This document shows positions 1-64,000 of a DNA stretch of 64,000 nucleotides, piece after piece. Made by a program: the position numbers and the translations under genes. The notes under the pieces are model-generated. The model was not told where the DNA came from, ran no database searches, and saw nothing but the letters and a program-made list of their open reading frames with translations. Source of the stretch: Segatella copri DSM 18205 (lineage in GTDB: Bacteria > Bacteroidota > Bacteroidia > Bacteroidales > Bacteroidaceae); contig NZ_CP102288.1 of NCBI RefSeq assembly GCF_025151535.1, positions 1,369,501 to 1,433,500 on the forward strand. Direction: 5' to 3'. Each line of letters opens with the position of its first letter. Within the stretch, counting starts at the first letter, position 1.

Positions 1-1
1 T

Positions 2-91
2 ATCCTCTTCCAGGGACAGGGATTGCACTGGAATCATTTCGCTGCCTTCTGCTGCCTGATTGCAGCCGTTTATTTCGTATTCATGAAATAG
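2..91 (+). CDS. C-terminal tail of a membrane protein (cut by window edge)
   Basis: An open frame runs in from the left edge and ends at TAG 89-91. The last 29 residues contain a hydrophobic stretch (FAAFCCLIAAVYFVF) ending in FMK, which looks like a final transmembrane helix with a positive cytoplasmic end. The perfect hairpin that starts at the last base of the stop codon supports a real gene end. The family cannot be named from this much sequence. Confidence 0.6.
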   Translation: MLFQGQGLHWNHFAAFCCLIAAVYFVFMK

Positions 92-130
92 CCGGATAAG
101 GAGTTAACTCAATATAACTCCTTATCCGGC
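91..130 (+). terminator. Perfect 16-bp stem terminator
   Basis: The arm GCCGGATAAGGAGTTA (91-106) pairs perfectly with 115-130 across an 8-nt loop, followed by TACCTTTTTAG. It overlaps the stop codon of the upstream gene and lies between convergent genes, so it probably serves both strands. Confidence 0.85.
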
Positions 131-154
131 TACCTTTTTAGTTTTACACCTGCC

Positions 155-958
155 CTACACCAGGTTATAGATTTCGCTCGGTGTCTTGCGCTTCAATACT
201 TCCAGCTGGAAGTCCTTGCCGGCTATGATGCCTTTGCTGCGCAAAATCTGCTCCACGGTTTTGCGTGCCAGCTCAGGATGGTTGTTCTCTTCGCTGAGAT
301 GACAGAGCCAGACGTGATGAAGCTCCGGTGTAGCATAATTGGCAAGCGCCTCGCCACAATCGTCGTTGCTCAGATGACCGTTATCTCCCAGAATGCGATC
401 CTTCAGATACTGGGGATAATGACCCTGCTGGAGCATCTCTACACTATGGTTCGCCTCGAGCACAAGATAGTTGGCACGGCCGATAAAGTCGTGCATCTCT
501 TCGGTAATATGCCCCACATCGGTGATGAGGCAGAAGTTCACACCTCCGCACTCCACGAAATAGCCAACATTGTCGGTACTGTCGTGGGGTACGCCGAACG
601 GAGTAATCTTAAACTCGCCCAGTGTGAATATTACGTTCTTCTCTATCACACGAGCATGGTTAGGCTCTATCTTCTTTCGAACACAATAGTTGCGCTCGAT
701 GCCTTGATGTACTTTACGGGTCGTATATACTGGTAGATGATAGTCAGTACTCAGACTCCCCACCGACTTTACATGGTCGGCGTGGTCATGGGTGATGAGG
801 ACGTGATGCACATCCTCGAAGCGAAGTCCATAGTTATGGAAATGCTTCTTCAATATTCTTATTCCTACTCCTACATCTATCAGTATCGAATCCGTATCAG
901 TGTAAAGATAATAGCAATTGCCACTACTTCCACTGCCAAAGGATATAAATTTCAGCAT
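155..958 (-). CDS. MBL-fold metallo-hydrolase, YycJ/WalJ type
   Basis: A 267-residue cytoplasmic protein starting MLKFISFGSGSSGNCYYL; the frame is open 28 codons further upstream but the ATG at 956-958 fits the family start. The metal site is visible as HDHADH (LITHDHADHV) near residue 60, followed by a GVPHDSTDNVGY segment and ITDVGHI, a typical order of metallo-beta-lactamase metal ligands. YycJ/WalJ proteins are putative phosphodiesterases or nucleases linked to cell-wall or DNA metabolism; the exact substrate is not settled. It is transcribed divergently from the lipoprotein gene at 1072, and its promoter lies at 979-986. The fold is certain, the biological role is not. Confidence 0.85.
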   Translation of the reverse strand: MLKFISFGSGSSGNCYYLYTDTDSILIDVGVGIRILKKHFHNYGLRFEDVHHVLITHDHADHVKSVGSLSTDYHLPVYTTRKVHQGIERNYCVRKKIEPNHARVIEKNVIFTLGEFKITPFGVPHDSTDNVGYFVECGGVNFCLITDVGHITEEMHDFIGRANYLVLEANHSVEMLQQGHYPQYLKDRILGDNGHLSNDDCGEALANYATPELHHVWLCHLSEENNHPELARKTVEQILRSKGIIAGKDFQLEVLKRKTPSEIYNLV

Positions 959-978
959 TTTAATTGTTATTTTCCATG

Positions 979-986
979 CAAAGTTA
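979..986 (-). promoter_or_regulatory. Bacteroidota -7 box (TAACTTTG) for the MBL hydrolase
   Basis: Read on the minus strand, TAACTTTG lies about 20 nt upstream of the ATG at 958, with an AT/TTG-rich stretch further upstream. It matches the TAnnTTTG consensus of the Bacteroidota primary sigma factor. Confidence 0.6.
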
Positions 987-1018
987 GCAAAAAAGATTCT
1001 TATTACAAAGTTTTTTAC

Positions 1019-1026
1019 TATCTTTG
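1019..1026 (+). promoter_or_regulatory. Bacteroidota -7 box (TATCTTTG) for the lipoprotein gene
   Basis: TATCTTTG lies 46 nt upstream of the ATG at 1072. Together with the box at 979-986 it makes a compact divergent promoter region. Confidence 0.65.
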
Positions 1027-1071
1027 TGCCGAAATATCGCAAAAAAATAGAATTTTTAAGATTTGAGAATC

Positions 1072-1527
1072 ATGATAAAGAAGTCGATGATAGGTTTATG
1101 CATAGCTGTGGCATGCATGACCGCAAGTATATTCAGCCTTTCGGGATGTGAACCTCACGAAGGCAGCGAAGACCAGCTGAAGGCTGATGCTGATTCGTTT
1201 GCCAACAATTATTTCAACTGGCATTTCCCGAAAGCCGTGAAGTATTGCACCCAGGAATCGGAGCGCTGGCTGCGCTATGCTGCAAGTAATGTGAACGAGA
1301 CCGACGTGGAACTGCTGCGCCAGAAACCGGAGGATGCCAGCATCGAGATTACGGATATTGATTTCGGTGACGATGAAACAAGTGCCACCGTTACCCTTAC
1401 GGTTCATAATTTTCTGCTGATGGACAGCATCGGGCAGGATCCGCAGCTCATAGAACAGGCCGATTTTCAACTGCCGATGTGTATGGAAAAGGGGCTCTGG
1501 AAGATTAAGTTGGATAAATTGCCTTGA
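1072..1527 (+). CDS. Small predicted lipoprotein, function unknown
   Basis: 151 residues. The ATG at 1072 is chosen over an upstream in-frame TTG (1063) because it gives a standard signal peptide: MIKKSMIGLC, a hydrophobic core, then a lipobox ending FSLSGC, with Cys near residue 26. The mature part is acidic after the Cys (EPHEGSEDQ). Its middle and end (SATVTLTVHNFLLMD, GLWKIKLDKLP) look like the beta-strands of small NTF2-like/DUF4878-type envelope proteins, an inference from pattern only. A dispersed palindromic repeat follows 14 bp after the stop. Confidence 0.7.
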   Translation: MIKKSMIGLCIAVACMTASIFSLSGCEPHEGSEDQLKADADSFANNYFNWHFPKAVKYCTQESERWLRYAASNVNETDVELLRQKPEDASIEITDIDFGDDETSATVTLTVHNFLLMDSIGQDPQLIEQADFQLPMCMEKGLWKIKLDKLP

Positions 1528-1540
1528 AAAAAGCAAGGAG

Positions 1541-1704
1541 TTTCGCAAGTTCAGGAGTTAAAGGAGTTAAAGAAGTTATCGCTCCCTACGGTCGCTGAGG
1601 AGTTAAGACAATAGCCTTTTTGGCGTAGTTTTTTAAGTAGCAAGACATACGTCTTAACTCCTTAACTTCCTTAACTCCTTTAACTTCCTGATATGCGAAA
1701 GTTC
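1541..1704. repeat. Dispersed ~165-bp palindromic repeat, copy I
   Basis: The element begins TTTCGCAAGTTCAGGAGTTA and ends with GCGAAAGTTC. Both arms are built from short AGTTAA-type units, so the whole folds into one long imperfect hairpin. The core CTCCCTACGGTCG recurs at 44182-44345 and, inverted, at 40513-40680. It fills the gap between two convergent genes and may also act as a terminator. Confidence 0.8.
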
Positions 1705-1737
1705 AGTTAACTATTAACTATAAACTGTTAGCTGCAT

Positions 1738-3954
1738 TTAGAACGGCAGACCTACTGCGAAATGGAAGGCGAAATCGCGGTCTAGTTTCGGGTGGATAAT
1801 CGCCCAATGCTCTTCCTTCGTTCCGTAGGCTGGATTGATTGCCTTCATACCCATATCCAAACGGAGAATGAAGTAATCGAAATTCAACCTGAGACCTAAG
1901 CCATAGGCTACAGCTATCTGTTTGTAGAATTCATCTATCTTGAACTGGCCGCCAGGCTGATCCTCATAATTGCGAAGTGTCCAGATATTACCGGCATCGA
2001 TAAACGCTGCACCCTCAAACTTCCAGAAGAGCGAAGTGCGGTATTCGGCATTCAAGTCGAGCTTCACATCACCCGTCTGGTTGATGAAATCTATTCTGCC
2101 GTCAGTTCCCTTAAACTTGCCCGGACCTAATTCTCTTACGCCCCAACCTCTTACCGAGTTGGCACCACCCGAGAAATAACGCTTTTCGAAAGGTAGCACC
2201 GTACTGTTGCCGTAAGGATAAGCCACACCGATACCCGCATGCAGCGCCAGAGCATTGCGCTTATCAAACTGCATCAGATGGGTATAATCTACATCAAACT
2301 TGGCATATTGGGCATAAGCTATATTAAATAATGTACGCTGCCCCTGGCTGTTCACCTTGAAACCGAAAGCCTTGGAAACACCGCTCAGCAGATTGCCCGA
2401 ACTCTCTACATTCACTCGCACAGCATCTACCCCATCGCTATAACTCAAACCGAAACCCATCTTCATGATAAACAGGTCTTCGTAATTGTAGCGGAGGATG
2501 GCATTTCTGTTTTCTGCATTATCGAGATAGTCTCTCTTGAAAGTCTCGGATATCCATGGCATATACACATAGTTGAGATCGAGCAGGTCGAAACGCCAAG
2601 CCAGGTGATGACGCGGTTCTGTCCAGCGATAACGCCAGGCAGTAGAGAATACGCGGCGATGAAACTCCGGACGGTTCTGAAGATTCCAACTTGCCGACAA
2701 CTCGCTGTTTGCCGTCTGTCTTCTTCTGAAATTTCTTGAAAGGAAAGGCGCCAAGAAACGAGGGAAAACCAGTTTGCCTTCAACCGAATATTCAGTATAG
2801 TTCTGGTCCTGATACCCCTCCAGACCGGTAATGGCCTCGTAAGCTCCACGAAGTTCGATGCTCAGCTGCTCACTACCTCTGAAGAGATTTCGGTTGGTAT
2901 AAGTGAGCGAAGCAGCAGCTCCCAAGTCGCCCGCCGTATTGGTTCCTTCCGGCTGGAAGGCGATGGTAGAAGGCTTGTTAGTACTGATCTGGATATTACA
3001 ATCCATCTGCCGGCTGATGCTGTCCCTCTCCATTACGTTCTCCGTAACCTGGTTGCTGTCAGGAACTTCAGAGAAACTGATGTTGGTATACTTCACCGCC
3101 TGCAGACGGGCAAAGTTGTTATAGGTGCGCTGCAAGGCAGCGGCGCTGTAGGGACGGCCTTCTCTGAGAGCAGTGGCATTGAGCAAAACCTGATGGCGCA
3201 GATGGATTCGGTCGCTGTCATTACTCAGATAGTTGATGTTTCTGATTTCATATCGGGGATGATCAACCTCAGGAGCATTACTGTTTGCCTTATACTTCAT
3301 CAGGTGGAGCGTCAGGGCGATATCCTTCTGTCCCGCAATCGTATCGGCAGAAAACTGGATAAAATCTTTATGAAAGCGGAAATAGCCATCATTGGTCAGA
3401 AGGCTGGAGATACGCCTGCGTTCATTATCCAATGTTTCTACCGTAAATCTCATTCCCGGCTTAATCTGCTGATTATCGGGGTTATCGAGATGCAGAAGTT
3501 GCTGAATATGTTCATCTTCCACTTCATATTTCACCTTACCTATCACAAAAGGTTCTCCGGGATGCAACAGATAGGTAGCATCCAGTTTCTTTCCTTTCTT
3601 GGTGGTATAGAGCGACACCCCGGCATGCATGAAGCCCTGGTTCTGCATGGCGGTAAGCAGATCCTGACAGGAGAGCCGCGCCTGCAAAGTATCGTAGATG
3701 ACAGGCTTCTTGCTGAAAGGATTCTTGAAGAGCGAGAAGAGTTTCGGTTTCTCTTTCTGGCGCACATACTGCTTGAGCGCCCCGGCATTATACCCTGCCG
3801 AGTCGCTCTTCACTTCCACCTTATTTAATATATACTCCCCTTCCGGCACCATTTTGCTTGAAGAACAAGATGCTATGAGCAGCGGCAAGGCAAGTAATGA
3901 AATCGTTTCTTTTTTCAAAATATCTATCTTAAATTTACAATAAGGCACATGCTT
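1738..3954 (-). CDS. TamA/BamA-family outer-membrane protein, lipid-anchored (TamL-like)
   Basis: About 738 residues from the ATG at 3954. An N-terminal lipobox LLIASC is followed by SSSKMVPEG. The first third holds POTRA-like repeats; the last third is an Omp85 barrel with the hallmark VRGW motif (NSVRGWGVRELGPG) and a terminal phenylalanine (FHFAVGLPF). Lipid-anchored TamA homologues (TamL) occur in Bacteroidota and act with TamB in outer-membrane protein or lipid assembly. A TTG at 3915 would start the protein at MKKETISLLALPLLIASC, a cleaner signal peptide, so translation may begin there. From 3954 the start overlaps the end of the PIN-toxin gene by 20 bp. No tamB is visible in the window. 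Confidence 0.85.
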   Translation of the reverse strand, partial: KHVPYCKFKIDILKKETISLLALPLLIASCSSSKMVPEGEYILNKVEVKSDSAGYNAGALKQYVRQKEKPKLFSLFKNPFSKKPVIYDTLQARLSCQDLLTAMQNQGFMHAGVSLYTTKKGKKLDATYLLHPGEPFVIGKVKYEVEDEHIQQLLHLDNPDNQQIKPGMRFTVETLDNERRRISSLLTNDGYFRFHKDFIQFSADTIAGQKDIALTLHLMKYKANSNAPEVDHPRYEIRNINYLSNDSDRIHLRHQVLLNATALREGRPYSAAALQRTYNNFARLQAVKYTNISFSEVPDSNQVTENVMERDSISRQMDCNIQISTNKPSTIAFQPEGTNTAGDLGAAASLTYTNRNLFRGSEQLSIELRGAYEAITGLEGYQDQNYTEYSVEGKLVFPRFLAPFLSRNFRRRQTANSELSASWNLQNRPEFHRRVFSTAWRYRWTEPRHHLAWRFDLLDLNYVYMPWISETFKRDYLDNAENRNAILRYNYEDLFIMKMGFGLSYSDGVDAVRVNVESSGNLLSGVSKAFGFKVNSQGQRTLFNIAYAQYAKFDVDYTHLMQFDKRNALALHAGIGVAYPYGNSTVLPFEKRYFSGGANSVRGWGVRELGPGKFKGTDGRIDFINQTGDVKLDLNAEYRTSLFWKFEGAAFIDAGNIWTLRNYEDQPGGQFKIDEFYKQIAVAYGLGLRLNFDYFILRLDMGMKAINPAYGTKEEHWAIIHPKLDRDFAFHFAVGLPF

Positions 3955-4348
3955 CATCAGTAGAAACAACCTCAATATCGCTCTTTTCGAAATCCTTAGC
4001 ATTTCTGGTTACTAAATAATCAGCCCCCGAACGTATTGCAGAATAATATTGTACTCCATCCTCAAAATCTTTCCATTCCAAATCATACGAATGATAAATA
4101 TCAGAAGAATCAACAGAACAAACTTCCATAAAATTACGCAGAAAATCTATCTTTCTACGAAAAACATCTATCGGCATACTACAGCGTTCTATACAAATAA
4201 AATTAGCAGTTACTAACGATAAAGATGATACACAAATAGAGACCTTCTTCTCAAATGCATAAGATACTATCATTGCTGCTGCATTGTAAAACTGAGGGCG
4301 TTCTAATATAAAATCAATTAAGACATTAGTATCTAAAAACAATTTCAT
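3935..4348 (-). CDS. PIN-domain toxin (VapC-like ribonuclease)
   Basis: 137 residues, close to the usual VapC length. The N-terminus MKLFLDTNVLIDFI carries the first catalytic aspartates; the middle acidic set is in WKDFEDGVQY and the C-terminal conserved patch is DYLVTRNAKDF. PIN toxins cut RNA and are held in check by the upstream antitoxin. The start overlaps the antitoxin stop by 4 bp (4345-4348), so the two are translationally coupled. The end runs into the start region of the TamA-like gene, which may couple the two transcripts. Confidence 0.85.
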   Translation of the reverse strand: MKLFLDTNVLIDFILERPQFYNAAAMIVSYAFEKKVSICVSSLSLVTANFICIERCSMPIDVFRRKIDFLRNFMEVCSVDSSDIYHSYDLEWKDFEDGVQYYSAIRSGADYLVTRNAKDFEKSDIEVVSTDEACALL

Positions 4349-4605
4349 AAATATTTCTCTGTTAAAATTTCACCCATTTCTTTCTTATAATCATCAGACA
4401 ATTCATTAGGGCACTGAAAGCCTACCTCTAAAGCCTTCACCTCAGGAGCTATATAAAACTTGTCCTTTTGATGTTCTTTAGGCTTGATTTTATCCAAGAA
4501 AGAGTTCAATACAGATATCGCAGCCTCAGTTACGCTGATATTTTTCTGCCGAGCATACCATTCTATATTATTGTATGTCTTATTATCTAAAGCAATTGTA
4601 TTCAT
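4345..4605 (-). CDS. Antitoxin of the PIN-toxin pair
   Basis: 86 residues. The N-terminus (ALDNKTYNNIEWYARQKN) followed by SVTEAAISVLNSFL has the strand-helix-helix look of a ribbon-helix-helix DNA-binding domain, and the C-terminus is variable and acidic, as expected for the toxin-neutralising part. Antitoxins of this layout usually repress their own promoter; the box at 4637-4644 lies 32 nt upstream. The call rests on gene order and length more than on a family signature. Confidence 0.75.
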   Translation of the reverse strand: MNTIALDNKTYNNIEWYARQKNISVTEAAISVLNSFLDKIKPKEHQKDKFYIAPEVKALEVGFQCPNELSDDYKKEMGEILTEKYL

Positions 4606-4636
4606 ACTAAAATCTCCTATTTTATAAAATATGGTG

Positions 4637-4644
4637 CAAATATA
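4637..4644 (-). promoter_or_regulatory. -7 box (TATATTTG) of the toxin-antitoxin operon
   Basis: On the minus strand TATATTTG is preceded by TTTTGG with a 19-bp spacer, the expected sigma-ABfr layout, and lies 32 nt before the antitoxin ATG. Confidence 0.65.
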
Positions 4645-4707
4645 CAGCCTTTTTTTTACTTTTCCAAAATTTAATACAACTATTTTGCCACTTTAAAGAA
4701 AATTGAG

Positions 4708-4715
4708 TACCTTTG
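4708..4715 (+). promoter_or_regulatory. -7 box (TACCTTTG) of the RNA methyltransferase gene
   Basis: TACCTTTG is preceded by TTTTG about 20 bp upstream and lies 30 nt before the ATG at 4745. Confidence 0.65.
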
Positions 4716-4744
4716 CATCCATTAATGACAATAGATGACAATAA

Positions 4745-5494
4745 ATGATTAGCAAGAATAAAATAAAGTACATACATTCGCTCGAACTGAAGAAGAACAG
4801 AAATAAAGAAGGAAAGTTCGTGGCAGAAGGTTTCAAGGTGGTAGACGATCTGCTCGCTCTGCAACCTGCCGACCTGATTGTGGCTACCGGCGAATGGCTC
4901 CGGGGCAAACACTTCGGGGCTGAAACCGAAGTGATAGAGGTTACTGATGAAGAACTGAAGAAGGTGAGTTTCCTGCAACATCCGCAGCAGGTGCTTGCCG
5001 TATTCAAACAGGCAACATCAGGAGATTACTCTATTAATACCAGCGAACTGAGTCTGGCGCTCGACGGCGTTCAGGACCCAGGCAACCTGGGCACCATCAT
5101 CCGCATCGCCGACTGGTTTGGCATCACCCATATCTACTGCAGTCAGGATACTGCCGACGTATACAATCCGAAGGTGGTACAGGCTACGATGGGCAGCATA
5201 GCAAGAGTGAAGGTAGAATACGGCGACCTGCTGGGACTGGTAGAATCACTTCCTGCTGATGTTCCCGTTTACGGCACCCTGCTCGATGGCGACAACATCT
5301 ATCAGCAAAAGCTCGAAAACCGTGGACTTATCGTGATGGGAAACGAAGGAAAAGGCATCTCGCCTGCTCTGGCAAAGAAGGTGAACCACAAGTTGCTCAT
5401 CCCTAACTTTCCGGAAGGTAGAGCTACAGCCGACAGTCTGAATGTGGCTATCGCTACCGCCATTACCTGCTCTGAATTCAGAAGAAACTTTTAA
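4745..5494 (+). CDS. TrmH/SpoU-family RNA 2'-O-methyltransferase
   Basis: 249 residues with the three SpoU motifs in order: motif 1 DGVQDPGNLGTIIRIADWFG (about 104-123), motif 2 IVMGNEGKGIS (about 196-206) and motif 3 NFPEGRATADSLNVAIATAI (about 220-240). These build the trefoil-knot SAM site of enzymes that 2'-O-methylate ribose in rRNA or tRNA. The N-terminal 100 residues (KNRNKEGKFVAEGFKVVDDL) match the substrate-binding domain of the rRNA-type members. Which nucleotide is modified cannot be read from sequence. It is followed 72 bp later by a small membrane protein, with an A-rich run of GTAAAA-like units between. Confidence 0.9.
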   Translation: MISKNKIKYIHSLELKKNRNKEGKFVAEGFKVVDDLLALQPADLIVATGEWLRGKHFGAETEVIEVTDEELKKVSFLQHPQQVLAVFKQATSGDYSINTSELSLALDGVQDPGNLGTIIRIADWFGITHIYCSQDTADVYNPKVVQATMGSIARVKVEYGDLLGLVESLPADVPVYGTLLDGDNIYQQKLENRGLIVMGNEGKGISPALAKKVNHKLLIPNFPEGRATADSLNVAIATAITCSEFRRNF

Positions 5495-5566
5495 AGGTAA
5501 AAGGGTAAAAAAGTAAAAGAGTAAAAAAATACAAAAGCGATATTTAGAAATTAAAACAAGATAGTT

Positions 5567-6244
5567 ATGGAAGTAAATGAATTATTTAAGCACCGAAGTA
5601 TAACTTCCTGCATGAGAGCATCATACGATACCATAACAAGTGACTTCAGATCACTCGTAAAACAGACATGGACTACCCATGTTCCATTTGCAGTATTGCT
5701 GGCTATCGTACTCTATTTCCTCCTCCCCAACAAACCGCTTCACGATTGGGGAGCCGTAAATCCGATGGCTTCGTTCATTCTGCAAACCATCATTTACGGA
5801 GCCACTATCGTAATGGCTATCGTATCATTCTGGCATCTTCTGCCAAGAAAGCAACTGTGTCCTAAGGGCGAAAAGCGCAAGATAGGAAAATCCCTCCTCA
5901 GCATTCTCCGCCACTTCGGAGGTTTCTTTCTGACCAGTTTTCTCGGCATGATTATCGTAGGCATCGCTACCTTTATCGCAGCCCTGCCTTCCATCATCCT
6001 CATCATCGCACAGTTCTTTTCACAGCTCGGTGCACTTGATGGCGACCCGCTCGGTGTGCCGGGTTATTTCACCCCACTCCTCTTCCTGGTGTTCACCATC
6101 ACCTTCCTGCTCATCATCTACGCCCTGAGCTGGCTCGGCATTTCACTTGCCTATCAATTCGGCTCTTACAAGGTGCAAGACGAAGAGAAACAGAGAATGA
6201 AGGAAAGCCAGAAAATGGCAACTACAGAGATAGAAAAATATTAA
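5567..6244 (+). CDS. Multi-pass membrane protein, function unknown
   Basis: 225 residues with four likely transmembrane segments: [15 protein letters not shown] near 40, [20 protein letters not shown] near 75, a long one near 125-150 ([20 protein letters not shown]) and one near 175-195. The charged tail ([20 protein letters not shown]) should be cytoplasmic. There is no enzymatic motif. It lies in a same-strand run with the RNA methylase and hisB (23 bp to hisB) and may be cotranscribed with them. Confidence 0.7.
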
Positions 6245-6267
6245 TCGTATTAACATATATAAGAGAT

Positions 6268-7344
6268 ATGAAACAGACAAGATTACTCTTCATCGACCGC
6301 GATGGAACTTTGATTCAGGAACCAGAGGACGAACAGATTGACAGCTTCGAGAAGCTGGTATTCACCAAGGGCGTGTTCCGCAATCTCGCCTTCATTGCCC
6401 AGCACACCGACTACGAGCTGGTGATGGTGAGCAACCAGGACGGACTGGGTACCGACTCCTTCCCGGAGGATACCTTCTGGCCAGTACACAACTTCATCAT
6501 CCAGACCCTGGAGAGCGAAGGCATCCACTTTGCCAAGCAGCACATCGACCGCCACTTCCCTGAAGATAACTCACCAATGCGCAAGCCAGGAACAGGCATG
6601 CTGACCGAATACATCGATAACCCTGCCTACGATATGGCAAACAGTTATGTAATCGGCGACCGTGAAACCGATGCCCAGCTTGCAGAAAACCTGGGTTGCA
6701 AGAGTCTGATTCTCGGAAAAGACGGCATGGACTGGGATAAGATAGCCGAGATTCTCTTTGCCGGCGACCGCATCGCAGAGGTGAAGCGCACCACCAAGGA
6801 AACGGATATCTACATCAAGGTAAATCTCGATGGTTCAGGCAAATGCGACATTTCTACCGGTCTTGGTTTCTTCGACCACATGCTGGAACAGATAGGCAAG
6901 CACGGTATGATGGACCTCACCATCCATACCAAGGGCGACCTCTATGTGGATGAGCATCATACCATTGAGGATACGGGTATTGCACTGGGCGAATGCCTGC
7001 TGCAGGCTTTAGGTGACAAGCGCGGAATAGAAAGATACGGCTACAGTCTGCCGATGGACGACTGTCTCTGTCAGGTAGCTTTGGATTTCGGTGGCCGTCC
7101 ATGGCTGATTTGGGATGCCGAGTTCCACAGAGAGAAGGTGGGTGAAATGCCAACCGAGATGTTCAAGCATTTCTTCAAGAGTCTGAGTGATGCGGCAAAA
7201 ATGAACCTCAACATCAAGGCTGAGGGCGAGAACGAGCATCATAAGATAGAAGGCATCTTCAAGGCACTTGCCCGTTCGCTGAAAATGGCGGTAAAGAGAG
7301 ACATCTACCACTTCGAGCTTCCTAGCTCTAAGGGAATGCTGTAA
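6268..7344 (+). CDS. hisB: Bifunctional histidinol-phosphatase / imidazoleglycerol-phosphate dehydratase
   Basis: 358 residues and two enzymes in one chain. Residues 1-165 are a HAD phosphatase (FIDRDGTLI at the start, [30 protein letters not shown]). From about 170 the dehydratase follows, with [33 protein letters not shown] and, near the end, [17 protein letters not shown], the metal-binding histidine motifs. It performs the sixth and eighth steps of histidine synthesis. The fused form is known in enterobacteria and many Bacteroidales. No other his gene is in the window. It ends at a strong bidirectional hairpin. Confidence 0.97.
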
Positions 7345-7346
7345 GG

Positions 7347-7409
7347 AGTTTATAGTTAAGAGTTTATAGTTTATAGATGACTGTTGCTATAAACTCTTAA
7401 CTATAAACT
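7347..7409. terminator. Bidirectional terminator with 7-bp periodic arms
   Basis: Two perfectly complementary 23-bp arms (7347-7369 and 7387-7409) enclose a 17-nt loop between convergent hisB and porin genes. Each arm is a run of 7-bp units (AGTTTAT, AGTTAAG, AGTTTAT). Confidence 0.85.
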
Positions 7410-7413
7410 ATTA

Positions 7414-8475
7414 TTAGAACATTGTCATGAACTCCACAACAATCTTATCTTTTTCTGAAACTTTAGCTATACCACCTTTACGATAGAAATATTTCTCGTA
7501 GTTGATACGGATATCTGAGATGAATGGCTTGGCAAGGCTCAAGGTTACACCGCCCGTAACACGATGGCGCTTATAATCATTGATCTTCAATGCCCCCAGT
7601 TCCGTATCAGAACCGCCATATCTTGTACCATCACTGTGGTCGCTCATGAAATCATATCTTGCCAAAGGAGAAACCTTCCTGATGAGACTCTTAGGATTAG
7701 CCACCGGAATGTCATAGCATACGAAAACATCGAATGCATGAACATCGTGGAAAGCATTCTTACTGTAATGCTTGTAAAGATACTCAGCCTCAGCAATGAA
7801 ACCGCCCTTGTGGAAGGTGATACCGCCATCATACATCGTTACCGTAACATCAGATGGCTTGATCTTCTGGGTACTCAACACCAGGTTCACATTCGGAAAG
7901 AGGAACTGTGCCTTGGCTGAATAGTTGACGCCCTTGGTCCAGTAATCCTTCTGGTTGGTCAAGCCCGAACCATTGAAGATACCGGCATTCACCACGATTG
8001 GGAAACCAACATTCCAGGTGTATCCGATTTCGGCACCCACGTCGCGCACGTTGCCCACCTGCTTGGCGATGAACGAGCGGTTGGCGAAGTACTGCTGATG
8101 AGGAGAACGGTGAGCATCAATAGTAAATGGCACGCGTTCCTGACCAATGGTAAGCTGCAGGGTCTTCCAAGGTTTGATGCGGGTATAGGCATCGAGCATC
8201 TTGATCTTACCCTCGTCGCAGAGGTCGATTTCCGCCTTATAGCTTACCTGAGGTGTTACATTGCCAATCACGTTGATGCGGGCTGTACGCACCTCGAATC
8301 GTCCCTCCCCCTCTTCGGTCTGGTACTCATACTTAGAGCGGATGGTTCCACCAATGGTCATGGTCTTGGTGAATTCCTCAATGCCCTTCTCCAAAGAGCT
8401 GTTTCCAGAATTCTGGGCATTCATTCCCATCGACACCATCGTGAGTGCCATCAACAAATACGGTTTCTTCTTCAT
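7414..8475 (-). CDS. Phosphate-selective-type porin (OprO/OprP family)
   Basis: 353 residues with a clear signal peptide (MKKKPYLLMALTMVSMGMNAQ, cleavage near 21). The mature protein begins with an EEFTKTMTIGGTIRSKYEYQ strand and continues as alternating beta-strands (KYEYQTEEGEGRFEVRTARI, GVNYSAKAQFLFPNVNLVL), ending in a strand with terminal Phe (VVEFMTMF), the mark of outer-membrane barrels. The motif FTIDAHRSPHQQYFANRSF fits the OprO/P family. It should form a general or anion-preferring channel; phosphate specificity is not shown. Confidence 0.8.
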   Translation of the reverse strand: MKKKPYLLMALTMVSMGMNAQNSGNSSLEKGIEEFTKTMTIGGTIRSKYEYQTEEGEGRFEVRTARINVIGNVTPQVSYKAEIDLCDEGKIKMLDAYTRIKPWKTLQLTIGQERVPFTIDAHRSPHQQYFANRSFIAKQVGNVRDVGAEIGYTWNVGFPIVVNAGIFNGSGLTNQKDYWTKGVNYSAKAQFLFPNVNLVLSTQKIKPSDVTVTMYDGGITFHKGGFIAEAEYLYKHYSKNAFHDVHAFDVFVCYDIPVANPKSLIRKVSPLARYDFMSDHSDGTRYGGSDTELGALKINDYKRHRVTGGVTLSLAKPFISDIRINYEKYFYRKGGIAKVSEKDKIVVEFMTMF

Positions 8476-8572
8476 TTCTTACCTTATTATATATACACGT
8501 AAATCTGATTTTCTTTATTCCGAATGAAACCCTCCTCATTGACATAGAAAGGCATCTTCTTCATTTCGACTG

Positions 8573-8580
8573 CAAAGGTA
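8573..8580 (-). promoter_or_regulatory. -7 box (TACCTTTG) of the porin gene
   Basis: The minus strand reads TACCTTTGCAG about 98 nt upstream of the porin ATG, leaving a roughly 90-nt 5' leader. Confidence 0.6.
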
Positions 8581-8741
8581 AGGAGAAGATATTTCTACCG
8601 TAAAACATAAGTATTACAAAGCTGTTACATCACTGATTTTCTGCACCTGTAATATCATTGTAATGATGGCAAAAACAGAGGAATAAACCACTTCATCCAC
8701 AAATAAAATAAAAGATATGTCTATATCTCAAATTTTTATGC

Positions 8742-8749
8742 TATCTTTG
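8742..8749 (+). promoter_or_regulatory. -7 box (TATCTTTG) of the ECF sigma operon
   Basis: TATCTTTGCACGG lies 77 nt before the ATG at 8826 and matches the housekeeping consensus, so the operon is at least partly transcribed by the primary sigma factor. Confidence 0.65.
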
Positions 8750-8825
8750 CACGGAAATGTGCGAAGGTAGCATTTTTATGTTTACCTTTCGCCTCTTCTT
8801 GCGTCATACACATAAAAAGGAACAA

Positions 8826-9332
8826 ATGGAAGAAACAGAATTTGAACATATCGCCCAGGAAATGCGCCCCAGGTTGACGGCACATTGTCAACGCTATCTC
8901 TCGGCAGGAACCCTTGCCGAAGAAGCCGATGACATCGTGCAGGAAACCCTGGTGAAGCTCTGGAAGATGCGCGAAAGGCTCTCTGAATACCAGAGCATCG
9001 AGGCCTTAGGTATGACGATAGCCAGGAATCTCTGCATCGACCATCTGAGACGCAACAAAGCCCAGACGGCATCGCTGGAACAGATGAAGCATCCCGCAGA
9101 AATCTGTACGGCAACCGAGCATACCGACCAGGCCATCATCGGCGAAGATACGCAAAGGCGACTCAACAGGGCGATGGACAGGCTTCCGGATACGCAGAGA
9201 AGAATGCTGCTATTGAGAAGCGAGGGAAAGAGCCTCGATGAGATTGCCGAAATCTGTGGAGCCAACAAGACGAGCACCAAGACGATGATTTCTGCAGCAA
9301 GAAGATCATTGCTGAAAATGATGAAGTCATAA
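8826..9332 (+). CDS. ECF-type RNA polymerase sigma factor
   Basis: 168 residues from the ATG at 8826; the frame extends upstream but MEETEFEHIAQEMRPRL is the natural start. Region 2 is seen in EEADDIVQETLVKLWKMR followed by SIEALGMTIARNLCIDHLRR; region 4 in RMLLLRSEGKSLDEIAEI followed by an intact helix-turn-helix (CGANKTSTKTMISAARRSLL). It directs RNA polymerase to a small regulon. It is 18 bp ahead of a membrane-anchored partner (9351), the usual sigma/anti-sigma arrangement, and a third, secreted product follows. Confidence 0.92.
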   Translation: MEETEFEHIAQEMRPRLTAHCQRYLSAGTLAEEADDIVQETLVKLWKMRERLSEYQSIEALGMTIARNLCIDHLRRNKAQTASLEQMKHPAEICTATEHTDQAIIGEDTQRRLNRAMDRLPDTQRRMLLLRSEGKSLDEIAEICGANKTSTKTMISAARRSLLKMMKS

Positions 9333-9350
9333 ACTCTAAAAAGGAAAGAA

Positions 9351-10130
9351 ATGAAGAAACTAGAAGATATAACCTATCGCCACGAGCTGATAGAGCGCTA
9401 CCTCGATGCTGATACCAGCGTGGAGGAAGAACAGGCATTGGCTGATTTCTATCGCCATTGCGAGAATAAGGATTTAACGGATGAGGATCTCGACATCAGA
9501 AACCTGATGCTGGGAATGGAGAACTATACTCCGAATATTCTTCAACCTGTTTCTAAGAAGCACGAAACAAGATGGGTACGCCTCTCAGCCATTCTTCTCG
9601 CTACGGCGATGCTGGCAGGACTCATCTTCCTGCTCTTCCCTATCAAGGATTATTTCTCATCCTCTTCAGAACAACAACCTGGTTTCGCCAACCTGGTTCC
9701 TACAGAGCAGGTGGTTCGCTCGCAGCCATCTTCCGAGGATGAAGACGGGAACCTGAACGCATACGAGAAGATGGAACGTGCCGACTCCCTCTTCCTGGCT
9801 GCAACCCAGGATATCGTGACTCCACAGGAAATGAAGACAAGCAAGAGGGCTCTTGCCAAAAGAAAGAATATCGCAGAAAGAAGCGAGAAAGATGCCGAGA
9901 AGACCTCTTCTGAAACAGAAAGAAGCATTCATGAAGATTTCAATCAGATTTATGAAGTAGCCTCTGCCGCCCTGCCTTCTGCCGAGCAGCTTACCATCAA
10001 CCGCCAAGGCGATAACATCGTTATCTCAACCCTGGACAACGACGGCAACATGCAGCATTACACCATCAATATCGCAGAAACGCAAGATGGTAGCTATCAG
10101 CTACTTCCTTTGGCACAGTTAAACGAATAA
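9351..10130 (+). CDS. Single-pass membrane protein, probable anti-sigma factor
   Basis: 259 residues. An acidic N-terminal cytoplasmic part (EDITYRHELIERYLDADTSV, 1-70) resembles the sigma-binding end of Bacteroidota anti-sigma proteins. One transmembrane helix follows (LSAILLATAMLAGLIFLLFP, about 77-96), then a charged periplasmic region with many Lys/Glu (about 150-190) and a C-terminal strand-rich part (GDNIVISTLDNDGNMQHYTI). The anti-sigma role is inferred from position right after the sigma gene and from topology; no zinc-finger or FecR signature is present. Confidence 0.65.
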   Translation: MKKLEDITYRHELIERYLDADTSVEEEQALADFYRHCENKDLTDEDLDIRNLMLGMENYTPNILQPVSKKHETRWVRLSAILLATAMLAGLIFLLFPIKDYFSSSSEQQPGFANLVPTEQVVRSQPSSEDEDGNLNAYEKMERADSLFLAATQDIVTPQEMKTSKRALAKRKNIAERSEKDAEKTSSETERSIHEDFNQIYEVASAALPSAEQLTINRQGDNIVISTLDNDGNMQHYTINIAETQDGSYQLLPLAQLNE

Positions 10131-10168
10131 TAAAACATTTCACGCTGAATTATAAACATTTCACGCTT

Positions 10169-10591
10169 ATGAAAAAGTATATTTTCACCATTGCATTTGC
10201 CCTGCTGGGCATAACCAGCAGTATGGCATCCAAGGCAGATACCCTGCGTATCTACAGCATCGACGGCGAGCGCATTCCAAACTTCACCGGCAAGGAACTC
10301 ATCGGTAAAACCATCAAGAATTACCAGATAAACACCAACGTCCTGCCGGCACCCAAAAGAGATGTGATAGAGATTCATATCATCACCACTACCACACCTC
10401 CTGCCCCCAAGCCAGCCCCTCACTATCTGATCAAGGGCAGAGAGCAGGAACTGACTAAAGAGGAATTCTACAAGATTTCTCCCAGCAAAATCAAAGCCAT
10501 CGAGGTCTTGAAAGAGGGCACCAAAGCCATTCAGGAAAGAGGTCTGAAAGACGATGGCAGAAGCTACATCATCGTTACTCTGGAGAAATAA
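10169..10591 (+). CDS. Small secreted protein with a TonB-plug-like C-terminus
   Basis: 140 residues with a signal peptide ending at MASKA (about 21). A Pro/Thr-rich linker (TTTTPPAPKPAPH) separates an N-terminal part from a C-terminal stretch SKIKAIEVLKEGTKAIQERG then DDGRSYIIVTLEK. That end resembles the plug segment of SusC-type receptors (VLKDxxxxAIYGxRGxxGVIxITTK) and the similar tail seen on some Bacteroidota BlaR1/M56 proteins. It is third in the ECF operon. It overlaps the convergent response-regulator gene by 17 bp. The function is unknown. Confidence 0.65.
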   Translation: MKKYIFTIAFALLGITSSMASKADTLRIYSIDGERIPNFTGKELIGKTIKNYQINTNVLPAPKRDVIEIHIITTTTPPAPKPAPHYLIKGREQELTKEEFYKISPSKIKAIEVLKEGTKAIQERGLKDDGRSYIIVTLEK

Positions 10592-11261
10592 CAGATAAGA
10601 CGTATCCCTTTTTCTTCAGCGACTCAATCTTAACGGTCGCATCATGCTGAAGAGCATGACGGAGATACGTCATCTGCACATTCACAGCCAGGGAGTTGGC
10701 ATAGCTCACGGTTCCCCACACCGCCTCCTGTATCATCTCCTTGCTTACTACATTGCCGATATTCTTCGCCAGCAGACGGAGGATGTCGGCTTGTCGGCTG
10801 GTGATGAGCACACGAGAGGAACGGGTACGAAGTTCATTGTTATTATAGCAGAAGGTGGTTTCACCGAAATGATACACCTCCTCTTCTATCGTCTCACTCT
10901 CATTCATGGAGAACCGCTCCTCTATTCTTGCCAGCAACTCTTCCGGATAGAAGGGTTTGGCAAGATAATCGTTTGCCTTCAGGGAGAAACCTTTCAGTCG
11001 ATCGTTCTTCTCCGTACGGTCGGTGAGGAAGAAGATAAGCACCTTCGGGTCGATGGTCCTGATGCGCTCAGCCACCTCATAGCCATCCATCTCCGGCATA
11101 TTGATGTCGAGCAATACCAGGTCGGGCTTCACCTCCGGGAACTGCTCCCATGCCTTCTTGCCATTGCCGGCATAAGTCACATCGTAGCCATGCTGCTGCA
11201 GGAAACTCTTCAGCAACATGGAATACTTCAAGTCATCGTCTGCAAATAATATCTTGATCAT
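10575..11261 (-). CDS. OmpR/RprY-type response regulator
   Basis: 228 residues. The receiver domain has the acidic pair DDD at 8-10, phospho-acceptor D52 in LVLLDINMPEMDG, and the lysine of DYLAKPF near 102. The C-terminal half is a winged helix (TSRQADILRLLAKNIGNVVS, MTYLRHALQHD). Its kinase partner lies 35 bp upstream in the chromosome on the same strand. The layout resembles Bacteroides RprXY. The outer-membrane receptor read divergently from the kinase is a likely target. Confidence 0.93.
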   Translation of the reverse strand: MIKILFADDDLKYSMLLKSFLQQHGYDVTYAGNGKKAWEQFPEVKPDLVLLDINMPEMDGYEVAERIRTIDPKVLIFFLTDRTEKNDRLKGFSLKANDYLAKPFYPEELLARIEERFSMNESETIEEEVYHFGETTFCYNNNELRTRSSRVLITSRQADILRLLAKNIGNVVSKEMIQEAVWGTVSYANSLAVNVQMTYLRHALQHDATVKIESLKKKGYVLSVISPE

Positions 11262-11295
11262 TTTTTCTATTGTTTATAGCGTTAAACCGGATGCA

Positions 11296-12714
11296 TCAGG
11301 AGTGCTGCGGGATGACGATTGAAATTCTGGTTCCCTTGCCCACTTCGCTCTGCATCATTTTTCTGCCCCCATGGGCCTTCACAATCATATCAACAAAACT
11401 CAAACCCAAGCCGATGCCCGGCTGCATCATATCCGGGTAAGCATTGCTGCGATAGAACTTCGTCCAGACTCTCTGCTGCTCGTCGGGCGAAATTCCGATA
11501 CCATTATCTGATACAGAAATCATGACTTCCCCCTTCCCGGTATCTCGGCAGGCAACATGGATATTGACGATATCGCCGGAATACTTCACCGAGTTCTCCA
11601 TCAGATTGCTGACCACATTCAGAAGCTGGTCTCTATCTCCCATCATCCGGTTGGAAGTGCGCTGGTAATCGAGCGAAACATCCACCTCCTTCTGCTTATT
11701 CTTTCGATAAACTGCCACCAGATTCTGCAAGGCGGCATGGATATCGAAAGAAGTTATCTGGAGCGGGATATGTTCCTCTGCCCTGATTACTTCCCGGAGT
11801 TTGGCGAGATAGGCAGTCAGGTTATCGCTCTCCTCTCTAACCGTCTCCATGATGAGGGCATTCTCATCCTTCTCATCAGTCTTTTGAGCAGAGAATACAG
11901 ATACACACATCTTCAGCGTCTGCACGGGGCGCTTCAACTCGTGAATCATCGTATGCACAAAGTCGCTTCGCATCTTATCCACCTTCTTCTGCAGGAGCAT
12001 CACCTTGATGAGGTAAGCTATACTCAGGAGAAGCAAGATAGTAACCAGCAGACTTCCTATCATCTGCCACATCATTCCCTTCAGGATGGGCAGCATCGGC
12101 ACCTGCATCCTCATCTGCATCGACTGATACTGGATAGGATTGAAAGGTACTTCCACCAGCATTTCGTGATGAAACAAGGTAGGAGGCTCTACGATTCTTG
12201 TCTGCCACAGACGATGCTTTCCCGTCTTCATCTCTGCCCCGATGAAATCATTGCCCAGTTTCCTACTGATGAAACGGTCAAAATGCGCCTTGTCAAAACG
12301 GGTAAGCTGGTAAGTAATGTAAGTATTCAGGCAATCAAAAGAATTGTTGGAATCCGTCTCACGCAAATCGAAAGTATCTCTCTTCTCCATCACGTTGCCG
12401 AATCCCGGCTTGCTATACACCACTCCACCAATGATTGTATCCGTATCCAGCGGAGAGCAAATCGTAGTACAGGGACGCTTGAAGTCTGAAAAATATGCCG
12501 TGACGACATAACCGATATGTGATTTTTCTTTTACCGCCGCTCCGAGATCTGTCTGATAAGTGACTATTGCCAGTTCCGCCTTTTCGGCATTTTTCTTCCC
12601 CATCTCTCCCATCGAATAGGTCACGCTATTGTAGAGCCAATAGGTCTGCAAGCCTATCAGCAGGAAAGAGGAAAGGATGGCGAGCAGCCAGACTTGTGTG
12701 ATTCTTCTATTCAT
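11296..12714 (-). CDS. Membrane sensor histidine kinase (RprX-like)
   Basis: About 472 residues, starting MNRRITQVWLLAILSS. Two transmembrane helices (about 10-28 and 218-240) bracket a periplasmic sensor domain. The H-box is VHTMIHELKRPVQTL with the phospho-histidine near 258. The ATPase shows the N-box (LLNVVSNLMENSVKYS), G1 (VSDNGIGIS) and G2 (GIGLGLSFV). Kinase and regulator form one operon. What it senses is unknown. The promoter box is at 12737-12744. Confidence 0.93.
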   Translation of the reverse strand: MNRRITQVWLLAILSSFLLIGLQTYWLYNSVTYSMGEMGKKNAEKAELAIVTYQTDLGAAVKEKSHIGYVVTAYFSDFKRPCTTICSPLDTDTIIGGVVYSKPGFGNVMEKRDTFDLRETDSNNSFDCLNTYITYQLTRFDKAHFDRFISRKLGNDFIGAEMKTGKHRLWQTRIVEPPTLFHHEMLVEVPFNPIQYQSMQMRMQVPMLPILKGMMWQMIGSLLVTILLLLSIAYLIKVMLLQKKVDKMRSDFVHTMIHELKRPVQTLKMCVSVFSAQKTDEKDENALIMETVREESDNLTAYLAKLREVIRAEEHIPLQITSFDIHAALQNLVAVYRKNKQKEVDVSLDYQRTSNRMMGDRDQLLNVVSNLMENSVKYSGDIVNIHVACRDTGKGEVMISVSDNGIGISPDEQQRVWTKFYRSNAYPDMMQPGIGLGLSFVDMIVKAHGGRKMMQSEVGKGTRISIVIPQHS

Positions 12715-12736
12715 ATTATTTTTTCTTTTTTCGATG

Positions 12737-12744
12737 CAAAGGTA
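12737..12744 (-). promoter_or_regulatory. -7 box (TACCTTTG) of the two-component operon
   Basis: The minus strand reads TACCTTTGCATCG 22 nt before the kinase ATG. Confidence 0.65.
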
Positions 12745-12877
12745 CAAAGATTTCACTATATATAATTAAGGTGAAGCAAGATTATTTTGCCAGCGTAATG
12801 TTTCAGTAATGATTATTTGCGATTTTGAGCCCGAAAAGCTGTTCCTTTGCAAACGAAAACAAAAAACAAGGAAGAAA

Positions 12878-15070
12878 ATGAAGAAAGAAACAGTTTTATG
12901 GGCGATGCTAGCCACCACCACCTGTGCAACAGCACAAAACGGGGAATTCCCGACATCCGGAGTTTCCGCAGACTCAGTACAGACGGAAAAAGATTCAATC
13001 AAAGCAGATAAGGAGGCCGAGATTCAAGCCGTAACCGCAACAGGTCATCGCCCGATGTACAAGATGAGAAACGATGCCTTGGTTACCCGTGTCCGTAATA
13101 CTCCTTTGGCAAAGGAGCCAACGCTGGATGATGTATTGAAGCACATACCCAGCATGAAACAAACCGCCGACGGAAGCCTGGAGGTAAACGGACTGGGAGC
13201 ACCCACCATCTATCTCAACGACAAGAAGGCTACCTCTGCCGAACTCGCTCATCTCGATGTGAAGCTGATAGATGAAATAGAACTCATTACCACTCCTGGT
13301 GCAAAATATGATGCAACGACGGGAGCCGTACTGAGAATCCTGACGAGAAGAACAGACGAGGGTATATTCGGCAAGATGCAGGTGTATGATAAGTTGAGCG
13401 AGGTGAACACCAACCACGAGGAATTGACCCTGGGTTGGGTAACGAAGAAGATTTCGCTCACAGGATTTTACGGCTACACAGACAACCGATACAATGTGCA
13501 TCAGCCACAGGAAGCGCTCGTAAGAGCCAAAGATGGCGAATATCTCTTCGGAACCGACCGCCATGGCAAGAACAAGGCAAATTACAACGCTACGGAACTC
13601 AACTTCGACTGGTTAATCAGCAAGCAGCACGAAGTGGGAATACAATGGGAAGGGCTTTGGCTGAATGGCGGCAGAAGCGAAAAACAGCAGCAGTACTATC
13701 GCTATCCTAACCCAGCAGGAGAAGATACAAACAGCGAGATGAAACTTTCTGATGCGGATGGCAAGATGAAGTATTTCGATGCGGAGAGCCAGCAATGGGG
13801 ACACCAGCGCAGTCACCACTTCAACCTCTTCCATCTGGTTAAATGGTCGAAGCATTTCTCATCACAGATTTATCTGGACTATGCCAGGAACAAGGATTCT
13901 GACAGACAGCCTATCACGGAGAAAGAAGGTAGCGAGATGCAGGAAACCCTCAACCGCTCTAATTCCAACTACGATATCTATAGTGGAAGAATCGAAGTCA
14001 AGCAACTCATCTCTGACAAACATTCCATCAACTATGGTGGCGAATGGAGCCTGATGGAAGGCAAGGGAAAAACCGAAAGTTCTGCCGATATGCTTGGAAC
14101 TACGGAATACAAAAACCATGATACCAAGACGGCTGCTTACCTGCAATATCAGGGTGAAGCTGGCAGATGGTGCTGGTGGGCAGGCATCCGATACGAGCAT
14201 CTCACATCCCGATACACCAATCTGTCGGAGGAATCTCCCGACAATATGGAGCGCCATTACGACCAGTGGTTTCCATCGTTCGGTATCACTCTCAACGAAC
14301 CATCGTGGCATCACTCGCTCAGCTTCCGCACTACCACCGCCCGACCTTCTTTCAGTCAGCTAAGCGGTAACATCTACTATACCTCGCGCTTTCAGTATCA
14401 GATCAGCAATCCGAAGCTACAGCCTGTCAACACCTATCGTCTGACCTACTCGGTGCAGTGGAAAGATTTCATGGGAATGCTGAGATACACCCGTACCGAC
14501 CACTCCATCATGTACGTGCATGAAGTGCCGGAAGACAAGCCCGTAAGATACGTGAGTACATTCATGAACTTCAACAAGATTCAGAAATACATGGCATATC
14601 TCAACTGGGGACACGTCTTCGGCTGCTGGCGTCCGAATGTCAATGCAAGCATCACTTACCAGCGCTTCTCCGTAAATGATCATGGAGAGCTAATCAGTTA
14701 CAACGGAGCAACTTGGAATGCATCGTTTGACAATTACTTCACGCTACCAAACGACTATCAGCTGTCGCTCTCCTACAGTTTTGACAACGGAGGGCAAGTG
14801 GGTAAAACGAAGTTCCGCCCCACTCAGAACTGGAGTCTTGGTGCCAGCAAATCGTGGATGGACGACAGATTACAGGTTGCCTTCAGTGCCAACGACCTCT
14901 TCCATCAGCAGCTCTTCAAGGAGCGAACCCACGAGCATGCCGTTGACTTCTCCCAGACTGAGGATTACAAGCTATGGAGCTACAAGTTGACCGTAACCTG
15001 GAAATTCAACAAGCGCAAGGGAAGATACAACGGCATGAACAGTGCGGAAGATGAATTGAACCGACTATAG
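12878..15070 (+). CDS. Outer-membrane beta-barrel receptor (TonB-receptor-like)
   Basis: 730 residues from the ATG at 12878; the signal peptide is MKKETVLWAMLATTTCATAQ. A plug-like domain (LDDVLKHIPSMKQTADGSLE, then GLGAPTIYLNDKKATSAE and EIELITTPGAKYDATTGAVL) is followed by a long barrel with repeated Trp/Tyr strands (WFPSFGITLNEPSWHHSLSF). It belongs to the Bacteroidota 'outer membrane beta-barrel family' (OMP_b-brl_3). The charged tail, ending in DELNRL, is shared in style with the receptors at 19-34 kb. It has no STN domain. It is divergent from the two-component genes, suggesting control by them. The ligand is unknown. Confidence 0.85.
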   Translation: MKKETVLWAMLATTTCATAQNGEFPTSGVSADSVQTEKDSIKADKEAEIQAVTATGHRPMYKMRNDALVTRVRNTPLAKEPTLDDVLKHIPSMKQTADGSLEVNGLGAPTIYLNDKKATSAELAHLDVKLIDEIELITTPGAKYDATTGAVLRILTRRTDEGIFGKMQVYDKLSEVNTNHEELTLGWVTKKISLTGFYGYTDNRYNVHQPQEALVRAKDGEYLFGTDRHGKNKANYNATELNFDWLISKQHEVGIQWEGLWLNGGRSEKQQQYYRYPNPAGEDTNSEMKLSDADGKMKYFDAESQQWGHQRSHHFNLFHLVKWSKHFSSQIYLDYARNKDSDRQPITEKEGSEMQETLNRSNSNYDIYSGRIEVKQLISDKHSINYGGEWSLMEGKGKTESSADMLGTTEYKNHDTKTAAYLQYQGEAGRWCWWAGIRYEHLTSRYTNLSEESPDNMERHYDQWFPSFGITLNEPSWHHSLSFRTTTARPSFSQLSGNIYYTSRFQYQISNPKLQPVNTYRLTYSVQWKDFMGMLRYTRTDHSIMYVHEVPEDKPVRYVSTFMNFNKIQKYMAYLNWGHVFGCWRPNVNASITYQRFSVNDHGELISYNGATWNASFDNYFTLPNDYQLSLSYSFDNGGQVGKTKFRPTQNWSLGASKSWMDDRLQVAFSANDLFHQQLFKERTHEHAVDFSQTEDYKLWSYKLTVTWKFNKRKGRYNGMNSAEDELNRL

Positions 15071-15121
15071 CCGGACAAGACTCTCTTATCTTAATGATCT
15101 TTATAATTTCAAGTATCCGGG

Positions 15122-15520
15122 TTATCCCACACCCAGCAGTTCTACTTCGAATATCAAGGTAGAGCCGCCTGGGATGCCCGGCTGCGAGAACTTGCCGTAT
15201 CCCATCTCGGCAGGGATGTAAAGTTCCCACTGGTCGCCCACATGCATCTGCTGCATGGCAACAATCCAGCCATCAATCAGGTCGCTCAATCGCATGGCGA
15301 ACGGCGTGCCGCCACGGCTGGAATCAAACTTCTTGCCGTTGATGGTCCAACCGGTGTAATGGGCCGTCACGATGCTGCGTCGGCTAGGCTGTGCTCCCTT
15401 CGGGTCACCCTGCTTCAACACCTTATAATATATACCACGAGGCAGCGCCATAACGCCCTCCTCCTTTGCCTTTTCCTCCAGCCAACGCTTGTTGACCTCA
15501 ACATATTCTCTTTTTGCCAT
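15122..15520 (-). CDS. FKBP-type peptidyl-prolyl cis-trans isomerase
   Basis: 132 residues without a signal peptide, so cytoplasmic. The FKBP core is clear: GIYYKVLKQGD, VTAHYTGWTINGKKFDSS, then LIDGWIVAMQQMHVGDQWEL and IPAEMGYG, closing with STLIFEVELL. It catalyses proline isomerisation in folding proteins. The gene is monocistronic, and its promoter box (15558-15565) faces that of the divergent flavoprotein. Confidence 0.95.
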   Translation of the reverse strand: MAKREYVEVNKRWLEEKAKEEGVMALPRGIYYKVLKQGDPKGAQPSRRSIVTAHYTGWTINGKKFDSSRGGTPFAMRLSDLIDGWIVAMQQMHVGDQWELYIPAEMGYGKFSQPGIPGGSTLIFEVELLGVG

Positions 15521-15557
15521 AAATCTATTTGATACTTAATATACTATGATTTTTGCG

Positions 15558-15565
15558 CAAAGTTA
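15558..15565 (-). promoter_or_regulatory. -7 box (TAACTTTG) of the FKBP gene
   Basis: The minus strand reads TAACTTTGCGC 37 nt before the FKBP ATG. Confidence 0.6.
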
Positions 15566-15629
15566 CAAAAATCTATCGTATCTGCAAAAGAAAAAGGGGA
15601 ACTTTTCTTCTTTTATCAAAGAAAAGCAG

Positions 15630-15637
15630 TACCTTTG
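15630..15637 (+). promoter_or_regulatory. -7 box (TACCTTTG) of the BaiN/YhiN-type gene
   Basis: TACCTTTGCACCC lies 25 nt before the ATG at 15663; this fixes the start over longer upstream reading. Confidence 0.65.
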
Positions 15638-15662
15638 CACCCTAATCAACCAAAAATACGAT

Positions 15663-16949
15663 ATGCCACAATCACTACATATTGCAATTATTGGTGGGGG
15701 TGCCGCAGGATTCTTTGCGGCGATAGAGGCCAAGCGCAACTTCCCTCACGCCGACATCACGATTTTCGAAAAGAATTCGAAGGTTCTCGCCAAGGTAGAA
15801 ATCACGGGAGGAGGAAGATGCAATCTTACCAATTCCTTTGAGGAGATTTCCGACCTAAAACAAGCGTATCCTCGCGGACATAAACTGATGAAGCGACTCT
15901 TCAAGAGATTCGACTACCAGCATGCCTTCGACTGGTTTGAGGAGAACGGCGTGCCACTGGTTACGCAGGAAGACCAGTGCGTGTTTCCGCAATCGCAGGA
16001 TTCGCACAGCATCATCGACTGTCTGGTGAATACCGCCAAGCGACTGGGCGTGAAGATACAATGCAACCACCAGCTCACCGCCATCACCGAACTGGAGGAT
16101 GAGCGCCTGCTCCTGGATTTCAAGGTTTCAAAAGAAAAGGGAAATCTATCGGGTGCATCTTCTGCCTCTCATCCCGTTTCCGGAATCAGGCAGATTGCCT
16201 TCCACCGGGTAGCCATTACCACAGGCGGTCATCCGAAGCAGGAAAGCTTCAAGCATCTCTCAGACCTGGGACATGCGATAGAGCAGCCTATCCCATCGCT
16301 CTTCACCTTCAATATCGCCGACAAGGCTTTCAAGAATCTGATGGGCACGGTGGTGGAGCCTGTATATACCAGCATTCCGGGCACTAAACTGAAGGCAGAG
16401 GGTCCGCTCCTCATCACCCATTGGGGCATGAGCGGTCCTGCCGTGCTGAAGCTCTCATCCCATGCAGCCCGTTATCTGCACGAGAACAACTATCAGATTA
16501 AGATTTCCGTAAACTGGGTACACGAGAGCAACCGCTCGCTGGTGGAAGAGAACATCCAGGGCATCATCATCGCCAACCCACAGAAGCAGCTGGCAAGCAT
16601 CCGCCCCTACAATCTGCCATCCCGCCTCTGGCTCTTCCTGATTCAGAAGATGGGATATGCACCCGAAAAGAAATGGAGCGAAATGGGAAAGAAGGGTTGC
16701 AACCTGCTGATAGAAACCCTCACCAACGACCTCTATCAGGTGAACGGAAAGGGAGCCTTCAAGGAGGAGTTTGTTACCTGCGGCGGCATCAGCCTCAGCA
16801 ACATCGACCTGCATACCCTGGAGAGCAAGGTGTGCCCTCACCTCTTCTTTGCCGGCGAAGTGCTCGACATAGATGCCATCACCGGCGGCTTCAATCTGCA
16901 GGCCGCCTGGACCACGGGGTATGTGGTGGGACAACATATCGGAGAATAG
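15663..16949 (+). CDS. NAD(P)/FAD-dependent oxidoreductase, HI0933/YhiN (BaiN) family
   Basis: 428 residues. The N-terminal FAD-binding fold is IAIIGGGAAGFFAAIEAKRN, then ITIFEKNSKVLAKVEITGGG with RCNLTNS, typical of this family. The middle contains THWGMSGPAVLKLSS, and the C-terminus has the second flavin signature FAGEVLDIDAITGGFNLQAA. Family member BaiN reduces bile-acid intermediates in clostridia; most members, including Bacteroidota ones, have no proven substrate. It is a single-gene unit, convergent with and 1 bp from the hydrolase gene. Confidence 0.9.
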   Translation: MPQSLHIAIIGGGAAGFFAAIEAKRNFPHADITIFEKNSKVLAKVEITGGGRCNLTNSFEEISDLKQAYPRGHKLMKRLFKRFDYQHAFDWFEENGVPLVTQEDQCVFPQSQDSHSIIDCLVNTAKRLGVKIQCNHQLTAITELEDERLLLDFKVSKEKGNLSGASSASHPVSGIRQIAFHRVAITTGGHPKQESFKHLSDLGHAIEQPIPSLFTFNIADKAFKNLMGTVVEPVYTSIPGTKLKAEGPLLITHWGMSGPAVLKLSSHAARYLHENNYQIKISVNWVHESNRSLVEENIQGIIIANPQKQLASIRPYNLPSRLWLFLIQKMGYAPEKKWSEMGKKGCNLLIETLTNDLYQVNGKGAFKEEFVTCGGISLSNIDLHTLESKVCPHLFFAGEVLDIDAITGGFNLQAAWTTGYVVGQHIGE

Positions 16950-16950
16950 C

Positions 16951-17958
16951 CTATTCTTCTTTAGAAACAAAATCTTTCACGATGTGGGTGTATTCCTCGT
17001 GATGGTCGCGATATGCCATAGCATGAACGGAGCCCTTGGCGATGAAGATGGCTTTTCTGCCTTTCGTCTTTGCCTCGTAAAGGGGATGCAGCATGGCGTA
17101 GGGCACGAAGGCATCCTTATCGCCATGGATAAAGAGCATCGGTTTGGTGCTCTTGCGAACCTGCTCTATCTGCTGAGCCTCGGCAAACGACCAGCCGTAG
17201 CGATACTGGCAAAGGGCGGAAGTGGTATTCATCAGCGGGAAGGCAGGCAAGCCAAACTGCTCTTTGAGCTGAGCGGAAAACTCATCCCATACGCAGGTAT
17301 AGCCGCAGTCCTCTACAAAGCACTTCACGTAATCGGGAGTCTTCTCTCCCGATACTGCCATCGTGGTTGCCGCACCCATCGAAATACCGTGAATCACCTG
17401 ACGGGTATTCTTCATTCTCCGTTCTTCACCCTTCACTTTAAAAATCTCATTGGCGATTTCCGACCATCTGATCACATCCCATCTATCCTTCCATCCCATC
17501 TGGATATGGTCGCCCTCACTCTCTCCATGTCCATACAGATCTGGCAGGAGCACATTATACCCCATATCGTGATTATAGAGATAGGCGATGTGCAGCATTC
17601 CCTCGGAGCGCACCTGATAGCCATGCACCACCACGGCAGTCTTTTCCGTAGTTTTCGGTGCATAGAGATAGATGGCATGGGCCTTGTAGCCCGATGGCAT
17701 CGTGACAAAGGTATCCTTCACGCAATGGTGCTGATACACAGAGTCAATCCAGCCAATCATCCAGGGGCACTCTTTCTTCATTCTATTCTTCCAATGCTCA
17801 GCCGTCATTCTCTCCTCCTTCGGATAGTTGAGCGAATAATTGAGCATATAGTTGCTGGCGCCATACAGTCCCAGCACCACGAGCACCACCAGACCCAGAG
17901 CCGAAGCGATGCCTATCTTTCTTATCTTTTCCTGTTTCATCTTCATTCTTATTTCCAT
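16951..17958 (-). CDS. Membrane-anchored alpha/beta hydrolase
   Basis: 335 residues (ATGs at codons 5 and 7 are alternative starts). One N-terminal membrane helix (IGIASALGLVVLVVLGLYGA) is followed by an alpha/beta-hydrolase fold: oxyanion segment VVVHGYQVRSEGM, VLLPDLYGHGESEGD, nucleophile elbow GISMGAAT (serine near 200), acid in LFIHGDKDAFVP and a late histidine in GSVHAMAY. The catalytic triad is complete. Proteins of this kind are esterases or lipases facing the periplasm; the substrate is unknown. Confidence 0.88.
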   Translation of the reverse strand: MEIRMKMKQEKIRKIGIASALGLVVLVVLGLYGASNYMLNYSLNYPKEERMTAEHWKNRMKKECPWMIGWIDSVYQHHCVKDTFVTMPSGYKAHAIYLYAPKTTEKTAVVVHGYQVRSEGMLHIAYLYNHDMGYNVLLPDLYGHGESEGDHIQMGWKDRWDVIRWSEIANEIFKVKGEERRMKNTRQVIHGISMGAATTMAVSGEKTPDYVKCFVEDCGYTCVWDEFSAQLKEQFGLPAFPLMNTTSALCQYRYGWSFAEAQQIEQVRKSTKPMLFIHGDKDAFVPYAMLHPLYEAKTKGRKAIFIAKGSVHAMAYRDHHEEYTHIVKDFVSKEE

Positions 17959-17987
17959 TACAAATATCTATTATAGAGTTTCTGCTG

Positions 17988-17995
17988 CAAAATTA
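17988..17995 (-). promoter_or_regulatory. -7 box (TAATTTTG) of the hydrolase gene
   Basis: The minus strand reads TAATTTTGCAGC 30 nt before the ATG at 17958. Confidence 0.5.
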
Positions 17996-18082
17996 AGGAA
18001 AAAGATGGAAATGGCAAAGAAACGGAGGAAAAAATCCTGTTAAATTGAAGCATAAAGCGGGTCACCAGTAAAAGTGTGTGGA

Positions 18083-19129
18083 TTAGGCATAGATCTTCAT
18101 TAGTCTGAAGAGAAAGAACTTACGGTCAATAATACCTCTGAGTTGTGCTCTGAAATGCTTGATCTTTGCATTGAGGGATTCTGCTGATGCATTGGTAGAG
18201 CGATTGACAAAATAGTTAAGGATCTCATCCTCACGGTCGTACATGGCGGCAGCAATATCATTGAACGATTTGTTGCCGAAATCACCGACCTTCGAGTACC
18301 ATGAATGCAGGCTGACAGCACCTTGCTCCTTAGTACACCTCTGCGAGAATATCATTCGAAGAGAGTGGGTAAGCGAGAAAGCCGTCTTTATGTCCGGAAA
18401 CTCACGGAACAGTATTTCTGCACGTTCCTTCTGTGTGCCTGTCCATTTCTCGGGTGACATCATAAGTAGCCCCTTACTGCGTGCAAGGAGTTCTGCACGA
18501 GTCTCTCCGTTCTCAAGTCTTTCGGGATAGTACCTTGCATTGCGCCTTATGGCATTGCCCTCCTCATCCACAAATGGACCATCGTTCTCCTGCAGCTGGC
18601 GCATCATCAGACGGTGCTCTTCCCTAGCATTGGCATCAAGTGTCATCTGCTCACGCCTATACTCTCTGCGTACCTCTTGCAAGGCTTCAAGACAAAACTG
18701 CTGATGATGGAACCGGTCGAGCGTACGCATAGCCTTCGGAAAGCATGTCTCTACTATGTTGTGCATACTCTCAGAGAAGTCGAGAGTAACCTCTTCCACG
18801 CTCATTCTCAACGCTTCTGGTATCTTCATCAATGCCTTTATGACATCCTTTGCCTTAGTGCCCTTGACTACAGCAATAAGGCATCCCTTGCGACCATGTG
18901 CATCCTTGTTCGAGGCTATTGTGTATACCTCTCCCGTGGACAAGCATGTCTCATCTATGCTGACGTGAGGACTTATGTTCTCTGGGAAGATGAGCCACTC
19001 GTCAGCATGGCCTAGTTCAGACCATTCACGATAGCCGCTTAGGTGGTCCTTGTAGGCTCTGCCATACTCATCACCGTCTATGTGATAGTCATCCTCAAAC
19101 GAACGGGCCGTTATAGGGCGCGTCTCCAA
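18083..19129 (-). CDS. ISL3-type transposase, catalytic part (orfB)
   Basis: 348 residues. The DDE core is recognised from HVSIDETCLSTGEVYTIASN, the DFSESM motif after EEVTLD, and LDRFHHQQFCLEAL; the last acid lies in the NRSTNASAESLNAKIKHFRA segment near the C-terminus, typical of ISL3 enzymes. A TTG at 19129 can start it, but the frame is open back to a TAA within the T6A4 tract at 19137-19146, so it may be joined to orfA by a +1 frameshift there. The same arrangement is seen in the related IS at 31.6-33.2 kb. Confidence 0.88.
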   Translation of the reverse strand: METRPITARSFEDDYHIDGDEYGRAYKDHLSGYREWSELGHADEWLIFPENISPHVSIDETCLSTGEVYTIASNKDAHGRKGCLIAVVKGTKAKDVIKALMKIPEALRMSVEEVTLDFSESMHNIVETCFPKAMRTLDRFHHQQFCLEALQEVRREYRREQMTLDANAREEHRLMMRQLQENDGPFVDEEGNAIRRNARYYPERLENGETRAELLARSKGLLMMSPEKWTGTQKERAEILFREFPDIKTAFSLTHSLRMIFSQRCTKEQGAVSLHSWYSKVGDFGNKSFNDIAAAMYDREDEILNYFVNRSTNASAESLNAKIKHFRAQLRGIIDRKFFLFRLMKIYA

Positions 19130-19475
19130 ACGCTTCTTTTAAAAAATCCGCCAACTCGGTTGAGCAGCGGGTGGACTCCTGAATGAGATTGCATTCGGTC
19201 ATCACGTTGTGACCATCTGCATCAAGCCATCTGCGACGGCGCACGTGAAGCAGTACTTCCTGACCTCTAATCGGAAAGTCGTGAAACACACTTTCGCGTG
19301 TAAATCCATTGGGGCGCAGGTCTTCTCCGTCGTCAGGTTTCTGCTCGTTCTCATCGAGATAAAGGTGAATCACCTGTGTGTCACCTTTCTTCTCGACACG
19401 TACAGTCTTCAAGTCAAACCAGTCAAGCATGCGGGCTGGCAATAGGCATTCCGCTAAGAGTCTATACTGTTCCAT
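19095..19475 (-). CDS. ISL3-type transposase N-terminal region (orfA)
   Basis: 126 residues. The middle contains FTRESVFHDFPIRGQEVLLH then VRRRRWLDADG, matching the N-terminal region proteins of ISAon1-type elements (probable end-binding domain). The stop overlaps orfB by 35 bp. The end of the common part is FLKEAFG, encoded by the T6A4 tract. The homologue at 32680-33120 has the same architecture. Confidence 0.85.
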   Translation of the reverse strand: MEQYRLLAECLLPARMLDWFDLKTVRVEKKGDTQVIHLYLDENEQKPDDGEDLRPNGFTRESVFHDFPIRGQEVLLHVRRRRWLDADGHNVMTECNLIQESTRCSTELADFLKEAFGDAPYNGPFV

Positions 19476-19638
19476 TTTCTTCTAACGTTTACTCTATAAA
19501 CGTACACCTGCTTGCTTTTATTGTGCTATGCTATCCACACGCTTTTGCAAGTGACCCCATAAAGCTGCATTTATAAGGGTATATGAACTACGACAAACAA
19601 TCGATAAGCATATCCCGGAATGGATAGAGTTTAAACAG

Positions 19639-21759
19639 TTACAATCTATCCATTTCCTTTTTCCCTGCCCCTTTACCTTTATATTTTGTTTTAACTGTAT
19701 TAAACTTATATCTTACGATACATTCCACTGCCCTTACAGACGCAGCCTTTTCAATATAGACATCATTCATTCCGCTGAAAATGGTAAAAGTATTTTTGCG
19801 GGCAGTATTAAAGATGTCATTTGCAGACAACTTGACATTCCATTTTTCAGATAAGTCCTTAGCCAAAGAAAGATTTATCTGTCCAACACTCCCCATCTTA
19901 ATATTCTCACTATTTCCCTCACTACGCCAACTGTAATTTACTGTCGCCATATAGTTGTTATGGAATTTGAAAATATTATTGAACTTAACTACAACCAAAG
20001 GATTGTCCACGTGCTTTATATTTCCTCTGTAATCAATCTTGTAAAATTGCGAGACAACACCACATGCCAATACAGGATAATAGCATTTCCAAAGGAATCC
20101 GGGCATAAAAGAAGCCATAATCTGTAAGTTAGACAGACAGTTTCTAGAATTTTCCTTTCTGAGCAAGGCAATCGTCTTCGCATCATCATAATATGTATAT
20201 GATGTTATTATTTGGTTTCGTACCTTTTTATAATTAGCAGTTAATGCCAACCAGCGATACCTCAAATTCAAAGAGATGTTGTCGCTATAGGATGGTTGCA
20301 AATACGGATTTCCACTTTGATAGAGATATTTGTTAACATAGTGAACCGTGTTACTCAACTGAGAGTACAATGGACGATAGCATTGCTTAGAATAGCTCAA
20401 CTGCACCATGGTTTTTCCAATGGGCAGAGACAATGAAGCTGTCGGGAAAAACTTATCATAAACATGTGACTGTTCGTGATTTTTTCTGCCACCTATAAAA
20501 TATTCACTGTTCACATGCTCATACCTACCACCGATACGGAATGTTACATTGCCTAGATGCTGCATTGTTTCAACGTAATATGCCATATTCAGCTCCTGTA
20601 TTTTATTGTTCTCGCCTGCCATAATGCTATTTTCACTTTCTGAATTTTCCTCACGGCTACTATTGGTGAAATCTACTCCAAAGCTAAAATTACCTTTAAG
20701 AAACGGGTGTGACGCATATAATTCCGTTGCCATTAACCTAGCATGCCCAACATCTTTTATTCCGAAATTCTGATTGATGCCAGTTTGCTCTATAACGTTT
20801 TGATTTTCACGTGTTTTTTTCCACATTAAATCAAAAGTCATTTCCAAATTCCATTTTCCCCAAACCCCATGGCAATATCCATCTAACAAATGTTCCAAAT
20901 CTCTTAATTTGATATCCTTGTATGCAGAAGTCTCACTTTCAATTACATCATTAGAATATAATGATGACATAATGCTCGAATTGGTCTTTGTTGGAGCATA
21001 AGATACTTGGTAAAATGCGCCAAATGAGAGTTTTGGAGATGAGGAAAAATCAAATCCCCATTTACCATCAATCAAGTTTGAGTGTTGTGTCGATTTCATA
21101 GCCGTATTCTGCTGATGATGTGACGAGAGCCATGAATTCTGAACATTTTTGCTAGAGTTCGTATTCTTGCCTTTCTCAAATCCCAACGTTCCAAAAACAT
21201 CCAAATTGTCAATTCTATAGTTCAAATCCAAATTGTCTTTGCCATACATATAATTACGATAACCAAAAGTCGCGATGTTATCAAAGGAGAAACCATCCCC
21301 AACCTTTTTAATGGTTGTTATCTTTATGATGGAACCTACGGTTGAAGCATAACGTGAACTTGGATTCGTTATAACTGTTATCTTATCTATTTGGTTAGCC
21401 TTCAATTGCTCAACTTCTATATTATTGCGGACAATATGTCCATTGATATAGAAGACTGGTTTTCCCTTGCCAAAAACTTCAATGGAACCATTATTATTCA
21501 GTACACCAGGCAACATACCCATAATGTCTTTTGCAAAACCAAGTTTTTCCAAAACGGTACCTTTGACTTCTGTCACAAAGCCTTCGCTGTTCAACTTTGC
21601 CAAAGGGCGGGTTGCTCTAACAACAACCTCCCTTAATTGCAGAGTATCCTTTCCAAAATTTTGGTTAGCGATACCAGTCTGAGCTAAACTGATTTGAGCT
21701 AAAATCAAATGAAATATAATACCAACAAATCTTTTTACCTTAAAATCTAACATTTTCAT
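19639..21759 (-). CDS. Outer-membrane beta-barrel receptor
   Basis: 706 residues with a signal peptide (VGIIFHLILAQISLAQ region; a hydrophobic stretch at about 11-26). Plug-like motifs: LQLREVVVRATRPLAKLNSE, GMLPGVLNNNGSIEVFGKGK, PVFYINGHIVRN, VITNPSSRYASTVGSIIKIT. The barrel ends in VRYKFNTVKTKYKGKGAGKK and EMDRL, the charged tail also found in the STN receptors. No STN domain is present. It lies 30 bp downstream of a second receptor, probably in one operon behind the unusual sigma factor at 24018. The ligand is unknown. Confidence 0.85.
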   Translation of the reverse strand: MKMLDFKVKRFVGIIFHLILAQISLAQTGIANQNFGKDTLQLREVVVRATRPLAKLNSEGFVTEVKGTVLEKLGFAKDIMGMLPGVLNNNGSIEVFGKGKPVFYINGHIVRNNIEVEQLKANQIDKITVITNPSSRYASTVGSIIKITTIKKVGDGFSFDNIATFGYRNYMYGKDNLDLNYRIDNLDVFGTLGFEKGKNTNSSKNVQNSWLSSHHQQNTAMKSTQHSNLIDGKWGFDFSSSPKLSFGAFYQVSYAPTKTNSSIMSSLYSNDVIESETSAYKDIKLRDLEHLLDGYCHGVWGKWNLEMTFDLMWKKTRENQNVIEQTGINQNFGIKDVGHARLMATELYASHPFLKGNFSFGVDFTNSSREENSESENSIMAGENNKIQELNMAYYVETMQHLGNVTFRIGGRYEHVNSEYFIGGRKNHEQSHVYDKFFPTASLSLPIGKTMVQLSYSKQCYRPLYSQLSNTVHYVNKYLYQSGNPYLQPSYSDNISLNLRYRWLALTANYKKVRNQIITSYTYYDDAKTIALLRKENSRNCLSNLQIMASFMPGFLWKCYYPVLACGVVSQFYKIDYRGNIKHVDNPLVVVKFNNIFKFHNNYMATVNYSWRSEGNSENIKMGSVGQINLSLAKDLSEKWNVKLSANDIFNTARKNTFTIFSGMNDVYIEKAASVRAVECIVRYKFNTVKTKYKGKGAGKKEMDRL

Positions 21760-21789
21760 CTGTTCCTATATCTTTTGTTTTATAAAACT

Positions 21790-23835
21790 CTACTCCACTC
21801 TTAACAAAGAGCTGTTTATATTCTTATTAACATCCTTCTCTACTTTTTGGGTCTTCCTGCCAAAGTCGAAGGAGTAAGCAACCTTGATGCTGGCATATTG
21901 CGAAGCCGTCTGGTCTTTGATGCTCTTACTGTAGCTGTAGATAGGCAAATCCAACCAATATTGCTTCTCCTGCTTTTTGAAAGGCGATACTGCCTGAAGT
22001 TCTACATAGAGGTTGCCCCTGCTGTAAGAACACGACATTCCATAGTCGATAGGAATCTTGTTTATCACCCAAGCAGCTTCATCTAAAGACTTCTTGCCAA
22101 AATGCAGGTAAGGCTTCAAGGCAAAATCACCCATGAACATATTCAACCCAAGATTACCCGTCAAATTGTTGTTATGCTTCGACCAGGTAGTCTTCACCTC
22201 CGCATGGTTATATCTGATATCTCCCGACAGATTGGCAAACTTACACAGTTTGTACTGCAAGGCGAGGATAGCAGAATAATATTGAGCATTTCCACCATTC
22301 GAGTAAGTCTTCACTATTTTCCTGTTTGCCTCATCCAGGTAATAATCATCAGTTACAGGATGATGATTGTAACGGAATTGTCCGATGGCAGAAATACTCA
22401 ACCTGTTGAAACGCCCCATATAATATAAATAGGTGTTGATGTCATGCGATTTCTTCAGTTCGGGCATTCCCTTTTCCATCATGTGGGAATTGACCTGAAT
22501 CATAGCCCGGTTGATGACATCCATACCATGATTGGAGTTCACAAAGTTGAATGACCACAAGAGCATTCCCTTATTCAGTTGGTATTGCACATTCGTATTG
22601 ATGCGAGGAGACAGCTGGCTAAAACTGTTGTCTCCATGCAGATGATATTGAAGCCAATCCAATCCGATGCGGTTTTTCAGACTCAAGCGCCTGCTAGCCT
22701 GGAAATTATAGGAGAAGAAAGCCAACGACTCCCCTTTCCAGAGATGCTGCCATAGTTCGCAATTGCCGGAATAATCAGCATTCCAGACATCGTGGTAATG
22801 AAACAGTTCCACAGATAAGGAATGCTTTTGAGAGAAATAATTATAGATGGCAGACAGCTGGAACGACAGCGCTTTCTCGTCTTCATCGGTCATTGCCTCG
22901 AAAGGCTGTTCCTGGTAAAGGCGGTGATAGGAGTTGGCAGAATACTTGCCATGTACTCCCAAGGTAAGCGTCTGATTCTTGCTTAATGGCAAGTTGGCGT
23001 TCAGGTCAATCTTAGGAGATAGACTCTTCTTCCTGATATTTGAGAAGATGTCCGTCTCTGTGCTTTCCTTCGCAAAACCAGAAGATGCATTTCTCGGAGT
23101 AGAGAGGTTGACGAGCGTAAACTTGCCCACCCAATATCTCTTTCCCTTCTGGTTCTGATAGCGGAACTGCATATATTCCTGATGATTCCGGTAAGAATTC
23201 TTACTATAGCTCTCCCTATCAAATAGGGATTGTGAAAACTGATAGTTCTCATTGTTCCAGGTCTCAGTACCATCCACATGACTATAGTTTGCACCAGCAA
23301 ACACAGTATAGGAATTGTTACCTTTTACATAATTGGTGGCAACGTTATAGTCGCCATGGTCATATCCCATCGCCTGCAGTCCGTCAGCCTGCACATATCC
23401 TCCATATCGGTATTGTTTGGTGATGAAGTTGACGACAAGCTTATCCTTGGCGTATTTTCCAGATGGAGCATCATGATATTCTATTTTCTCGATGTCACGA
23501 GGACGGAGCATCTGTATTTCCCGGATGTCGCATTCCTGCCCATTCAGATACAAGGCGGCTTGCAGTCCCATCACATCCACCTGATTCGATTTTGCATCGA
23601 TGATGAGTCCTGGGATATTCAGGTTTTCCAACACCCCGAATCCATTGACCGCATGTTTTCGTTGCTGGCTGTTGGGATAGATGACGAGATGATCACCCAC
23701 ACGACTGATATTGGAGGCTGATACCACCACATCATCCAAAGCTTTAGTAGAGACAATAGAGTCCTTCCCAGTGTTCTGAGCGAACACGGGCACAGCAGCC
23801 ATCAGCAGTCCAAAAGAGCAAAAAAACGTCTTCAT
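21790..23835 (-). CDS. Outer-membrane beta-barrel receptor
   Basis: 681 residues with a clear signal peptide (MKTFFCSFGLLMAAVPVFAQ). Plug-like segment: ALDDVVVSASNISRVGDHLV, GFGVLENLNIPGLIIDAKSN, ALYLNGQECDIREIQMLRPR, EYHDAPSGKYAKDKLVVNF. A long barrel follows, finishing in IKVAYSFDFG, then a lysine-rich tail. It belongs to the same broad family as its neighbours but is more divergent and lacks the GAGNEEKSRL-type tail. It is upstream of the receptor at 19639 in the same direction. Confidence 0.82.
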   Translation of the reverse strand: MKTFFCSFGLLMAAVPVFAQNTGKDSIVSTKALDDVVVSASNISRVGDHLVIYPNSQQRKHAVNGFGVLENLNIPGLIIDAKSNQVDVMGLQAALYLNGQECDIREIQMLRPRDIEKIEYHDAPSGKYAKDKLVVNFITKQYRYGGYVQADGLQAMGYDHGDYNVATNYVKGNNSYTVFAGANYSHVDGTETWNNENYQFSQSLFDRESYSKNSYRNHQEYMQFRYQNQKGKRYWVGKFTLVNLSTPRNASSGFAKESTETDIFSNIRKKSLSPKIDLNANLPLSKNQTLTLGVHGKYSANSYHRLYQEQPFEAMTDEDEKALSFQLSAIYNYFSQKHSLSVELFHYHDVWNADYSGNCELWQHLWKGESLAFFSYNFQASRRLSLKNRIGLDWLQYHLHGDNSFSQLSPRINTNVQYQLNKGMLLWSFNFVNSNHGMDVINRAMIQVNSHMMEKGMPELKKSHDINTYLYYMGRFNRLSISAIGQFRYNHHPVTDDYYLDEANRKIVKTYSNGGNAQYYSAILALQYKLCKFANLSGDIRYNHAEVKTTWSKHNNNLTGNLGLNMFMGDFALKPYLHFGKKSLDEAAWVINKIPIDYGMSCSYSRGNLYVELQAVSPFKKQEKQYWLDLPIYSYSKSIKDQTASQYASIKVAYSFDFGRKTQKVEKDVNKNINSSLLRVE

Positions 23836-24017
23836 TCTTACAATATGTTTTTATTTCATCATTATCTAGTACAAAAGTACACATTATTATCCAAAGCCAT
23901 TACATCTCTTCCGTTAAATTTGTATAACTGCATCAAATTACCAATTCCATCCAGTTCATCATCCCTCCTATCCTGAATGTATTCCCGTTTTTTGTTATAC
24001 ATCATCTCTTAAAAAAC

Positions 24018-24521
24018 CTAACTCATAGCATCCACCTCATGAACAGGACCTAGAATCGTACGACTTTCATCGTCATCATATTTCACTTTGCCTACATGCT
24101 TCCCATCTTCTTTCACCTCATAATCAGAATACGACATTCCTTCCCGATAGCACAGTCGGATGACGGAAGCTGCCTGGTCGGTCAGGTCATGGTCGATGCA
24201 ATCCACGGCAGCCTGCCATCGCTCTTCCAGACGAGAAGGTTCTTCCTCCGTCAATTTCTCTTCCGAGAGAGGGAGAAGCCGTTTCAGTCGTTCATCTCTC
24301 TTCTTTCTGGCTATAAGATTGATGCAGGCATTCTTCACGCTCCGCATCAGGTAAGTCCGGTCTGGAACCTGCTGTTTATCCCACAATCTGGAGAACACGT
24401 CGCTCACCACATCCCTCGCCTCCTCATTATCATGGAGCAAGGCAAAGGCGAAGCGATACATCTGCTCGTAATGGTCGTGGAACAGCCGTTCCATCCGCTG
24501 TTCATTTTCCTCTGTTATCAC
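24018..24521 (-). CDS. ECF sigma factor with region 4 replaced (chimeric or degenerate)
   Basis: 167 residues. Region 2 is normal (FHDHYEQMYRFAFALLHDNE, EARDVVSDVFSRLWD, YLMRSVKNACINLIARKK). Up to IRLCYREGMSYSD the chain aligns with ordinary Bacteroidota sigma factors, but where the helix-turn-helix should follow it continues as YEVKEDGKHVGKVKYDDDES then RTILGPVHEVDAMS, an acidic tail with no DNA-binding look. No alternative frame restores region 4. It probably cannot recognise a -35 element; it may be a pseudogene, a decoy, or a fusion. No anti-sigma gene follows; the next genes are receptors. Confidence 0.75.
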   Translation of the reverse strand: MITEENEQRMERLFHDHYEQMYRFAFALLHDNEEARDVVSDVFSRLWDKQQVPDRTYLMRSVKNACINLIARKKRDERLKRLLPLSEEKLTEEEPSRLEERWQAAVDCIDHDLTDQAASVIRLCYREGMSYSDYEVKEDGKHVGKVKYDDDESRTILGPVHEVDAMS

Positions 24522-24618
24522 GTCATTTTCTTCTTGTTTCTACTCTTATATACAAGCTTTCCTGAAATCAATTACCCCTAAAATGAAGAAATCTTCTACT
24601 TTTTTTGGAAAAGCAATG

Positions 24619-24626
24619 CAAAAGTA
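24619..24626 (-). promoter_or_regulatory. -7 box (TACTTTTG) of the unusual sigma gene
   Basis: The minus strand reads TACTTTTGCATTGC about 98 nt before the ATG at 24521; it is back to back with the DUF4160 promoter. Confidence 0.45.
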
Positions 24627-24659
24627 ATAAAAAGATTTGGAACATTCAATATTTTTTTT

Positions 24660-24667
24660 TATCTTTG
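24660..24667 (+). promoter_or_regulatory. -7 box (TATCTTTG) of the DUF4160/DUF2442 pair
   Basis: TATCTTTGCC lies 29 nt before the ATG at 24696, following a T-rich stretch. Confidence 0.65.
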
Positions 24668-24695
24668 CCAAAAAATAATAAAGATTATCATTGCC

Positions 24696-24914
24696 ATGTT
24701 TGGAGATGATCACAATCCTCCACATTTTCATGTGAGATATGGAGACTACGAAGCCATTATTACCATACAAGATGGAATCGTAAAAGGAGAATTGCCTAAA
24801 AAGGTACTTAAAGACGTATTCAAGTGGATGGAGATTCATCAAAACGAACTTGAAATGAATTGGAAGCGATTACAGGAAGGCAAGGAAATAATAAAAATTG
24901 AACCTCTTAAATAA
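24696..24914 (+). CDS. DUF4160 protein (putative toxin-antitoxin component)
   Basis: 72 residues. MFGDDHNPPHFHVRYGDYEA is the hallmark DUF4160 motif (D-x-x-P-H-x-H-x), and the rest (LPKKVLKDVFKWMEIHQNEL) is a helix that completes the domain. DUF4160 genes are almost always paired with DUF2442 genes and are regarded as toxin-antitoxin-like; the activity is not established. It sits 8 bp before its partner. Confidence 0.85.
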   Translation: MFGDDHNPPHFHVRYGDYEAIITIQDGIVKGELPKKVLKDVFKWMEIHQNELEMNWKRLQEGKEIIKIEPLK

Positions 24915-24922
24915 GTTGAATT

Positions 24923-25174
24923 ATGGTTGACATTGATTTAATAAGAATCGTTGATGTTGATTACATTAAGGATTATACCATGGACTTAAAGTTCAGTAAT
25001 GGCGAAACAAGACGCATTGACTTTCTCCCATTACTAAAAGGCAATAAGCGAGAAGAACTTAAAGACATGAATAAGTTTATTCAATTTGGACTTACCCATT
25101 GGACTTTGGAATGGTACAATGGAATTGATTTTGCCCCAGATTTCCTGTACAAACAAGGGAAAAAAGTGGCTTAA
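24923..25174 (+). CDS. DUF2442 protein (partner of DUF4160)
   Basis: 83 residues. The pattern IVDVDYIKDYTMDLKFSNGE, RRIDFLPLL, then WTLEWYNGIDFAPDFLY is the DUF2442 core (strand-turn-strand followed by the W-x-NGxD-x-xPD signature). It is encoded in the same transcript as DUF4160 and ends 9 bp before a hairpin shared with the receptor cassettes. Confidence 0.88.
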   Translation: MVDIDLIRIVDVDYIKDYTMDLKFSNGETRRIDFLPLLKGNKREELKDMNKFIQFGLTHWTLEWYNGIDFAPDFLYKQGKKVA

Positions 25175-25183
25175 TAAAAACAT

Positions 25184-25230
25184 CGGTCAAGCAAAGAGCA
25201 AACCAATATGGTTTTGCCTTCGCTTGACCG
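25184..25230. repeat. Receptor-cassette 3' hairpin, copy 1
   Basis: CGGTCAAGC pairs with GCTTGACCG, with an inner pair GCAAACC/GGTTTTGC. The same hairpin with nearly the same flanks recurs at 26336-26382 and 30062-30108, immediately downstream of two receptor genes. Here no receptor gene is left beside it. It can terminate the DUF2442 transcript. Confidence 0.85.
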
Positions 25231-25321
25231 ATTGTCATATATTCATTGTTTTAAGAGAGTTTCTTCCTGGAAAAAGCTACATGAAGCGATTATAATCTCA
25301 TAAAGAATCCGTGTAATCTCT

Positions 25322-25413
25322 CCCGATGTCCTTGAAATTACATGGCAACGCAGGAATATCTGTGTCGTGATGTAGGAAAGATTACGTCGCCATGTGGTAA
25401 AGTCTACATCGGG
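25322..25413. repeat. 92-bp nested palindrome
   Basis: The outer arms CCCGATGT/ACATCGGG (25322-25329 and 25406-25413) and inner arms ACATGGCAACG/CGTCGCCATGT (25340-25350 and 25385-25395, one mismatch) make a two-step stem around a 34-nt centre. It lies in the gap of the deleted receptor cassette. Confidence 0.6.
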
Positions 25414-25508
25414 ACGTAATTTTTGGGGGTATCTATAAGGTTTCATATCAGATTCTTTTTTGATTTAACATCGAGCTTATACGCACACGAAAAAGTATTT
25501 TCATATAC

Positions 25509-25609
25509 ATCAGTTTTTCTTTTTTCTGTTTCTTATTATCTATACAGTTGAGCCAAGCAAAAAACTAAGCAAAACATAGATTATTTTCGGAAAACCTATG
25601 CAAAGGTAA
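25509..25609 (-). promoter_or_regulatory. Receptor 5' leader/promoter module, orphan copy
   Basis: Nearly identical to 28983-29085 upstream of an intact receptor. It includes a -7 box TACCTTTG (25601-25608, minus strand) and the conserved leader core CTTGGCTCAACTGTATAGAT. It now drives nothing recognisable. Confidence 0.7.
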
Positions 25610-25650
25610 TAAAAAACTAGAAAAAAGCTTGCTCTTTCGAATAAAAAGTG

Positions 25651-25658
25651 TATCTTTG
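25651..25658 (+). promoter_or_regulatory. -7 box (TATCTTTG) of the MNT/HEPN pair
   Basis: TATCTTTGCACC lies 26 nt before the ATG at 25684. Confidence 0.65.
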
Positions 25659-25683
25659 CACCAAGAAACAACATCATTATATT

Positions 25684-25998
25684 ATGGGTAAACGAGATAT
25701 TATGGGTAAACGAGCCATCATAGAAGCTTTACGCCATTATTTCAGCACCCAACCCGTACAGAAAGCCTGGCTGTTCGGTTCTTTCTCCAGAGGGGAAGAA
25801 ACGAAGGATAGCGATGTCGATATTATGGTTTCTTTGGACAAGAGTAAACCTATAGGTTTAAAATTCTTCGGCATGTGGAGTGATTTGGAAGAACTCTTAG
25901 GTAGAAAAGTTGATTTGGTCTCAGAAGGAACCTTACTTCCTTTTGCACAGGAATCAGTAGAACGTGATAAAATCTTAGTATATGAGAGAACGAAGTAG
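25684..25998 (+). CDS. MNT-type nucleotidyltransferase (antitoxin of MNT/HEPN pair)
   Basis: 104 residues. The nucleotidyltransferase motif is complete: WLFGSFSRGEETKDSDVDIM (GSxxRG...SDxD). The first codons are an 18-nt tandem duplication (MGKRDI MGKRAI), so either ATG 25684 or 25702 may be used. MNT proteins neutralise HEPN ribonucleases, in several systems by adding AMP to them. The end overlaps the HEPN gene by 17 bp, typical of this module. Confidence 0.9.
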   Translation: MGKRDIMGKRAIIEALRHYFSTQPVQKAWLFGSFSRGEETKDSDVDIMVSLDKSKPIGLKFFGMWSDLEELLGRKVDLVSEGTLLPFAQESVERDKILVYERTK

Positions 25999-26329
25999 AG
26001 ATAAAAACCGCCTAGAGCACATGCTCCAGGCGATAGAAAGAATCTGCCGATATACAAAAGGTAAAAACTTTGAGGATTTTATCGCAGACGACATGATGTA
26101 TTACGCAGTAGTCAAGAACATCGAAATTCTTGGAGAAGCATCGAATATGCTAACTGAAGAATTTCGGCAAGCGCATCCTAAGACTCCTTGGAAACAAGTG
26201 AACGGCATGAGGAACTATAGCGTCCATGAATATTTCCAAGTTGATAACAACGTTGTTTGGGATGTGATTACAAACGACCTTCCGATATTAGAGCAACAAA
26301 TAAAGGAGTATCTAACTGAAGAAAAATAA
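25982..26329 (+). CDS. HEPN-domain toxin (HepT-like)
   Basis: 115 residues, all-helical. The catalytic RNase motif R-N-x-x-x-H is present as GMRNYSVHEYF near residue 77-87, preceded by YYAVVKNIEILGEASNMLTE, the family signature. HEPN toxins cut RNA and are silenced by the MNT partner encoded just upstream. The stop lies 7 bp before the 3' hairpin of the next receptor cassette. Confidence 0.92.
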   Translation: MRERSRDKNRLEHMLQAIERICRYTKGKNFEDFIADDMMYYAVVKNIEILGEASNMLTEEFRQAHPKTPWKQVNGMRNYSVHEYFQVDNNVVWDVITNDLPILEQQIKEYLTEEK

Positions 26330-26335
26330 AAACAT

Positions 26336-26382
26336 CGGTCAAGCAAAGAGCAAAACAATAAGGTTGTGCCTTCTCTTGACCG
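26336..26382. repeat. Receptor-cassette 3' hairpin, copy 2
   Basis: CGGTCAAG/CTTGACCG stem with the same surrounding words as copies 1 and 3. It sits between convergent HEPN and receptor genes and probably terminates both. Confidence 0.8.
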
Positions 26383-26430
26383 ATTGTCATATATTCATTG
26401 TTTATTAAGAGAGTTTCTTCCTAACAAGAA

Positions 26431-28980
26431 CTACAAGCGGCTCTTTTCTTCATTGCCGGCTCCTGTGCCCTTATACTTACTGCGCTTGGCATTGAAATTA
26501 TACGTAACCTGCAGGGAGATGCTACGAGTATAGTAGTAGCAGTCTTTTGTGGTACCCGCTCCCAGTCCGTACATCGTCCAACGTTCCTTTGTAGTCTTGA
26601 AGATGTCATTTGCAGAAAGATAAATGATCCATGTGCGATTGGCAAACGACTTGTCGAACCGCAGATCGACGCTGTAATTACTCTTCATCATAAGAAATCC
26701 ATCTGCATTGGGGGTTGCTGCATTCAGGCTGATAGCCGCGTTCATGGTTTCTGAAAGAGCGAAATTATTGTCGAGCAAGCACAACAGCAAAGGTCTGCTT
26801 AATGCCTTGCTGGCACCATACTTCTTGGTATCGAAGAACTGCTGTTTATAATAGAATCCCCACCTAGGACGAAAGATGCCAAGCTTTGGCGAAACATTGA
26901 CAGAAGCATAAAGCAGATGCTTATGGTTGAAATTCAACGACGTACTATAAGCAAATTCCTTTCCAGGATAGATATACTTGGTCCACTCTATCACATCCTT
27001 CAGATATTTATAACCTGCGGAAACATTCAGCCACTTATATGTCATCATTGCCTCAACATTGAACACCTTCTCCGGTTGCAAGGTAGGATTTCCGCCTTCA
27101 TAAAGGAAACGGTTGTCAAACTGCATGAAGTTGCCTAACTGTCGATAACTTGGACGATTTATTTTCTCGTTGACATTCAACTGCCAATTCCAGTTACCTT
27201 TGTTCCATGATAAGCTGAGGTTAGGAAAGAAGTTGCTGTATCTTCTGCTCACATCATCCTGCTTGACTCCACCAGAGAAATAGTCGCGAATGATATTCTC
27301 GTAACGCACACCAAGACCAATGGTCCACTTGCTGAGGGGCAGTTCATATTGTGCAAAGCCAGCAACATTTCTTTCATGGATATCCGTCTCTGTGGATGGC
27401 ACCAACTGCTCTTCATTCAGGAACGTTCCATGAGAGTCGGTCTTCGACAGCTCTGTTCCTAAAGAAACATTTCCTTTCCACAGAGGAATATTCACAACCA
27501 ACTTGCCTGCCCACATATCGCTATTCTGACGATTGCTTGAATGTACCTCCTGATTGCCCAACTCCTTGCTGCTTTCAATACTCTCGTCACTACGTCTGTT
27601 ATTGACCGTATAGTATGTGGCATTGAAATCGATACCTACCTGTCCTATCTTTCCCACATAATAAATTTCTGCCTCATGTGAACCAAGGTGAGGCTTTGCA
27701 ACCTTATTCTGCCCAATGCTACCCTGTGCCACACCATTCAGAAATACATCCTGTTGGCTAGCACTATTCGTCCTGCCATTCAACATGCCATAGTAGCGAT
27801 AAGAGCCACCAATGGAATTGCTGTCGTTGAGCGAATAGTCGGCTGAGAGTTTTTCCGACAAGAAGCGGTTATTGGTATCCGAATTAAAATGCTGGTCGTT
27901 GTGATAATGCTTGTCGGGCAAATTGATATCGGTGTTCAGAAGATTATCCTCACCAAAATGAGAGTCCCCCGTCCATAAGCTATTGGCTATCTCAAATTTC
28001 TTGGTCTGATACCGGGTGCTGACAAGCTCGTAATCCGACATCCATTTGTTGTATTTACCAAAAGCATCTGCACGCAAGCTGAACCCATTGGCACGCCGCT
28101 CTTTGGTGCGGATACGAATTACCGATTCTACCTCGGCATCATATTCTGCTCCAGGACTTGTTATCACCGAAATCGACTTGATGTTGTCGGGAGTGATGTT
28201 TACAATCTCATTATTGTCATTCACACGCTTGTTGTTGATATAAACAATCGGTGTGCCTTTTCCACACACGGATATCTTTTGTCCAGCTACAGAGACACGT
28301 GGCAACAGGTTCAGGACATCAAAAGTGTTTGCCATCTTAGAAAGCAAGGTATGCTCTACGGCAACCTCCACTCCTCCAGGCGACATTTTATACTGAGGTC
28401 TTTCACCCTTCACTACAACTCCCTTGATAATCATCGTTTCGGGCTGCAATTTGATGATTCCCATTTCCGGATTGCTGTATATACGGCTGATAGTCTTATA
28501 ACCAACGTATGTGATACGGGCTAACACCTTCCGGGAATTACAAGGAATGACAAAACTTCCATTCTCATTACTCACACCATGTCCTACGATCGTAGAATCA
28601 ATGGGCGACAACAAGGTTATATTTGCATATTCGGCAGCATTTCCACTCTCATCTATAATACGTCCCTTATAACGAAGTGTTGTCTTCTGCATACACTCTA
28701 CCATGATATTATCCTCCATCTGCGTCATCCTGATGGGATAGAATCCTATCAGTTGTATGATGGCATCGGGAACACTCTGGTTTCTGATGCTCTTGGTTAC
28801 CCTGAAATCCTCCAACTCATCATACACGAAGTTGATGGTGTACTTATGCTGGCGGGCATTCAAATCCTTCAACGCCGCAGAGAACGACACATTATTATAT
28901 TGTCGGGTGATGCGCTGGGCTAATGCGGTTTGAAAAACAGCCACACAAGCACAAATCATAATCCATTTTTTCATATACAT
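26431..28980 (-). CDS. STN-domain outer-membrane receptor, intact (cassette B)
   Basis: 849 residues. Signal peptide (KKWIMICACVAVFQTALAQ), then an STN domain (RITRQYNNVSFSAALKDLNA to about residue 90) as used to signal through FecR-like proteins, a carboxypeptidase-regulatory-like beta-sandwich (RIIDESGNAAEYANITLLSP), a plug (LPRVSVAGQKISVCGKGTPI, VITSPGAEYDAEVESVIRIR) and a large barrel ending TYNFNAKRSKYKGTGAGNEE then KSRL. Its STN part is almost identical to that of the disrupted receptor at 34360, while plug and barrel differ strongly. It carries its own copy of the 5' leader. Ligand unknown. Confidence 0.9.
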   Translation of the reverse strand: MYMKKWIMICACVAVFQTALAQRITRQYNNVSFSAALKDLNARQHKYTINFVYDELEDFRVTKSIRNQSVPDAIIQLIGFYPIRMTQMEDNIMVECMQKTTLRYKGRIIDESGNAAEYANITLLSPIDSTIVGHGVSNENGSFVIPCNSRKVLARITYVGYKTISRIYSNPEMGIIKLQPETMIIKGVVVKGERPQYKMSPGGVEVAVEHTLLSKMANTFDVLNLLPRVSVAGQKISVCGKGTPIVYINNKRVNDNNEIVNITPDNIKSISVITSPGAEYDAEVESVIRIRTKERRANGFSLRADAFGKYNKWMSDYELVSTRYQTKKFEIANSLWTGDSHFGEDNLLNTDINLPDKHYHNDQHFNSDTNNRFLSEKLSADYSLNDSNSIGGSYRYYGMLNGRTNSASQQDVFLNGVAQGSIGQNKVAKPHLGSHEAEIYYVGKIGQVGIDFNATYYTVNNRRSDESIESSKELGNQEVHSSNRQNSDMWAGKLVVNIPLWKGNVSLGTELSKTDSHGTFLNEEQLVPSTETDIHERNVAGFAQYELPLSKWTIGLGVRYENIIRDYFSGGVKQDDVSRRYSNFFPNLSLSWNKGNWNWQLNVNEKINRPSYRQLGNFMQFDNRFLYEGGNPTLQPEKVFNVEAMMTYKWLNVSAGYKYLKDVIEWTKYIYPGKEFAYSTSLNFNHKHLLYASVNVSPKLGIFRPRWGFYYKQQFFDTKKYGASKALSRPLLLCLLDNNFALSETMNAAISLNAATPNADGFLMMKSNYSVDLRFDKSFANRTWIIYLSANDIFKTTKERWTMYGLGAGTTKDCYYYTRSISLQVTYNFNAKRSKYKGTGAGNEEKSRL

Positions 28981-28982
28981 CT

Positions 28983-29085
28983 GTCTTTCTTTTTTCTGTT
29001 TCTTATTATCTATACAGTTGAGCCAAGCGAAAAACTAAGCAAAACATAGATTATTTTCGAAAAACCTATGCAAAGGTAATAAAAA
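28983..29085 (-). promoter_or_regulatory. Receptor 5' leader/promoter module, active copy
   Basis: The minus strand carries TACCTTTG (29071-29078) about 91 nt before the receptor ATG, followed by a leader whose core GTTTTGCTTAGTTTTTCGCT then TGGCTCAACTGTATAGATA is repeated upstream of the ECF sigma gene (35559-35607) and in the orphan copy (25509-25609). The core may be an ECF-sigma promoter or a shared leader RNA. Confidence 0.6.
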
Positions 29086-29104
29086 GAAGATATTGGCTAC
29101 GAAA

Positions 29105-29133
29105 AAGCCCCGATGCGTCACGCACCAGGGCTT
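29105..29133 (-). terminator. Terminator of the hicAB operon
   Basis: AAGCCC pairs with GGGCTT, and inside them GCGT with its complement; read on the minus strand the stem ends in a run of T. It lies about 58 bp after the hicB stop. Confidence 0.75.
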
Positions 29134-29190
29134 CGAGCTCTTTTTACAATAAAAATGAAACAATCATCTTTGCTAGAAAGAGACTGCTCT

Positions 29191-29616
29191 TTAAACGTAC
29201 TGTAGAACTGGCTTATCTATCAAGAGTCCAGTATCTATATCTTCCTTGATCTTTGCAATGCCTTGGCGAATTTTCTCCAGACTCTTGCCTTGCGGCGACT
29301 TGATGCCAGCCGCATACTGTCGCAAAAGAGAAGCGTTCATACCGATATATTTGGCAAACGCCGAGATGCTGAGCGGATAGTAGTTGAAGAATGCCCCTAC
29401 ATCGAAGACGAAGTGAAACTCCAAGTCTGGATATTCCTTGCCCTCCTCCTCGTAGAACTCCCTCATCTCCTTATCTGCTATAAGAAAATCCTCCATGGCA
29501 GCCTTTGCGGTCTTGCCATCACCGATGAGACCAAACGTCAGGTCATCGGTCCCAGTCATAAAGCAAGAATATAAATCCTTGCCAGACTCCACAACAACGG
29601 TAACTTTCCTTGCCAT
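29191..29616 (-). CDS. hicB: HicB-like antitoxin
   Basis: 141 residues. The N-terminal half is the HicB pseudo-RNase-H fold (VVVESGKDLYSCFMTGTDDL, GLIGDGKTAKAAMEDFLIAD). The C-terminal half is a helix-turn-helix (LSISAFAKYIGMNASLLRQY, AAGIKSPQGKSLEKIRQGI) that would bind its own promoter. It follows hicA in the same direction, the classical hicA-hicB order. Confidence 0.88.
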   Translation of the reverse strand: MARKVTVVVESGKDLYSCFMTGTDDLTFGLIGDGKTAKAAMEDFLIADKEMREFYEEEGKEYPDLEFHFVFDVGAFFNYYPLSISAFAKYIGMNASLLRQYAAGIKSPQGKSLEKIRQGIAKIKEDIDTGLLIDKPVLQYV

Positions 29617-29693
29617 ATCTTCATATTATTATAAGTTCATATCCAAAAGTGTTCTTCTCGCATACCAAGATTCTCATGGAAGAAGAACCTGGG

Positions 29694-29876
29694 CTAAAGC
29701 CCAAGTTCTTGATAGATAGATTTGAGAGTGCCTTGCGGCACCTCTCCAGTTCCATGCCGAGGAACGACTGCGCTCTTCCCATTGGCAGGGTTGGACCAGA
29801 TGTCGTGTCGGCCTCCATGACGAAGTAGAAAGCACCCCGCTTTCTTTAACTTCCGATACAGCTCGCTGTATTTCAT
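29694..29876 (-). CDS. hicA: HicA-like toxin
   Basis: 60 residues from the ATG at 29876 (the frame extends upstream without family similarity). KYSELYRKLKKAGCFLLRHG then GRHDIWSNPANGKSAVVPRH contains the catalytic histidine of HicA (GGRHDIW) within its double-stranded-RNA-binding fold. HicA cuts mRNA and is blocked by HicB. The promoter box at 29921-29928 lies 45 nt upstream. Confidence 0.92.
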   Translation of the reverse strand: MKYSELYRKLKKAGCFLLRHGGRHDIWSNPANGKSAVVPRHGTGEVPQGTLKSIYQELGL

Positions 29877-29920
29877 AATCTTAGTACGTTTAAAGAACAC
29901 TTTGTCCTCATTGGACGATG

Positions 29921-29928
29921 CAAAGGTA
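29921..29928 (-). promoter_or_regulatory. -7 box (TACCTTTG) of hicAB
   Basis: The minus strand reads TACCTTTGCATCG 45 nt before the hicA ATG. Confidence 0.65.
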
Positions 29929-30061
29929 ACAATAAAGTTATTTACCGCCAAACATTTCGGTAACTATTTTGTTACGTTAACTGAGATTTAACATTTGTGC
30001 GAACAAACTCCTGGAATGTTAGAAACAATCAATAAGATGATAGAAGAATTATAAAAAACAT

Positions 30062-30108
30062 CGGTCAAGCAAAGAGCAAACCAATATGGTTTTGCCTTCG
30101 CTTGACCG
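30062..30108. repeat. Receptor-cassette 3' hairpin, copy 3
   Basis: Identical in stem and loop to copy 1 (CGGTCAAGC/GCTTGACCG); it lies 49 bp downstream of the disrupted receptor and probably terminates it. Confidence 0.85.
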
Positions 30109-30156
30109 ATTGTCATATATTCATTGTTTATTAAGAGAGTTTCTTCCTAACAAGAA

Positions 30157-31615
30157 CTACAAGCGGCTCTTTTCTTCATTACCGGCTCCTGTGCCTTTGT
30201 ACTTGCTGTTAACAGAGTTGAAACGATAGCTTATAGTTAGCTTAACAGCTTGCGAATCGCTATAGTTCCATTTATCGAGCAACATACTTGTACCATAGGT
30301 AAACATAGAGTTACGGGCTGTACGAAAGACATCCGTTGCCTGAAATTGAAAAGTCCATTGTTTAAACTTCTTTGTTATTCCCAAATTCAACTGAAAACTC
30401 GGCTTCAGGGTTGCTATCGTATTATCACCAGAAGTATGCCCTATCATATCAGCCGTCAGTATATAACCTCTTGAAATAGAGAAAGAATTAAACCAATTGG
30501 TCATCAACAACGGATTGTTCAACTTGAGCATTTGCCCATAATGAACCATTTCAAAATTCTGTCCCATCAATACCAAAGACAAGCGAGGAGACCAAATCCC
30601 TATACTTGGCGACAATGATAGAACTGCCGTATATGTATTCATGTGGGAACGATTGACATTCGTTAGAATGTTGAGCGGTTTACCTTCACCCGGCTGCAAA
30701 TCTATCGTATTCACTATGAAGTCATTGATATGTTGAAAACTGAAATTTAAATATACCCATTTGTATAATCCTGCGAAGGTTATGTCATGGATAATTTCAG
30801 GCTTCAGAAGAGGATTTCCCTTTTCATAAGTGAAGACGTCATCATATTGCATATTGCTGCTCAATTCCTGATAAGACGGACGACGAGTCTTCATCGTATA
30901 ATCCAACGAGAAATTGGCTTTGCCTATCGGAAATGATAAACTTGCATTCGGAAACAATTTATCATACCGACGACTTTGTCCATCAATCCAGATTCCTTTC
31001 TCATAATAATCAGAAACGGTATGTTCATACCTCAGACCTGCTTCTAAATCAATTTTTCCCAATGGAAGATAATAGGTCAAGAATCCAGCCAACTTATTTT
31101 CCCTGATATGGTCATCTGTAGAAGCTATTATCTGTTCCACATTGTTGTAAGTTTCCTTGCGGTCTGTATAGATAAACTCACCACCACCTTCTAACTTTCC
31201 TTTCCCAACAGGATAAGACAGCGCCAATTTAGAAGCAGCCATTACATTGTCCGCCTTGTTTGTGCTGTTAACATTACTTTCACCAGAAGCACTACTCTGC
31301 TCCTTAATATTCTGCACAGCCTTGTTCTGGCTAACAACCAAGTCATTATCAAAAACGACATTCCATTTTCCGAATTCTCCCCGATAATAAGCATTCACAT
31401 AATGAGCAGGAGGCGTCTTGCGATCCCATTTCATATCATAGGATATGGATTCCAACTCTGTCCCATTCTTCATTACACGTTGATATGTAGGCCATGAAGC
31501 AGTACTATTTGGTAAAAAGTTTACATTATAAGTAGCACCTATGGAATGTTTCTCATTGAAGACATAATTGAAACCTATCTTTGTGGCAATTTGTGCTTTG
31601 CTTTTGGGGAATATC
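30157..31615 (-). pseudogene. STN receptor, cassette C: C-terminal part, cut off by an IS
   Basis: The barrel half of a receptor. In frame it begins at the target duplication (GIFPKSKAQIATKIGFNYVF) and ends SYRFNSVNSKYKGTGAGNEE then KSRL, the same tail as cassette B. Removing the IS and one copy of the 8-bp duplication joins it in frame to 33223-34360, giving an 862-residue receptor. As it stands, the part lacks a signal peptide, STN and plug domain and cannot be exported. Confidence 0.92.
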
Positions 31616-31655
31616 GGCTCAGGTGCGGAAGTCCGTGGATAGCCCAGCAGGCATG

Positions 31656-32732
31656 TTAACCGAAGATCATCATACGGTACATGAAGAAAGTCAAGTCTGC
31701 TACTCCTCTCACCTGCGCCCGAAATCCCTTCATCTTTGAGTTGAGAGATTCTGCAGAAGCATTGGTTGAACGATTGTTGAAGTAATTCAATACATACTCC
31801 TCCTTCTCCTTTATAGTGTCACGTACTGCGATTAGCTCTCTGATGTGGCTTCTGCCTATATTCTTGTACCACGCATGTAATGCCTTCTTGGCCTTCTTGC
31901 GGCTCTGCTTCTTCTTGAAGATGTTTCTCAATGCGCAGACCAAACCATAGCCGGTCTTGATTCGGTTATCCAGTTCGAAGAGAATCTTCATGCCTTTCTT
32001 CTGCCAGTCCGTCCAGTCATTGCCGCTCTTGAGCAGAGGGTAGCGTACATGAGTCAACAGTTCCACCTTAGTCTCACCATTGGCAAGTATCTCTGGCTGA
32101 AACTTCTCATTCTTGCGCTTTCGCGGCCTTCCAAGGGTTTTGCCGTTCTTGCTCTTCTTTGGTTTGTGGTTCTTCGCATAGTATGCCCTCGCCTTGCGTC
32201 TTGCCTGCACAAGTTTCTTGAACTTGCTTTCCTGCATATTCCTCTCCGTGACGGCAGCACGCTTGAGTTTCATGCGCATCTCCTCAAGACCTTTGCCTGC
32301 AAGCTGCATGATATGAAAGCAGTCTATGACAATCTCCGCATTGGGGAATACCTGCTTGATGATGCCCATCATGCTGTCGGAGAAATCCATCGTGACTTCC
32401 TTCACTGCAAGACGTTTCTCTTCCGGTATAGCCATGAGTCGCATTGCCACTTCTGCAATGGTAGTCCCCTTGACAGCTGCGATGAGCGTACCACGCTTAC
32501 CATGGCCTTCCTTGTTGGAGAGGAATGTAAAGAGGTCATTGTGCAGCATACTCTCATCTATGCTTAGGTGCGTGCCCATATTCTGGGCGAAGAGCACCCA
32601 CTCTGCGGCATGATCCTTCTGGTCCCAGTCTTCAAAGTCACTCAGGTGCTCCTTGTAGACACGGTTCAGGTACTTACCGTCAGTCTGGAAGAATCGCGCC
32701 ACGCATTGGGCCGTCACTGGGTAGGTATCCAA
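31656..32732 (-). CDS. ISL3-type transposase, catalytic part (orfB)
   Basis: 358 residues. DDE core: THLSIDESMLHNDLFTFLSN, VTMDFSDSMMGIIKQVFPNA, VIDCFHIMQLAGKGLEEMRM; a late acid in NRSTNASAESLNSKMKGFRA. A lysine/arginine-rich insert (RKARAYYAKNHKPKKSKNGK) lies near 185-210. The frame is open back to a TAA in the T6A4 tract shared with the other ISL3 element, so a +1 frameshift could join it to orfA. Confidence 0.9.
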   Translation of the reverse strand: MDTYPVTAQCVARFFQTDGKYLNRVYKEHLSDFEDWDQKDHAAEWVLFAQNMGTHLSIDESMLHNDLFTFLSNKEGHGKRGTLIAAVKGTTIAEVAMRLMAIPEEKRLAVKEVTMDFSDSMMGIIKQVFPNAEIVIDCFHIMQLAGKGLEEMRMKLKRAAVTERNMQESKFKKLVQARRKARAYYAKNHKPKKSKNGKTLGRPRKRKNEKFQPEILANGETKVELLTHVRYPLLKSGNDWTDWQKKGMKILFELDNRIKTGYGLVCALRNIFKKKQSRKKAKKALHAWYKNIGRSHIRELIAVRDTIKEKEEYVLNYFNNRSTNASAESLNSKMKGFRAQVRGVADLTFFMYRMMIFG

Positions 32733-33120
32733 CCATTTCTTTTAAAAAAGCAGCGAACTCAATTGAGTAGCTGGTGCCGTCTGCAATAAGTGCAGGAGTA
32801 TCTAACAGTTGGTTCTTCCCATCCTCCGTAAGCCATCTGCGACGGCGCACATGAAGGGCAACCTTGTGCTCACGCACAGGGAAGTCATTGAACACCCGGG
32901 GCTCAGTAAAGCCATTCGGCTTCAAATCATGCCACATATCATCGCGCAGGTCACGTTCGTCAAGATAGATATGAAGAATGCGGATTTCCGTATTCGTCTC
33001 ATCGTATAGACCAGTGCACTCTTCATCGACATTGGTAACTTCAAAGGTGTCAAGCATCCCTTTTGGAAGCATGTAGCGTACGAGTATCTCGTAGTCAAAT
33101 TGGGTAGTCTTCTTTGCCAT
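32680..33120 (-). CDS. ISL3-type transposase N-terminal region (orfA)
   Basis: 146 residues. It contains FTEPRVFNDFPVREHKVALH then VRRRRWLTEDGKN, homologous to orfA of the element at 18059. The ATG lies 4 nt after a TACCTTTG box (33125-33132, minus strand), so the transcript is nearly leaderless. Confidence 0.88.
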   Translation of the reverse strand: MAKKTTQFDYEILVRYMLPKGMLDTFEVTNVDEECTGLYDETNTEIRILHIYLDERDLRDDMWHDLKPNGFTEPRVFNDFPVREHKVALHVRRRRWLTEDGKNQLLDTPALIADGTSYSIEFAAFLKEMVGYLPSDGPMRGAILPD

Positions 33121-33124
33121 GATG

Positions 33125-33132
33125 CAAAGGTA
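33125..33132 (-). promoter_or_regulatory. -7 box (TACCTTTG) of the ISL3 copy B transposase
   Basis: The minus strand reads TACCTTTGCATCATGG, placing the box just before the orfA start codon. Confidence 0.6.
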
Positions 33133-33222
33133 CTACTTTTTATTGGAAAACATGTACCGTGCGATGATAATCTTTTGGTTTACATGTCTGCTGGGCTATC
33201 CACGGACTTCCGCACCTGAGCC

Positions 33223-34360
33223 GGAATATCCCGATGTCGCTATGCATTTGCCACATTTCTCCATCTTTAATGACAGTCTTTTTATCTATCTGATGCTGAT
33301 ACCTTTGCGTCAAATCATAATAAAGACTTCCGAATATATCCAATCCTCCTCTACGCCAGTTTAAATTACCGCCCTCAGACAAAGATGTAGAATGTCCCTG
33401 CCGGGCCATAGAAGTAAACCCACCGCTCAGTCCATCACCTTGTTTCTTATTCGTTCTGATCACAATGACAGCCTTTACCGTAGCATCATATTTTGCTCCA
33501 GGATTGTTGTTGAGAGTTACGGAGGCGATGTCTTTGGAACTTATTCTATCCAGTTCCCCCTCATCCGTCAACTTCCTTCCATTCACATATACCAATGCTT
33601 CACCCTTGCCATAAACACGGTATTTTCCATCACTGCCATAAACACTCGGCACTTGCGCCATAACATCGTTGGCAGTACCAGCTTCGCTCAAAGGTGTTCC
33701 TTTCACCTGAGTAACAAGTCCTTCATTCGTCATCTCAAAGGTTTTACGATGTCCTTTTACAACCACCTTCTGCAGGTTCATTGTTGCCTCTTTCAGAGTT
33801 ATTGTCCCTATCTTACCTATATTAAAGGTATTGCTTGTCGTAATATAGCCCACACAACTTACTCTTACTATCGCCTTTTTGGCTCCACAGGGAATCACGA
33901 ACTGGCCGTTCTCATTCGTCACGCCGCCATTTATCAATGAAGAGTCACGAACATTCAGCAGGGCTACATTGGCGAAATCTATAGGGCGATGATGCGTATC
34001 TACAATACGGCCTATCATCTTGGTGGGAGTCTTCTGCGTACACTCCACCATGATATTATCCTCCACCTGCGTCATCCTGATGGGATAGAATCCTATCAGT
34101 TGCATGATGGCATCGGGAACACTCTGGTTTCTGATGCTCTTGGTCACCCTGAAATCCTCCAGTTCATCATACACGAAGTTGATGGTGTACTTATGCTGGT
34201 GGGCGTTCAAATCCTTCAACGCCGCAGAGAACGACACATTATTATATTGTCGGGTGATGCGCTGGGCATAAGACTGCTGAACCCCAAACAGCAGGAAGAG
34301 AAGAAGAAGCTCTCTGACAGGCTTGCCGCTAACGGGCATTGGTTTCCAAAAATCTCTCAT
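33223..34360 (-). pseudogene. STN receptor, cassette C: N-terminal part, cut off by an IS
   Basis: Signal peptide (LLLLFLLFGVQQSYAQ), then STN (RITRQYNNVSFSAALKDLNA, almost identical to cassette B), the beta-sandwich (IVDTHHRPIDFANVALLNVR) and plug (VPSVYGSDGKYRVYGKGEAL, LNNNPGAKYDATVKAVIVIR). The reading frame enters the IS after GIF and stops inside it. It starts 18 bp after the anti-sigma gene, so sigma, anti-sigma and receptor formed one operon before the insertion. A truncated STN-plug protein could still be secreted and might still contact the anti-sigma factor. Confidence 0.92.
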
Positions 34361-34377
34361 AAATATATCCTCCTATC

Positions 34378-35085
34378 TTATTTCACCATCAATGTTCCGT
34401 CAATATACTCTATCTGTATGCGGTCGAAAGCATTCAAAATCTCCAGGTTCTGCTCCAAAGTCTTCGTCTTGTTCCAGTTGAAGAAGAGACGTATGTGCTG
34501 GGCACCGGCATCCACATACTCCACCTTGACATGATAGAAACCGGATAACTGAGCCAGGATGGTTCCCAATTCAGCATCATCAAACACCACCGGCTTCATA
34601 CCAAGCGAATCCTTGTTCTCTGCTGTTGCAGCACGAAGACTGTCATTCGTCAGCGCCTGGGTTGTTGCCAGCTGTTCTGTCGCAGCCTTGTTATCCGCTG
34701 TCTGATCAGAAGCCGGGAACCCCAACCAGCCATTGTGAATCGCAGCCAAGGCTACCCCCGAAAGGAAGATGATGCCAACGATGGATGCAGCAATCTTCAT
34801 CCGGTTGCGATAAACGTTCTTGGATTTGCCGGCATCCATCGCCATCTTATCCTCGTGATGTGCCTGAACAAATTCCTTCCAAGCCCCATCCACATCCACC
34901 TCCTTCGGATTGGCTTTCTTGCCAGCCATTCTCGCCATCGCCAGTTCATGGAAGAACTCCTTCACTTCCTCATCGGCAAGCAGGTGCTCCACCTGCTCGT
35001 CGGTATATTTCTCGGGATGCTCCTGCATGCCAAAGAGCATCATCCGCTTTTCTTCTTTACTCATGTTTGTCATTGTCTTGCTCAT
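34378..35085 (-). CDS. FecR-like anti-sigma factor with DUF4974-type C-terminus
   Basis: 235 residues. The cytoplasmic N-terminus (1-100) ends at one transmembrane helix (IAASIVGIIFLSGVALAAI, about 107-125). The periplasmic end (VVFDDAELGTILAQLSGFYH, VKVEYV, LEILNAFDRIQIEYIDGTLM) is the DUF4974/STN-like fold that contacts receptor STN domains. The start overlaps the sigma stop by 4 bp (35082-35085). The middle FecR domain is short or absent, so it is smaller than typical FecR proteins. It should hold the sigma factor until a receptor signals. Confidence 0.88.
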   Translation of the reverse strand: MSKTMTNMSKEEKRMMLFGMQEHPEKYTDEQVEHLLADEEVKEFFHELAMARMAGKKANPKEVDVDGAWKEFVQAHHEDKMAMDAGKSKNVYRNRMKIAASIVGIIFLSGVALAAIHNGWLGFPASDQTADNKAATEQLATTQALTNDSLRAATAENKDSLGMKPVVFDDAELGTILAQLSGFYHVKVEYVDAGAQHIRLFFNWNKTKTLEQNLEILNAFDRIQIEYIDGTLMVK

Positions 35086-35561
35086 TTAAATTGTTCCTTA
35101 ATCCAGTCCATCGCCTTCGAGAGATGGTTGAATACCGTCACCTTGCTCACTCCCACTTCATCAGCCACCTCCTGATAAGATTTCTCCTGAAGATAGCGCA
35201 GACGGAAAATAAGTTGCCGGATAGGCGGTTCCAGGTCTTCGATGAGAAGCAGCAGCCGGTCGAGCCGTTCATCGGTCTCTTCTGAGAGAATCACGTCGGA
35301 ATCATCCAGCAGCAGCTTCGCCACCCTTTCCTTCACGCTCTTATGAGCTATCAGGTTGAGACAGCGGTTGCGTACGCTCCGCATCAAGTAACCATCCTCA
35401 CTCCCAGGCACCAGAACCACATCATCGGCAAGAATCTGGGCGAATACTTCACTCACCACATCCTTGCTCTCGTCATCATCCGAAAGAATGCATCTGGCCA
35501 GATTGTACATCTTCACATAATGCTGACGGAATAACTGTTCTATGTCCTTTTTTCTGTTCAT
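35082..35561 (-). CDS. ECF RNA polymerase sigma factor (FecI-like), intact
   Basis: 159 residues with normal regions: region 2 (HYVKMYNLARCILSDDDESK, DVVSEVFAQIL, YLMRSVRNRCLNLIAHKS) and region 4 (FRLRYLQEKSYQEVADEVGV, SKVTVFNHLSKAMDWIKEQF) with a complete helix-turn-helix. First gene of the sigma/anti-sigma/receptor operon. The core motif upstream of its ATG is shared with the receptor leader at 28983-29085, which suggests common or self regulation. Confidence 0.94.
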   Translation of the reverse strand: MNRKKDIEQLFRQHYVKMYNLARCILSDDDESKDVVSEVFAQILADDVVLVPGSEDGYLMRSVRNRCLNLIAHKSVKERVAKLLLDDSDVILSEETDERLDRLLLLIEDLEPPIRQLIFRLRYLQEKSYQEVADEVGVSKVTVFNHLSKAMDWIKEQFK

Positions 35562-35607
35562 ATACTATCTATACAGTTGAGCCAAGCGAAAAACTAAGCA
35601 AAACATC
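35559..35607 (-). promoter_or_regulatory. Shared motif upstream of the ECF sigma gene
   Basis: Read on the minus strand: ATGTTTTGCTTAGTTTTTCG then CTTGGCTCAACTGTATAGAT, identical over about 40 bp to the receptor leader copies. It lies directly before the sigma start codon, downstream of the housekeeping box TACTTTTG at 35672-35679. Confidence 0.6.
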
Positions 35608-35671
35608 AACTTTTTTGTTTTTTCCTTTAAATCCGAACCGAAATCACCAAGAATCTCCCCAGTTTGGAATG

Positions 35672-35679
35672 CAAAAGTA
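35672..35679 (-). promoter_or_regulatory. -7 box (TACTTTTG) upstream of the ECF sigma operon
   Basis: The minus strand reads TACTTTTGCATTCC about 110 nt before the sigma ATG. Confidence 0.5.
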
Positions 35680-35762
35680 CACAATCTATCGGAGATAGAA
35701 GACAAATGGTAAGGATAAATCGATTTTCAGTTGATTTATTTGTTCATTCCAACATTTTTTAG

Positions 35763-35770
35763 TACTTTTG
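35763..35770 (+). promoter_or_regulatory. -7 box (TACTTTTG) of the radical SAM gene
   Basis: TACTTTTGCCC lies 95 nt before the ATG at 35865. Confidence 0.55.
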
Positions 35771-35864
35771 CCCACCAAATTACAAACAAGTAAATAAGAT
35801 TGGTATAAAAATAGGTATTACCAAGATAAAATAAAGAATAGATTAGATAAAGGAGAATAAGATT

Positions 35865-36632
35865 ATGTCAACGATTATTTATCCATCACCGATATTCGGT
35901 CCGGTAAACTCCCGCCGTCTGGGAGTTTCACTGGGCATCAACCTCATGCCATCTGATGGCAAGGTCTGTTCATTCGACTGCGTTTATTGCGAATGCGGAT
36001 TCAACGCCGACTTCCGTCCTAAGAAGAAGCGCCCTACCCGCGAGGAGGTAAGAGAAGGATTGGAGAAGGTTTTGAAAGAGCACCACGACAACAACCAGCC
36101 TCTGGACGACATCACCTTCGCCGGAAACGGTGAACCTACGGGACACCCAGACTTCAAGGGAATCGTGGAAGATACGATGGAACTCTGCAAGAAATATTTC
36201 CCTGAAGCACAAGTATCCGTACTCAGCAACGCCACCTATATATATAAGGAGGAAGTGAGAGAGGCGCTGATGCTCGTGGATAACAACATCCTGAAACTGG
36301 ATACCGTGGATATGGATTACATCAAGAAGCTAGACCGCCCTCAGCAGCCTAACTACGACGTGAAGGATGTGATCAAATATCTGAAGATGTTCAAGGGGCA
36401 CGTCATCATCCAGACCATGTTCCTGAGAGGTGACGGTTTGGACAATACCAGCGAACATTTCGTAGCTCCTTGGCTGGAGGCAGTGAAAGACATCCAGCCT
36501 CAGCAGGTAATGGTTTATACCATCGCCCGCGAAACACCAGACAAGTTGCTGGAAAAGGCACCAAAGGAAGTACTCGATGCCATCAAGGACCGTGTAGAGG
36601 CACTGGGCATCAAGTGTACAGCCAGCTACTAA
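35865..36632 (+). CDS. Radical SAM protein
   Basis: 255 residues. The iron-sulfur motif is CSFDCVYCECG (CxxxCxxC) near residue 36-43, preceded by PVNSRRLGVSLGINLMP, and followed by the SAM-binding FAGNGEPTGHPDF. The family (COG0731-like) includes tRNA-modification enzymes and uncharacterised members; no second cluster motif is seen. It lies 45 bp before the pyridoxamine kinase gene, likely one operon with the EamA transporter. The reaction is not known. Confidence 0.88.
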   Translation: MSTIIYPSPIFGPVNSRRLGVSLGINLMPSDGKVCSFDCVYCECGFNADFRPKKKRPTREEVREGLEKVLKEHHDNNQPLDDITFAGNGEPTGHPDFKGIVEDTMELCKKYFPEAQVSVLSNATYIYKEEVREALMLVDNNILKLDTVDMDYIKKLDRPQQPNYDVKDVIKYLKMFKGHVIIQTMFLRGDGLDNTSEHFVAPWLEAVKDIQPQQVMVYTIARETPDKLLEKAPKEVLDAIKDRVEALGIKCTASY

Positions 36633-36677
36633 GAGATAATCAGGATAAGAAAGAAAAGCAAGTAGAAAAAAGAAAGA

Positions 36678-37499
36678 ATGAAAGCGAAAAGTAATATCCT
36701 TATTATCAGCGATATGTGTGGCTACGGAAAGGTATCTGCCGCAGTTCAGATGCCTATCCTCTCTTATATGGGACTCGACGTGTTCAATCTACCCACCATG
36801 CTCATCAGTAACACGTTCCCATACGGCAAGTACGCCATTCTGGAATGCACTTCGTATATCGAGGAAGCCTTGCAGAAGTGGAACGAACTGGGCATTCACT
36901 TCGATGCCATCACCACGGGTTTCATGGCTTCGGAGCGTCAGGCTAAGCTTGTGGCACGTTATTGCAGAGAACAGGCTGCACTGGGCACCGACATCTATGT
37001 GGATCCCGTGATGGGCGATTACGGCAAGCTCTATGGTGGAGCCAGTGAGAGTACCGTGAGATGCATGAAGGAGATGCTGAGCGTATCGCATCTCTGTTTT
37101 CCCAACTATACCGAGGCTTGCCTGCTGACGGATTCGGAATACAAGGAAGAGGGAATCTCGGAGAAGGAAGCCTATGAACTGATAGATAAACTGAGAGCCA
37201 TCGGTTCCCACTCCGTGCTCATCACCTCGTGCATCGTAGAGGGGCAGCATGCCGTAGTAGGTTTCAATCATCTTACAGAAGAGTATTTCCTCCTGCCCTA
37301 CGAAGAAATCCCTGTTCAGTTCCCGGGCACCGGCGACATCTTCTCCAGCATCATCGTGGGCAGACTGAAGGACGGCGATTATCTTCGCCATGCCACCCGC
37401 ATCGCCATGGATACCCTGCGCAACTGGATAGACATCAACAAGGATGACAAGGACAAGAACCGCGGAATTCCTATAGAAAGACATCTGGGGGACTTGTAG
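36678..37499 (+). CDS. Pyridoxamine/pyridoxal kinase (PdxY/PdxK-type)
   Basis: 273 residues of the ribokinase fold. N-terminal IISDMCGYGKVSAAVQMPIL then LDVFNLPTMLISNTFPYG matches the B6-binding start of the family; YVDPVMGDYGKLYGG is the phosphate-binding region and PGTGDIFSSIIVGRL the catalytic C-terminal motif with the base Asp. It salvages vitamin B6 by ATP-dependent phosphorylation. The neighbouring EamA transporter could import a related compound, which is inference. Confidence 0.92.
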   Translation: MKAKSNILIISDMCGYGKVSAAVQMPILSYMGLDVFNLPTMLISNTFPYGKYAILECTSYIEEALQKWNELGIHFDAITTGFMASERQAKLVARYCREQAALGTDIYVDPVMGDYGKLYGGASESTVRCMKEMLSVSHLCFPNYTEACLLTDSEYKEEGISEKEAYELIDKLRAIGSHSVLITSCIVEGQHAVVGFNHLTEEYFLLPYEEIPVQFPGTGDIFSSIIVGRLKDGDYLRHATRIAMDTLRNWIDINKDDKDKNRGIPIERHLGDL

Positions 37500-37547
37500 A
37501 TTGTCATTTAGCAAACACAGAAGCAAGGGAATACCAATTAAATTATA

Positions 37548-38486
37548 ATGGAAAAGAAAGAAACAAATACACTCAGTATATTTCAGCGCCCGGTATGGGT
37601 AAGCCTGTTCGCCCTTACGGCTGCTATCTCGTGGGGATGGGCTTACCCATTGATAAAAATGGGAATGGAGGAATATCAGATTACAGCAGACATGACCGGA
37701 AGCAAGATGCTTTTTGCAGGCATCCGCTTCTTCATCTCCGGCATCATCATCCTTGCCATCGCCAGAAGCTCGCATCGTAAATTCGGATTCAAGAAGAAAG
37801 CTGTTCAAGAGAATGTCTGGTTCCTTCTCCTCTATGCACTCCTCAACACCACCCTTCATTATGCTTTCTTCTATTTCGGACTCTCACATAATGCAGGAGC
37901 ACGTTCGGCGATACTCAATTCTATGAGCGTCTTCACGGTGGTTATCTTTGCCTGCATCTTCTTCAAGAGCGACAGGATGACGTGGCGAAAGGCTTTAGGC
38001 TGCATCATCGGATTCCTGGGCATCCTTGCCTTGAACCTTGGTGGAAAGGAAAGCGGAAGTTTCACATTCCTGGGCGATGGCATGATTATCCTCAATGCCC
38101 TGTGTGGAGCCAGTGCTTCCCTGCTGACCCGAGGATTGAGCAAGAGAGTGGATGTTTTCGTAGGAACCGGTTATTCGCTGAGCATCGGTGGAGCCTTGCT
38201 GGTGATTCCTGCATTGTTAATGGGTGGTTATCTGCCAGTCATCAGCCTCTGGGGCATCACGATTCTGCTGCTGCTCATCGCCATCTCAACCATCAGTTTC
38301 GCTCTCTACAACAAATTATTGAGCTGCAATCCCGTAGGAAAGGTAGCGATATACAATTCGCTCATCCCCGTAGTAGGAGCCATCACCTCCTGCCTCTGTC
38401 TTGGCGAAACCTTCTACTGGAAGTATCTGATAGCAGGCGCATTGGCTACTGCCGGAATTTATATCATCAATAAAGGGAAGAAATAA
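37548..38486 (+). CDS. EamA/DMT-family transporter
   Basis: 312 residues with ten likely membrane helices in two five-helix repeats. The first repeat shows AAISWGWAYPLIKMGM and the end of the first half NTTLHYAFFYFGLSHNAGAR; the second shows GASASLLTRGLSKRVD and IYNSLIPVVGAITSCLCLGE, the typical EamA motif. It probably exports or imports small metabolites. It follows the pyridoxamine kinase by 48 bp. Confidence 0.93.
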   Translation: MEKKETNTLSIFQRPVWVSLFALTAAISWGWAYPLIKMGMEEYQITADMTGSKMLFAGIRFFISGIIILAIARSSHRKFGFKKKAVQENVWFLLLYALLNTTLHYAFFYFGLSHNAGARSAILNSMSVFTVVIFACIFFKSDRMTWRKALGCIIGFLGILALNLGGKESGSFTFLGDGMIILNALCGASASLLTRGLSKRVDVFVGTGYSLSIGGALLVIPALLMGGYLPVISLWGITILLLLIAISTISFALYNKLLSCNPVGKVAIYNSLIPVVGAITSCLCLGETFYWKYLIAGALATAGIYIINKGKK

Positions 38487-38542
38487 ACATTTAAGAAACT
38501 AAAATGTCATACTTATTATTTGGCAGTTTCCCTTCTTCTTCA

Positions 38543-38550
38543 TACCTTTG
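38543..38550 (+). promoter_or_regulatory. -7 box (TACCTTTG) of the small membrane-anchored protein gene
   Basis: TACCTTTGCAGC lies 27 nt before the ATG at 38578. Confidence 0.65.
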
Positions 38551-38577
38551 CAGCTAAAATACAAAAGAAGCAAAGAT

Positions 38578-39135
38578 ATGAAGAAGATTTTTTTGATAGC
38601 AGTTGTCTTGCTGATGATGATAAACTTCATCATCAACTATCACCATGAGGTTACGAAAGAGAAGCATACACCGATGGCGGATTTCAAAACCAAGGTAGAG
38701 ATGGCGCCCATGAAGGAATACAATGATCCGGACTTCGGCTACGTTATCAAATATCCTTGCTTCTTCCAGCAGGAGGATACTTCGGTATCGGGATACCAGG
38801 GCTATGCCCGCTTCTCATTCACCAATCATGCCAACATCATCCTGGAGAGTTACGTTACCCCCAACTATAGCAACACCCTTCAGGCTTGTGCCGATTCTCT
38901 TGCCCAGAAGCTTCATTCGGAGCGGACGATGCAGGCATCGGATAAGGCATTCATCCTCTCCGGTCCTGTCTATGAAAACGGAGTAAGAGTAGATGGCTAC
39001 AGTCATTATGATAAATTCATCAAGAGTGGCAGAATACTCTTCGTTTATTCCCTCACCTATCCCGACAGCTACAAGCCAGCCATGCCCCGACTGTTCAAAC
39101 TCATAGACGACTGGAAGGTTTTAGGGGCATATTAA
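38578..39135 (+). CDS. Membrane-anchored or secreted protein, function unknown
   Basis: 185 residues starting MKKIFLIAVVLLMMINFIIN, one hydrophobic N-terminal helix without a clear cleavage site. The exported part reads EYNDPDFGYVIKYPCFFQQE and later GRILFVYSLTYPDSYKPAMP then LFKLIDDWKVL. This resembles small envelope proteins in which a PDFGYVIKYP strand begins an FHA-like or PsbP-like fold, but no family is assigned with confidence. Confidence 0.6.
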   Translation: MKKIFLIAVVLLMMINFIINYHHEVTKEKHTPMADFKTKVEMAPMKEYNDPDFGYVIKYPCFFQQEDTSVSGYQGYARFSFTNHANIILESYVTPNYSNTLQACADSLAQKLHSERTMQASDKAFILSGPVYENGVRVDGYSHYDKFIKSGRILFVYSLTYPDSYKPAMPRLFKLIDDWKVLGAY

Positions 39136-39248
39136 TCTGCCTTGAAGATATCCTCACGAGCCTCTTGGGATTGTATAAAAACAGTTTTCAAAGAAGATAA
39201 AAGCGCTTGATTATTTGCACAATAGTTCGTTAATAATTCAATAATGTG

Positions 39249-39826
39249 CTAAGCAGCTATACGCTGTAAGCACGAGAGATCTTTGAAAATCTTGCTAATT
39301 AAAGTTCGGTTCGGGGTGTACCCACTTGCTTTAAAAATTCGTTTCACCAGATAAATGTTGGTCATCAGTGACTTGAATGAAGACATAGAATATTCCATTC
39401 CCATCTCCTTCATAGTTACCTTGGCAACATTAGTGATGTGAACGAAGCATTGAAAGCAAAATTCGATCTTGAACCTGGTTCTATAATAAAGAAGTACCTC
39501 TTCACCCGAAAGTGAGGTGTCTGTAGAGAAGAATAGTTTCTTCTTGCCATTCGGCATCTGCCAGATGACAAGTCTAACTTTACACCTGAGTGCCTTGGAA
39601 TAGGCTATCAAAGTATAAGCTGTTCCTTCTATATCTTTCATCTCCATCTTCTCCATTCGAGTGAGGTCAAGATTCTTCATATCAATCTTGCCATCCTTGG
39701 TCTTGGGGCGACCACGTTTTCCAGTACGTGGACCAGCATAGACATAAAAGAGACAAGCATTGTCACGAAAGCGGCTTATCAAAGAGAACCCTTCTTTCTT
39801 TATCCCATTAACGTAACCATACTTTC
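39249..39826 (-). pseudogene. Transposase relic (DDE, IS4/IS1634-like), C-terminal part
   Basis: The frame ends in DLSCLQRIAA and includes the conserved YYRTRFKIEFCFQCF near its end (the Y-R-E-like motif is here YYRTRFKIEF) and LISRFRDNACLFYVYAGP. Reading can be followed upstream of the first ATG to YGYVNGIKKEGFSLISRF (to about 39826) and then stops matching. The N-terminal half, including the first catalytic acid, is missing, and no terminal repeats were found. It is a decayed insertion. Confidence 0.8.
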
Positions 39827-39889
39827 AGAAATTGAATCTTCCAAGATTAAAATTTTCTTAATATTTTTTGTCATTTCAAATAAAAGCCG

Positions 39890-39897
39890 TAACTTTG
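39890..39897 (+). promoter_or_regulatory. -7 box (TAACTTTG) of the ferritin gene
   Basis: TAACTTTGCGATG, preceded by a TTTTTTGTC stretch about 20 bp upstream, lies 86 nt before the ferritin ATG. Confidence 0.6.
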
Positions 39898-39983
39898 CGA
39901 TGTGCTTATAAGAAAAGGCAAAGAATTGTCATTCTTCATATATGGTACAAACAAAAAGTCTAACCCATTAAATTTAGAAAACC

Positions 39984-40505
39984 ATGCTAAACAAGAAAGT
40001 AGAAGAGGCGCTCAACGCCCAGATTAATGCAGAGATGTGGTCAGCTTACCTATATTTGTCTATGGCGGCATATTGCCATGCCAACGGCAACCCAGGTATG
40101 GGTAACTGGTTCCAGGTTCAGTTTCAGGAGGAGCAAGACCATGCCAAGATTATCTTCAATTACATCATCCAGCGTGGCGGTCACGTGGAATTGAAGGCTA
40201 TAGATGCCGTTCCTACCACATGGGAGAATCCATTGGATGTCTTCGAGTCAACCTTGGCACACGAGCAGAAGGTTACCTCCCTCATCAACAACCTCTTCGC
40301 TCTCACTACCCAGGAGAATGACTATGCCACACAGAGCATGCTCAAGTGGTTTGTAGATGAGCAGGTGGAGGAAGAGGAGAACGCCCAGAACATCATCGAC
40401 AACCTTCGCATGATCAAGGACAACGGCTATGGTCTATACATGCTCGACAAGGAGCTTGGCGCAAGAGGCTATACCCAGGCAGCGCCATTGGCCAACAAGG
40501 CGTAA
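39984..40505 (+). CDS. Bacterial non-haem ferritin
   Basis: 173 residues, the usual bacterial ferritin length. The di-iron ferroxidase ligands are visible: E in NAQINAEMWSAYLYLSM, QFQEEQDHAKIIFNYII (E-x-x-H), then HEQKVTSLINNLFA and MLKWFVDEQVEEEENAQNII. It stores iron as a 24-mer and protects from peroxide. It is a single gene; a dispersed palindromic repeat starts 8 bp after the stop. Confidence 0.97.
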   Translation: MLNKKVEEALNAQINAEMWSAYLYLSMAAYCHANGNPGMGNWFQVQFQEEQDHAKIIFNYIIQRGGHVELKAIDAVPTTWENPLDVFESTLAHEQKVTSLINNLFALTTQENDYATQSMLKWFVDEQVEEEENAQNIIDNLRMIKDNGYGLYMLDKELGARGYTQAAPLANKA

Positions 40506-40512
40506 AATGACT

Positions 40513-40680
40513 GAACTTTCGCATATGGGGAAGTTAAGAGAAGTTAGGGAAGTTAGAAGGAAGTTAAGGGACAAATGTCCTACGTTTTACGCTAGAAGAC
40601 TATTGTCCCTTAACTTCCCGAACGACCGTAGGGAGTGATAACTTCTTTAACTTCAATCAATTCCCTCACTTGCGAAACTT
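40513..40680. repeat. Dispersed ~165-bp palindromic repeat, copy II (inverted)
   Basis: Begins GAACTTTCGCATATGGGGAA and ends with TTGCGAAACTT. It contains the shared core GTCCTACG and CGACCGTAGGGAG (complement of CTCCCTACGGTCG). It is in the opposite orientation to copies I and III. Arms are AGTTA-type units, giving a long hairpin. Confidence 0.8.
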
Positions 40681-40696
40681 GAATAAAATGAGTATA

Positions 40697-40704
40697 TAAA
40701 TTTG
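40697..40704 (+). promoter_or_regulatory. -7 box (TAAATTTG) of the orphan MNT gene
   Basis: TAAATTTGCGG lies 25 nt before the ATG at 40729. Confidence 0.5.
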
Positions 40705-40728
40705 CGGTGAAATAGTGAATGATTGCGT

Positions 40729-41040
40729 ATGAAGAAGAACCCAATTATAGAAGCGATGCACAACAAATTGTATGAGATAGACCCTCATGCAAAGGCTATC
40801 CTTTTCGGTTCTCGCGCCAGAGGTACAGAACACGAAGGAAGCGATTGGGACATTCTTATTCTTCTCGACAAGCCAAAGGTCACTCTGCAAGATTACGACA
40901 AGTATTCCTATCCACTAAGAGAATTAGGATGGGATATTGATGAAACTATGAATCCTATACTTTTCTCCCAAAAAGAATGGGAGGAGAACCATTATACTTT
41001 ATTTAATCATAATGTAACAAGGGAAGGAATTACCATATGA
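40729..41040 (+). CDS. Orphan MNT-type nucleotidyltransferase
   Basis: 103 residues. The nucleotidyltransferase motif is complete (AILFGSRARGTEHEGSDWDI; GSxxRG...SDxD). It is only distantly like the MNT at 25684. Normally a HEPN toxin gene follows with an overlapping start; here an ATGA overlap exists (41037) but the second frame is only 18 codons (MIKGMRSLADQVLKVIKK), then a terminator. The toxin partner seems lost, or the gene acts alone. Confidence 0.85.
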   Translation: MKKNPIIEAMHNKLYEIDPHAKAILFGSRARGTEHEGSDWDILILLDKPKVTLQDYDKYSYPLRELGWDIDETMNPILFSQKEWEENHYTLFNHNVTREGITI

Positions 41041-41094
41041 TAAAGGGAATGCGAAGCCTTGCCGACCAGGTTCTGAAGGTGATAAAGAAATAAA

Positions 41095-41119
41095 ATAGGG
41101 AACGCAGTGCGTTCCCTAT
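41095..41119. terminator. Bidirectional terminator
   Basis: ATAGGGAACGC pairs perfectly with GCGTTCCCTAT across a 3-nt loop, between convergent genes. Confidence 0.85.
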
Positions 41120-41137
41120 CTGTTTATCACTTGTAAC

Positions 41138-41698
41138 CTATAGGATGGTAATCCAGATACTTTCGTCTCGGTCGCGCGCCGCAGTCATGGCGTTGATGAG
41201 CCGCTGCAGCCAGATGCGGGAGTTCACCACCATGCCCTCGAACTTGTTCTCTCCAACAAGGATGCAGCCTTGTGTGTCGTCAGGATAATTGCCTGCATGG
41301 ATGCGGATGCCCTCGAAATTCGGCACACCCACCAGCAATGGCAGCCAACGCTTGAATCTTGGAGAATACGATATGACCACAGGATAAGTACCCTCAGGAA
41401 TGGCAGTATGGCCAGGTACCTTACGAGCCTTCACGCCGCTCTTGCGGCTATAGCGGGCATCCACTTTCTCTGGCTTTAGCTTGATACCCAACAGATTGCG
41501 CCATGTAGGCTCCATGGTTTCACAGAGATATGTATCCTTGGACAACAGCTGGCTGTCAAAGGTATGAACCAATGTACACTTGTCGTCCTTCTTCTTGCCG
41601 GGTAGCGAGTTACGCTTTACACTACTATCGGACAGCAGATAGAGTCTGCCGATGGTATAAGTTCCTTTTTTAGCTATACGCTTTAATACTATTTCCAT
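41138..41698 (-). CDS. DUF5675 family protein
   Basis: 186 residues. The family core is evident: [60 protein letters not shown] then [13 protein letters not shown]. The H-A-G ... D-T-x-G-C-I pattern resembles the His/Cys arrangement of L,D-transpeptidases and related cell-wall enzymes, but the activity of DUF5675 is not proven. In Bacteroidales it is common in phage-like or mobile modules. It lies 23 bp after the VirE-type gene on the same strand. Confidence 0.85.
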
Positions 41699-41721
41699 TT
41701 GCTTGAATGTTAAGTGTTAAA

Positions 41722-44163
41722 CTATTTTGCGTTAAAACATCTCAGGTCGAGTCCGTCAGAACGGAATAATAGCTTCTTAAAACTGAATAACTGAATACTG
41801 AACACCTTTCCGCCCTGCTTTCCGTCAGCTCCGTCGGCATTTACTCCCTTCGGAGGAATTTTCTCGATATAATGACGGTTCACCCAGTTTCTCAGCATCG
41901 TCGCCGTACCCTTCTTTCCGAAGTCGTTCTGCAGACGCACCATTTCTGCCTGCGCATAAGTGAAGGTGTCAGGCAATTGCTGCAGCAGGTTGGCAGGTCC
42001 TCGCTTGCTCGATTTCTCTCCTACCTCATTAGCCTTGGCTATGCTGGCGCCAAAGAAAATCATCTTGCACCACAGGTCGTAGCTCTCGCTCCATCTGATG
42101 AACTCTTCTATTTCGGGTTCCCATTTGCAGCCGTTTGCCACGTATAGCACACAAGCCTTGAGAAAGGCAATTACGTTGCCACGGAAGGAGAGATTCTCGA
42201 ACACCCTGTTTTGCGACATGCGCGAAAAGTCGGCGTTCTCATCCTTCAACTTTTCTGCCAGGGCAGAAGCCTCAGCGCAGTCTATCCTACCCGACGCCTT
42301 GCACAGATTCTCTATGTACGGTCTGAGCGCCTCTCTGAAGGCTTCGTCGTATTCGCCGTATACTGGCATTTCGGCACCGATTTCCCGCTCCGGGATAGTA
42401 CAGAAGTTGATGCGGCTGATAGGTCCGTCGGTGAGCACCTTTGAGAAATATCGCTGCCCCAGTTGGACGGTGGTCGATGCATTCCAGTTGAACCGGATGG
42501 TGATGCGCTCGGTGACGCTCGATGTACCCACGCGAGTCTGACCGTATTGGTTGCCCGGATCAAAGGCAAGGCACATAATCTTGAACTGCTGGTTGCCCTG
42601 CCCCTTGAGGGCGTCGAACTGGTCTATCTCATTGAGCGATGTATAGAGAAAATGTTCCTGAGCCTCAGCCGTGCGCATGACGAATGCCGGATTGGTCATA
42701 TCGGCGTCTATCTCCTGTATGATGAGGTTTTCCGGGCGCTTGCGCTTATCCTTGTTGGCGCCCTTGCGTGTCACCTCCTCTTTCCATTCCTTCTCCCGTT
42801 GCAGGTTCTCACGGTCGCGCTGCCTGATGTCCTCCATAATCATGTTGATAGGCATCTGCACACAGTTCTTGCCTGCGCCCGTACCCGCCAGCAGACAGCA
42901 CATCAGGGTAGCCTCATGCTCCACATTGTCGATGTACTTGAAGGTGGTCTTGCAGAGGTGTGTAGCAAGTGGCGGGAAGATGGCGTGTGCCACGGCTGGC
43001 TTGTATACGTCCGGTGTCTTCGATAGCAGCAGCTCCACGAGTTTCGGGAGATGTTCGGGCATCGGAGGCGGTACTAATCTATCATCTTCCGCATTGATAT
43101 CCGTGCCGCCCTCGGAACTCTCGGCTTTTAACGCCACGGCATCCTTTTGGGAGGACTTCTCTGCCTGGGCATTGATGCGGATCACGGCTTGCGACATCGG
43201 CTTCGAACTGTCACCATATTTCGCATAGAAGTCGTGGATCAGCTGCTGGCAGTCACGTTCCTGCGAAAAGGCAGGCATCTTCTGTGCCACCACCGCCTTC
43301 AGTTCCTCTTCGGGCATCACTCTCGATGCGCCTGCGCTCATAATCGCCAGGAGCGATGAGTGGCGGGAGCCTGGGGTGTTGATGTCTACGTCCTTCAGAC
43401 CTGCCGCATTGCGGAAGAGGTCGAAGGCTGCTAGGTTCTTGCCGGTTGCCACAGCGCCAGCATCCTGATGAGTTCCAGCAGGGCTGAGATGAGCAGCATG
43501 AGCAGCATTGCTATCACTAGGTTGGGCAGGCTGAATAGCAGAAACAGCCACACCTCTTCCGTCGATGGTGAGCCCACGGTCCAGGTAGGCTTGTCTGCGC
43601 TTCTTCAGTTCTTCCTGTGGCAGCACCTCGTACCAATGGGGCGAGCGATAGATTTCAGACGCCTTGTCGGTGATGAAGAGCATGCGTTCTGGCGTGATAC
43701 AGCTCTCGTCGTAGGGCACGCCCAGCGCCTCGCAATAGGCTCGCTGCGTCTCCTCGATAGTCATGCCGATGGGCATGCGGATGTCGATGTGCAACTTCTT
43801 GCGGGCTGAGTACTCCAGGTGCAGCAAGGCTCCGTTCCAGATGGTGTCGCTGCAGTTCAGCTCTCGTGCCTTCTCTATCGCCTTGTCCACATATTCCTTG
43901 TCGTCCACATCGATGGTGGTCTGGAAGAGGAAGCTTTCGGGCACGGCGTTCTTCTGCGAGCGTCTGTTGTCTCGGAACTGGTAGTAGTGAGCGCAGCGGA
44001 AAGGCAGCTGCTTCTTCAGTTCATCGTTACCCCCACGGATGGCAGCTACCAGGTCTGCCATCCAGGGATAAGCGATGGTCTTGTCGTAGACCGAGAGTGG
44101 CTGGGAGCTTACGCTCCCCTTATTGCCATTCTTGTACGGATTATATGCTATAATATGTTCCAT
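41722..44163 (-). CDS. VirE-N / DUF3987 primase-helicase-like protein (BT4734 type)
   Basis: 813 residues from MEHIIAYNPYKNGNKGSVSS. The N-terminal third matches the VirE-N/BT4734-like domain (RCAHYYQFRDNRRSQKNAVP, LHIDIRMPIGMTIEETQRAY). A middle PriCT-like segment (GLKDVDINTPGSRHSSLLAI) leads to a DUF3987 ATPase with a Walker-A-like loop LLAGTGAGKNCVQMPI and EIDQFDALKGQGNQQFKIMC. Such proteins sit in Bacteroidales mobile modules with HU-like, smalltalk and amidase genes; the role is unknown, probably DNA-related. The start codon is preceded by CATTCAACATTCAAAAA, similar to the leader at 63800-63829. Confidence 0.85.
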   Translation of the reverse strand: MEHIIAYNPYKNGNKGSVSSQPLSVYDKTIAYPWMADLVAAIRGGNDELKKQLPFRCAHYYQFRDNRRSQKNAVPESFLFQTTIDVDDKEYVDKAIEKARELNCSDTIWNGALLHLEYSARKKLHIDIRMPIGMTIEETQRAYCEALGVPYDESCITPERMLFITDKASEIYRSPHWYEVLPQEELKKRRQAYLDRGLTIDGRGVAVSAIQPAQPSDSNAAHAAHLSPAGTHQDAGAVATGKNLAAFDLFRNAAGLKDVDINTPGSRHSSLLAIMSAGASRVMPEEELKAVVAQKMPAFSQERDCQQLIHDFYAKYGDSSKPMSQAVIRINAQAEKSSQKDAVALKAESSEGGTDINAEDDRLVPPPMPEHLPKLVELLLSKTPDVYKPAVAHAIFPPLATHLCKTTFKYIDNVEHEATLMCCLLAGTGAGKNCVQMPINMIMEDIRQRDRENLQREKEWKEEVTRKGANKDKRKRPENLIIQEIDADMTNPAFVMRTAEAQEHFLYTSLNEIDQFDALKGQGNQQFKIMCLAFDPGNQYGQTRVGTSSVTERITIRFNWNASTTVQLGQRYFSKVLTDGPISRINFCTIPEREIGAEMPVYGEYDEAFREALRPYIENLCKASGRIDCAEASALAEKLKDENADFSRMSQNRVFENLSFRGNVIAFLKACVLYVANGCKWEPEIEEFIRWSESYDLWCKMIFFGASIAKANEVGEKSSKRGPANLLQQLPDTFTYAQAEMVRLQNDFGKKGTATMLRNWVNRHYIEKIPPKGVNADGADGKQGGKVFSIQLFSFKKLLFRSDGLDLRCFNAK

Positions 44164-44181
44164 TTTTTGAATGTTGAATGA

Positions 44182-44345
44182 TTTCGCAAGTTCAGAAGTT
44201 AAAGAAGTTAAAGAAGTTATCACTCCCTACGGTCGTTCGGGAAGTGAAGAGACAATAGTTATTTTGCATAAAACGTAGGACATTTGTCCCTTAACTTCCC
44301 TCTAACTTCCCTAACTTCCCTTAACTTCCCCACATGCGAAAGTTC
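44182..44345. repeat. Dispersed ~165-bp palindromic repeat, copy III
   Basis: Begins TTTCGCAAGTTCAGAAGTTA and ends GCGAAAGTTC, same orientation as copy I. Shares CTCCCTACGGTCGTTCGGGA and GACATTTGTCCC with copy II. It separates the VirE-type gene from the small gene upstream of it. Confidence 0.85.
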
Positions 44346-44351
44346 TGTAAT

Positions 44352-44735
44352 TTATAATTTCTCCTTGAATCCGGCAATCAGTTCCTTGTGCTCTACCTTG
44401 AGGTAGCGCAGCATGTCCCGCTTGTCCAGGTCACGGCTGAAGGTATAGTTTACCTGCACCGTGCGCTTGGTGGTGCGCACCACGGCATGCTTGGTCTTGA
44501 AGATTTCCTCGAAAAGCTTCTCGCCCGTACGTTCATAAGGCTTGAAGTCGAACTCATCTCCTCCCTTCTCGCCAGAGCATACCATTCTGCCCGGTATCAC
44601 CTTAGGCTGTTCGCAGATAACCTCGGTATCGTTCCATGGCGCCTTGCGGAAGGCGATGGTACCGTTTTCCTCACTGATGATGGCTCCGTCCACCTTCTGG
44701 GCGTTGAGGAGCTGCTTCTTTGCTGCTTGTTTCAT
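44352..44735 (-). CDS. Small protein of the VirE module, function unknown
   Basis: 127 residues from MKQAAKKQLLNAQKVDGAII. The chain reads as beta-rich then helical (RTTKRTVQVNYTFSRDLDKR, DMLRYLKVEHKELIAGFKEK). No known domain is recognised. It is on the same strand as the VirE-type gene and separated from it by a palindromic repeat, and 33 bp downstream of a BRO-like gene. Confidence 0.65.
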   Translation of the reverse strand: MKQAAKKQLLNAQKVDGAIISEENGTIAFRKAPWNDTEVICEQPKVIPGRMVCSGEKGGDEFDFKPYERTGEKLFEEIFKTKHAVVRTTKRTVQVNYTFSRDLDKRDMLRYLKVEHKELIAGFKEKL

Positions 44736-44768
44736 AATTGTAATCACTTGTTTAAAAGATGAATAATG

Positions 44769-45299
44769 TTAGTTGATTCGCGTATCGTTGATATACAGGC
44801 CGTCGGCAGCATATCGGATGTCCATCGGCTTTTTCAGAGGGTCATAACAGACTCTTTTCATCATGACACATTCATGACACCAACATCTGTCCTCGTCCTC
44901 CATCACAGGCTGGATAAAATCCTTGACCCACTTGTAAAACAACTTACGCTCAGGATCTTTCGAACTGCCTATCGTCATATCTCTCACCACCTGAGAGTCT
45001 ACGAATGTCATACTTCTCCAAGCCAATCTACTATTTCGATTTACCTTGTCAGCATTGCCAAAAAATTCACCGAAAAACAAACGAGGTTTAAAATCCTTCG
45101 GAACCTTTTTGGTTTCCGCTTCCACGTATATTTCTACCACTTTTCCCTCCGTGTCGGCTAATACTGGGAACAATTTATCTCTGCCGATATCTGTGATGGC
45201 AACCAGGTCCTCAATGCAAAAGAACAGTCCTTCGTCGTTTTTTACCACTCTCAATCCGCCAAACTGCGGATGATAAAACACATAAGCGTTTCCTTCCAT
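44769..45299 (-). CDS. BRO-N-like protein (phage antirepressor type)
   Basis: 176 residues. The start NAYVFYHPQFGGLRVVKNDE then GLFFCIEDLVAITDIGRD is the BRO-N pattern (FxxxxLRVxxxDGxPWFxAxDV). The C-terminus has Cys/His residues (DEDRCWCHECVMMKRVC) that could bind zinc. BRO-N domains bind DNA and occur in phages and mobile elements. The -7 box TATCTTTG at 45425-45432 lies about 125 nt upstream and may drive this gene and those after it. Confidence 0.65.
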   Translation of the reverse strand: MEGNAYVFYHPQFGGLRVVKNDEGLFFCIEDLVAITDIGRDKLFPVLADTEGKVVEIYVEAETKKVPKDFKPRLFFGEFFGNADKVNRNSRLAWRSMTFVDSQVVRDMTIGSSKDPERKLFYKWVKDFIQPVMEDEDRCWCHECVMMKRVCYDPLKKPMDIRYAADGLYINDTRIN

Positions 45300-45424
45300 A
45301 TTTATATATAATGTTTATGAGTTGGACTGCGAGATATTCGCCAAATTTCAGTTTCAGGAACGGTACCGGATTCCTATAAACAAAAAACGCCCGCAACCAG
45401 ACTTTACTTGCCTGATTACGGGTG

Positions 45425-45432
45425 CAAAGATA
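45425..45432 (-). promoter_or_regulatory. -7 box (TATCTTTG) upstream of the BRO-like gene
   Basis: The minus strand reads TATCTTTGCACCCG, with a 125-nt leader to the ATG at 45299. Confidence 0.55.
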
Positions 45433-45494
45433 GGGCAAAAACACCTTTGGGAAAAATAGGAAAAATAGGATTAATTATTAATCCCACAAAAAAA

Positions 45495-46097
45495 TCATCT
45501 CTGGGCAAAGAAATCAGCCACTTTATCATCCATTTCTTGATTCTGAATGTCCTCACAATGATTGAAGACATTGTTGAACGATTTTATCGTAACTTCTTTT
45601 CGTATATTACAATCATCGGTAAGAAATCGATAAATGGCATTGGCACTAACGATATGCTGCGGTGCCAGGATGCCCTTTCTTCTCCAATATCTGATAAACG
45701 CAAATATTGCGATATTCATTGGTGAAGACTTGCTCGCACTGGTACGCAATGAATCCAGGCCATTTAGGGTGAGAAATTCTATAAATAAAGAGGCTTGCTC
45801 GGCGGTGGTCTCTTCATCTTTTAAAGAAGATGCTTCATCTGTCACAAAAAGGTACTCTCTTTTTCGGCCGACTCTGGTACCATTCTTTAATGGTTTTCTA
45901 TTCCTTTGCTCCAGGTATTCATAATAGCCATCCAGAGTGGCGATATAAGCATCAAGCCTAGGAAGTTCAGCTTCAACCAAATGATTGTCTATTCTGTTAA
46001 AGGTCTCCAAGTATCGACGTAATACGAGCGCATCATGAAAATCTCTTTCCTGCATGGCAACATCTACCAGTAAGTGTGCGTGTATGCTCATATCCAT
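45495..46097 (-). CDS. Hypothetical protein of the mobile block
   Basis: 200 residues, mainly helical, no signal peptide or membrane segment. The middle has a basic stretch (NRKPLKNGTRVGRKREYLFV) and the end a possible winged or helical DNA-binding region (AIFAFIRYWRRKGILAPQHI). I do not recognise the family. A second ATG at codon 3 is possible. It stands alone, oriented like the VirE-type genes. Confidence 0.55.
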   Translation of the reverse strand: MDMSIHAHLLVDVAMQERDFHDALVLRRYLETFNRIDNHLVEAELPRLDAYIATLDGYYEYLEQRNRKPLKNGTRVGRKREYLFVTDEASSLKDEETTAEQASLFIEFLTLNGLDSLRTSASKSSPMNIAIFAFIRYWRRKGILAPQHIVSANAIYRFLTDDCNIRKEVTIKSFNNVFNHCEDIQNQEMDDKVADFFAQR

Positions 46098-46491
46098 AGG
46101 AGGGAACGCCTCAAATTGTAAGTATACTCAATAAACTTGCTGTTGCCATTCAATTGAATGACCACGCAAAAAAGGCCGAATCGCCCATACTTCAGTATCA
46201 AGCGCAAGAGCTTGATTATAAATCTCCCCATAATTCGAAATTTATATTAGTTAGAAATTAAGTTCTTTGTCGCTCGTTCCTTAGTAGAGGACGTTAGAAT
46301 TTGTTTGCGCTAACAATTTTGCTGGTACAAGCAAATGCCAGGAGAACTATAAGGGAATACACCCTTAGGGGACAGTTGGTCTCCGATTTCATCATATTTT
46401 ACTTTCTTTTTTTGGTATTTATTTATAGATTAGAACTAGCCTCAAAATGAGTTCGCTAACACATAGTGAGGCGGAAAAACTCACTTATATA
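46098..46491. other. Gene-free stretch (394 bp)
   Basis: No open frame with family features was found on either strand. There are short inverted words (CACTTATATATT; GAGTTCGCTAACACATAGTG, then GCGGAAAAACTC) but no clear RNA fold or promoter. Confidence 0.4.
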
Positions 46492-46902
46492 TTACTTCAT
46501 AAAAGCCAGCAAGTCCTTTCCCTTATGCATAAGGTTGAGAACCACTACGGCTTGCATTCCGTAAATTTTCTTATATCTTTCTTTCATCTCATACAGCATG
46601 GTAAGCTTGGATTCCCTTTCCCTTACATATTTCTTATAGTTCTCCACCGCCTCTATTTCTTGGTAAAGATAATAGCCGATGATGTAGCAGAATTGCCTGA
46701 TGGTCTCAAAGGATTTTGAGGTATCTTGCTGTCTTAGTTCTCTAATGGTATCGTAAGAAGGTCCAAACTCCAATTTTATGATTGTGGGGGTTGTGATTTC
46801 CTCCACTAGTATGTGGTCAAGGAGTGCTCCCACTTCCTTGACAACCTTGCCTCTCATATAGCCGTCGGCATATGAATTCATGTAACTACGTCCTTTTCCC
46901 AT
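46492..46902 (-). CDS. Hypothetical helical protein
   Basis: 136 residues, almost entirely helical with heptad-like spacing (REYLQ-like positions in SKSFETIRQFCYIIGYYLYQ, EIEAVENYKKYVRERESKLT). The start MGKGRSYMNSYADGYMRGKV is glycine/tyrosine rich. No known family is recognised. It could be a small regulatory or structural protein of the mobile block. Confidence 0.5.
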   Translation of the reverse strand: MGKGRSYMNSYADGYMRGKVVKEVGALLDHILVEEITTPTIIKLEFGPSYDTIRELRQQDTSKSFETIRQFCYIIGYYLYQEIEAVENYKKYVRERESKLTMLYEMKERYKKIYGMQAVVVLNLMHKGKDLLAFMK

Positions 46903-47305
46903 AATTTCTTTTTTTAAATTTCGGTGTGAAATTACAAAGAAAGAGCGAAATAAAAGGGTGTACTACGATTCCTTAATCCGTAATATGAGTACTATTATTT
47001 TTCTGATTTTTAGTTTTTTGACAAAAAAAGAGGGAAAAGTGAGCATTTTTGCAGCATCACTTCTCCCTGATACTTTTATGGAATTTGCATGATAGGTGCA
47101 GCACTCTGCACAGCTGATTTTACTTGATTATTAACTATAACAGAGTTCACTTTAAAAAGTATTTTTGGGGTTCTTTATCCTACAAAACGCCATTTGATTA
47201 TCAGATGATTACATTTGAAGAAATTATCAAAAATGACTTTTTAAAGAGAGAGGACGTGCGCATTTTATCATCTCACTTCCTCTCTTCTACTCACAAAGTT
47301 AAATT
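46903..47305. other. Intergenic stretch with two small hairpins
   Basis: A hairpin of AGGGAAAAGTGA and TCACTTCTCCCT (about 47032-47069) looks like a terminator, and GTGCAGCACTCTGCAC (about 47096-47111) is a short perfect inverted repeat. A 61-codon open frame at 47124-47309 on the plus strand shows no family features and is probably not a gene. Confidence 0.4.
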
Positions 47306-47973
47306 TTAACGTATATCATACCTTGGCCTTACTTCGAAAACATTATTCACCTGCACAATTTTTCGGTGTTCTGAAGCAACGGATTCTTCAGCTATTGTAT
47401 CACACAACCCTATAAAATTACTATAACATATTTCCTTATTCATTTTTACAACATCCGTTACAATAGAGTCCTCATCAATATCTAAATAAGAAACTTGTCT
47501 TTTGCATCCTTTCTCCTTAAGTATTTTACGAATATTGTCCAAAGCACCTTTTTTGTTTATAATAACAACTTCAGTATCAGAATCATGATCCGTCTCGAAG
47601 AATTCCTTAAAATAATCATAATCTATACCAACTAAACTTAGCCCAAATATAACGATTCGTTTTGACTGATTAAGAGTATCTGTAAAACTCTTTTTTGCAT
47701 CATAACCAAGCTGATATGATTTACGAAGGAAGTATAAAGCTTTAGGCATTCTCTCATCATCATTGGTTCCAAATACAAGGCCAGGATGGAGATTTGACCT
47801 ATTCCAAAAGTCTAACGAATTATGTAAAAAAACGAACATACCTGCTAAGTCATCAGCCTTTATTCCGATAGGAGGAGAACACGGACTCTTTACATTTTTA
47901 TCGATAAAAAATTGCAAATAGAAGCTAAAGTTAGATGGGTCATCCAAATAATTAAAGGAAATAATTTTATTAT
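47306..47973 (-). pseudogene. AbiH-like abortive-infection gene, N-terminus removed by IS1380
   Basis: The frame enters from the IS end (DNKIISFNYLDDPSNFSFYL) and keeps the C-terminal signature of AbiH-family proteins, KRIVIFGLSLVGIDYDYFKE then FFETDHDSDTEVVIINKKGA. The N-terminal half is missing, and the first upstream codon in frame inside the IS is a stop (from CCTAAAAT). A phage-defence gene inactivated by the IS1380 insertion is the most likely reading; the function of AbiH itself is known only as an abortive-infection factor. Confidence 0.75.
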
Positions 47974-48142
47974 CCTAAAATCCGCAAGCAATCTCAATGG
48001 CAATCTCAATTGCAGTAAAGAGCTTGAACACTATGCATCATGATAGTATGAGCGTGAATTTTGTCCGATTTGTGCATACCTTCCCCTTACCCCACAATGC
48101 GACTTGAGGCAATACGCAGATTAAAACCATAAGGAACGGACT

Positions 48143-49372
48143 TTATCCGAATCCAGTTTTGAAGGGTTTTGCATAAGCTCGGTTCTCTGTGTAGATATTC
48201 AGCACGTATTGCCTTGCAGTCATGATCCACTTGGCAGGTACGGAGATGAATCTGAAGACAAAAGCCTTTATGCGACTCGTTTTCTTGAGCCCAAAAGCCT
48301 TGGTGTCAAGCCTGCTCATGATGGTCTTGTAGAAATTGTGTATCAATGCAGTAAGCAGAAGAAAGACAGTATTCTCCGCCATGAATGACTTGGGGAGCCT
48401 GCTCCAACCGAATCCGTTGTTCATGTCGTCAAAGATACGTTCCTTGCCGCCACGCAGATTGTAGAATTCAACAATGTCCCTTGTCGATGACTTGTAATCG
48501 TTGGTCAGAATACAACGGTAAGTGTATTCGCCTTCCCACAGGTCAAGGTCGCCACTGTTGCGTCTTTGTCTCTGGATGACAAGACGATAGCACTTGCCTT
48601 CCCATTTCTCAACGAGAATGGAATTGAGTTCGAACTGGATGCCGTTAATCTCCTCCGTCTTCCATCCTCTCAGAGCAAAGATGTCATTGTAGAGCGAACT
48701 GCATCGGTTGGCACGGATGTAGAAATGTTTGCAATGCTTCTCTATCTCACTGACGATTTCCTTCGAGCAGGAACCGCAGTCTGCCCTGAAGCGATTTACA
48801 CGGATGTTCTGGGATTCCAGAAGAGCGAAGAATCTCTTATGGGTGTCTGCCTGATGAAAACGCACATTCGTGTTGCCATCGCTGTTCTCGATATAGACTA
48901 TCTTGTCACCGATAACATATACGCCAGGCCTGTAGCCGAGGAACTTTTTGTAGGTCGGTTTTGCATCATACTTCTCCGTTTCAAGAAACTGATGGTCAAA
49001 GTCAACATCGTATTCCTCAATTTCCTTCAACTCGCCTGTAGAAACCAAAGCGTTTATAAGCAATGTGTTGAGTTTGTCTGCAGTATTGAAATCATAGGTC
49101 TTGCCTTGGTCGGAAGTATAGGAGATGTTTTCCTGTGTCAGTTCCTTGATGGCTCTGAGGATGGTATCAGAGCTGCATGTACGAAGGGTAGGATGATACG
49201 AGAGATGGCGCATCAGTTGTGACGTTACGTCTTCCACGCATGAGCCGCCACAGAAATAAACGCTCATCAGCGAACGGACTATCTCGCTGAACTGATATCC
49301 GATGATACTGCGGCATCTCTGACCCAGTGTTGAGTCGATAACGGGTGAAAGCATGGAGTCAAATTTCTCCAT
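48143..49372 (-). CDS. IS1380-family transposase (copy 1)
   Basis: 409 residues. Start MEKFDSMLSPVIDSTLGQRC; DDE core includes YDVDFDHQFLETEKYDAKPT, RADCGSCSKEIVSEIEKHCK and NLRGGKERIFDDMNNGFGWS, the typical IS1380 end motif (YNxRGxxE/K). The enzyme seems intact. The three copies in the window differ at only a few residues. Confidence 0.95.
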   Translation of the reverse strand: MEKFDSMLSPVIDSTLGQRCRSIIGYQFSEIVRSLMSVYFCGGSCVEDVTSQLMRHLSYHPTLRTCSSDTILRAIKELTQENISYTSDQGKTYDFNTADKLNTLLINALVSTGELKEIEEYDVDFDHQFLETEKYDAKPTYKKFLGYRPGVYVIGDKIVYIENSDGNTNVRFHQADTHKRFFALLESQNIRVNRFRADCGSCSKEIVSEIEKHCKHFYIRANRCSSLYNDIFALRGWKTEEINGIQFELNSILVEKWEGKCYRLVIQRQRRNSGDLDLWEGEYTYRCILTNDYKSSTRDIVEFYNLRGGKERIFDDMNNGFGWSRLPKSFMAENTVFLLLTALIHNFYKTIMSRLDTKAFGLKKTSRIKAFVFRFISVPAKWIMTARQYVLNIYTENRAYAKPFKTGFG

Positions 49373-49420
49373 GATTGAAAAAATTCCTCCAAAAGGTGTG
49401 AGTTTTTCGAATTTTATTTG

Positions 49421-49428
49421 TACCTTTG
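49421..49428 (+). promoter_or_regulatory. Outward promoter of IS1380 copy 1 facing cat
   Basis: TACCTTTGCAGC on the plus strand lies inside the IS, upstream of and opposite to the transposase, and points at cat 152 nt away. IS elements of this family are known in Bacteroides to drive neighbouring resistance genes from such promoters. Confidence 0.65.
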
Positions 49429-49579
49429 CAGCGCCTTGTTACGATTTTCGCTTGTTTTCTAATTGCAACACTAAGATAAGTGAAAAATCTGACACGGCAA
49501 AATCCTAGGCAACTTATTGTTGCTCAGGAACTTATAAATAAAGTTAAATTATAGTGTTGCGGAATTAAGGTTTATCACA

Positions 49580-50215
49580 ATGTTTAAGATAATAGATAGA
49601 AACAACTGGAAAAGGAATCCTTATTTTGACCATTATTTTGATAAGATTCCATGTACATACAGTATAACGGTCAATATTGATATTTCAAGAGTTATCAGAT
49701 TTAAGACAGAACAGAATACTAAACTCTATCCTCTTCTTGTTTATGCCTTATCAAAAGCGGTAAATTGTTATGATGAGTTCAGAACAGACATAAACGAGAA
49801 TGGGGAAGTAGGAGTATGGGAGACACTACACCCATGTTACACTGTTTTCCATAAAGAGAGTGAAACCTTTTCCAATATATGGACGGAATGGGATAAAGAT
49901 CTGAATACCTTTTTATCCAATTATAACCGGGATATAGAACTCTACGGGAATAATACCGCTATAGATGCCAAACCTCAAGCTCCTAAGAATGTTTTTCCAA
50001 TATCCTCATTGCCTTGGACTACGTTCACAGGATTTAATCTTAATATAAAGCCCGATACCGGATACTTATTGCCGATTTTTACGTTCGGAAAATATTTCAA
50101 GCAAGAAGATAAATTCTATATTCCGTTATCCATACAAGTACATCATGCGGTATGTGACGGATTTCATGTATCAAGGCTTGTCAATACAATACAAAAAATA
50201 TGTACGGAAATATAA
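49580..50215 (+). CDS. cat: Chloramphenicol acetyltransferase (type A)
   Basis: 211 residues, the usual CAT length. The catalytic histidine motif is QVHHAVCDGFHVSRLVNTI near the C-terminus, with the structural segments FKIIDRNNWKRNPYFDHYFD at the start and PISSLPWTTFTGFNLNI in the middle. CAT transfers acetyl from acetyl-CoA to chloramphenicol, acting as a trimer in the cytoplasm. The start lies 9 bp after the IS1380 end, so expression must depend on the IS promoter. A strong terminator follows 3 bp after the stop. Confidence 0.96.
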   Translation: MFKIIDRNNWKRNPYFDHYFDKIPCTYSITVNIDISRVIRFKTEQNTKLYPLLVYALSKAVNCYDEFRTDINENGEVGVWETLHPCYTVFHKESETFSNIWTEWDKDLNTFLSNYNRDIELYGNNTAIDAKPQAPKNVFPISSLPWTTFTGFNLNIKPDTGYLLPIFTFGKYFKQEDKFYIPLSIQVHHAVCDGFHVSRLVNTIQKICTEI

Positions 50216-50218
50216 ATA

Positions 50219-50254
50219 CGAAGCCTCCGGCGGGGTAACTTGCCGGGGGCTTCG
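50219..50254 (+). terminator. Terminator of cat
   Basis: CGAAGCCTCCGGC pairs with GCCGGGGGCTTCG (one mismatch) across a 10-nt loop. Confidence 0.85.
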
Positions 50255-50278
50255 TGCATCTGCATATTTTGTGCAGGG

Positions 50279-50677
50279 TTAAATTGTTGCGTATTTGTCA
50301 AGCTCTTTGATTCGTTTTACTATAAGATCAAAACGTTTTTTAGTCAATGGGGTAAGCGTTTCGGGGTTCATACCGTCAAAGTCCTCTCCGTAAATCAGAC
50401 TATCCACACCTATACCGTGATTATAATTCTCACGAATACAGTTGCGCAGCGTCCAGAGGTTCTGAAGGTTTACCCAGTCGGCTGTGCGGTTCTTGATTCT
50501 TCGGAACAGTATAATGGCAGAACGCATATAGTGTCCTACATGGTCGTAATCGTGTAAGACACGTTCACCTAAATAATAGATGTCAATGTCTTTGTTTTCT
50601 TCGTCCTCGACCACTTGGCAAAGGAAGAAAGGGATATTCTTCAGATTATTCCACTCGATGTAACTGGCAGATTTCAT
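50279..50677 (-). CDS. Hypothetical protein on the resistance island
   Basis: 132 residues with no signal peptide or membrane helix. It reads YIEWNNLKNIPFFLCQVVED at the start and a C-terminal helical part rich in Lys/Arg (TPLTKKRFDLIVKRIKELDK). No family is recognised. It starts 18 bp from the left end of IS1380 copy 2, oriented away from it, and ends in front of the cat terminator. It is intact in length as far as can be told. Confidence 0.6.
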   Translation of the reverse strand: MKSASYIEWNNLKNIPFFLCQVVEDEENKDIDIYYLGERVLHDYDHVGHYMRSAIILFRRIKNRTADWVNLQNLWTLRNCIRENYNHGIGVDSLIYGEDFDGMNPETLTPLTKKRFDLIVKRIKELDKYATI

Positions 50678-50864
50678 AATATCATTGATTTTGTCCTAAA
50701 ATCCGCAACTATCATCCAATACACGATTAAGGGTAGATTTATGAGTCGTTAGTAGCAGCTTTCAGTAAAAAGCAACAGCACAACATCAATATGTAGCCAC
50801 CATCCCCTTACCCCACGATGCGACTTGAGGTAATACGCAGATTCAAACCGGAAAGAAAGGATTC

Positions 50865-52094
50865 TTATCCGAATTCTGTTTTGAAGGGTTTTGCATAAGC
50901 TCGGTTCTCTGTGTAGATATTCAGCACGTATTGCCTTGCAGTCATGATCCACTTGGCAGGTACGGAGATGAATCTGAAGACAAAAGCCTTTATGCGACTC
51001 GTTTTCTTGAGCCCAAAAGCCTTGGTGTCAAGCCTGCTCATGATGGTCTTGTAGAAATTGTGTATCAATGCAGTAAGCAGAAGAAAGACAGTATTCTCCG
51101 CCATGAATGACTTGGGGAGCCTGCTCCAACCGAATCCGTTGTTCATGTCGTCAAAGATACGTTCCTTGCCGCCACGCAGATTGTAGAATTCAACAATGTC
51201 CCTTGTCGATGACTTGTAATCGTTGGTCAGAATACAACGGTAAGTGTATTCGCCTTCCCACAGGTCAAGGTCGCCACTGTTGCGTCTTTGTCTCTGGATG
51301 ACAAGACGATAGCACTTGCCTTCCCATTTCTCAACGAGAATGGAATTGAGTTCGAACTGGATGCCGTTAATCTCCTCCGTCTTCCATCCTCTCAGAGCAA
51401 AGATGTCATTGTAGAGCGAACTGCATCGGTTGGCACGGATGTAGAAATGTTTGCAATGCTTCTCTATCTCACTGACGATTTCCTTCGAGCAGGAACCGCA
51501 GTCTGCCCTGAAGCGATTTACACGGATGTTCTGGGATTCCAGAAGAGCGAAGAATCTCTTATGGGTGTCTGCCTGATGAAAACGCACATTCGTGTTACCA
51601 TCGCTGTTCTCGATATAGACTATCTTGTCACCGATAACATATACGCCAGGCCTGTAGCCGAGGAACTTTTTGTAGGTCGGTTTTGCATCATACTTCTCCG
51701 TTTCAAGGAACTGATGGTCAAAGTCAACATCGTATTCCTCAATTTCCTTCAACTCGCCTGTAGAAACCAAAGCGTTTATAAGCAATGTGTTGAGTTTGTC
51801 TGCAGTATTGAAATCATAGGTCTTGCCTTGGTCGGAAGTATAGGAGATGTTTTCCTGTGTCAGTTCCTTGATGGCTCTGAGGATGGTATCAGAGCTGCAT
51901 GTACGAAGGGTAGGATGATACGAGAGATGGCGCATCAGTTGTGACGTTACATCTTCCACGCATGAGCCGCCACAGAAATAAACGCTCATCAGCGAACGGA
52001 CTATCTCGCTGAACTGATATCCGAAGATACTGCTGCATCTCTGACCAAGTGTCTGGTCGATAATAGGTGAAAGCATGGAGTCAAATTTCTCCAT
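50865..52094 (-). CDS. IS1380-family transposase (copy 2)
   Basis: 409 residues, like copy 1, but the N-terminus reads LSPIIDQTLGQRCSSIFGYQ and the C-terminus KPFKTEFG. The catalytic segments are unchanged and it appears active. Confidence 0.95.
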   Translation of the reverse strand: MEKFDSMLSPIIDQTLGQRCSSIFGYQFSEIVRSLMSVYFCGGSCVEDVTSQLMRHLSYHPTLRTCSSDTILRAIKELTQENISYTSDQGKTYDFNTADKLNTLLINALVSTGELKEIEEYDVDFDHQFLETEKYDAKPTYKKFLGYRPGVYVIGDKIVYIENSDGNTNVRFHQADTHKRFFALLESQNIRVNRFRADCGSCSKEIVSEIEKHCKHFYIRANRCSSLYNDIFALRGWKTEEINGIQFELNSILVEKWEGKCYRLVIQRQRRNSGDLDLWEGEYTYRCILTNDYKSSTRDIVEFYNLRGGKERIFDDMNNGFGWSRLPKSFMAENTVFLLLTALIHNFYKTIMSRLDTKAFGLKKTSRIKAFVFRFISVPAKWIMTARQYVLNIYTENRAYAKPFKTEFG

Positions 52095-52142
52095 GATTGA
52101 AAAAATTCCTCCAAAAGGTGTGAGTTTTTCGAATTTTATTTG

Positions 52143-52150
52143 TACCTTTG
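52143..52150 (+). promoter_or_regulatory. Outward promoter of IS1380 copy 2
   Basis: TACCTTTGCAGC on the plus strand points to the gene at 52315 and the flavin-reductase operon beyond it. Confidence 0.6.
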
Positions 52151-52314
52151 CAGCGCCTTGTTACGATTTTCGCTTGTTTTCTAATTGCAACACTAAGATA
52201 AGTGAAAATTCTGACATGGCAAAATCCTGGGCAACTTTTTGTTGCTCAGGAACTTATAAATAAAGTTAAATTATAGTGTTGCGGAATTAAGGGTTAATGA
52301 TATAACACAACTAT

Positions 52315-52548
52315 ATGACAATAGACACAACCAACATGTGCTCACACCTTCAGAAAAAGCTGTTTGAACCAGAAGGTGTGTATTATCCGATATGGCAAGC
52401 TATGCAGGATGATGAGACCTTGACGGCAGTGGTACGAAGCAGACAGTTGCACATCTACAGAGGCGGGAAGAAGATTCTCGTTCTGGCAGGCAAGGCACAA
52501 CCGAAAGTAATACGAGAAGATAAGTTGAATGAATTGATAACACAATAA
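52315..52548 (+). CDS. Short hypothetical protein
   Basis: 77 residues: MCSHLQKKLFEPEGVYYPIW and then RQLHIYRGGKKILVLAGKAQ. It may be the N-terminal portion of a longer protein found elsewhere in Bacteroidales, as it ends directly before the next gene (12 bp). It is first in the transcript driven from IS1380 copy 2. Unknown function. Confidence 0.5.
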   Translation: MTIDTTNMCSHLQKKLFEPEGVYYPIWQAMQDDETLTAVVRSRQLHIYRGGKKILVLAGKAQPKVIREDKLNELITQ

Positions 52549-52560
52549 AAAGAAGTAAGA

Positions 52561-53127
52561 ATGAAATCATTTGGACAAAAATCGTGGATGCTTCCACAGC
52601 CGGTACTGATTATCGGCACATACGACAAGAACGGCAAGCCCAATGCAATGATCGCTGCTTGGGGCGGTCAATGGGACGCAAAGGAGATTATGATTGCCAT
52701 GGGCGCACATGCCACTACGGAAAACCTGAACAACTGGCCCGACTTCACCGTGGCATTTGCTACAAAGCAGACCATGGTGGCAGCAGATTTCGTAGGCATC
52801 GTCTCTGCCAAGAACGATACAGACAAGATGGCGAAGACAGGCTGGAACGTCGAGAAGGCAGAGAATGTCAACGCTCCCATCTTTACAGACTTCCCCATGA
52901 CATTGGAATGTCGCATCAAAGAGAAAATCGATGAGTCACCAGAGGGTTATTATATCGTGGCAGAGATTGTAAACATCCTCGTAGATGAAAAGTATCTTGC
53001 TGAGGATGGCAAGCCCGATGTGGAGAAGATGCAGCTCATCACCTACGACCCTGTGCATCACGGCTACATAGAACTTGGCAAGACAGTCGGACATGTATTC
53101 TCAGACGGCAAGGCTTTGAAATTATGA
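52561..53127 (+). CDS. Flavin reductase-like (split-barrel FMN) protein
   Basis: 188 residues. PVLIIGTYDKNGKPNAMIAA at 15-34 and the FVGIVSAKNDTDKMAKTGWN segment fit the FMN-binding split barrel of the flavin-reductase family. Such proteins reduce or bind flavin in the cytoplasm and are common in small Bacteroides/Prevotella redox operons. It is overlapped by 4 bp with the next gene, so the two are translationally coupled. Confidence 0.88.
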   Translation: MKSFGQKSWMLPQPVLIIGTYDKNGKPNAMIAAWGGQWDAKEIMIAMGAHATTENLNNWPDFTVAFATKQTMVAADFVGIVSAKNDTDKMAKTGWNVEKAENVNAPIFTDFPMTLECRIKEKIDESPEGYYIVAEIVNILVDEKYLAEDGKPDVEKMQLITYDPVHHGYIELGKTVGHVFSDGKALKL

Positions 53128-53876
53128 CACTCAGATACATCTTCCACAGCGGCTTCTTGCTTGAAACGTCTCAATGCATCCTGGTCTTTGACTATTGGAT
53201 GGATCCTGCTGGAGTCATGCGTGTGTACATGAATACATGTAAACATGTGTACGTGTTTTCAAGCCACTTCCATGAGGACCACTTCACGAAATCAATCCTC
53301 AGATGGAAGAATAGCATCCCCAATATTACATACATCCTGTCAAAGGATATACTCAAACGAAGAAGAGCTCAGAAAGAGGATGCTGGTATATGGATGGCCA
53401 AAGGAGCGGTATGGGAAGATGAGAACCTGAAAGTGACAGCTACAGGAAGTAACGATAGTGGCGTGAGTTGGATTGTTGAGACAGAAGGTAAAACAATCTT
53501 TCACGCAGGCGACCTGTGCAACTGGTACGCACGTTTCCTTGCTGACGACACACCCGAAGGAGAGGTATTCAGTGAAGAGTTTGGTCAGTATATCAATCCT
53601 GTAGCAGAGGAAAAACAGTATCTTGGTGAACTTAAAGATATTCGCAAGATTAACGATTCCTTTGACCTCGTGATGTTTCCTGTGGACGGACGCATCGGCA
53701 ATGGTTATACGCTTGGAGGGCGTCAGTTTATCGAACGTTTCAAGGTTGGAATGTTTGTCCCGATGCACTTTGTCATGAGTGGGTTTGAGAGTGCGTGGCG
53801 CATGGAGCCTTTCTGCAAAGAAAAGGATGTCCCCTTTTGGTGCATCGGGCACGAAGGAGACAGCATAACAATATAA
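53124..53876 (+). CDS. MBL-fold metallo-hydrolase (UlaG-like)
   Basis: 250 residues. Metal ligands: FSSHFHEDHF (HxHxDH variant, S-S-H-F-H-E-D-H), a histidine in KTIFHAGDLCNWYA, MFPVDGRIGNGY and a late histidine in VPMHFVMSG. The order matches the UlaG-like branch of the superfamily; the substrate is not known. Coupled to the flavin reductase by a 4-bp overlap and followed by a small DNA-binding protein. Confidence 0.85.
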   Translation: MTLRYIFHSGFLLETSQCILVFDYWMDPAGVMRVYMNTCKHVYVFSSHFHEDHFTKSILRWKNSIPNITYILSKDILKRRRAQKEDAGIWMAKGAVWEDENLKVTATGSNDSGVSWIVETEGKTIFHAGDLCNWYARFLADDTPEGEVFSEEFGQYINPVAEEKQYLGELKDIRKINDSFDLVMFPVDGRIGNGYTLGGRQFIERFKVGMFVPMHFVMSGFESAWRMEPFCKEKDVPFWCIGHEGDSITI

Positions 53877-53902
53877 TATTAACACATTAAATCGTTAAAA
53901 CA

Positions 53903-54082
53903 ATGGACGCAAAAGAAAAAGTATTAGCAACAATGAAAGAGGCAGGTCAGCCTCTTAACGCAGGTAAAATCGCAGAACTCAGCGGTCTCGACCGCAAAGA
54001 GGTAGATGCAGCCATGAAGCAGCTGAAGGCAGAGGGCGCAATCGTCTCTCCTGTTCGTTGCAAATGGGCACCTGCAGAGTAA
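53903..54082 (+). CDS. Small winged-helix (MarR-like) regulator
   Basis: 59 residues ([20 protein letters not shown], then [20 protein letters not shown], ending VRCKWAPAE). This is a compact winged helix: helix-helix-turn-helix ([20 protein letters not shown]) plus a short wing. It comes 27 bp after the hydrolase gene and probably controls this small redox operon. A hairpin follows 16 bp later. Confidence 0.85.
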
Positions 54083-54097
54083 AAACTTTAATGGCTT

Positions 54098-54131
54098 GGT
54101 ACTGCGGTCTTGAATAACAGGCTGCAGTACC
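54098..54131 (+). terminator. Hairpin after the redox operon
   Basis: GGTACTGC pairs with GCAGTACC across an 18-nt loop, followed by TTCCTTTCC. Confidence 0.6.
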
Positions 54132-54316
54132 TTCCTTTCCTATCTGAACTTCTGTACCACCAATAGGATGATTACCCGACTGCAAAGGTTTACCTTTGCT
54201 ACGTTTTTTTTATAAAGTAACAAAACATTCGCCACATGGTAGCCATGCAAGATATTTGTTTGTCTTGTTATATGCGATTTTTTATGGAAATCGCATCGTT
54301 TTTCAAAAAAAAATCG

Positions 54317-54324
54317 TACCTTTG
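54317..54324 (+). promoter_or_regulatory. -7 box (TACCTTTG) upstream of the AlbA-type pseudogene
   Basis: TACCTTTGCACCG lies 67 nt before the ATG at 54391. Confidence 0.6.
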
Positions 54325-54390
54325 CACCGAAATGTCAGATACGCATGAATACTGAACAAGTATGAGGTGACACAGAACAGGAAGAAATAT

Positions 54391-54835
54391 ATGGCATTAC
54401 CAATAAACATCGACGAACTGCAGAAGGGGAAGACTATGGAATGGTCACTTCCTTGCGACGGTGCCCATACATCAGGCTTTTGTTGACGAGAAGGCTTATC
54501 TTGTCTCTATTGGCAAGGAACTGGATGAGAGTGGCAAGAAAGAAGGAAAGAAAGACAATGATTTCCTAAAAGACTTCCCAAAATACTTCCCAAAAGAATC
54601 TATGGAAGAAATAACTGATAGACAGCGGATTATACTATCATTGGTGCAGAGTGATTGCACTTTAACTTCCCAAAAGATTTCCCAAAAGATTTCGGAAAAA
54701 GAACCTGTAACACAGAGAACGATAAAAAAAGATATTGCAGACCTGCAATCCAAAGGCATACTCTCTCGTGAAGGCGGTCGCAAGGATGGCCGATGGGTGA
54801 TAACAAACAAAAATGACAACAAAAATCGTGAGTAG
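54391..54835 (+). pseudogene. AlbA_2/ATP-binding regulator, internally deleted
   Basis: The frame starts MALPINIDELQKGKTMEWSL, the typical N-terminus of Bacteroidota AlbA_2-domain (AAA_4) ATP-binding proteins, but stops after about 30 residues (SGFC). Directly afterwards in another frame (54461-54835) the C-terminal winged-helix part continues (QRIILSLVQSDCTLTSQKIS, TQRTIKKDIADLQSKGILSR, GGRKDGRWV). The central domain is gone, so this is a gene with a large internal deletion. Confidence 0.75.
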
Positions 54836-54912
54836 TGCAGAAATCAGAGTTATTGGCAACGCTTGACCCATTCTTAAGATAATGAAAGCATATACATATA
54901 TAGATAAAGGCA

Positions 54913-55035
54913 GGTTTGAAGATTGACACCACACCGCTCATCACCCACCGTTTTCCGTTGGAGAGGATAGCTGAAGCCTATGAACTCTTTGAGCAGAAGC
55001 GAGATGGAGTTATCAAAGTGGCCATAACTCAATAA
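54913..55035 (+). pseudogene. Zinc-type alcohol dehydrogenase, C-terminal fragment
   Basis: About 40 codons remain, GLKIDTTPLITHRFPLERIA then EAYELFEQKRDGVIKVAITQ, a typical end of medium-chain zinc alcohol dehydrogenases. There is no upstream part. It abuts the chimeric beta-lactamase gene 15 bp later. Confidence 0.8.
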
Positions 55036-55050
55036 ACAGATAAAGGAAAG

Positions 55051-56610
55051 ATGAAGATACATCAAATCATGTTCACCCCCACGGGAGGAACTCAACGAGT
55101 GAGCGAAATCCTACTTTTTCTGCTTCTTACCTTTTTCCTGGCTTATATCCAGACGACAGAGGCGAAAGGTCAATCCTCATGTTTTTCATATGGGGCAAGC
55201 ATTGTGAATGGGGATTTGTATTGCGGTCATCAGGAGGATAGTGCTTTTGCCATGCACAGCGTCATGAAATTTCCACAGGCTTTATACGTAGCAGACTACT
55301 TGCACAAGAAAGGACTGACACTGAGCGACTCTGTTCTTGTACACAAGGATAGTCTGGACGCTGAGACATGGTCGCCTATGCTTTCAATATTTGAAGGTAT
55401 GCGTTATTTCACATTTGCAGAGTTAATAGAATGGTCATTGAAACAGAGCGACAATAATGCGTGCGACCTTTTGTTTGCATCATGCGGACAGCCGGATGCA
55501 GTAGAGAAATATATCCATACGCTTGGATTCAAAGACATCCATGTGCAACTGACGGAGAAGGAGATGAAAAAGAATCCTCATAGAACCATAGAAAACTCAG
55601 CCACTCCAAAAGAAATGGCAAGGCTCTTGGAGTGGTTTTATCTTCATAGGGATGATAACAAGAATCTCTCCTTTATCTGGGATACAATGGCTGATTGTAA
55701 TACGGGTCAGCAACGCATAGCAGCAGTCTTGCCCAAAGACGGCAAACTGATTCACAAGACAGGTTCTGGTTTTCCTTCTTCTGACGGAAGACAAGATAGA
55801 AACGATGTTGGAATCGTTCTTTTGCCCGACGGTTCTCACTTATCAATTGCCATCTTCTTGCAAAAGTCAAAAGAGGAGAAAGAGGTGGCAGAGATTGCAG
55901 AACAATGTTTGATGCGCATCCAGGCGGATGAATTCCTACGTAACATGCCGTCAGACCTACAACACAAACAGACATTGGCTATACTCAGGGCTATTGATGG
56001 AGATAACAAAGGGTTGACAGCTGTCCGCAATGCCCGGAATGCTCCACCCAAGTATTCTGACCATGTGGAAACAAAAATGATTACCCCAAACATGCGCCTT
56101 TATGAGCCCAAGGGAAGTCAAGACCAACGCCTTCCAGTCTTGTTGTATCTGCATGGAGGTGGCTGGACTTTTGGCAGCATCAACAGTTGTGGAAGATTCT
56201 GTGATGCCCAGGCTGCATCGGGCAAGATGAGAGTTATAGCTCTTGACTATCGTTTGGCTCCAGAACACCCTTATCCTGAAGGGCTGGACGATTGTATCTC
56301 TACTGTCAATTACATCATCGACCATGCTGCAGAGCTGCATATTGATGTCAACCACATCACCATTGGCGGTGACAGTTCGGGAGGCAACCTTGCCCTGGCC
56401 ACAGCTTTGTCAGAAACATGCCGCGGCAAAATAGAATCCTTGCTTCTGTTCTACCCTGTGACAAAGGCTTTTGACGATGGTTCGGAATCATGGAAGCAAT
56501 ATGGTAAAGGATTTGGTTTGGATGCCGAAATCATGGAAGCTTTCAATCGGGCGTCCGGGACTGTATGCCAAGGAGGAAACCCGGTCCAAAGGATTGAAAA
56601 TATAACCTAA
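55051..56610 (+). CDS. Chimeric class A beta-lactamase fused to a truncated HSL-type esterase
   Basis: 519 residues in one frame. Residues 1-20 (MKIHQIMFTPTGGTQRVSEI) look like the start of an EFR1-type flavodoxin/ferredoxin protein. A hydrophobic segment (21-33) and an exported class A beta-lactamase domain follow, with all active-site motifs: S70-x-x-K73 (HSVMKF), S133-D-N (KQSDNNA), E169 (LTEKEM) and K236-T-G (HKTGSG). The spacing resembles subclass A2 (CfxA/PER-like). From about 350 an alpha/beta hydrolase begins: HGGG (368-371) and GDSSGG (440-445). The chain ends at 519 before the expected acid and histidine of the esterase triad, with an unrelated-looking last 20 residues. The beta-lactamase half looks functional; the esterase half does not. 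Confidence 0.8.
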   Translation: MKIHQIMFTPTGGTQRVSEILLFLLLTFFLAYIQTTEAKGQSSCFSYGASIVNGDLYCGHQEDSAFAMHSVMKFPQALYVADYLHKKGLTLSDSVLVHKDSLDAETWSPMLSIFEGMRYFTFAELIEWSLKQSDNNACDLLFASCGQPDAVEKYIHTLGFKDIHVQLTEKEMKKNPHRTIENSATPKEMARLLEWFYLHRDDNKNLSFIWDTMADCNTGQQRIAAVLPKDGKLIHKTGSGFPSSDGRQDRNDVGIVLLPDGSHLSIAIFLQKSKEEKEVAEIAEQCLMRIQADEFLRNMPSDLQHKQTLAILRAIDGDNKGLTAVRNARNAPPKYSDHVETKMITPNMRLYEPKGSQDQRLPVLLYLHGGGWTFGSINSCGRFCDAQAASGKMRVIALDYRLAPEHPYPEGLDDCISTVNYIIDHAAELHIDVNHITIGGDSSGGNLALATALSETCRGKIESLLLFYPVTKAFDDGSESWKQYGKGFGLDAEIMEAFNRASGTVCQGGNPVQRIENIT

Positions 56611-56628
56611 GGAATTTTATCTGAAGTA

Positions 56629-56732
56629 TTAATAAGGGCTATCCCAAAAGGTCTAAAAGTAAATTTTATCCTTTCTGCAAGTATCTATAGGATGGCAACT
56701 GCATTTTTTTCTTTTTGGGCAGCCCTTATTAA
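56629..56732. repeat. Small inverted-repeat element (MITE-like, 104 bp)
   Basis: Both ends read TTAATAAGGGCT followed by a CCCAAAA-type stretch (left TATCCCAAAAGG, right complement GCCCAAAAAG), around a centre of about 60 bp without coding capacity. It starts 19 bp after the chimeric gene. Confidence 0.6.
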
Positions 56733-56809
56733 AATTTATTCTTATTTTAGGTTATATACATTCATGTCCATTTATGTAAAAAATTCCTGCTGACCTTGTT
56801 TATGTCTTG

Positions 56810-56992
56810 TCAGTCACCATTTGCAAAACCATATTTGACCCTCAAAGAGGCTGAATTTGATAAGTAACTTGCTACATACTCATAATAAGGAGCTAAATAG
56901 AACACGAATGGGAAATACACAAATGCTAAACTAAAGAAGATATTGGCCAAAATAAACGCTATACCGAGAGAGAAACTTGATTTTTCAACTTC
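56810..56992 (-). pseudogene. Remnant of a membrane protein C-terminus
   Basis: About 60 codons open back to a TAG: SFSLGIAFILANIFFSLAFV then YFPFVFYLAPYYEYVASYLS and VKYGFANGD, suggesting one or two membrane helices. No start or N-terminal part remains. It lies in the region upstream of the tet(Q) promoter. Confidence 0.4.
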
Positions 56993-57120
56993 CTAAAACG
57001 GTGTTGTTCAAACATTTCTACTTATTTGTACTTGCCAGTTGAACCTACGCTTCCCTAATAAAATGTCTATGGTAAAAAGTTAAAAAATCCTCCCACTTTT
57101 GTTAGATATATTTTTTTGTG

Positions 57121-57128
57121 TAATTTTG
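57121..57128 (+). promoter_or_regulatory. Native tet(Q) -7 box (TAATTTTG)
   Basis: TAATTTTG is preceded by TTTTG with a 19-bp spacer (57100-57120), the expected layout. It now drives only the left leader copy and runs into IS1380 copy 3. Confidence 0.6.
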
Positions 57129-57257
57129 TAATCGTTATGCGGCAGTAATAATATACATATTAATACGAGTTAGTAATCCTGTAGTTCTCATATGCTACGA
57201 GGAGGTATTAAAAGGTGCGTTTCGACAATGCATCTACTGTAGTATATTATTGCTTAA
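57129..57257 (+). repeat. tet(Q) leader, left copy (cut by IS1380 copy 3)
   Basis: 129 bp, 126 identical to 58856-58984. It contains GAGGAGG and the start of the longer tet(Q) frame (GTGCGTTTCGACAATGCATC), which stops immediately inside the IS. Transcription of tet(Q) in related conjugative elements is controlled by such a leader. Confidence 0.9.
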
Positions 57258-57427
57258 CCTAAAATCCGCAACTATCATCCAATACACGATTAAGGGTAGA
57301 TTTATGAGTCGTTAGTAGCAGCTTTCAGTAAAAAGCAACAGCACAACATCAATATGTAGCCACCATCCCCTTACCCCACGATGCGACTTGAGGTAATACG
57401 CAGATTCAAACCGGAAAGAAAGGATTC

Positions 57428-58657
57428 TTATCCGAATTCTGTTTTGAAGGGTTTTGCATAAGCTCGGTTCTCTGTGTAGATATTCAGCACGTATTGCCTT
57501 GCAGTCATGATCCACTTGGCAGGTACGGAGATGAATCTGAAGACAAAAGCCTTTATGCGACTCGTTTTCTTGAGCCCAAAAGCCTTGGTGTCAAGCCTGC
57601 TCATGATGGTCTTGTAGAAATTGTGTATCAATGCAGTAAGCAGAAGAAAGACAGTATTCTCCGCCATGAATGACTTGGGGAGCCTGCTCCAACCGAATCC
57701 GTTGTTCATGTCGTCAAAGATACGTTCCTTGCCGCCACGCAGATTGTAGAATTCAACAATGTCCCTTGTCGATGACTTGTAATCGTTGGTCAGAATACAA
57801 CGGTAAGTGTATTCGCCTTCCCACAGGTCAAGGTCGCCACTGTTGCGTCTTTGTCTCTGGATGACAAGACGATAGCACTTGTCTTCCCATTTCTCAACGA
57901 GAATGGAATTGAGTTCGAACTGGATGCCGTTAATCTCCTCCGTCTTCCATCCTCTCAGAGCAAAGATGTCATTGTAGAGCGAACTGCATCGGTTGGCACG
58001 GATGTAGAAATGTTTGCAATGCTTCTCTATCTCACTGACGATTTCCTCCGAGCAGGAACCGCAGTCTGCCCTGAAGCGATTTACACGGATGTTCTGGGAT
58101 TCCAGAAGAGCGAAGAATCTCTTATGGGTGTCTGCCTGATGAAAACGCACATTCGTGTTGCCATCGCTGTTCTCGATATAGACTATCTTGTCACCGATAA
58201 CATATACGCCAGGCCTGTAGCCGAGGAACTTTTTGTAGGTCGGTTTTGCATCATACTTCTCCGTTTCAAGGAACTGATGGTCAAAGTCAACATCGTATTC
58301 CTCAATTTCCTTCAACTCGCCTGTAGAAACCAAAGCGTTTATAAGCAATGTGTTGAGTTTGTCTGCAGTATTGAAATCATAGGTCTTGCCTTGGTCGGAA
58401 GTATAGGAGATGTTTTCCTGTGTCAGTTCCTTGATGGCTCTGAGGATGGTATCAGAGCTGCATGTGCGCAAGGTCGGATGATACGAGAGATGGCGCATCA
58501 GTTGTGACGTTACATCTTCCACGCATGAGCCGCCACAGAAATAATCGCTCATCAGCGAACGGACTATCTCGCTGAACTGATATCCGATGATACTGCGGCA
58601 TCTCTGACCCAGTGTTGAGTCGATAACGGGTGAAAGCATGGAGTCAAATTTCTCCAT
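57428..58657 (-). CDS. IS1380-family transposase (copy 3)
   Basis: 409 residues, intact. It differs from copy 1 at a few positions (SDYFCGG, CSEEIVSE, EKWEDKCY and the end KTEFG) and shares its N-terminal sequence with copy 1. Confidence 0.95.
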   Translation of the reverse strand: MEKFDSMLSPVIDSTLGQRCRSIIGYQFSEIVRSLMSDYFCGGSCVEDVTSQLMRHLSYHPTLRTCSSDTILRAIKELTQENISYTSDQGKTYDFNTADKLNTLLINALVSTGELKEIEEYDVDFDHQFLETEKYDAKPTYKKFLGYRPGVYVIGDKIVYIENSDGNTNVRFHQADTHKRFFALLESQNIRVNRFRADCGSCSEEIVSEIEKHCKHFYIRANRCSSLYNDIFALRGWKTEEINGIQFELNSILVEKWEDKCYRLVIQRQRRNSGDLDLWEGEYTYRCILTNDYKSSTRDIVEFYNLRGGKERIFDDMNNGFGWSRLPKSFMAENTVFLLLTALIHNFYKTIMSRLDTKAFGLKKTSRIKAFVFRFISVPAKWIMTARQYVLNIYTENRAYAKPFKTEFG

Positions 58658-58705
58658 GATTGAAAAAATTCCTCCAAAAGGTGTGAGTTTTTCGGATTTT
58701 ATTTG

Positions 58706-58713
58706 TACCTTTG
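58706..58713 (+). promoter_or_regulatory. Outward promoter of IS1380 copy 3 facing tet(Q)
   Basis: TACCTTTGCAGC on the plus strand reads into the right leader copy and tet(Q), 284 nt before the tet(Q) ATG. Confidence 0.65.
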
Positions 58714-58855
58714 CAGCGCCTTGTTACGATTTTCGCTTGTTTTCTAATTGCAACACTAAGATAAGTGAAAAATCTGACACGGCAAAATCCTAGGCAACTT
58801 ATTGTTGCTCAGGAACTTATAAATAAAGTTAAATCAAAGTGTTGCGGAATTAAGG

Positions 58856-58984
58856 TAATCGTTATGCGGCAGTAATAATATACATATTAATACGAGTTAG
58901 TAATCCTGTAGTTCTCACATGCTACGAGGAGGTATTAAAAGGTGCGTTTCGACAATGCATCTATTGTAGTATATAATTGCTTAA
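58856..58984 (+). repeat. tet(Q) leader, right copy
   Basis: 129 bp, with AGGAGG (58927-58932) ahead of a GTG at 58942, and the sequence leading into tet(Q). Three substitutions relative to the left copy; the left one gives the canonical leader residues (VVYYCL), the right one VVYNCL. Confidence 0.9.
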
Positions 58985-58989
58985 TCCAA

Positions 58990-60909
58990 ATGAATATTAT
59001 AAATTTAGGAATTCTTGCTCACATTGATGCAGGAAAAACTTCCGTAACCGAGAATCTGCTGTTTGCCAGTGGAGCAACGGAAAAGTGCGGCCGTGTGGAT
59101 AATGGTGACACCATAACAGACTCTATGGATATAGAGAAACGTAGAGGAATTACTGTTCGGGCTTCTACGACATCTATTATCTGGAATGGAGTGAAATGCA
59201 ATATCATTGACACTCCGGGACACATGGATTTTATTGCGGAAGTGGAGCGGACATTCAAAATGCTTGATGGAGCAGTCCTCATCTTATCCGCAAAGGAAGG
59301 CATACAAGCGCAGACAAAGTTGCTGTTCAGTACTTTACAAAAGCTGCAAATCCCGACAATTATATTTATCAATAAAATTGACCGTGACGGTGTGAATTTG
59401 GAGCGTTTGTATATGGATATAAAAACAAATCTGTCGCAAGATGTCCTGTTTATGCAAACTGTTGTCGATGGATCGGTTTATCCGGTTTGCTCCCAAACAT
59501 ATATAAAGGAAGAATACAAAGAATTTGTATGCAACCATGACGACGATATATTAGAACGATATTTGGCGGATAGCGAAATTTCACCGGCTGATTATTGGAA
59601 TACGATAATCGCTCTTGTGGCAAAAGCCAAAGTCTATCCGGTGCTACATGGATCAGCAATGTTCAATATCGGTATCAATGAGTTGTTGGACGCCATTTCT
59701 TCTTTTATACTTCCTCCGGCATCAGTCTCAAACAGACTTTCAGCTTATCTCTATAAGATAGAGCATGACCCCAAAGGGCATAAAAGAAGTTTTCTTAAAA
59801 TAATTGACGGAAGTCTGAGACTTCGAGACGTTGTAAGAATCAACGATTCGGAAAAATTCATCAAGATTAAAAATCTAAAGACTATTTATCAGGGCAGAGA
59901 GATAAATGTTGATGAAGTGGGTGCCAATGATATCGCGATTGTAGAGGATATGGAAGATTTTCGAATCGGAGATTATTTAGGTGTTAAGCCTTGTTTGATT
60001 CAAGGATTATCCCATCAGCATCCCGCCCTCAAATCCTCCGTCCGGCCAGACAAGCCCGAAGAGAGAAGCAAGGTTATATCCGCTCTGAATACATTGTGGA
60101 TTGAAGACCCGTCTTTGTCCTTTTCCATAAACTCTTATAGTGATGAATTGGAAATCTCGTTATATGGTTTGACCCAAAAGGAAATCATACAGACATTGCT
60201 TGAAGAGCGATTTTCCGTAAAGGTCCATTTTGATGAGATCAAGACTATCTACAAAGAACGACCTATAAAAAAGGTCAATAAGATTATTCAGATCGAAGTA
60301 CCACCCAACCCTTACTGGGCCACAATAGGGCTGACGCTTGAACCCTTGCCGTTAGGGACAGGGTTGCAAATCGAAAGTGACATCTCCTATGGTTATCTGA
60401 ACCATTCTTTTCAAAATGCCGTTTTTGAAGGGATTCGTATGTCTTGCCAATCTGGTTTACATGGATGGGAAGTGACTGATCTGAAAGTAACTTTTACTCA
60501 AGCCGAGTATTATAGCCCGGTAAGTACACCTGCTGATTTCAGACAGCTGACCCCTTATGTCTTCAGGCTGGCCTTGCAACAGTCAGGTGTGGACATTCTC
60601 GAACCGATGCTCTATTTTGAGTTGCAGATACCCCAAGCGGCAAGTTCCAAAGCTATTACAGATTTGCAAAAAATGATGTCTGAGATTGAAGACATCAGTT
60701 GCAATAATGAGTGGTGTCATATTAAAGGGAAAGTTCCATTAAATACAAGTAAAGACTACGCCTCAGAAGTAAGTTCATACACTAAGGGCTTAGGCGTTTT
60801 TATGGTCAAGCCATGCGGGTATCAAATAACAAAAGGCGATTATTCTGATAATATCCGCATGAACGAAAAAGATAAACTTTTATTCATGTTCCAAAAATCA
60901 ATGTCATGA
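58990..60909 (+). CDS. tetQ: Ribosomal protection protein Tet(Q), last two residues missing
   Basis: 639 residues from [20 protein letters not shown] (a GTG start at 58942 would add 16). GTPase motifs: G1 AHIDAGKT, G2 region [10 protein letters not shown]3 DTPGH, G4 NKID. The rest matches elongation-factor-like Tet proteins, with the C-terminal domain IV/V segments intact. It releases tetracycline from the ribosome. The normal end (KSMSSK) is cut to KSMS, and the TGA stop is formed by the first bases of an IS1182 element. The loss of two residues is unlikely to matter, but the natural downstream genes are gone from here. Confidence 0.97.
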
Positions 60910-62364
60910 GCCCACTTTAAAAAGGAGCATATTTTGATTCCAGTCTGACCAGTGTGGTCATTCTGAGTGAAACATAGCAATCGGCTCCGCTGGTGAATAT
61001 CTGTCGAGAAATCGCTTTGAAAGAGCCGAAAGCTTCTCTGATAGGCCCGAAAAGGGCAAATATCGATCTTTGAAATGTTGAAATCTGGAATATTACCATC
61101 CTTCGGAGGTTCATCCACATACATCTGCTATATGCATGCATACGATGTTTGAGCAAGCCCCTGTATCGGGTCTTGCCATTACGTGTATGAAAACTGTATT
61201 GGAACATGGCAGCTTCAACGTTATTTCGTTTATGCTGCTCCTCCAAAGGAAGGCTTTCTATCTGCTTCCTTAGCTGATAGGCTTTAATGTCTTTGTCTTC
61301 AAAGTAACGCCAACCGGTTTTGTTGTTCCATGGGATTCTCCAACGTTTTCTGGAGCCCTGCTTTGTGACAGCTTTGACGGCCTCATAGGTGTTGCCAGTA
61401 GCAATCTCCCTGATGGTAAGACCATCCTCGTCATGTGGTATCAGTTCCCATCTGCATCCACCTTGCATCTTGCCAGTCTTGAGCTGCATGGCATTGTGGT
61501 TCTTTGCAAACTCTCGATTGTCTGGACTTTGATAGGCACCATCTGCATACAGGTCTTCAATCGTAGAATCCGTGACACGTTCACTGTTTTCCACAGCCTC
61601 CTGAAGGAAATGGCAGTCTGCAAATACTGCAGTTTCAACCTGAACGGAAGTGATGATGTTAGGCTTGCCTTCCTCTACAGTCTCTGTGATGTTGGTCACA
61701 TAGCCTTGCACCTTCTGGTCGTTCTTGGCACGATAGGTTGCATCAGGATCGTTAGGATTCTGAAGACTGTCTGCCTTTACCTTCTTGAGAAGGTGTACAT
61801 GCTTGCCAGCAAGCTGCTCAAAGCAGAGCTGCATCAGGTCAATGCCAGTTCTTTCCTGATATTCGCAGATGCGGCGGCGAAACAGATAATAGGTATCTAT
61901 TGATGGGGTTACATCAGTCAGAAGTTCCATGCCGAGAGCCTTTCTGGTAAGAAGGTCAAACTCGCACTTCTCAAACAGATCCTCGTCGCTGCAACCGAAT
62001 CCCTCCTTCAAGACAGACATAGCCACGAGTATGCGGATGGAAGCATTTGGGCGGCCGCTCTTCTTGCCTTCTGGAAACAATGGCTTGAATATCTCCTCAT
62101 CAATCTTGGTTGTCACGAGGCTATAGAACTGGTTATGCCATGCGTTGGGGTCAGAATACTTCTTTGAAGCACGACTTCCTAACTGCATTGAGGGAGCCGT
62201 GAATATATCTAACTGAGGATTCGGATCTGTCTTTTTAAACATAGTCATTCTTTTAATTGATGGTGTAAAGATACGAAAAATATTCCAGATAACAGCATAA
62301 AGCAGAGATTATTTTCGTGAAATATAAACATTTTAAACAGGCCTTACTTTTTAAAGTGGGCTCA
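60907..62364 (-). mobile_element. IS1182-family element directly after tet(Q)
   Basis: 1458 bp with perfect 18-bp inverted repeats TGAGCCCACTTTAAAAAG (60907-60924 and 62347-62364). Its left end provides the tet(Q) stop codon. No target duplication is obvious, so the right flank may be rearranged. Confidence 0.9.
60917..62248 (-). CDS. IS1182-family transposase
   Basis: 443 residues. Start MTMFKKTDPNPQLDIFTAPS, a helical N-terminal domain (GRPNASIRILVAMSVLKEGF), then the DDE core with KADSLQNPNDPDATYRAKND, DLYADGAYQSPDNREFAKNH, and a late acidic motif EEQHKRNNVEAAMFQYSFHT. The frame is intact and the terminal repeats are present, so it may be active. Confidence 0.93.
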   Translation of the reverse strand: MTMFKKTDPNPQLDIFTAPSMQLGSRASKKYSDPNAWHNQFYSLVTTKIDEEIFKPLFPEGKKSGRPNASIRILVAMSVLKEGFGCSDEDLFEKCEFDLLTRKALGMELLTDVTPSIDTYYLFRRRICEYQERTGIDLMQLCFEQLAGKHVHLLKKVKADSLQNPNDPDATYRAKNDQKVQGYVTNITETVEEGKPNIITSVQVETAVFADCHFLQEAVENSERVTDSTIEDLYADGAYQSPDNREFAKNHNAMQLKTGKMQGGCRWELIPHDEDGLTIREIATGNTYEAVKAVTKQGSRKRWRIPWNNKTGWRYFEDKDIKAYQLRKQIESLPLEEQHKRNNVEAAMFQYSFHTRNGKTRYRGLLKHRMHAYSRCMWMNLRRMVIFQISTFQRSIFALFGPIREAFGSFKAISRQIFTSGADCYVSLRMTTLVRLESKYAPF

Positions 62365-62524
62365 ATAGTTATTCAAGTCTTAAAAAACTCCAAAATTGAC
62401 GAAGAACTACAAGATTTCGGGAGAAAGTTTCGAAAAAAGTTATTTTTGGATGCGACCCAGTCGCCATGTAAGGACGCCTGGGTGATTGCTATTATAACCA
62501 GGGCTTAGAATGCCTAAAAGGTTA
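62365..62524. other. Short intergenic stretch right of the IS1182 element
   Basis: No gene was recognised. A 63-codon frame crossing the IS end (62317-62508) is an artefact of the IS terminal sequence. Confidence 0.4.
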
Positions 62525-62690
62525 TTCAGTATTCAGTATTCAGTTTTTTTCGCGATAGTTACCTTTTTCATGGTTATAAATTGTAAGTAATTATTTTATA
62601 TTATATATATATATTATAATATATATATAATATACTATCTATACAGAGAGTGGTAACAACAGCGAAAAAAACTGAATACTGAATACTGAA
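62525..62690. repeat. Large AT-cored inverted repeat with 29-bp perfect arms
   Basis: The arms 62525-62553 and 62662-62690 are perfectly complementary (29 bp: TTCAGTATTCAGTATTCAG then TTTTTTTCGC). Each arm is a TTCAGTA heptamer array. The 108-bp centre is an almost pure AT run (TATATTATATATATATATTA). It may be a terminator, cruciform or mobile hairpin. Confidence 0.8.
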
Positions 62691-62884
62691 CACGTTTCTG
62701 CAAATAGGTTATCACTCTGTAATATACAGATTTATAACGCTAAACATAGTTTCCTATATCGCAAAACATAGAGATGCACCGCATAAACATAGAGTTTGTT
62801 TTTTAAGCTAACTTTCAAATCGTAAGTTTGCTGAAAATCGCTCCTTATCACATGTCTAAATTTGGTAGATACCGGATTTTATCG

Positions 62885-62892
62885 TATCTTTG
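62885..62892 (+). promoter_or_regulatory. -7 box (TATCTTTG) of the HU-like gene
   Basis: TATCTTTGCACC on the plus strand starts a 173-nt leader with three short hairpins ahead of the HU-like ATG. Confidence 0.7.
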
Positions 62893-63065
62893 CACCAGCA
62901 ATCGAAGGAAACGCCTTAGGTGCCTGAAGGCGGTCTTCTATTAAGACCAACACGGGTCATAAATGATGGCAGGCGCCGGTCATCAATGAAGACCCCGAAA
63001 ACGGCAGGAACGGGGCGTTCTGGGGAGTTGCAAAACAAAGGACTCTAAACATACTACAAACGACT
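62893..63065 (+). promoter_or_regulatory. Structured 5' leader of the HU-like gene
   Basis: Contains GGTCTTCTATTAAGACC (62932-62948) and GGTCATCAATGAAGACC (62978-62994), two hairpins with the same GGTC/GACC stem ends, and a CATAAATG turn between them. The GC content is higher than that of the flanks. It may be a regulatory leader or protein-binding RNA. Confidence 0.45.
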
Positions 63066-63731
63066 ATGATTAATTACAGCATCGTAATGCGTAGCGTGAA
63101 CGCAAATCTTCTGGAAATCAACCAGGCGAAGTCACGCATCAACCAGGCGAAGAAGGAGGGCAAGACCCCTGACCCAAAGGACCTGGAACTTGTGAAGACC
63201 GAGAAGCAGAATGCTTTCGCCATCTCACAGTACACCGACATCATGACCATCGAGAAGTTTGCCAAGCACATCACTTCGCATGGCAGTGTTTATTCGAGAG
63301 CTGACATCAGCGCCATCCTCTACATCGCCGTAGACTGCATGCGTGAGATGTTGCTCGAGGGCAAGAAAATCCGTCTGGGCGACCTTGGTGATTTCTCTAT
63401 CCTTCTCACCTCAAAGGGTGCTGAGGATGCCGACAAGTTCACCGCACAGAACATCACCGGTGTGAAGGTTCAGTGGGAGCCTGGTCAGGAGTTCAAGAAC
63501 CTTCGCGATGACGCCGAGTTCAACCTCGTAGCCAGCCGCAGCGCTCAGGCAGCCGTTATCAAGGCGATTAAGGAGGGTAAGACCAACGTTGACCTCAACG
63601 CGCCAACTACTCCGGATAATACACCAGGCGGTTCTACCCCAGGTGGTTCAAACACCGGTCAGACCGGCAGCGAAGGCCAAGGCTCTGAATCAGGCGGCGG
63701 TACTGGCGATACTGGCGACGGCCTTGAATAG
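63066..63731 (+). CDS. HU-like DNA-binding protein with a Gly/Ser/Thr-rich tail
   Basis: 221 residues. Residues 1-145 have the HU-like arrangement of Bacteroidota mobile modules: SIVMRSVNANLLEINQAKSR, IMTIEKFAKHITSHGSVYSR, ISAILYIAVDCMREMLLEGK and RLGDLGDFSILLTSKGAE (the beta-arm region). The last 45 residues are low-complexity (GGSTPGGSNTGQTGSEGQGS). Proteins of this type are encoded next to smalltalk and amidase genes; the role is not established. A structured leader precedes it. Confidence 0.85.
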   Translation: MINYSIVMRSVNANLLEINQAKSRINQAKKEGKTPDPKDLELVKTEKQNAFAISQYTDIMTIEKFAKHITSHGSVYSRADISAILYIAVDCMREMLLEGKKIRLGDLGDFSILLTSKGAEDADKFTAQNITGVKVQWEPGQEFKNLRDDAEFNLVASRSAQAAVIKAIKEGKTNVDLNAPTTPDNTPGGSTPGGSNTGQTGSEGQGSESGGGTGDTGDGLE

Positions 63732-63829
63732 CCCAAGGATAGACTGGCTAGGGTGCTAGCCCCTAGCCCAGCCTATCCGCCCCACAAAAAATTCAACATT
63801 CAACACTCAACATTCAACATTCAAAAAAA

Positions 63830-63925
63830 ATGAAAGCGAACACTTGGAAAACAATTCTGCAGATAGCCATCAGCATACTGACCGCTATCGCTACTACGCT
63901 CGGAGTAACGAGCTGCATGGGATAA
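63830..63925 (+). CDS. Smalltalk protein (tiny membrane peptide)
   Basis: 31 residues, MKANTWKTILQIAISILTAI then ATTLGVTSCMG. It matches the small 'smalltalk' peptides that follow HU-like genes in Bacteroidales, one membrane helix ending GVTSC. The start codon is preceded by a run of CATTCAA heptamers and A residues. Function unknown. Confidence 0.85.
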   Translation: MKANTWKTILQIAISILTAIATTLGVTSCMG

Positions 63926-63970
63926 AGAACATGGAGTCTAATTTATTATAATAAGCAGACTCAATCATAA

Positions 63971-64000
63971 ATGAAAACGACCGCTCACCTCATACGAGGA
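63971..64000 (+). CDS. Possible start of the next gene (runs off the edge)
   Basis: ATG at 63971 opens a frame MKTTAHLIRG to the window end. In this module an N-acetylmuramoyl-L-alanine amidase usually follows smalltalk, but ten residues cannot prove it. Confidence 0.25.
   Translation, partial: MKTTAHLIRG

Follow-up and report, generated by a model that had tools for sequence, protein, structure and literature searches.

What keeps neighbouring receptor genes alike at both ends while the parts between them differ, and which regulator do such receptors answer to? This question is raised by a stretch of 64,000 nucleotides of Segatella copri DSM 18205 (the window), whose contig is the whole genome (3.33 Mb, one contig). 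The initial annotation had proposed a receptor-switching locus. We consider it probable that the locus is a cell-surface-signalling receptor array with interchangeable bodies, in which one sigma/anti-sigma pair serves several receptors, and we are fairly confident that the bodies were exchanged at the shared ends, as judged from sequence comparison.

Organization of the Locus

On the minus strand, an ECF sigma gene is followed by a FecR-like anti-sigma gene, a slot-1 receptor cut by an insertion sequence (IS), the intact cassette B and the emptied cassette A, beyond which lie a broken second sigma gene and two ORFs (23835-19639), one with a receptor-type barrel. The features are as follows.

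35563..35616, minus: promoter-like leader preceding the sigma operon; its motif, TTGCTTAGTTTTT-N-AACTGTAT, lies 7 nt before the core-to-ATG gap ends
35082..35561, minus: ECF sigma factor (Pfam Sigma70_r2 and r4_2; NCBIfam sigma70-ECF above cut-off)
34378..35085, minus: FecR-like anti-sigma factor (Pfam FecR_C above cut-off)
33231..34360, minus: slot-1 receptor, 5' part (signal peptide, STN, CarboxypepD-like domain, plug)
31616..33222, unstranded: IS breaking the slot-1 receptor, ISL3-type transposase (Pfam DDE_Tnp_ISL3), 8-bp repeats GGAATATC at both sides (31608-31615 and 33223-33230)
30157..31615, minus: slot-1 receptor, 3' part (C-type barrel, tail)
30054..30156, minus: 3' hairpin of slot 1
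29191..29951, minus: spacer, HicA-type gene (29694-29951) and partner ORF without Pfam match (29191-29616)
28968..29085, minus: cassette B leader with promoter motif
26431..28980, minus: receptor B, intact, 849 aa (signal peptide, STN, CarboxypepD-like domain, plug, barrel, tail)
26328..26430, minus: 3' hairpin of cassette B
25648..26329, plus: spacer, nucleotidyltransferase (MNT) and HepT-like (HEPN) pair
25498..25615, minus: leader remnant of lost cassette A, promoter motif retained
25176..25281, minus: 3' hairpin remnant of lost cassette A
24696..25174, plus: spacer, DUF4160 and DUF2442 genes
24018..24521, minus: broken second sigma gene (sigma2), sigma region 2 alone recognised, anti-sigma and receptor missing here

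The ORFs and the ISL3-type transposase bear out the earlier description of one cassette as lost, one as intact and one as cut by an IS, and its coordinates were correct. A single intact sigma/anti-sigma pair had rightly been recognized; the second sigma ORF (24521-24018) matches sigma region 2 only. Where the window has this broken sigma2, S. copri Indica and iA622 carry an intact sigma2/anti-sigma2/receptor operon, and the rad-SAM gene of the window has a DNA identity of 98.0% to Indica and 98.7% to iA622. One additional member of the receptor set, the distant receptor, lies outside the window in the same genome (G000:C1:1283120-1285672).

Receptor Family

The receptors carry the plug and barrel of TonB-dependent transporters, and the adjoining ECF sigma and FecR-like anti-sigma genes provide the context of cell-surface signalling. 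The Pfam STN profile matched one other place in the genome and missed these receptors, so the fold was tested with a structure model, by which the N-terminal domain is predicted to be a signalling domain of the FpvA/FecA type with the STN fold. The barrel is similar to siderophore, haem, B12, copper and zinc transporters alike, and family searches with the receptors, the 767-aa partner and part of the 520-aa partner named no ligand; the bodies presumably differ in ligand. Receptor B had no match at 0.01 to NCBIfam OMP_RagA_SusC or to sequences of solved structures, and the database protein P0158 reached 37.8 bits against an OMP_RagA_SusC cut-off of 368.25, so that membership in the SusC/RagA family was rejected. 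No match was found in a plasmid collection with leader and STN as query, or in a phage collection with receptor B. As judged from its genes, the locus is a cell-surface-signalling receptor array, a known kind of system in array form with natural modular exchange.

Shared Ends of the Cassettes

The hairpin, claimed to be common to three cassettes, proved to be so: copies of the hairpin and 3' end lie at 26328-26482, 30054-30208 (95%) and 25176-25281 (90%, query positions 48-155). At E<=0.001, the genome gives besides these only two opposite-strand readings of the same palindromes, with the next match at E=0.45. The leader, likewise claimed for three places (25509, 28983 and part of 35559), is found at 28968-29085, 25498-25615 (97%) and 35563-35616 (91% over 54 nt), and outside the window at two sites (86-87%, E<=1e-11) besides shorter, weaker matches. 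The claim of a nearly identical STN and an identical tail with differing barrels also holds, since the STN DNA of 28682-28920 and 34029-34267 is 96% identical and the last 15 residues (KYKGTGAGNEEKSRL) are the same in receptor B and the slot-1 receptor, whereas their barrels share 31.3% identity over 435 aligned residues. The common tail is absent from Indica r2; no hairpin follows two class II receptors (Indica s2b and iA622 s2), and the hairpin has a different loop in Leyella and is also found 3' of the partner genes.

The tail motif is conserved family-wide at the protein level and therefore need not be kept for recombination. This would suit plain tandem duplication and divergence without exchange, with selection keeping STN and tail alike, as would the two sigma2 operons of Indica, a tandem duplication with 92.5% identity across 2006 nt that reaches about nt 527 of the receptor, past which the receptors are unlike until the last 85 nt (90.6%). 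However, the resemblance of the window's STN copies extends to synonymous sites, the non-coding leader and hairpin are 95-97% alike, and the same body stands behind different STN classes and signal peptides, which makes this explanation very improbable.

A Promoter-Like Motif and Its Putative Regulon

In the A leader, the B leader and the sequence immediately preceding sigma, TTTTGCTTAGTTTTT-CGCTTGGCTC-AACTGTATAG recurs with no more than one difference. The exact gapped motif TTGCTTAGTTTTT-N-AACTGTAT occurs five times in the 3.3-Mb genome. Two of these sites precede sigma and B, a third lies in remnant A, and the other two stand upstream of the distant receptor and of a decayed 28-residue sigma gene (1471174), so every exact site belongs to this sigma system or a relative of it. 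Elsewhere, there are five exact sites in Indica, two in iA622 and 1, 0, 1 and 1 in four other genomes, the zero being An906, whose copy has changed letters; the reversed motif gave 0 in all seven genomes. Genes with this STN class (>=81%) number three in the own genome, five in Indica and two in iA622, i.e., one motif per gene in the last two, and the excess of two in the own genome corresponds to the two remnants.

Outside S. copri, TGCTTAG stands before sigma in 10/10 relatives drawn from the genomes in which sigma had a match (Leyella An906, Prevotella sp. 885, L. stercorea DSM 18206, G185, L005, L006, L007, L008, L011 and L012) and AACTGTAT in eight of them, with the core ending 7-10 nt upstream of the start; the sigma genes of the last seven have 65.6-70.0% DNA identity over the matched part. 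The motif is absent from the promoters of sigma2 and of a third sigma system (16-18 of 35, four rows). These findings support the pairing of an STN class with one promoter type in the sequences compared, and we infer that this sigma reads the leader motif, which would allow the receptors under one sigma factor to be listed from genome sequence.

In the proposed mechanism, one ECF sigma/anti-sigma pair would serve several TonB-dependent receptors, each gene keeping its own copy of the promoter used by the regulator, a signal peptide specific to the slot and an STN of the regulator's class, which presumably contacts this anti-sigma. The body (mostly CarboxypepD-like domain, plug and barrel) would be replaced en bloc by homologous recombination, probably of the RecA type, with joints in the STN or the linker before the plug on one side and in the tail or hairpin at the 3' end, and bodies would thereby move between slots, regulators and species. 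Since STN and promoter stay put, a new body would plug straight into the existing signal path and be induced along with the other receptors.

Exchange Between Slots and Strains

The body in the leader slot of the window stands directly behind sigma in S. copri Indica, iA622 and Leyella stercorea. B nt 61-2550 have their counterpart in slot 1 (Indica, 96.5%; iA622, 94.8%; L. stercorea An906, 94.2%), and B nt 1-299 resemble the three receptors in the leader slots of Indica and iA622 (95.7-96.3%). By this comparison, the slot is indicated by the signal peptide and not by the body. The C-type body, cut by the IS in the window, is intact in P0158 behind a slot-1-like signal peptide (99% along the queried part; its cluster has 2421 members). 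Signal peptides and bodies were surveyed in 312 sequences (17 taken from loci and 295 database rows, the latter cluster representatives), all gathered by likeness to the queries, so that the database counts are not frequencies. Among these, the S. copri slot-1 peptide is joined to a B body in 110, to a C body in P0158 and to an S2a-type body in P0136 (a 488-aa fragment), P0169 and P0127; the leader peptide precedes B in 12 and D or E in three; the distant-locus peptide precedes B once, in P0078, which like some others is a single sequence.

Arrays were seen in context in the window, Indica, iA622 and one Leyella, with parts of others. The Indica array comprises slot 1 (B), leader cassettes with bodies E and D, genes for 767-aa and 520-aa partners and two tandem sigma2 operons, while in iA622 slot 1 (B) and the 767-aa gene are accompanied by a single leader cassette (D), the 520-aa gene and a single sigma2 operon. 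The comparison across strains that had been suggested earlier, made with Indica and iA622, shows cassette number and body type varying between arrays where fixed content might have been found, and ends that stay alike, more so than the barrels. The distant receptor is the same in the window and Indica (97%).

Bodies might have arrived only from other strains or species by allelic replacement, without exchange among the array members of one genome. This is consistent with the transfer between Leyella and Segatella described below and with the rarity of the C-type barrel, found in 4/398 genomes of the genus at E<=1e-120 including the own, the other three being 44-49% identical. Nevertheless, a B body that occupies slot 1 in Indica and iA622 but the leader slot in the window needs at least one non-allelic step, and we hold this restricted reading to be possible but somewhat unlikely. 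Incoming DNA could supply such a step too. The rad-SAM flank was found at E<=1e-100 in 2/398 genomes of the genus (own and Indica), so the population evidence rests on the protein database.

Exchange Between Regulators

Three STN classes were distinguished, of which I belongs to this sigma, II to sigma2 and III to a third sigma system (Indica C18:40716-44461); the class II anti-sigma is 30% identical to that of class I. One body type stands behind all three classes in the protein database. Compared with P0158, the STN/body identities (%) are 97/34 for I_r1, 56/85 for P0181, 55/85 for P0179 and 49/80 for P0180; compared with s2a, they are 57/96 for P0136 (fragment), 56/90 for P0169 and 100/42 for s2b. 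The joints are sharp, lying where the STN ends (about residue 100-120) or ahead of the plug (about 160-190), and in P0078 in the second half of the STN. In a C-barrel search with rows unpicked, 16 of the 120 matches listed carry an STN (10 class I, four II and two III), and 104 lack one by the motif used, some of these being fragments. Like the shared promoter motif, the STN-like fold and the pairing of STN class with promoter, the exchange of bodies at sharp joints is visible in the sequences themselves.

A body tree needs nine changes of STN class and the STN tree two, and a class II forming one clade is rejected (p-AU 1.6e-5). With labels shuffled, the mean was 10.2 changes, as low as nine in 32/200. 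The body tree was a quick one of 36 hand-picked rows of 314, in which four long branches make parts unsure.

Exchange Between Species and Its Time Scale

The sigma of Leyella stercorea is far more diverged than the receptor body. Between An906 and the window, synonymous differences amount to 0.39 per site in sigma, 21 over 46 sites in the STN and 0.124 in the body, and identity climbs from 82-89% to 92-100% about 450 nt past the STN start. By these divergences, the body crossed between Leyella and Segatella after the sigma genes split.

The two STN copies of the window differ by five synonymous changes over about 46 sites, and the slot-1 STNs of the window and Indica by four over 47 sites, with 0.038 synonymous changes per site in sigma and 0.061 in anti-sigma between these strains. 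Such within-genome divergence, being like that between strains, fits exchange on the time scale of strain divergence; by these counts, the exchange looks about as old as the strains, not like rapid flipping.

This bears on active switching within a strain, in which cassettes would recombine frequently and cells would show differing slot-1 bodies, as in phase or antigenic variation. The tandem direct repeats with near-identical ends, the cassette emptied between its two ends and the variation of bodies by slot and strain might all be expected from it. But each cassette has its own promoter motif, retained by cassette B and remnant A, so that a move to slot 1 is unnecessary for expression and slot 1 is not the sole expression site; all cassettes lie on one strand; the within-genome STN divergence is that seen between strains; and deletion between direct repeats would be irreversible. 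We consider switching quite improbable. Of the receptor-switching locus proposed in the initial annotation, the alike ends, differing bodies and STN tied to one promoter type stand, while the switching is not supported; the sole inverted pair of at least 30 nt in 18000-42000 is the IS ends.

Comparison With Known Systems

The FecA/FecR/FecI, FpvA/FpvR and PupB/PupR/PupI systems likewise pair an ECF sigma and a FecR-like anti-sigma with a TonB-dependent receptor that begins with a signalling domain. Unlike these, several tandem receptors share one regulator and promoter in the S. copri array. Signalling domain and barrel were independent in laboratory PupBA chimeras (Koster 1994, as given in extracts of PMC9249621 and PMC11429574), whereas the S. 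copri-type swap between regulators occurs in nature, with signalling predicted here from the genes. The array is apparently a natural version of such domain swaps, in which the presumed ligand-gripping part is traded between genes, regulators and species. It would provide, in an abundant human gut genus, a natural counterpart to that independence, and suggests how gut bacteria could alter uptake without rewiring regulation; body exchange could also alter which phage or bacteriocin enters, with regulation unchanged. Searches of open-licence papers listed none whose title or abstract opening describes this locus or a natural exchange of STN and body between regulators.

Another Bacteroidales locus with a choice of outer-membrane receptor genes is the Bacteroides fragilis ragA/susC intergenic shufflon, in which the DNA between inverted repeats is inverted behind an invertible promoter (extract of PMC5729914). 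The S. copri array differs in having direct repeats, one strand, a promoter motif per cassette and receptors below the SusC/RagA cut-off. An inversion shufflon was rejected, as inverted repeats >=30 nt bracket no variable segment in 18000-42000, and silent-cassette gene conversion of the pilE/pilS type was rejected, as cassette B is complete with a promoter motif before its start codon. No dedicated recombinase was found among the 17 scanned ORFs of 19639-35561 apart from the IS transposase; in iA622, an ORF that looks integrase-like by eye lies beyond the array end. The pyoverdine receptor types of Pseudomonas fpvA are alternatives at a signalling locus, distributed across clonal complexes and possibly under bacteriocin pressure (extracts of PMC2777410 and PMC11444679). 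Tandem cassettes and exchange between sigma systems are features of the S. copri array that these extracts do not describe for fpvA.

Spacers Between the Cassettes

Each of the three spacers in the window holds a two-gene module (DUF4160/DUF2442, MNT/HEPN, and HicA with its partner ORF), and these modules were absent from the initial annotation. By its position, we take the partner ORF (29191-29616) to be HicB, and the DUF4160/DUF2442 genes are presumably toxin-antitoxin-like. A broader reading, which we find rather doubtful, is that a pool of bodies circulates among at least three sigma/anti-sigma systems and among genera, the arrays being landing platforms whose promoter-STN and tail-hairpin ends are kept alike to that end and the spacer pairs preventing repeat collapse; that these gene pairs guard the array is only an idea. 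The spacer of iA622 holds another MNT/HEPN pair, and this spacer occurs twice in Indica (97.9% over 468 nt, 96.6% over 442 nt), where 33/125 HEPN residues are left. In the window, 112 aligned nt of it, hairpin included, lie beside slot 1.

Receptor Tails and Spacer Modules

The tail KYKGTGAGNxEKxRL, which forms the C-terminal receptor ends at window 26431–26475 and 30157–30201, is kept across members of the barrel family and lies past the last barrel strand in the structure model. The spacers separating the receptor cassettes hold toxin-antitoxin-like two-gene modules of more than one kind, listed below for the window, S. copri Indica (G042) and S. copri iA622 (G300); in Indica one spacer is duplicated along with the cassettes.

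Window 24696–25174, toxin-antitoxin-like gene pair
Window 25648–26329, toxin-antitoxin-like gene pair
Window 29191–29951, toxin-antitoxin-like gene pair
G300:C27:50581–51235, toxin-antitoxin-like gene pair
G042:C18:55871–56275 and 65342–65746, toxin-antitoxin-like module, two copies

Partner Genes and Sigma Systems

Behind the cassettes in Indica (locus extract L037) and iA622 sit two ORFs that are absent from the window's array. The longer one has a receptor-type barrel, and a search of it for STN gave no match.

L037:13493–15796 and G300:C27:48205–50508, 767-aa ORF with receptor-type barrel
L037:19091–20000 (partial) and G300:C27:54048–55610, 520-aa ORF, lipoprotein-like by eye

An orphan promoter-motif copy is located on the minus strand of the DSM 18205 genome (G000:C1:1471174–1471204, locus L042); behind it, 28 residues are left of a sigma gene that has decayed. 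Indica carries a second class I sigma/anti-sigma system, which is intact (C18:17186–18366).

Other genes of the window were judged solely by eye: a GTPase (58990–60909) resembling a ribosomal-protection tetracycline gene, an acetyltransferase (49580–50215) resembling CAT, and three near-identical 409-aa ORFs, transposase-like (48143–49372, 50865–52094 and 57428–58657).
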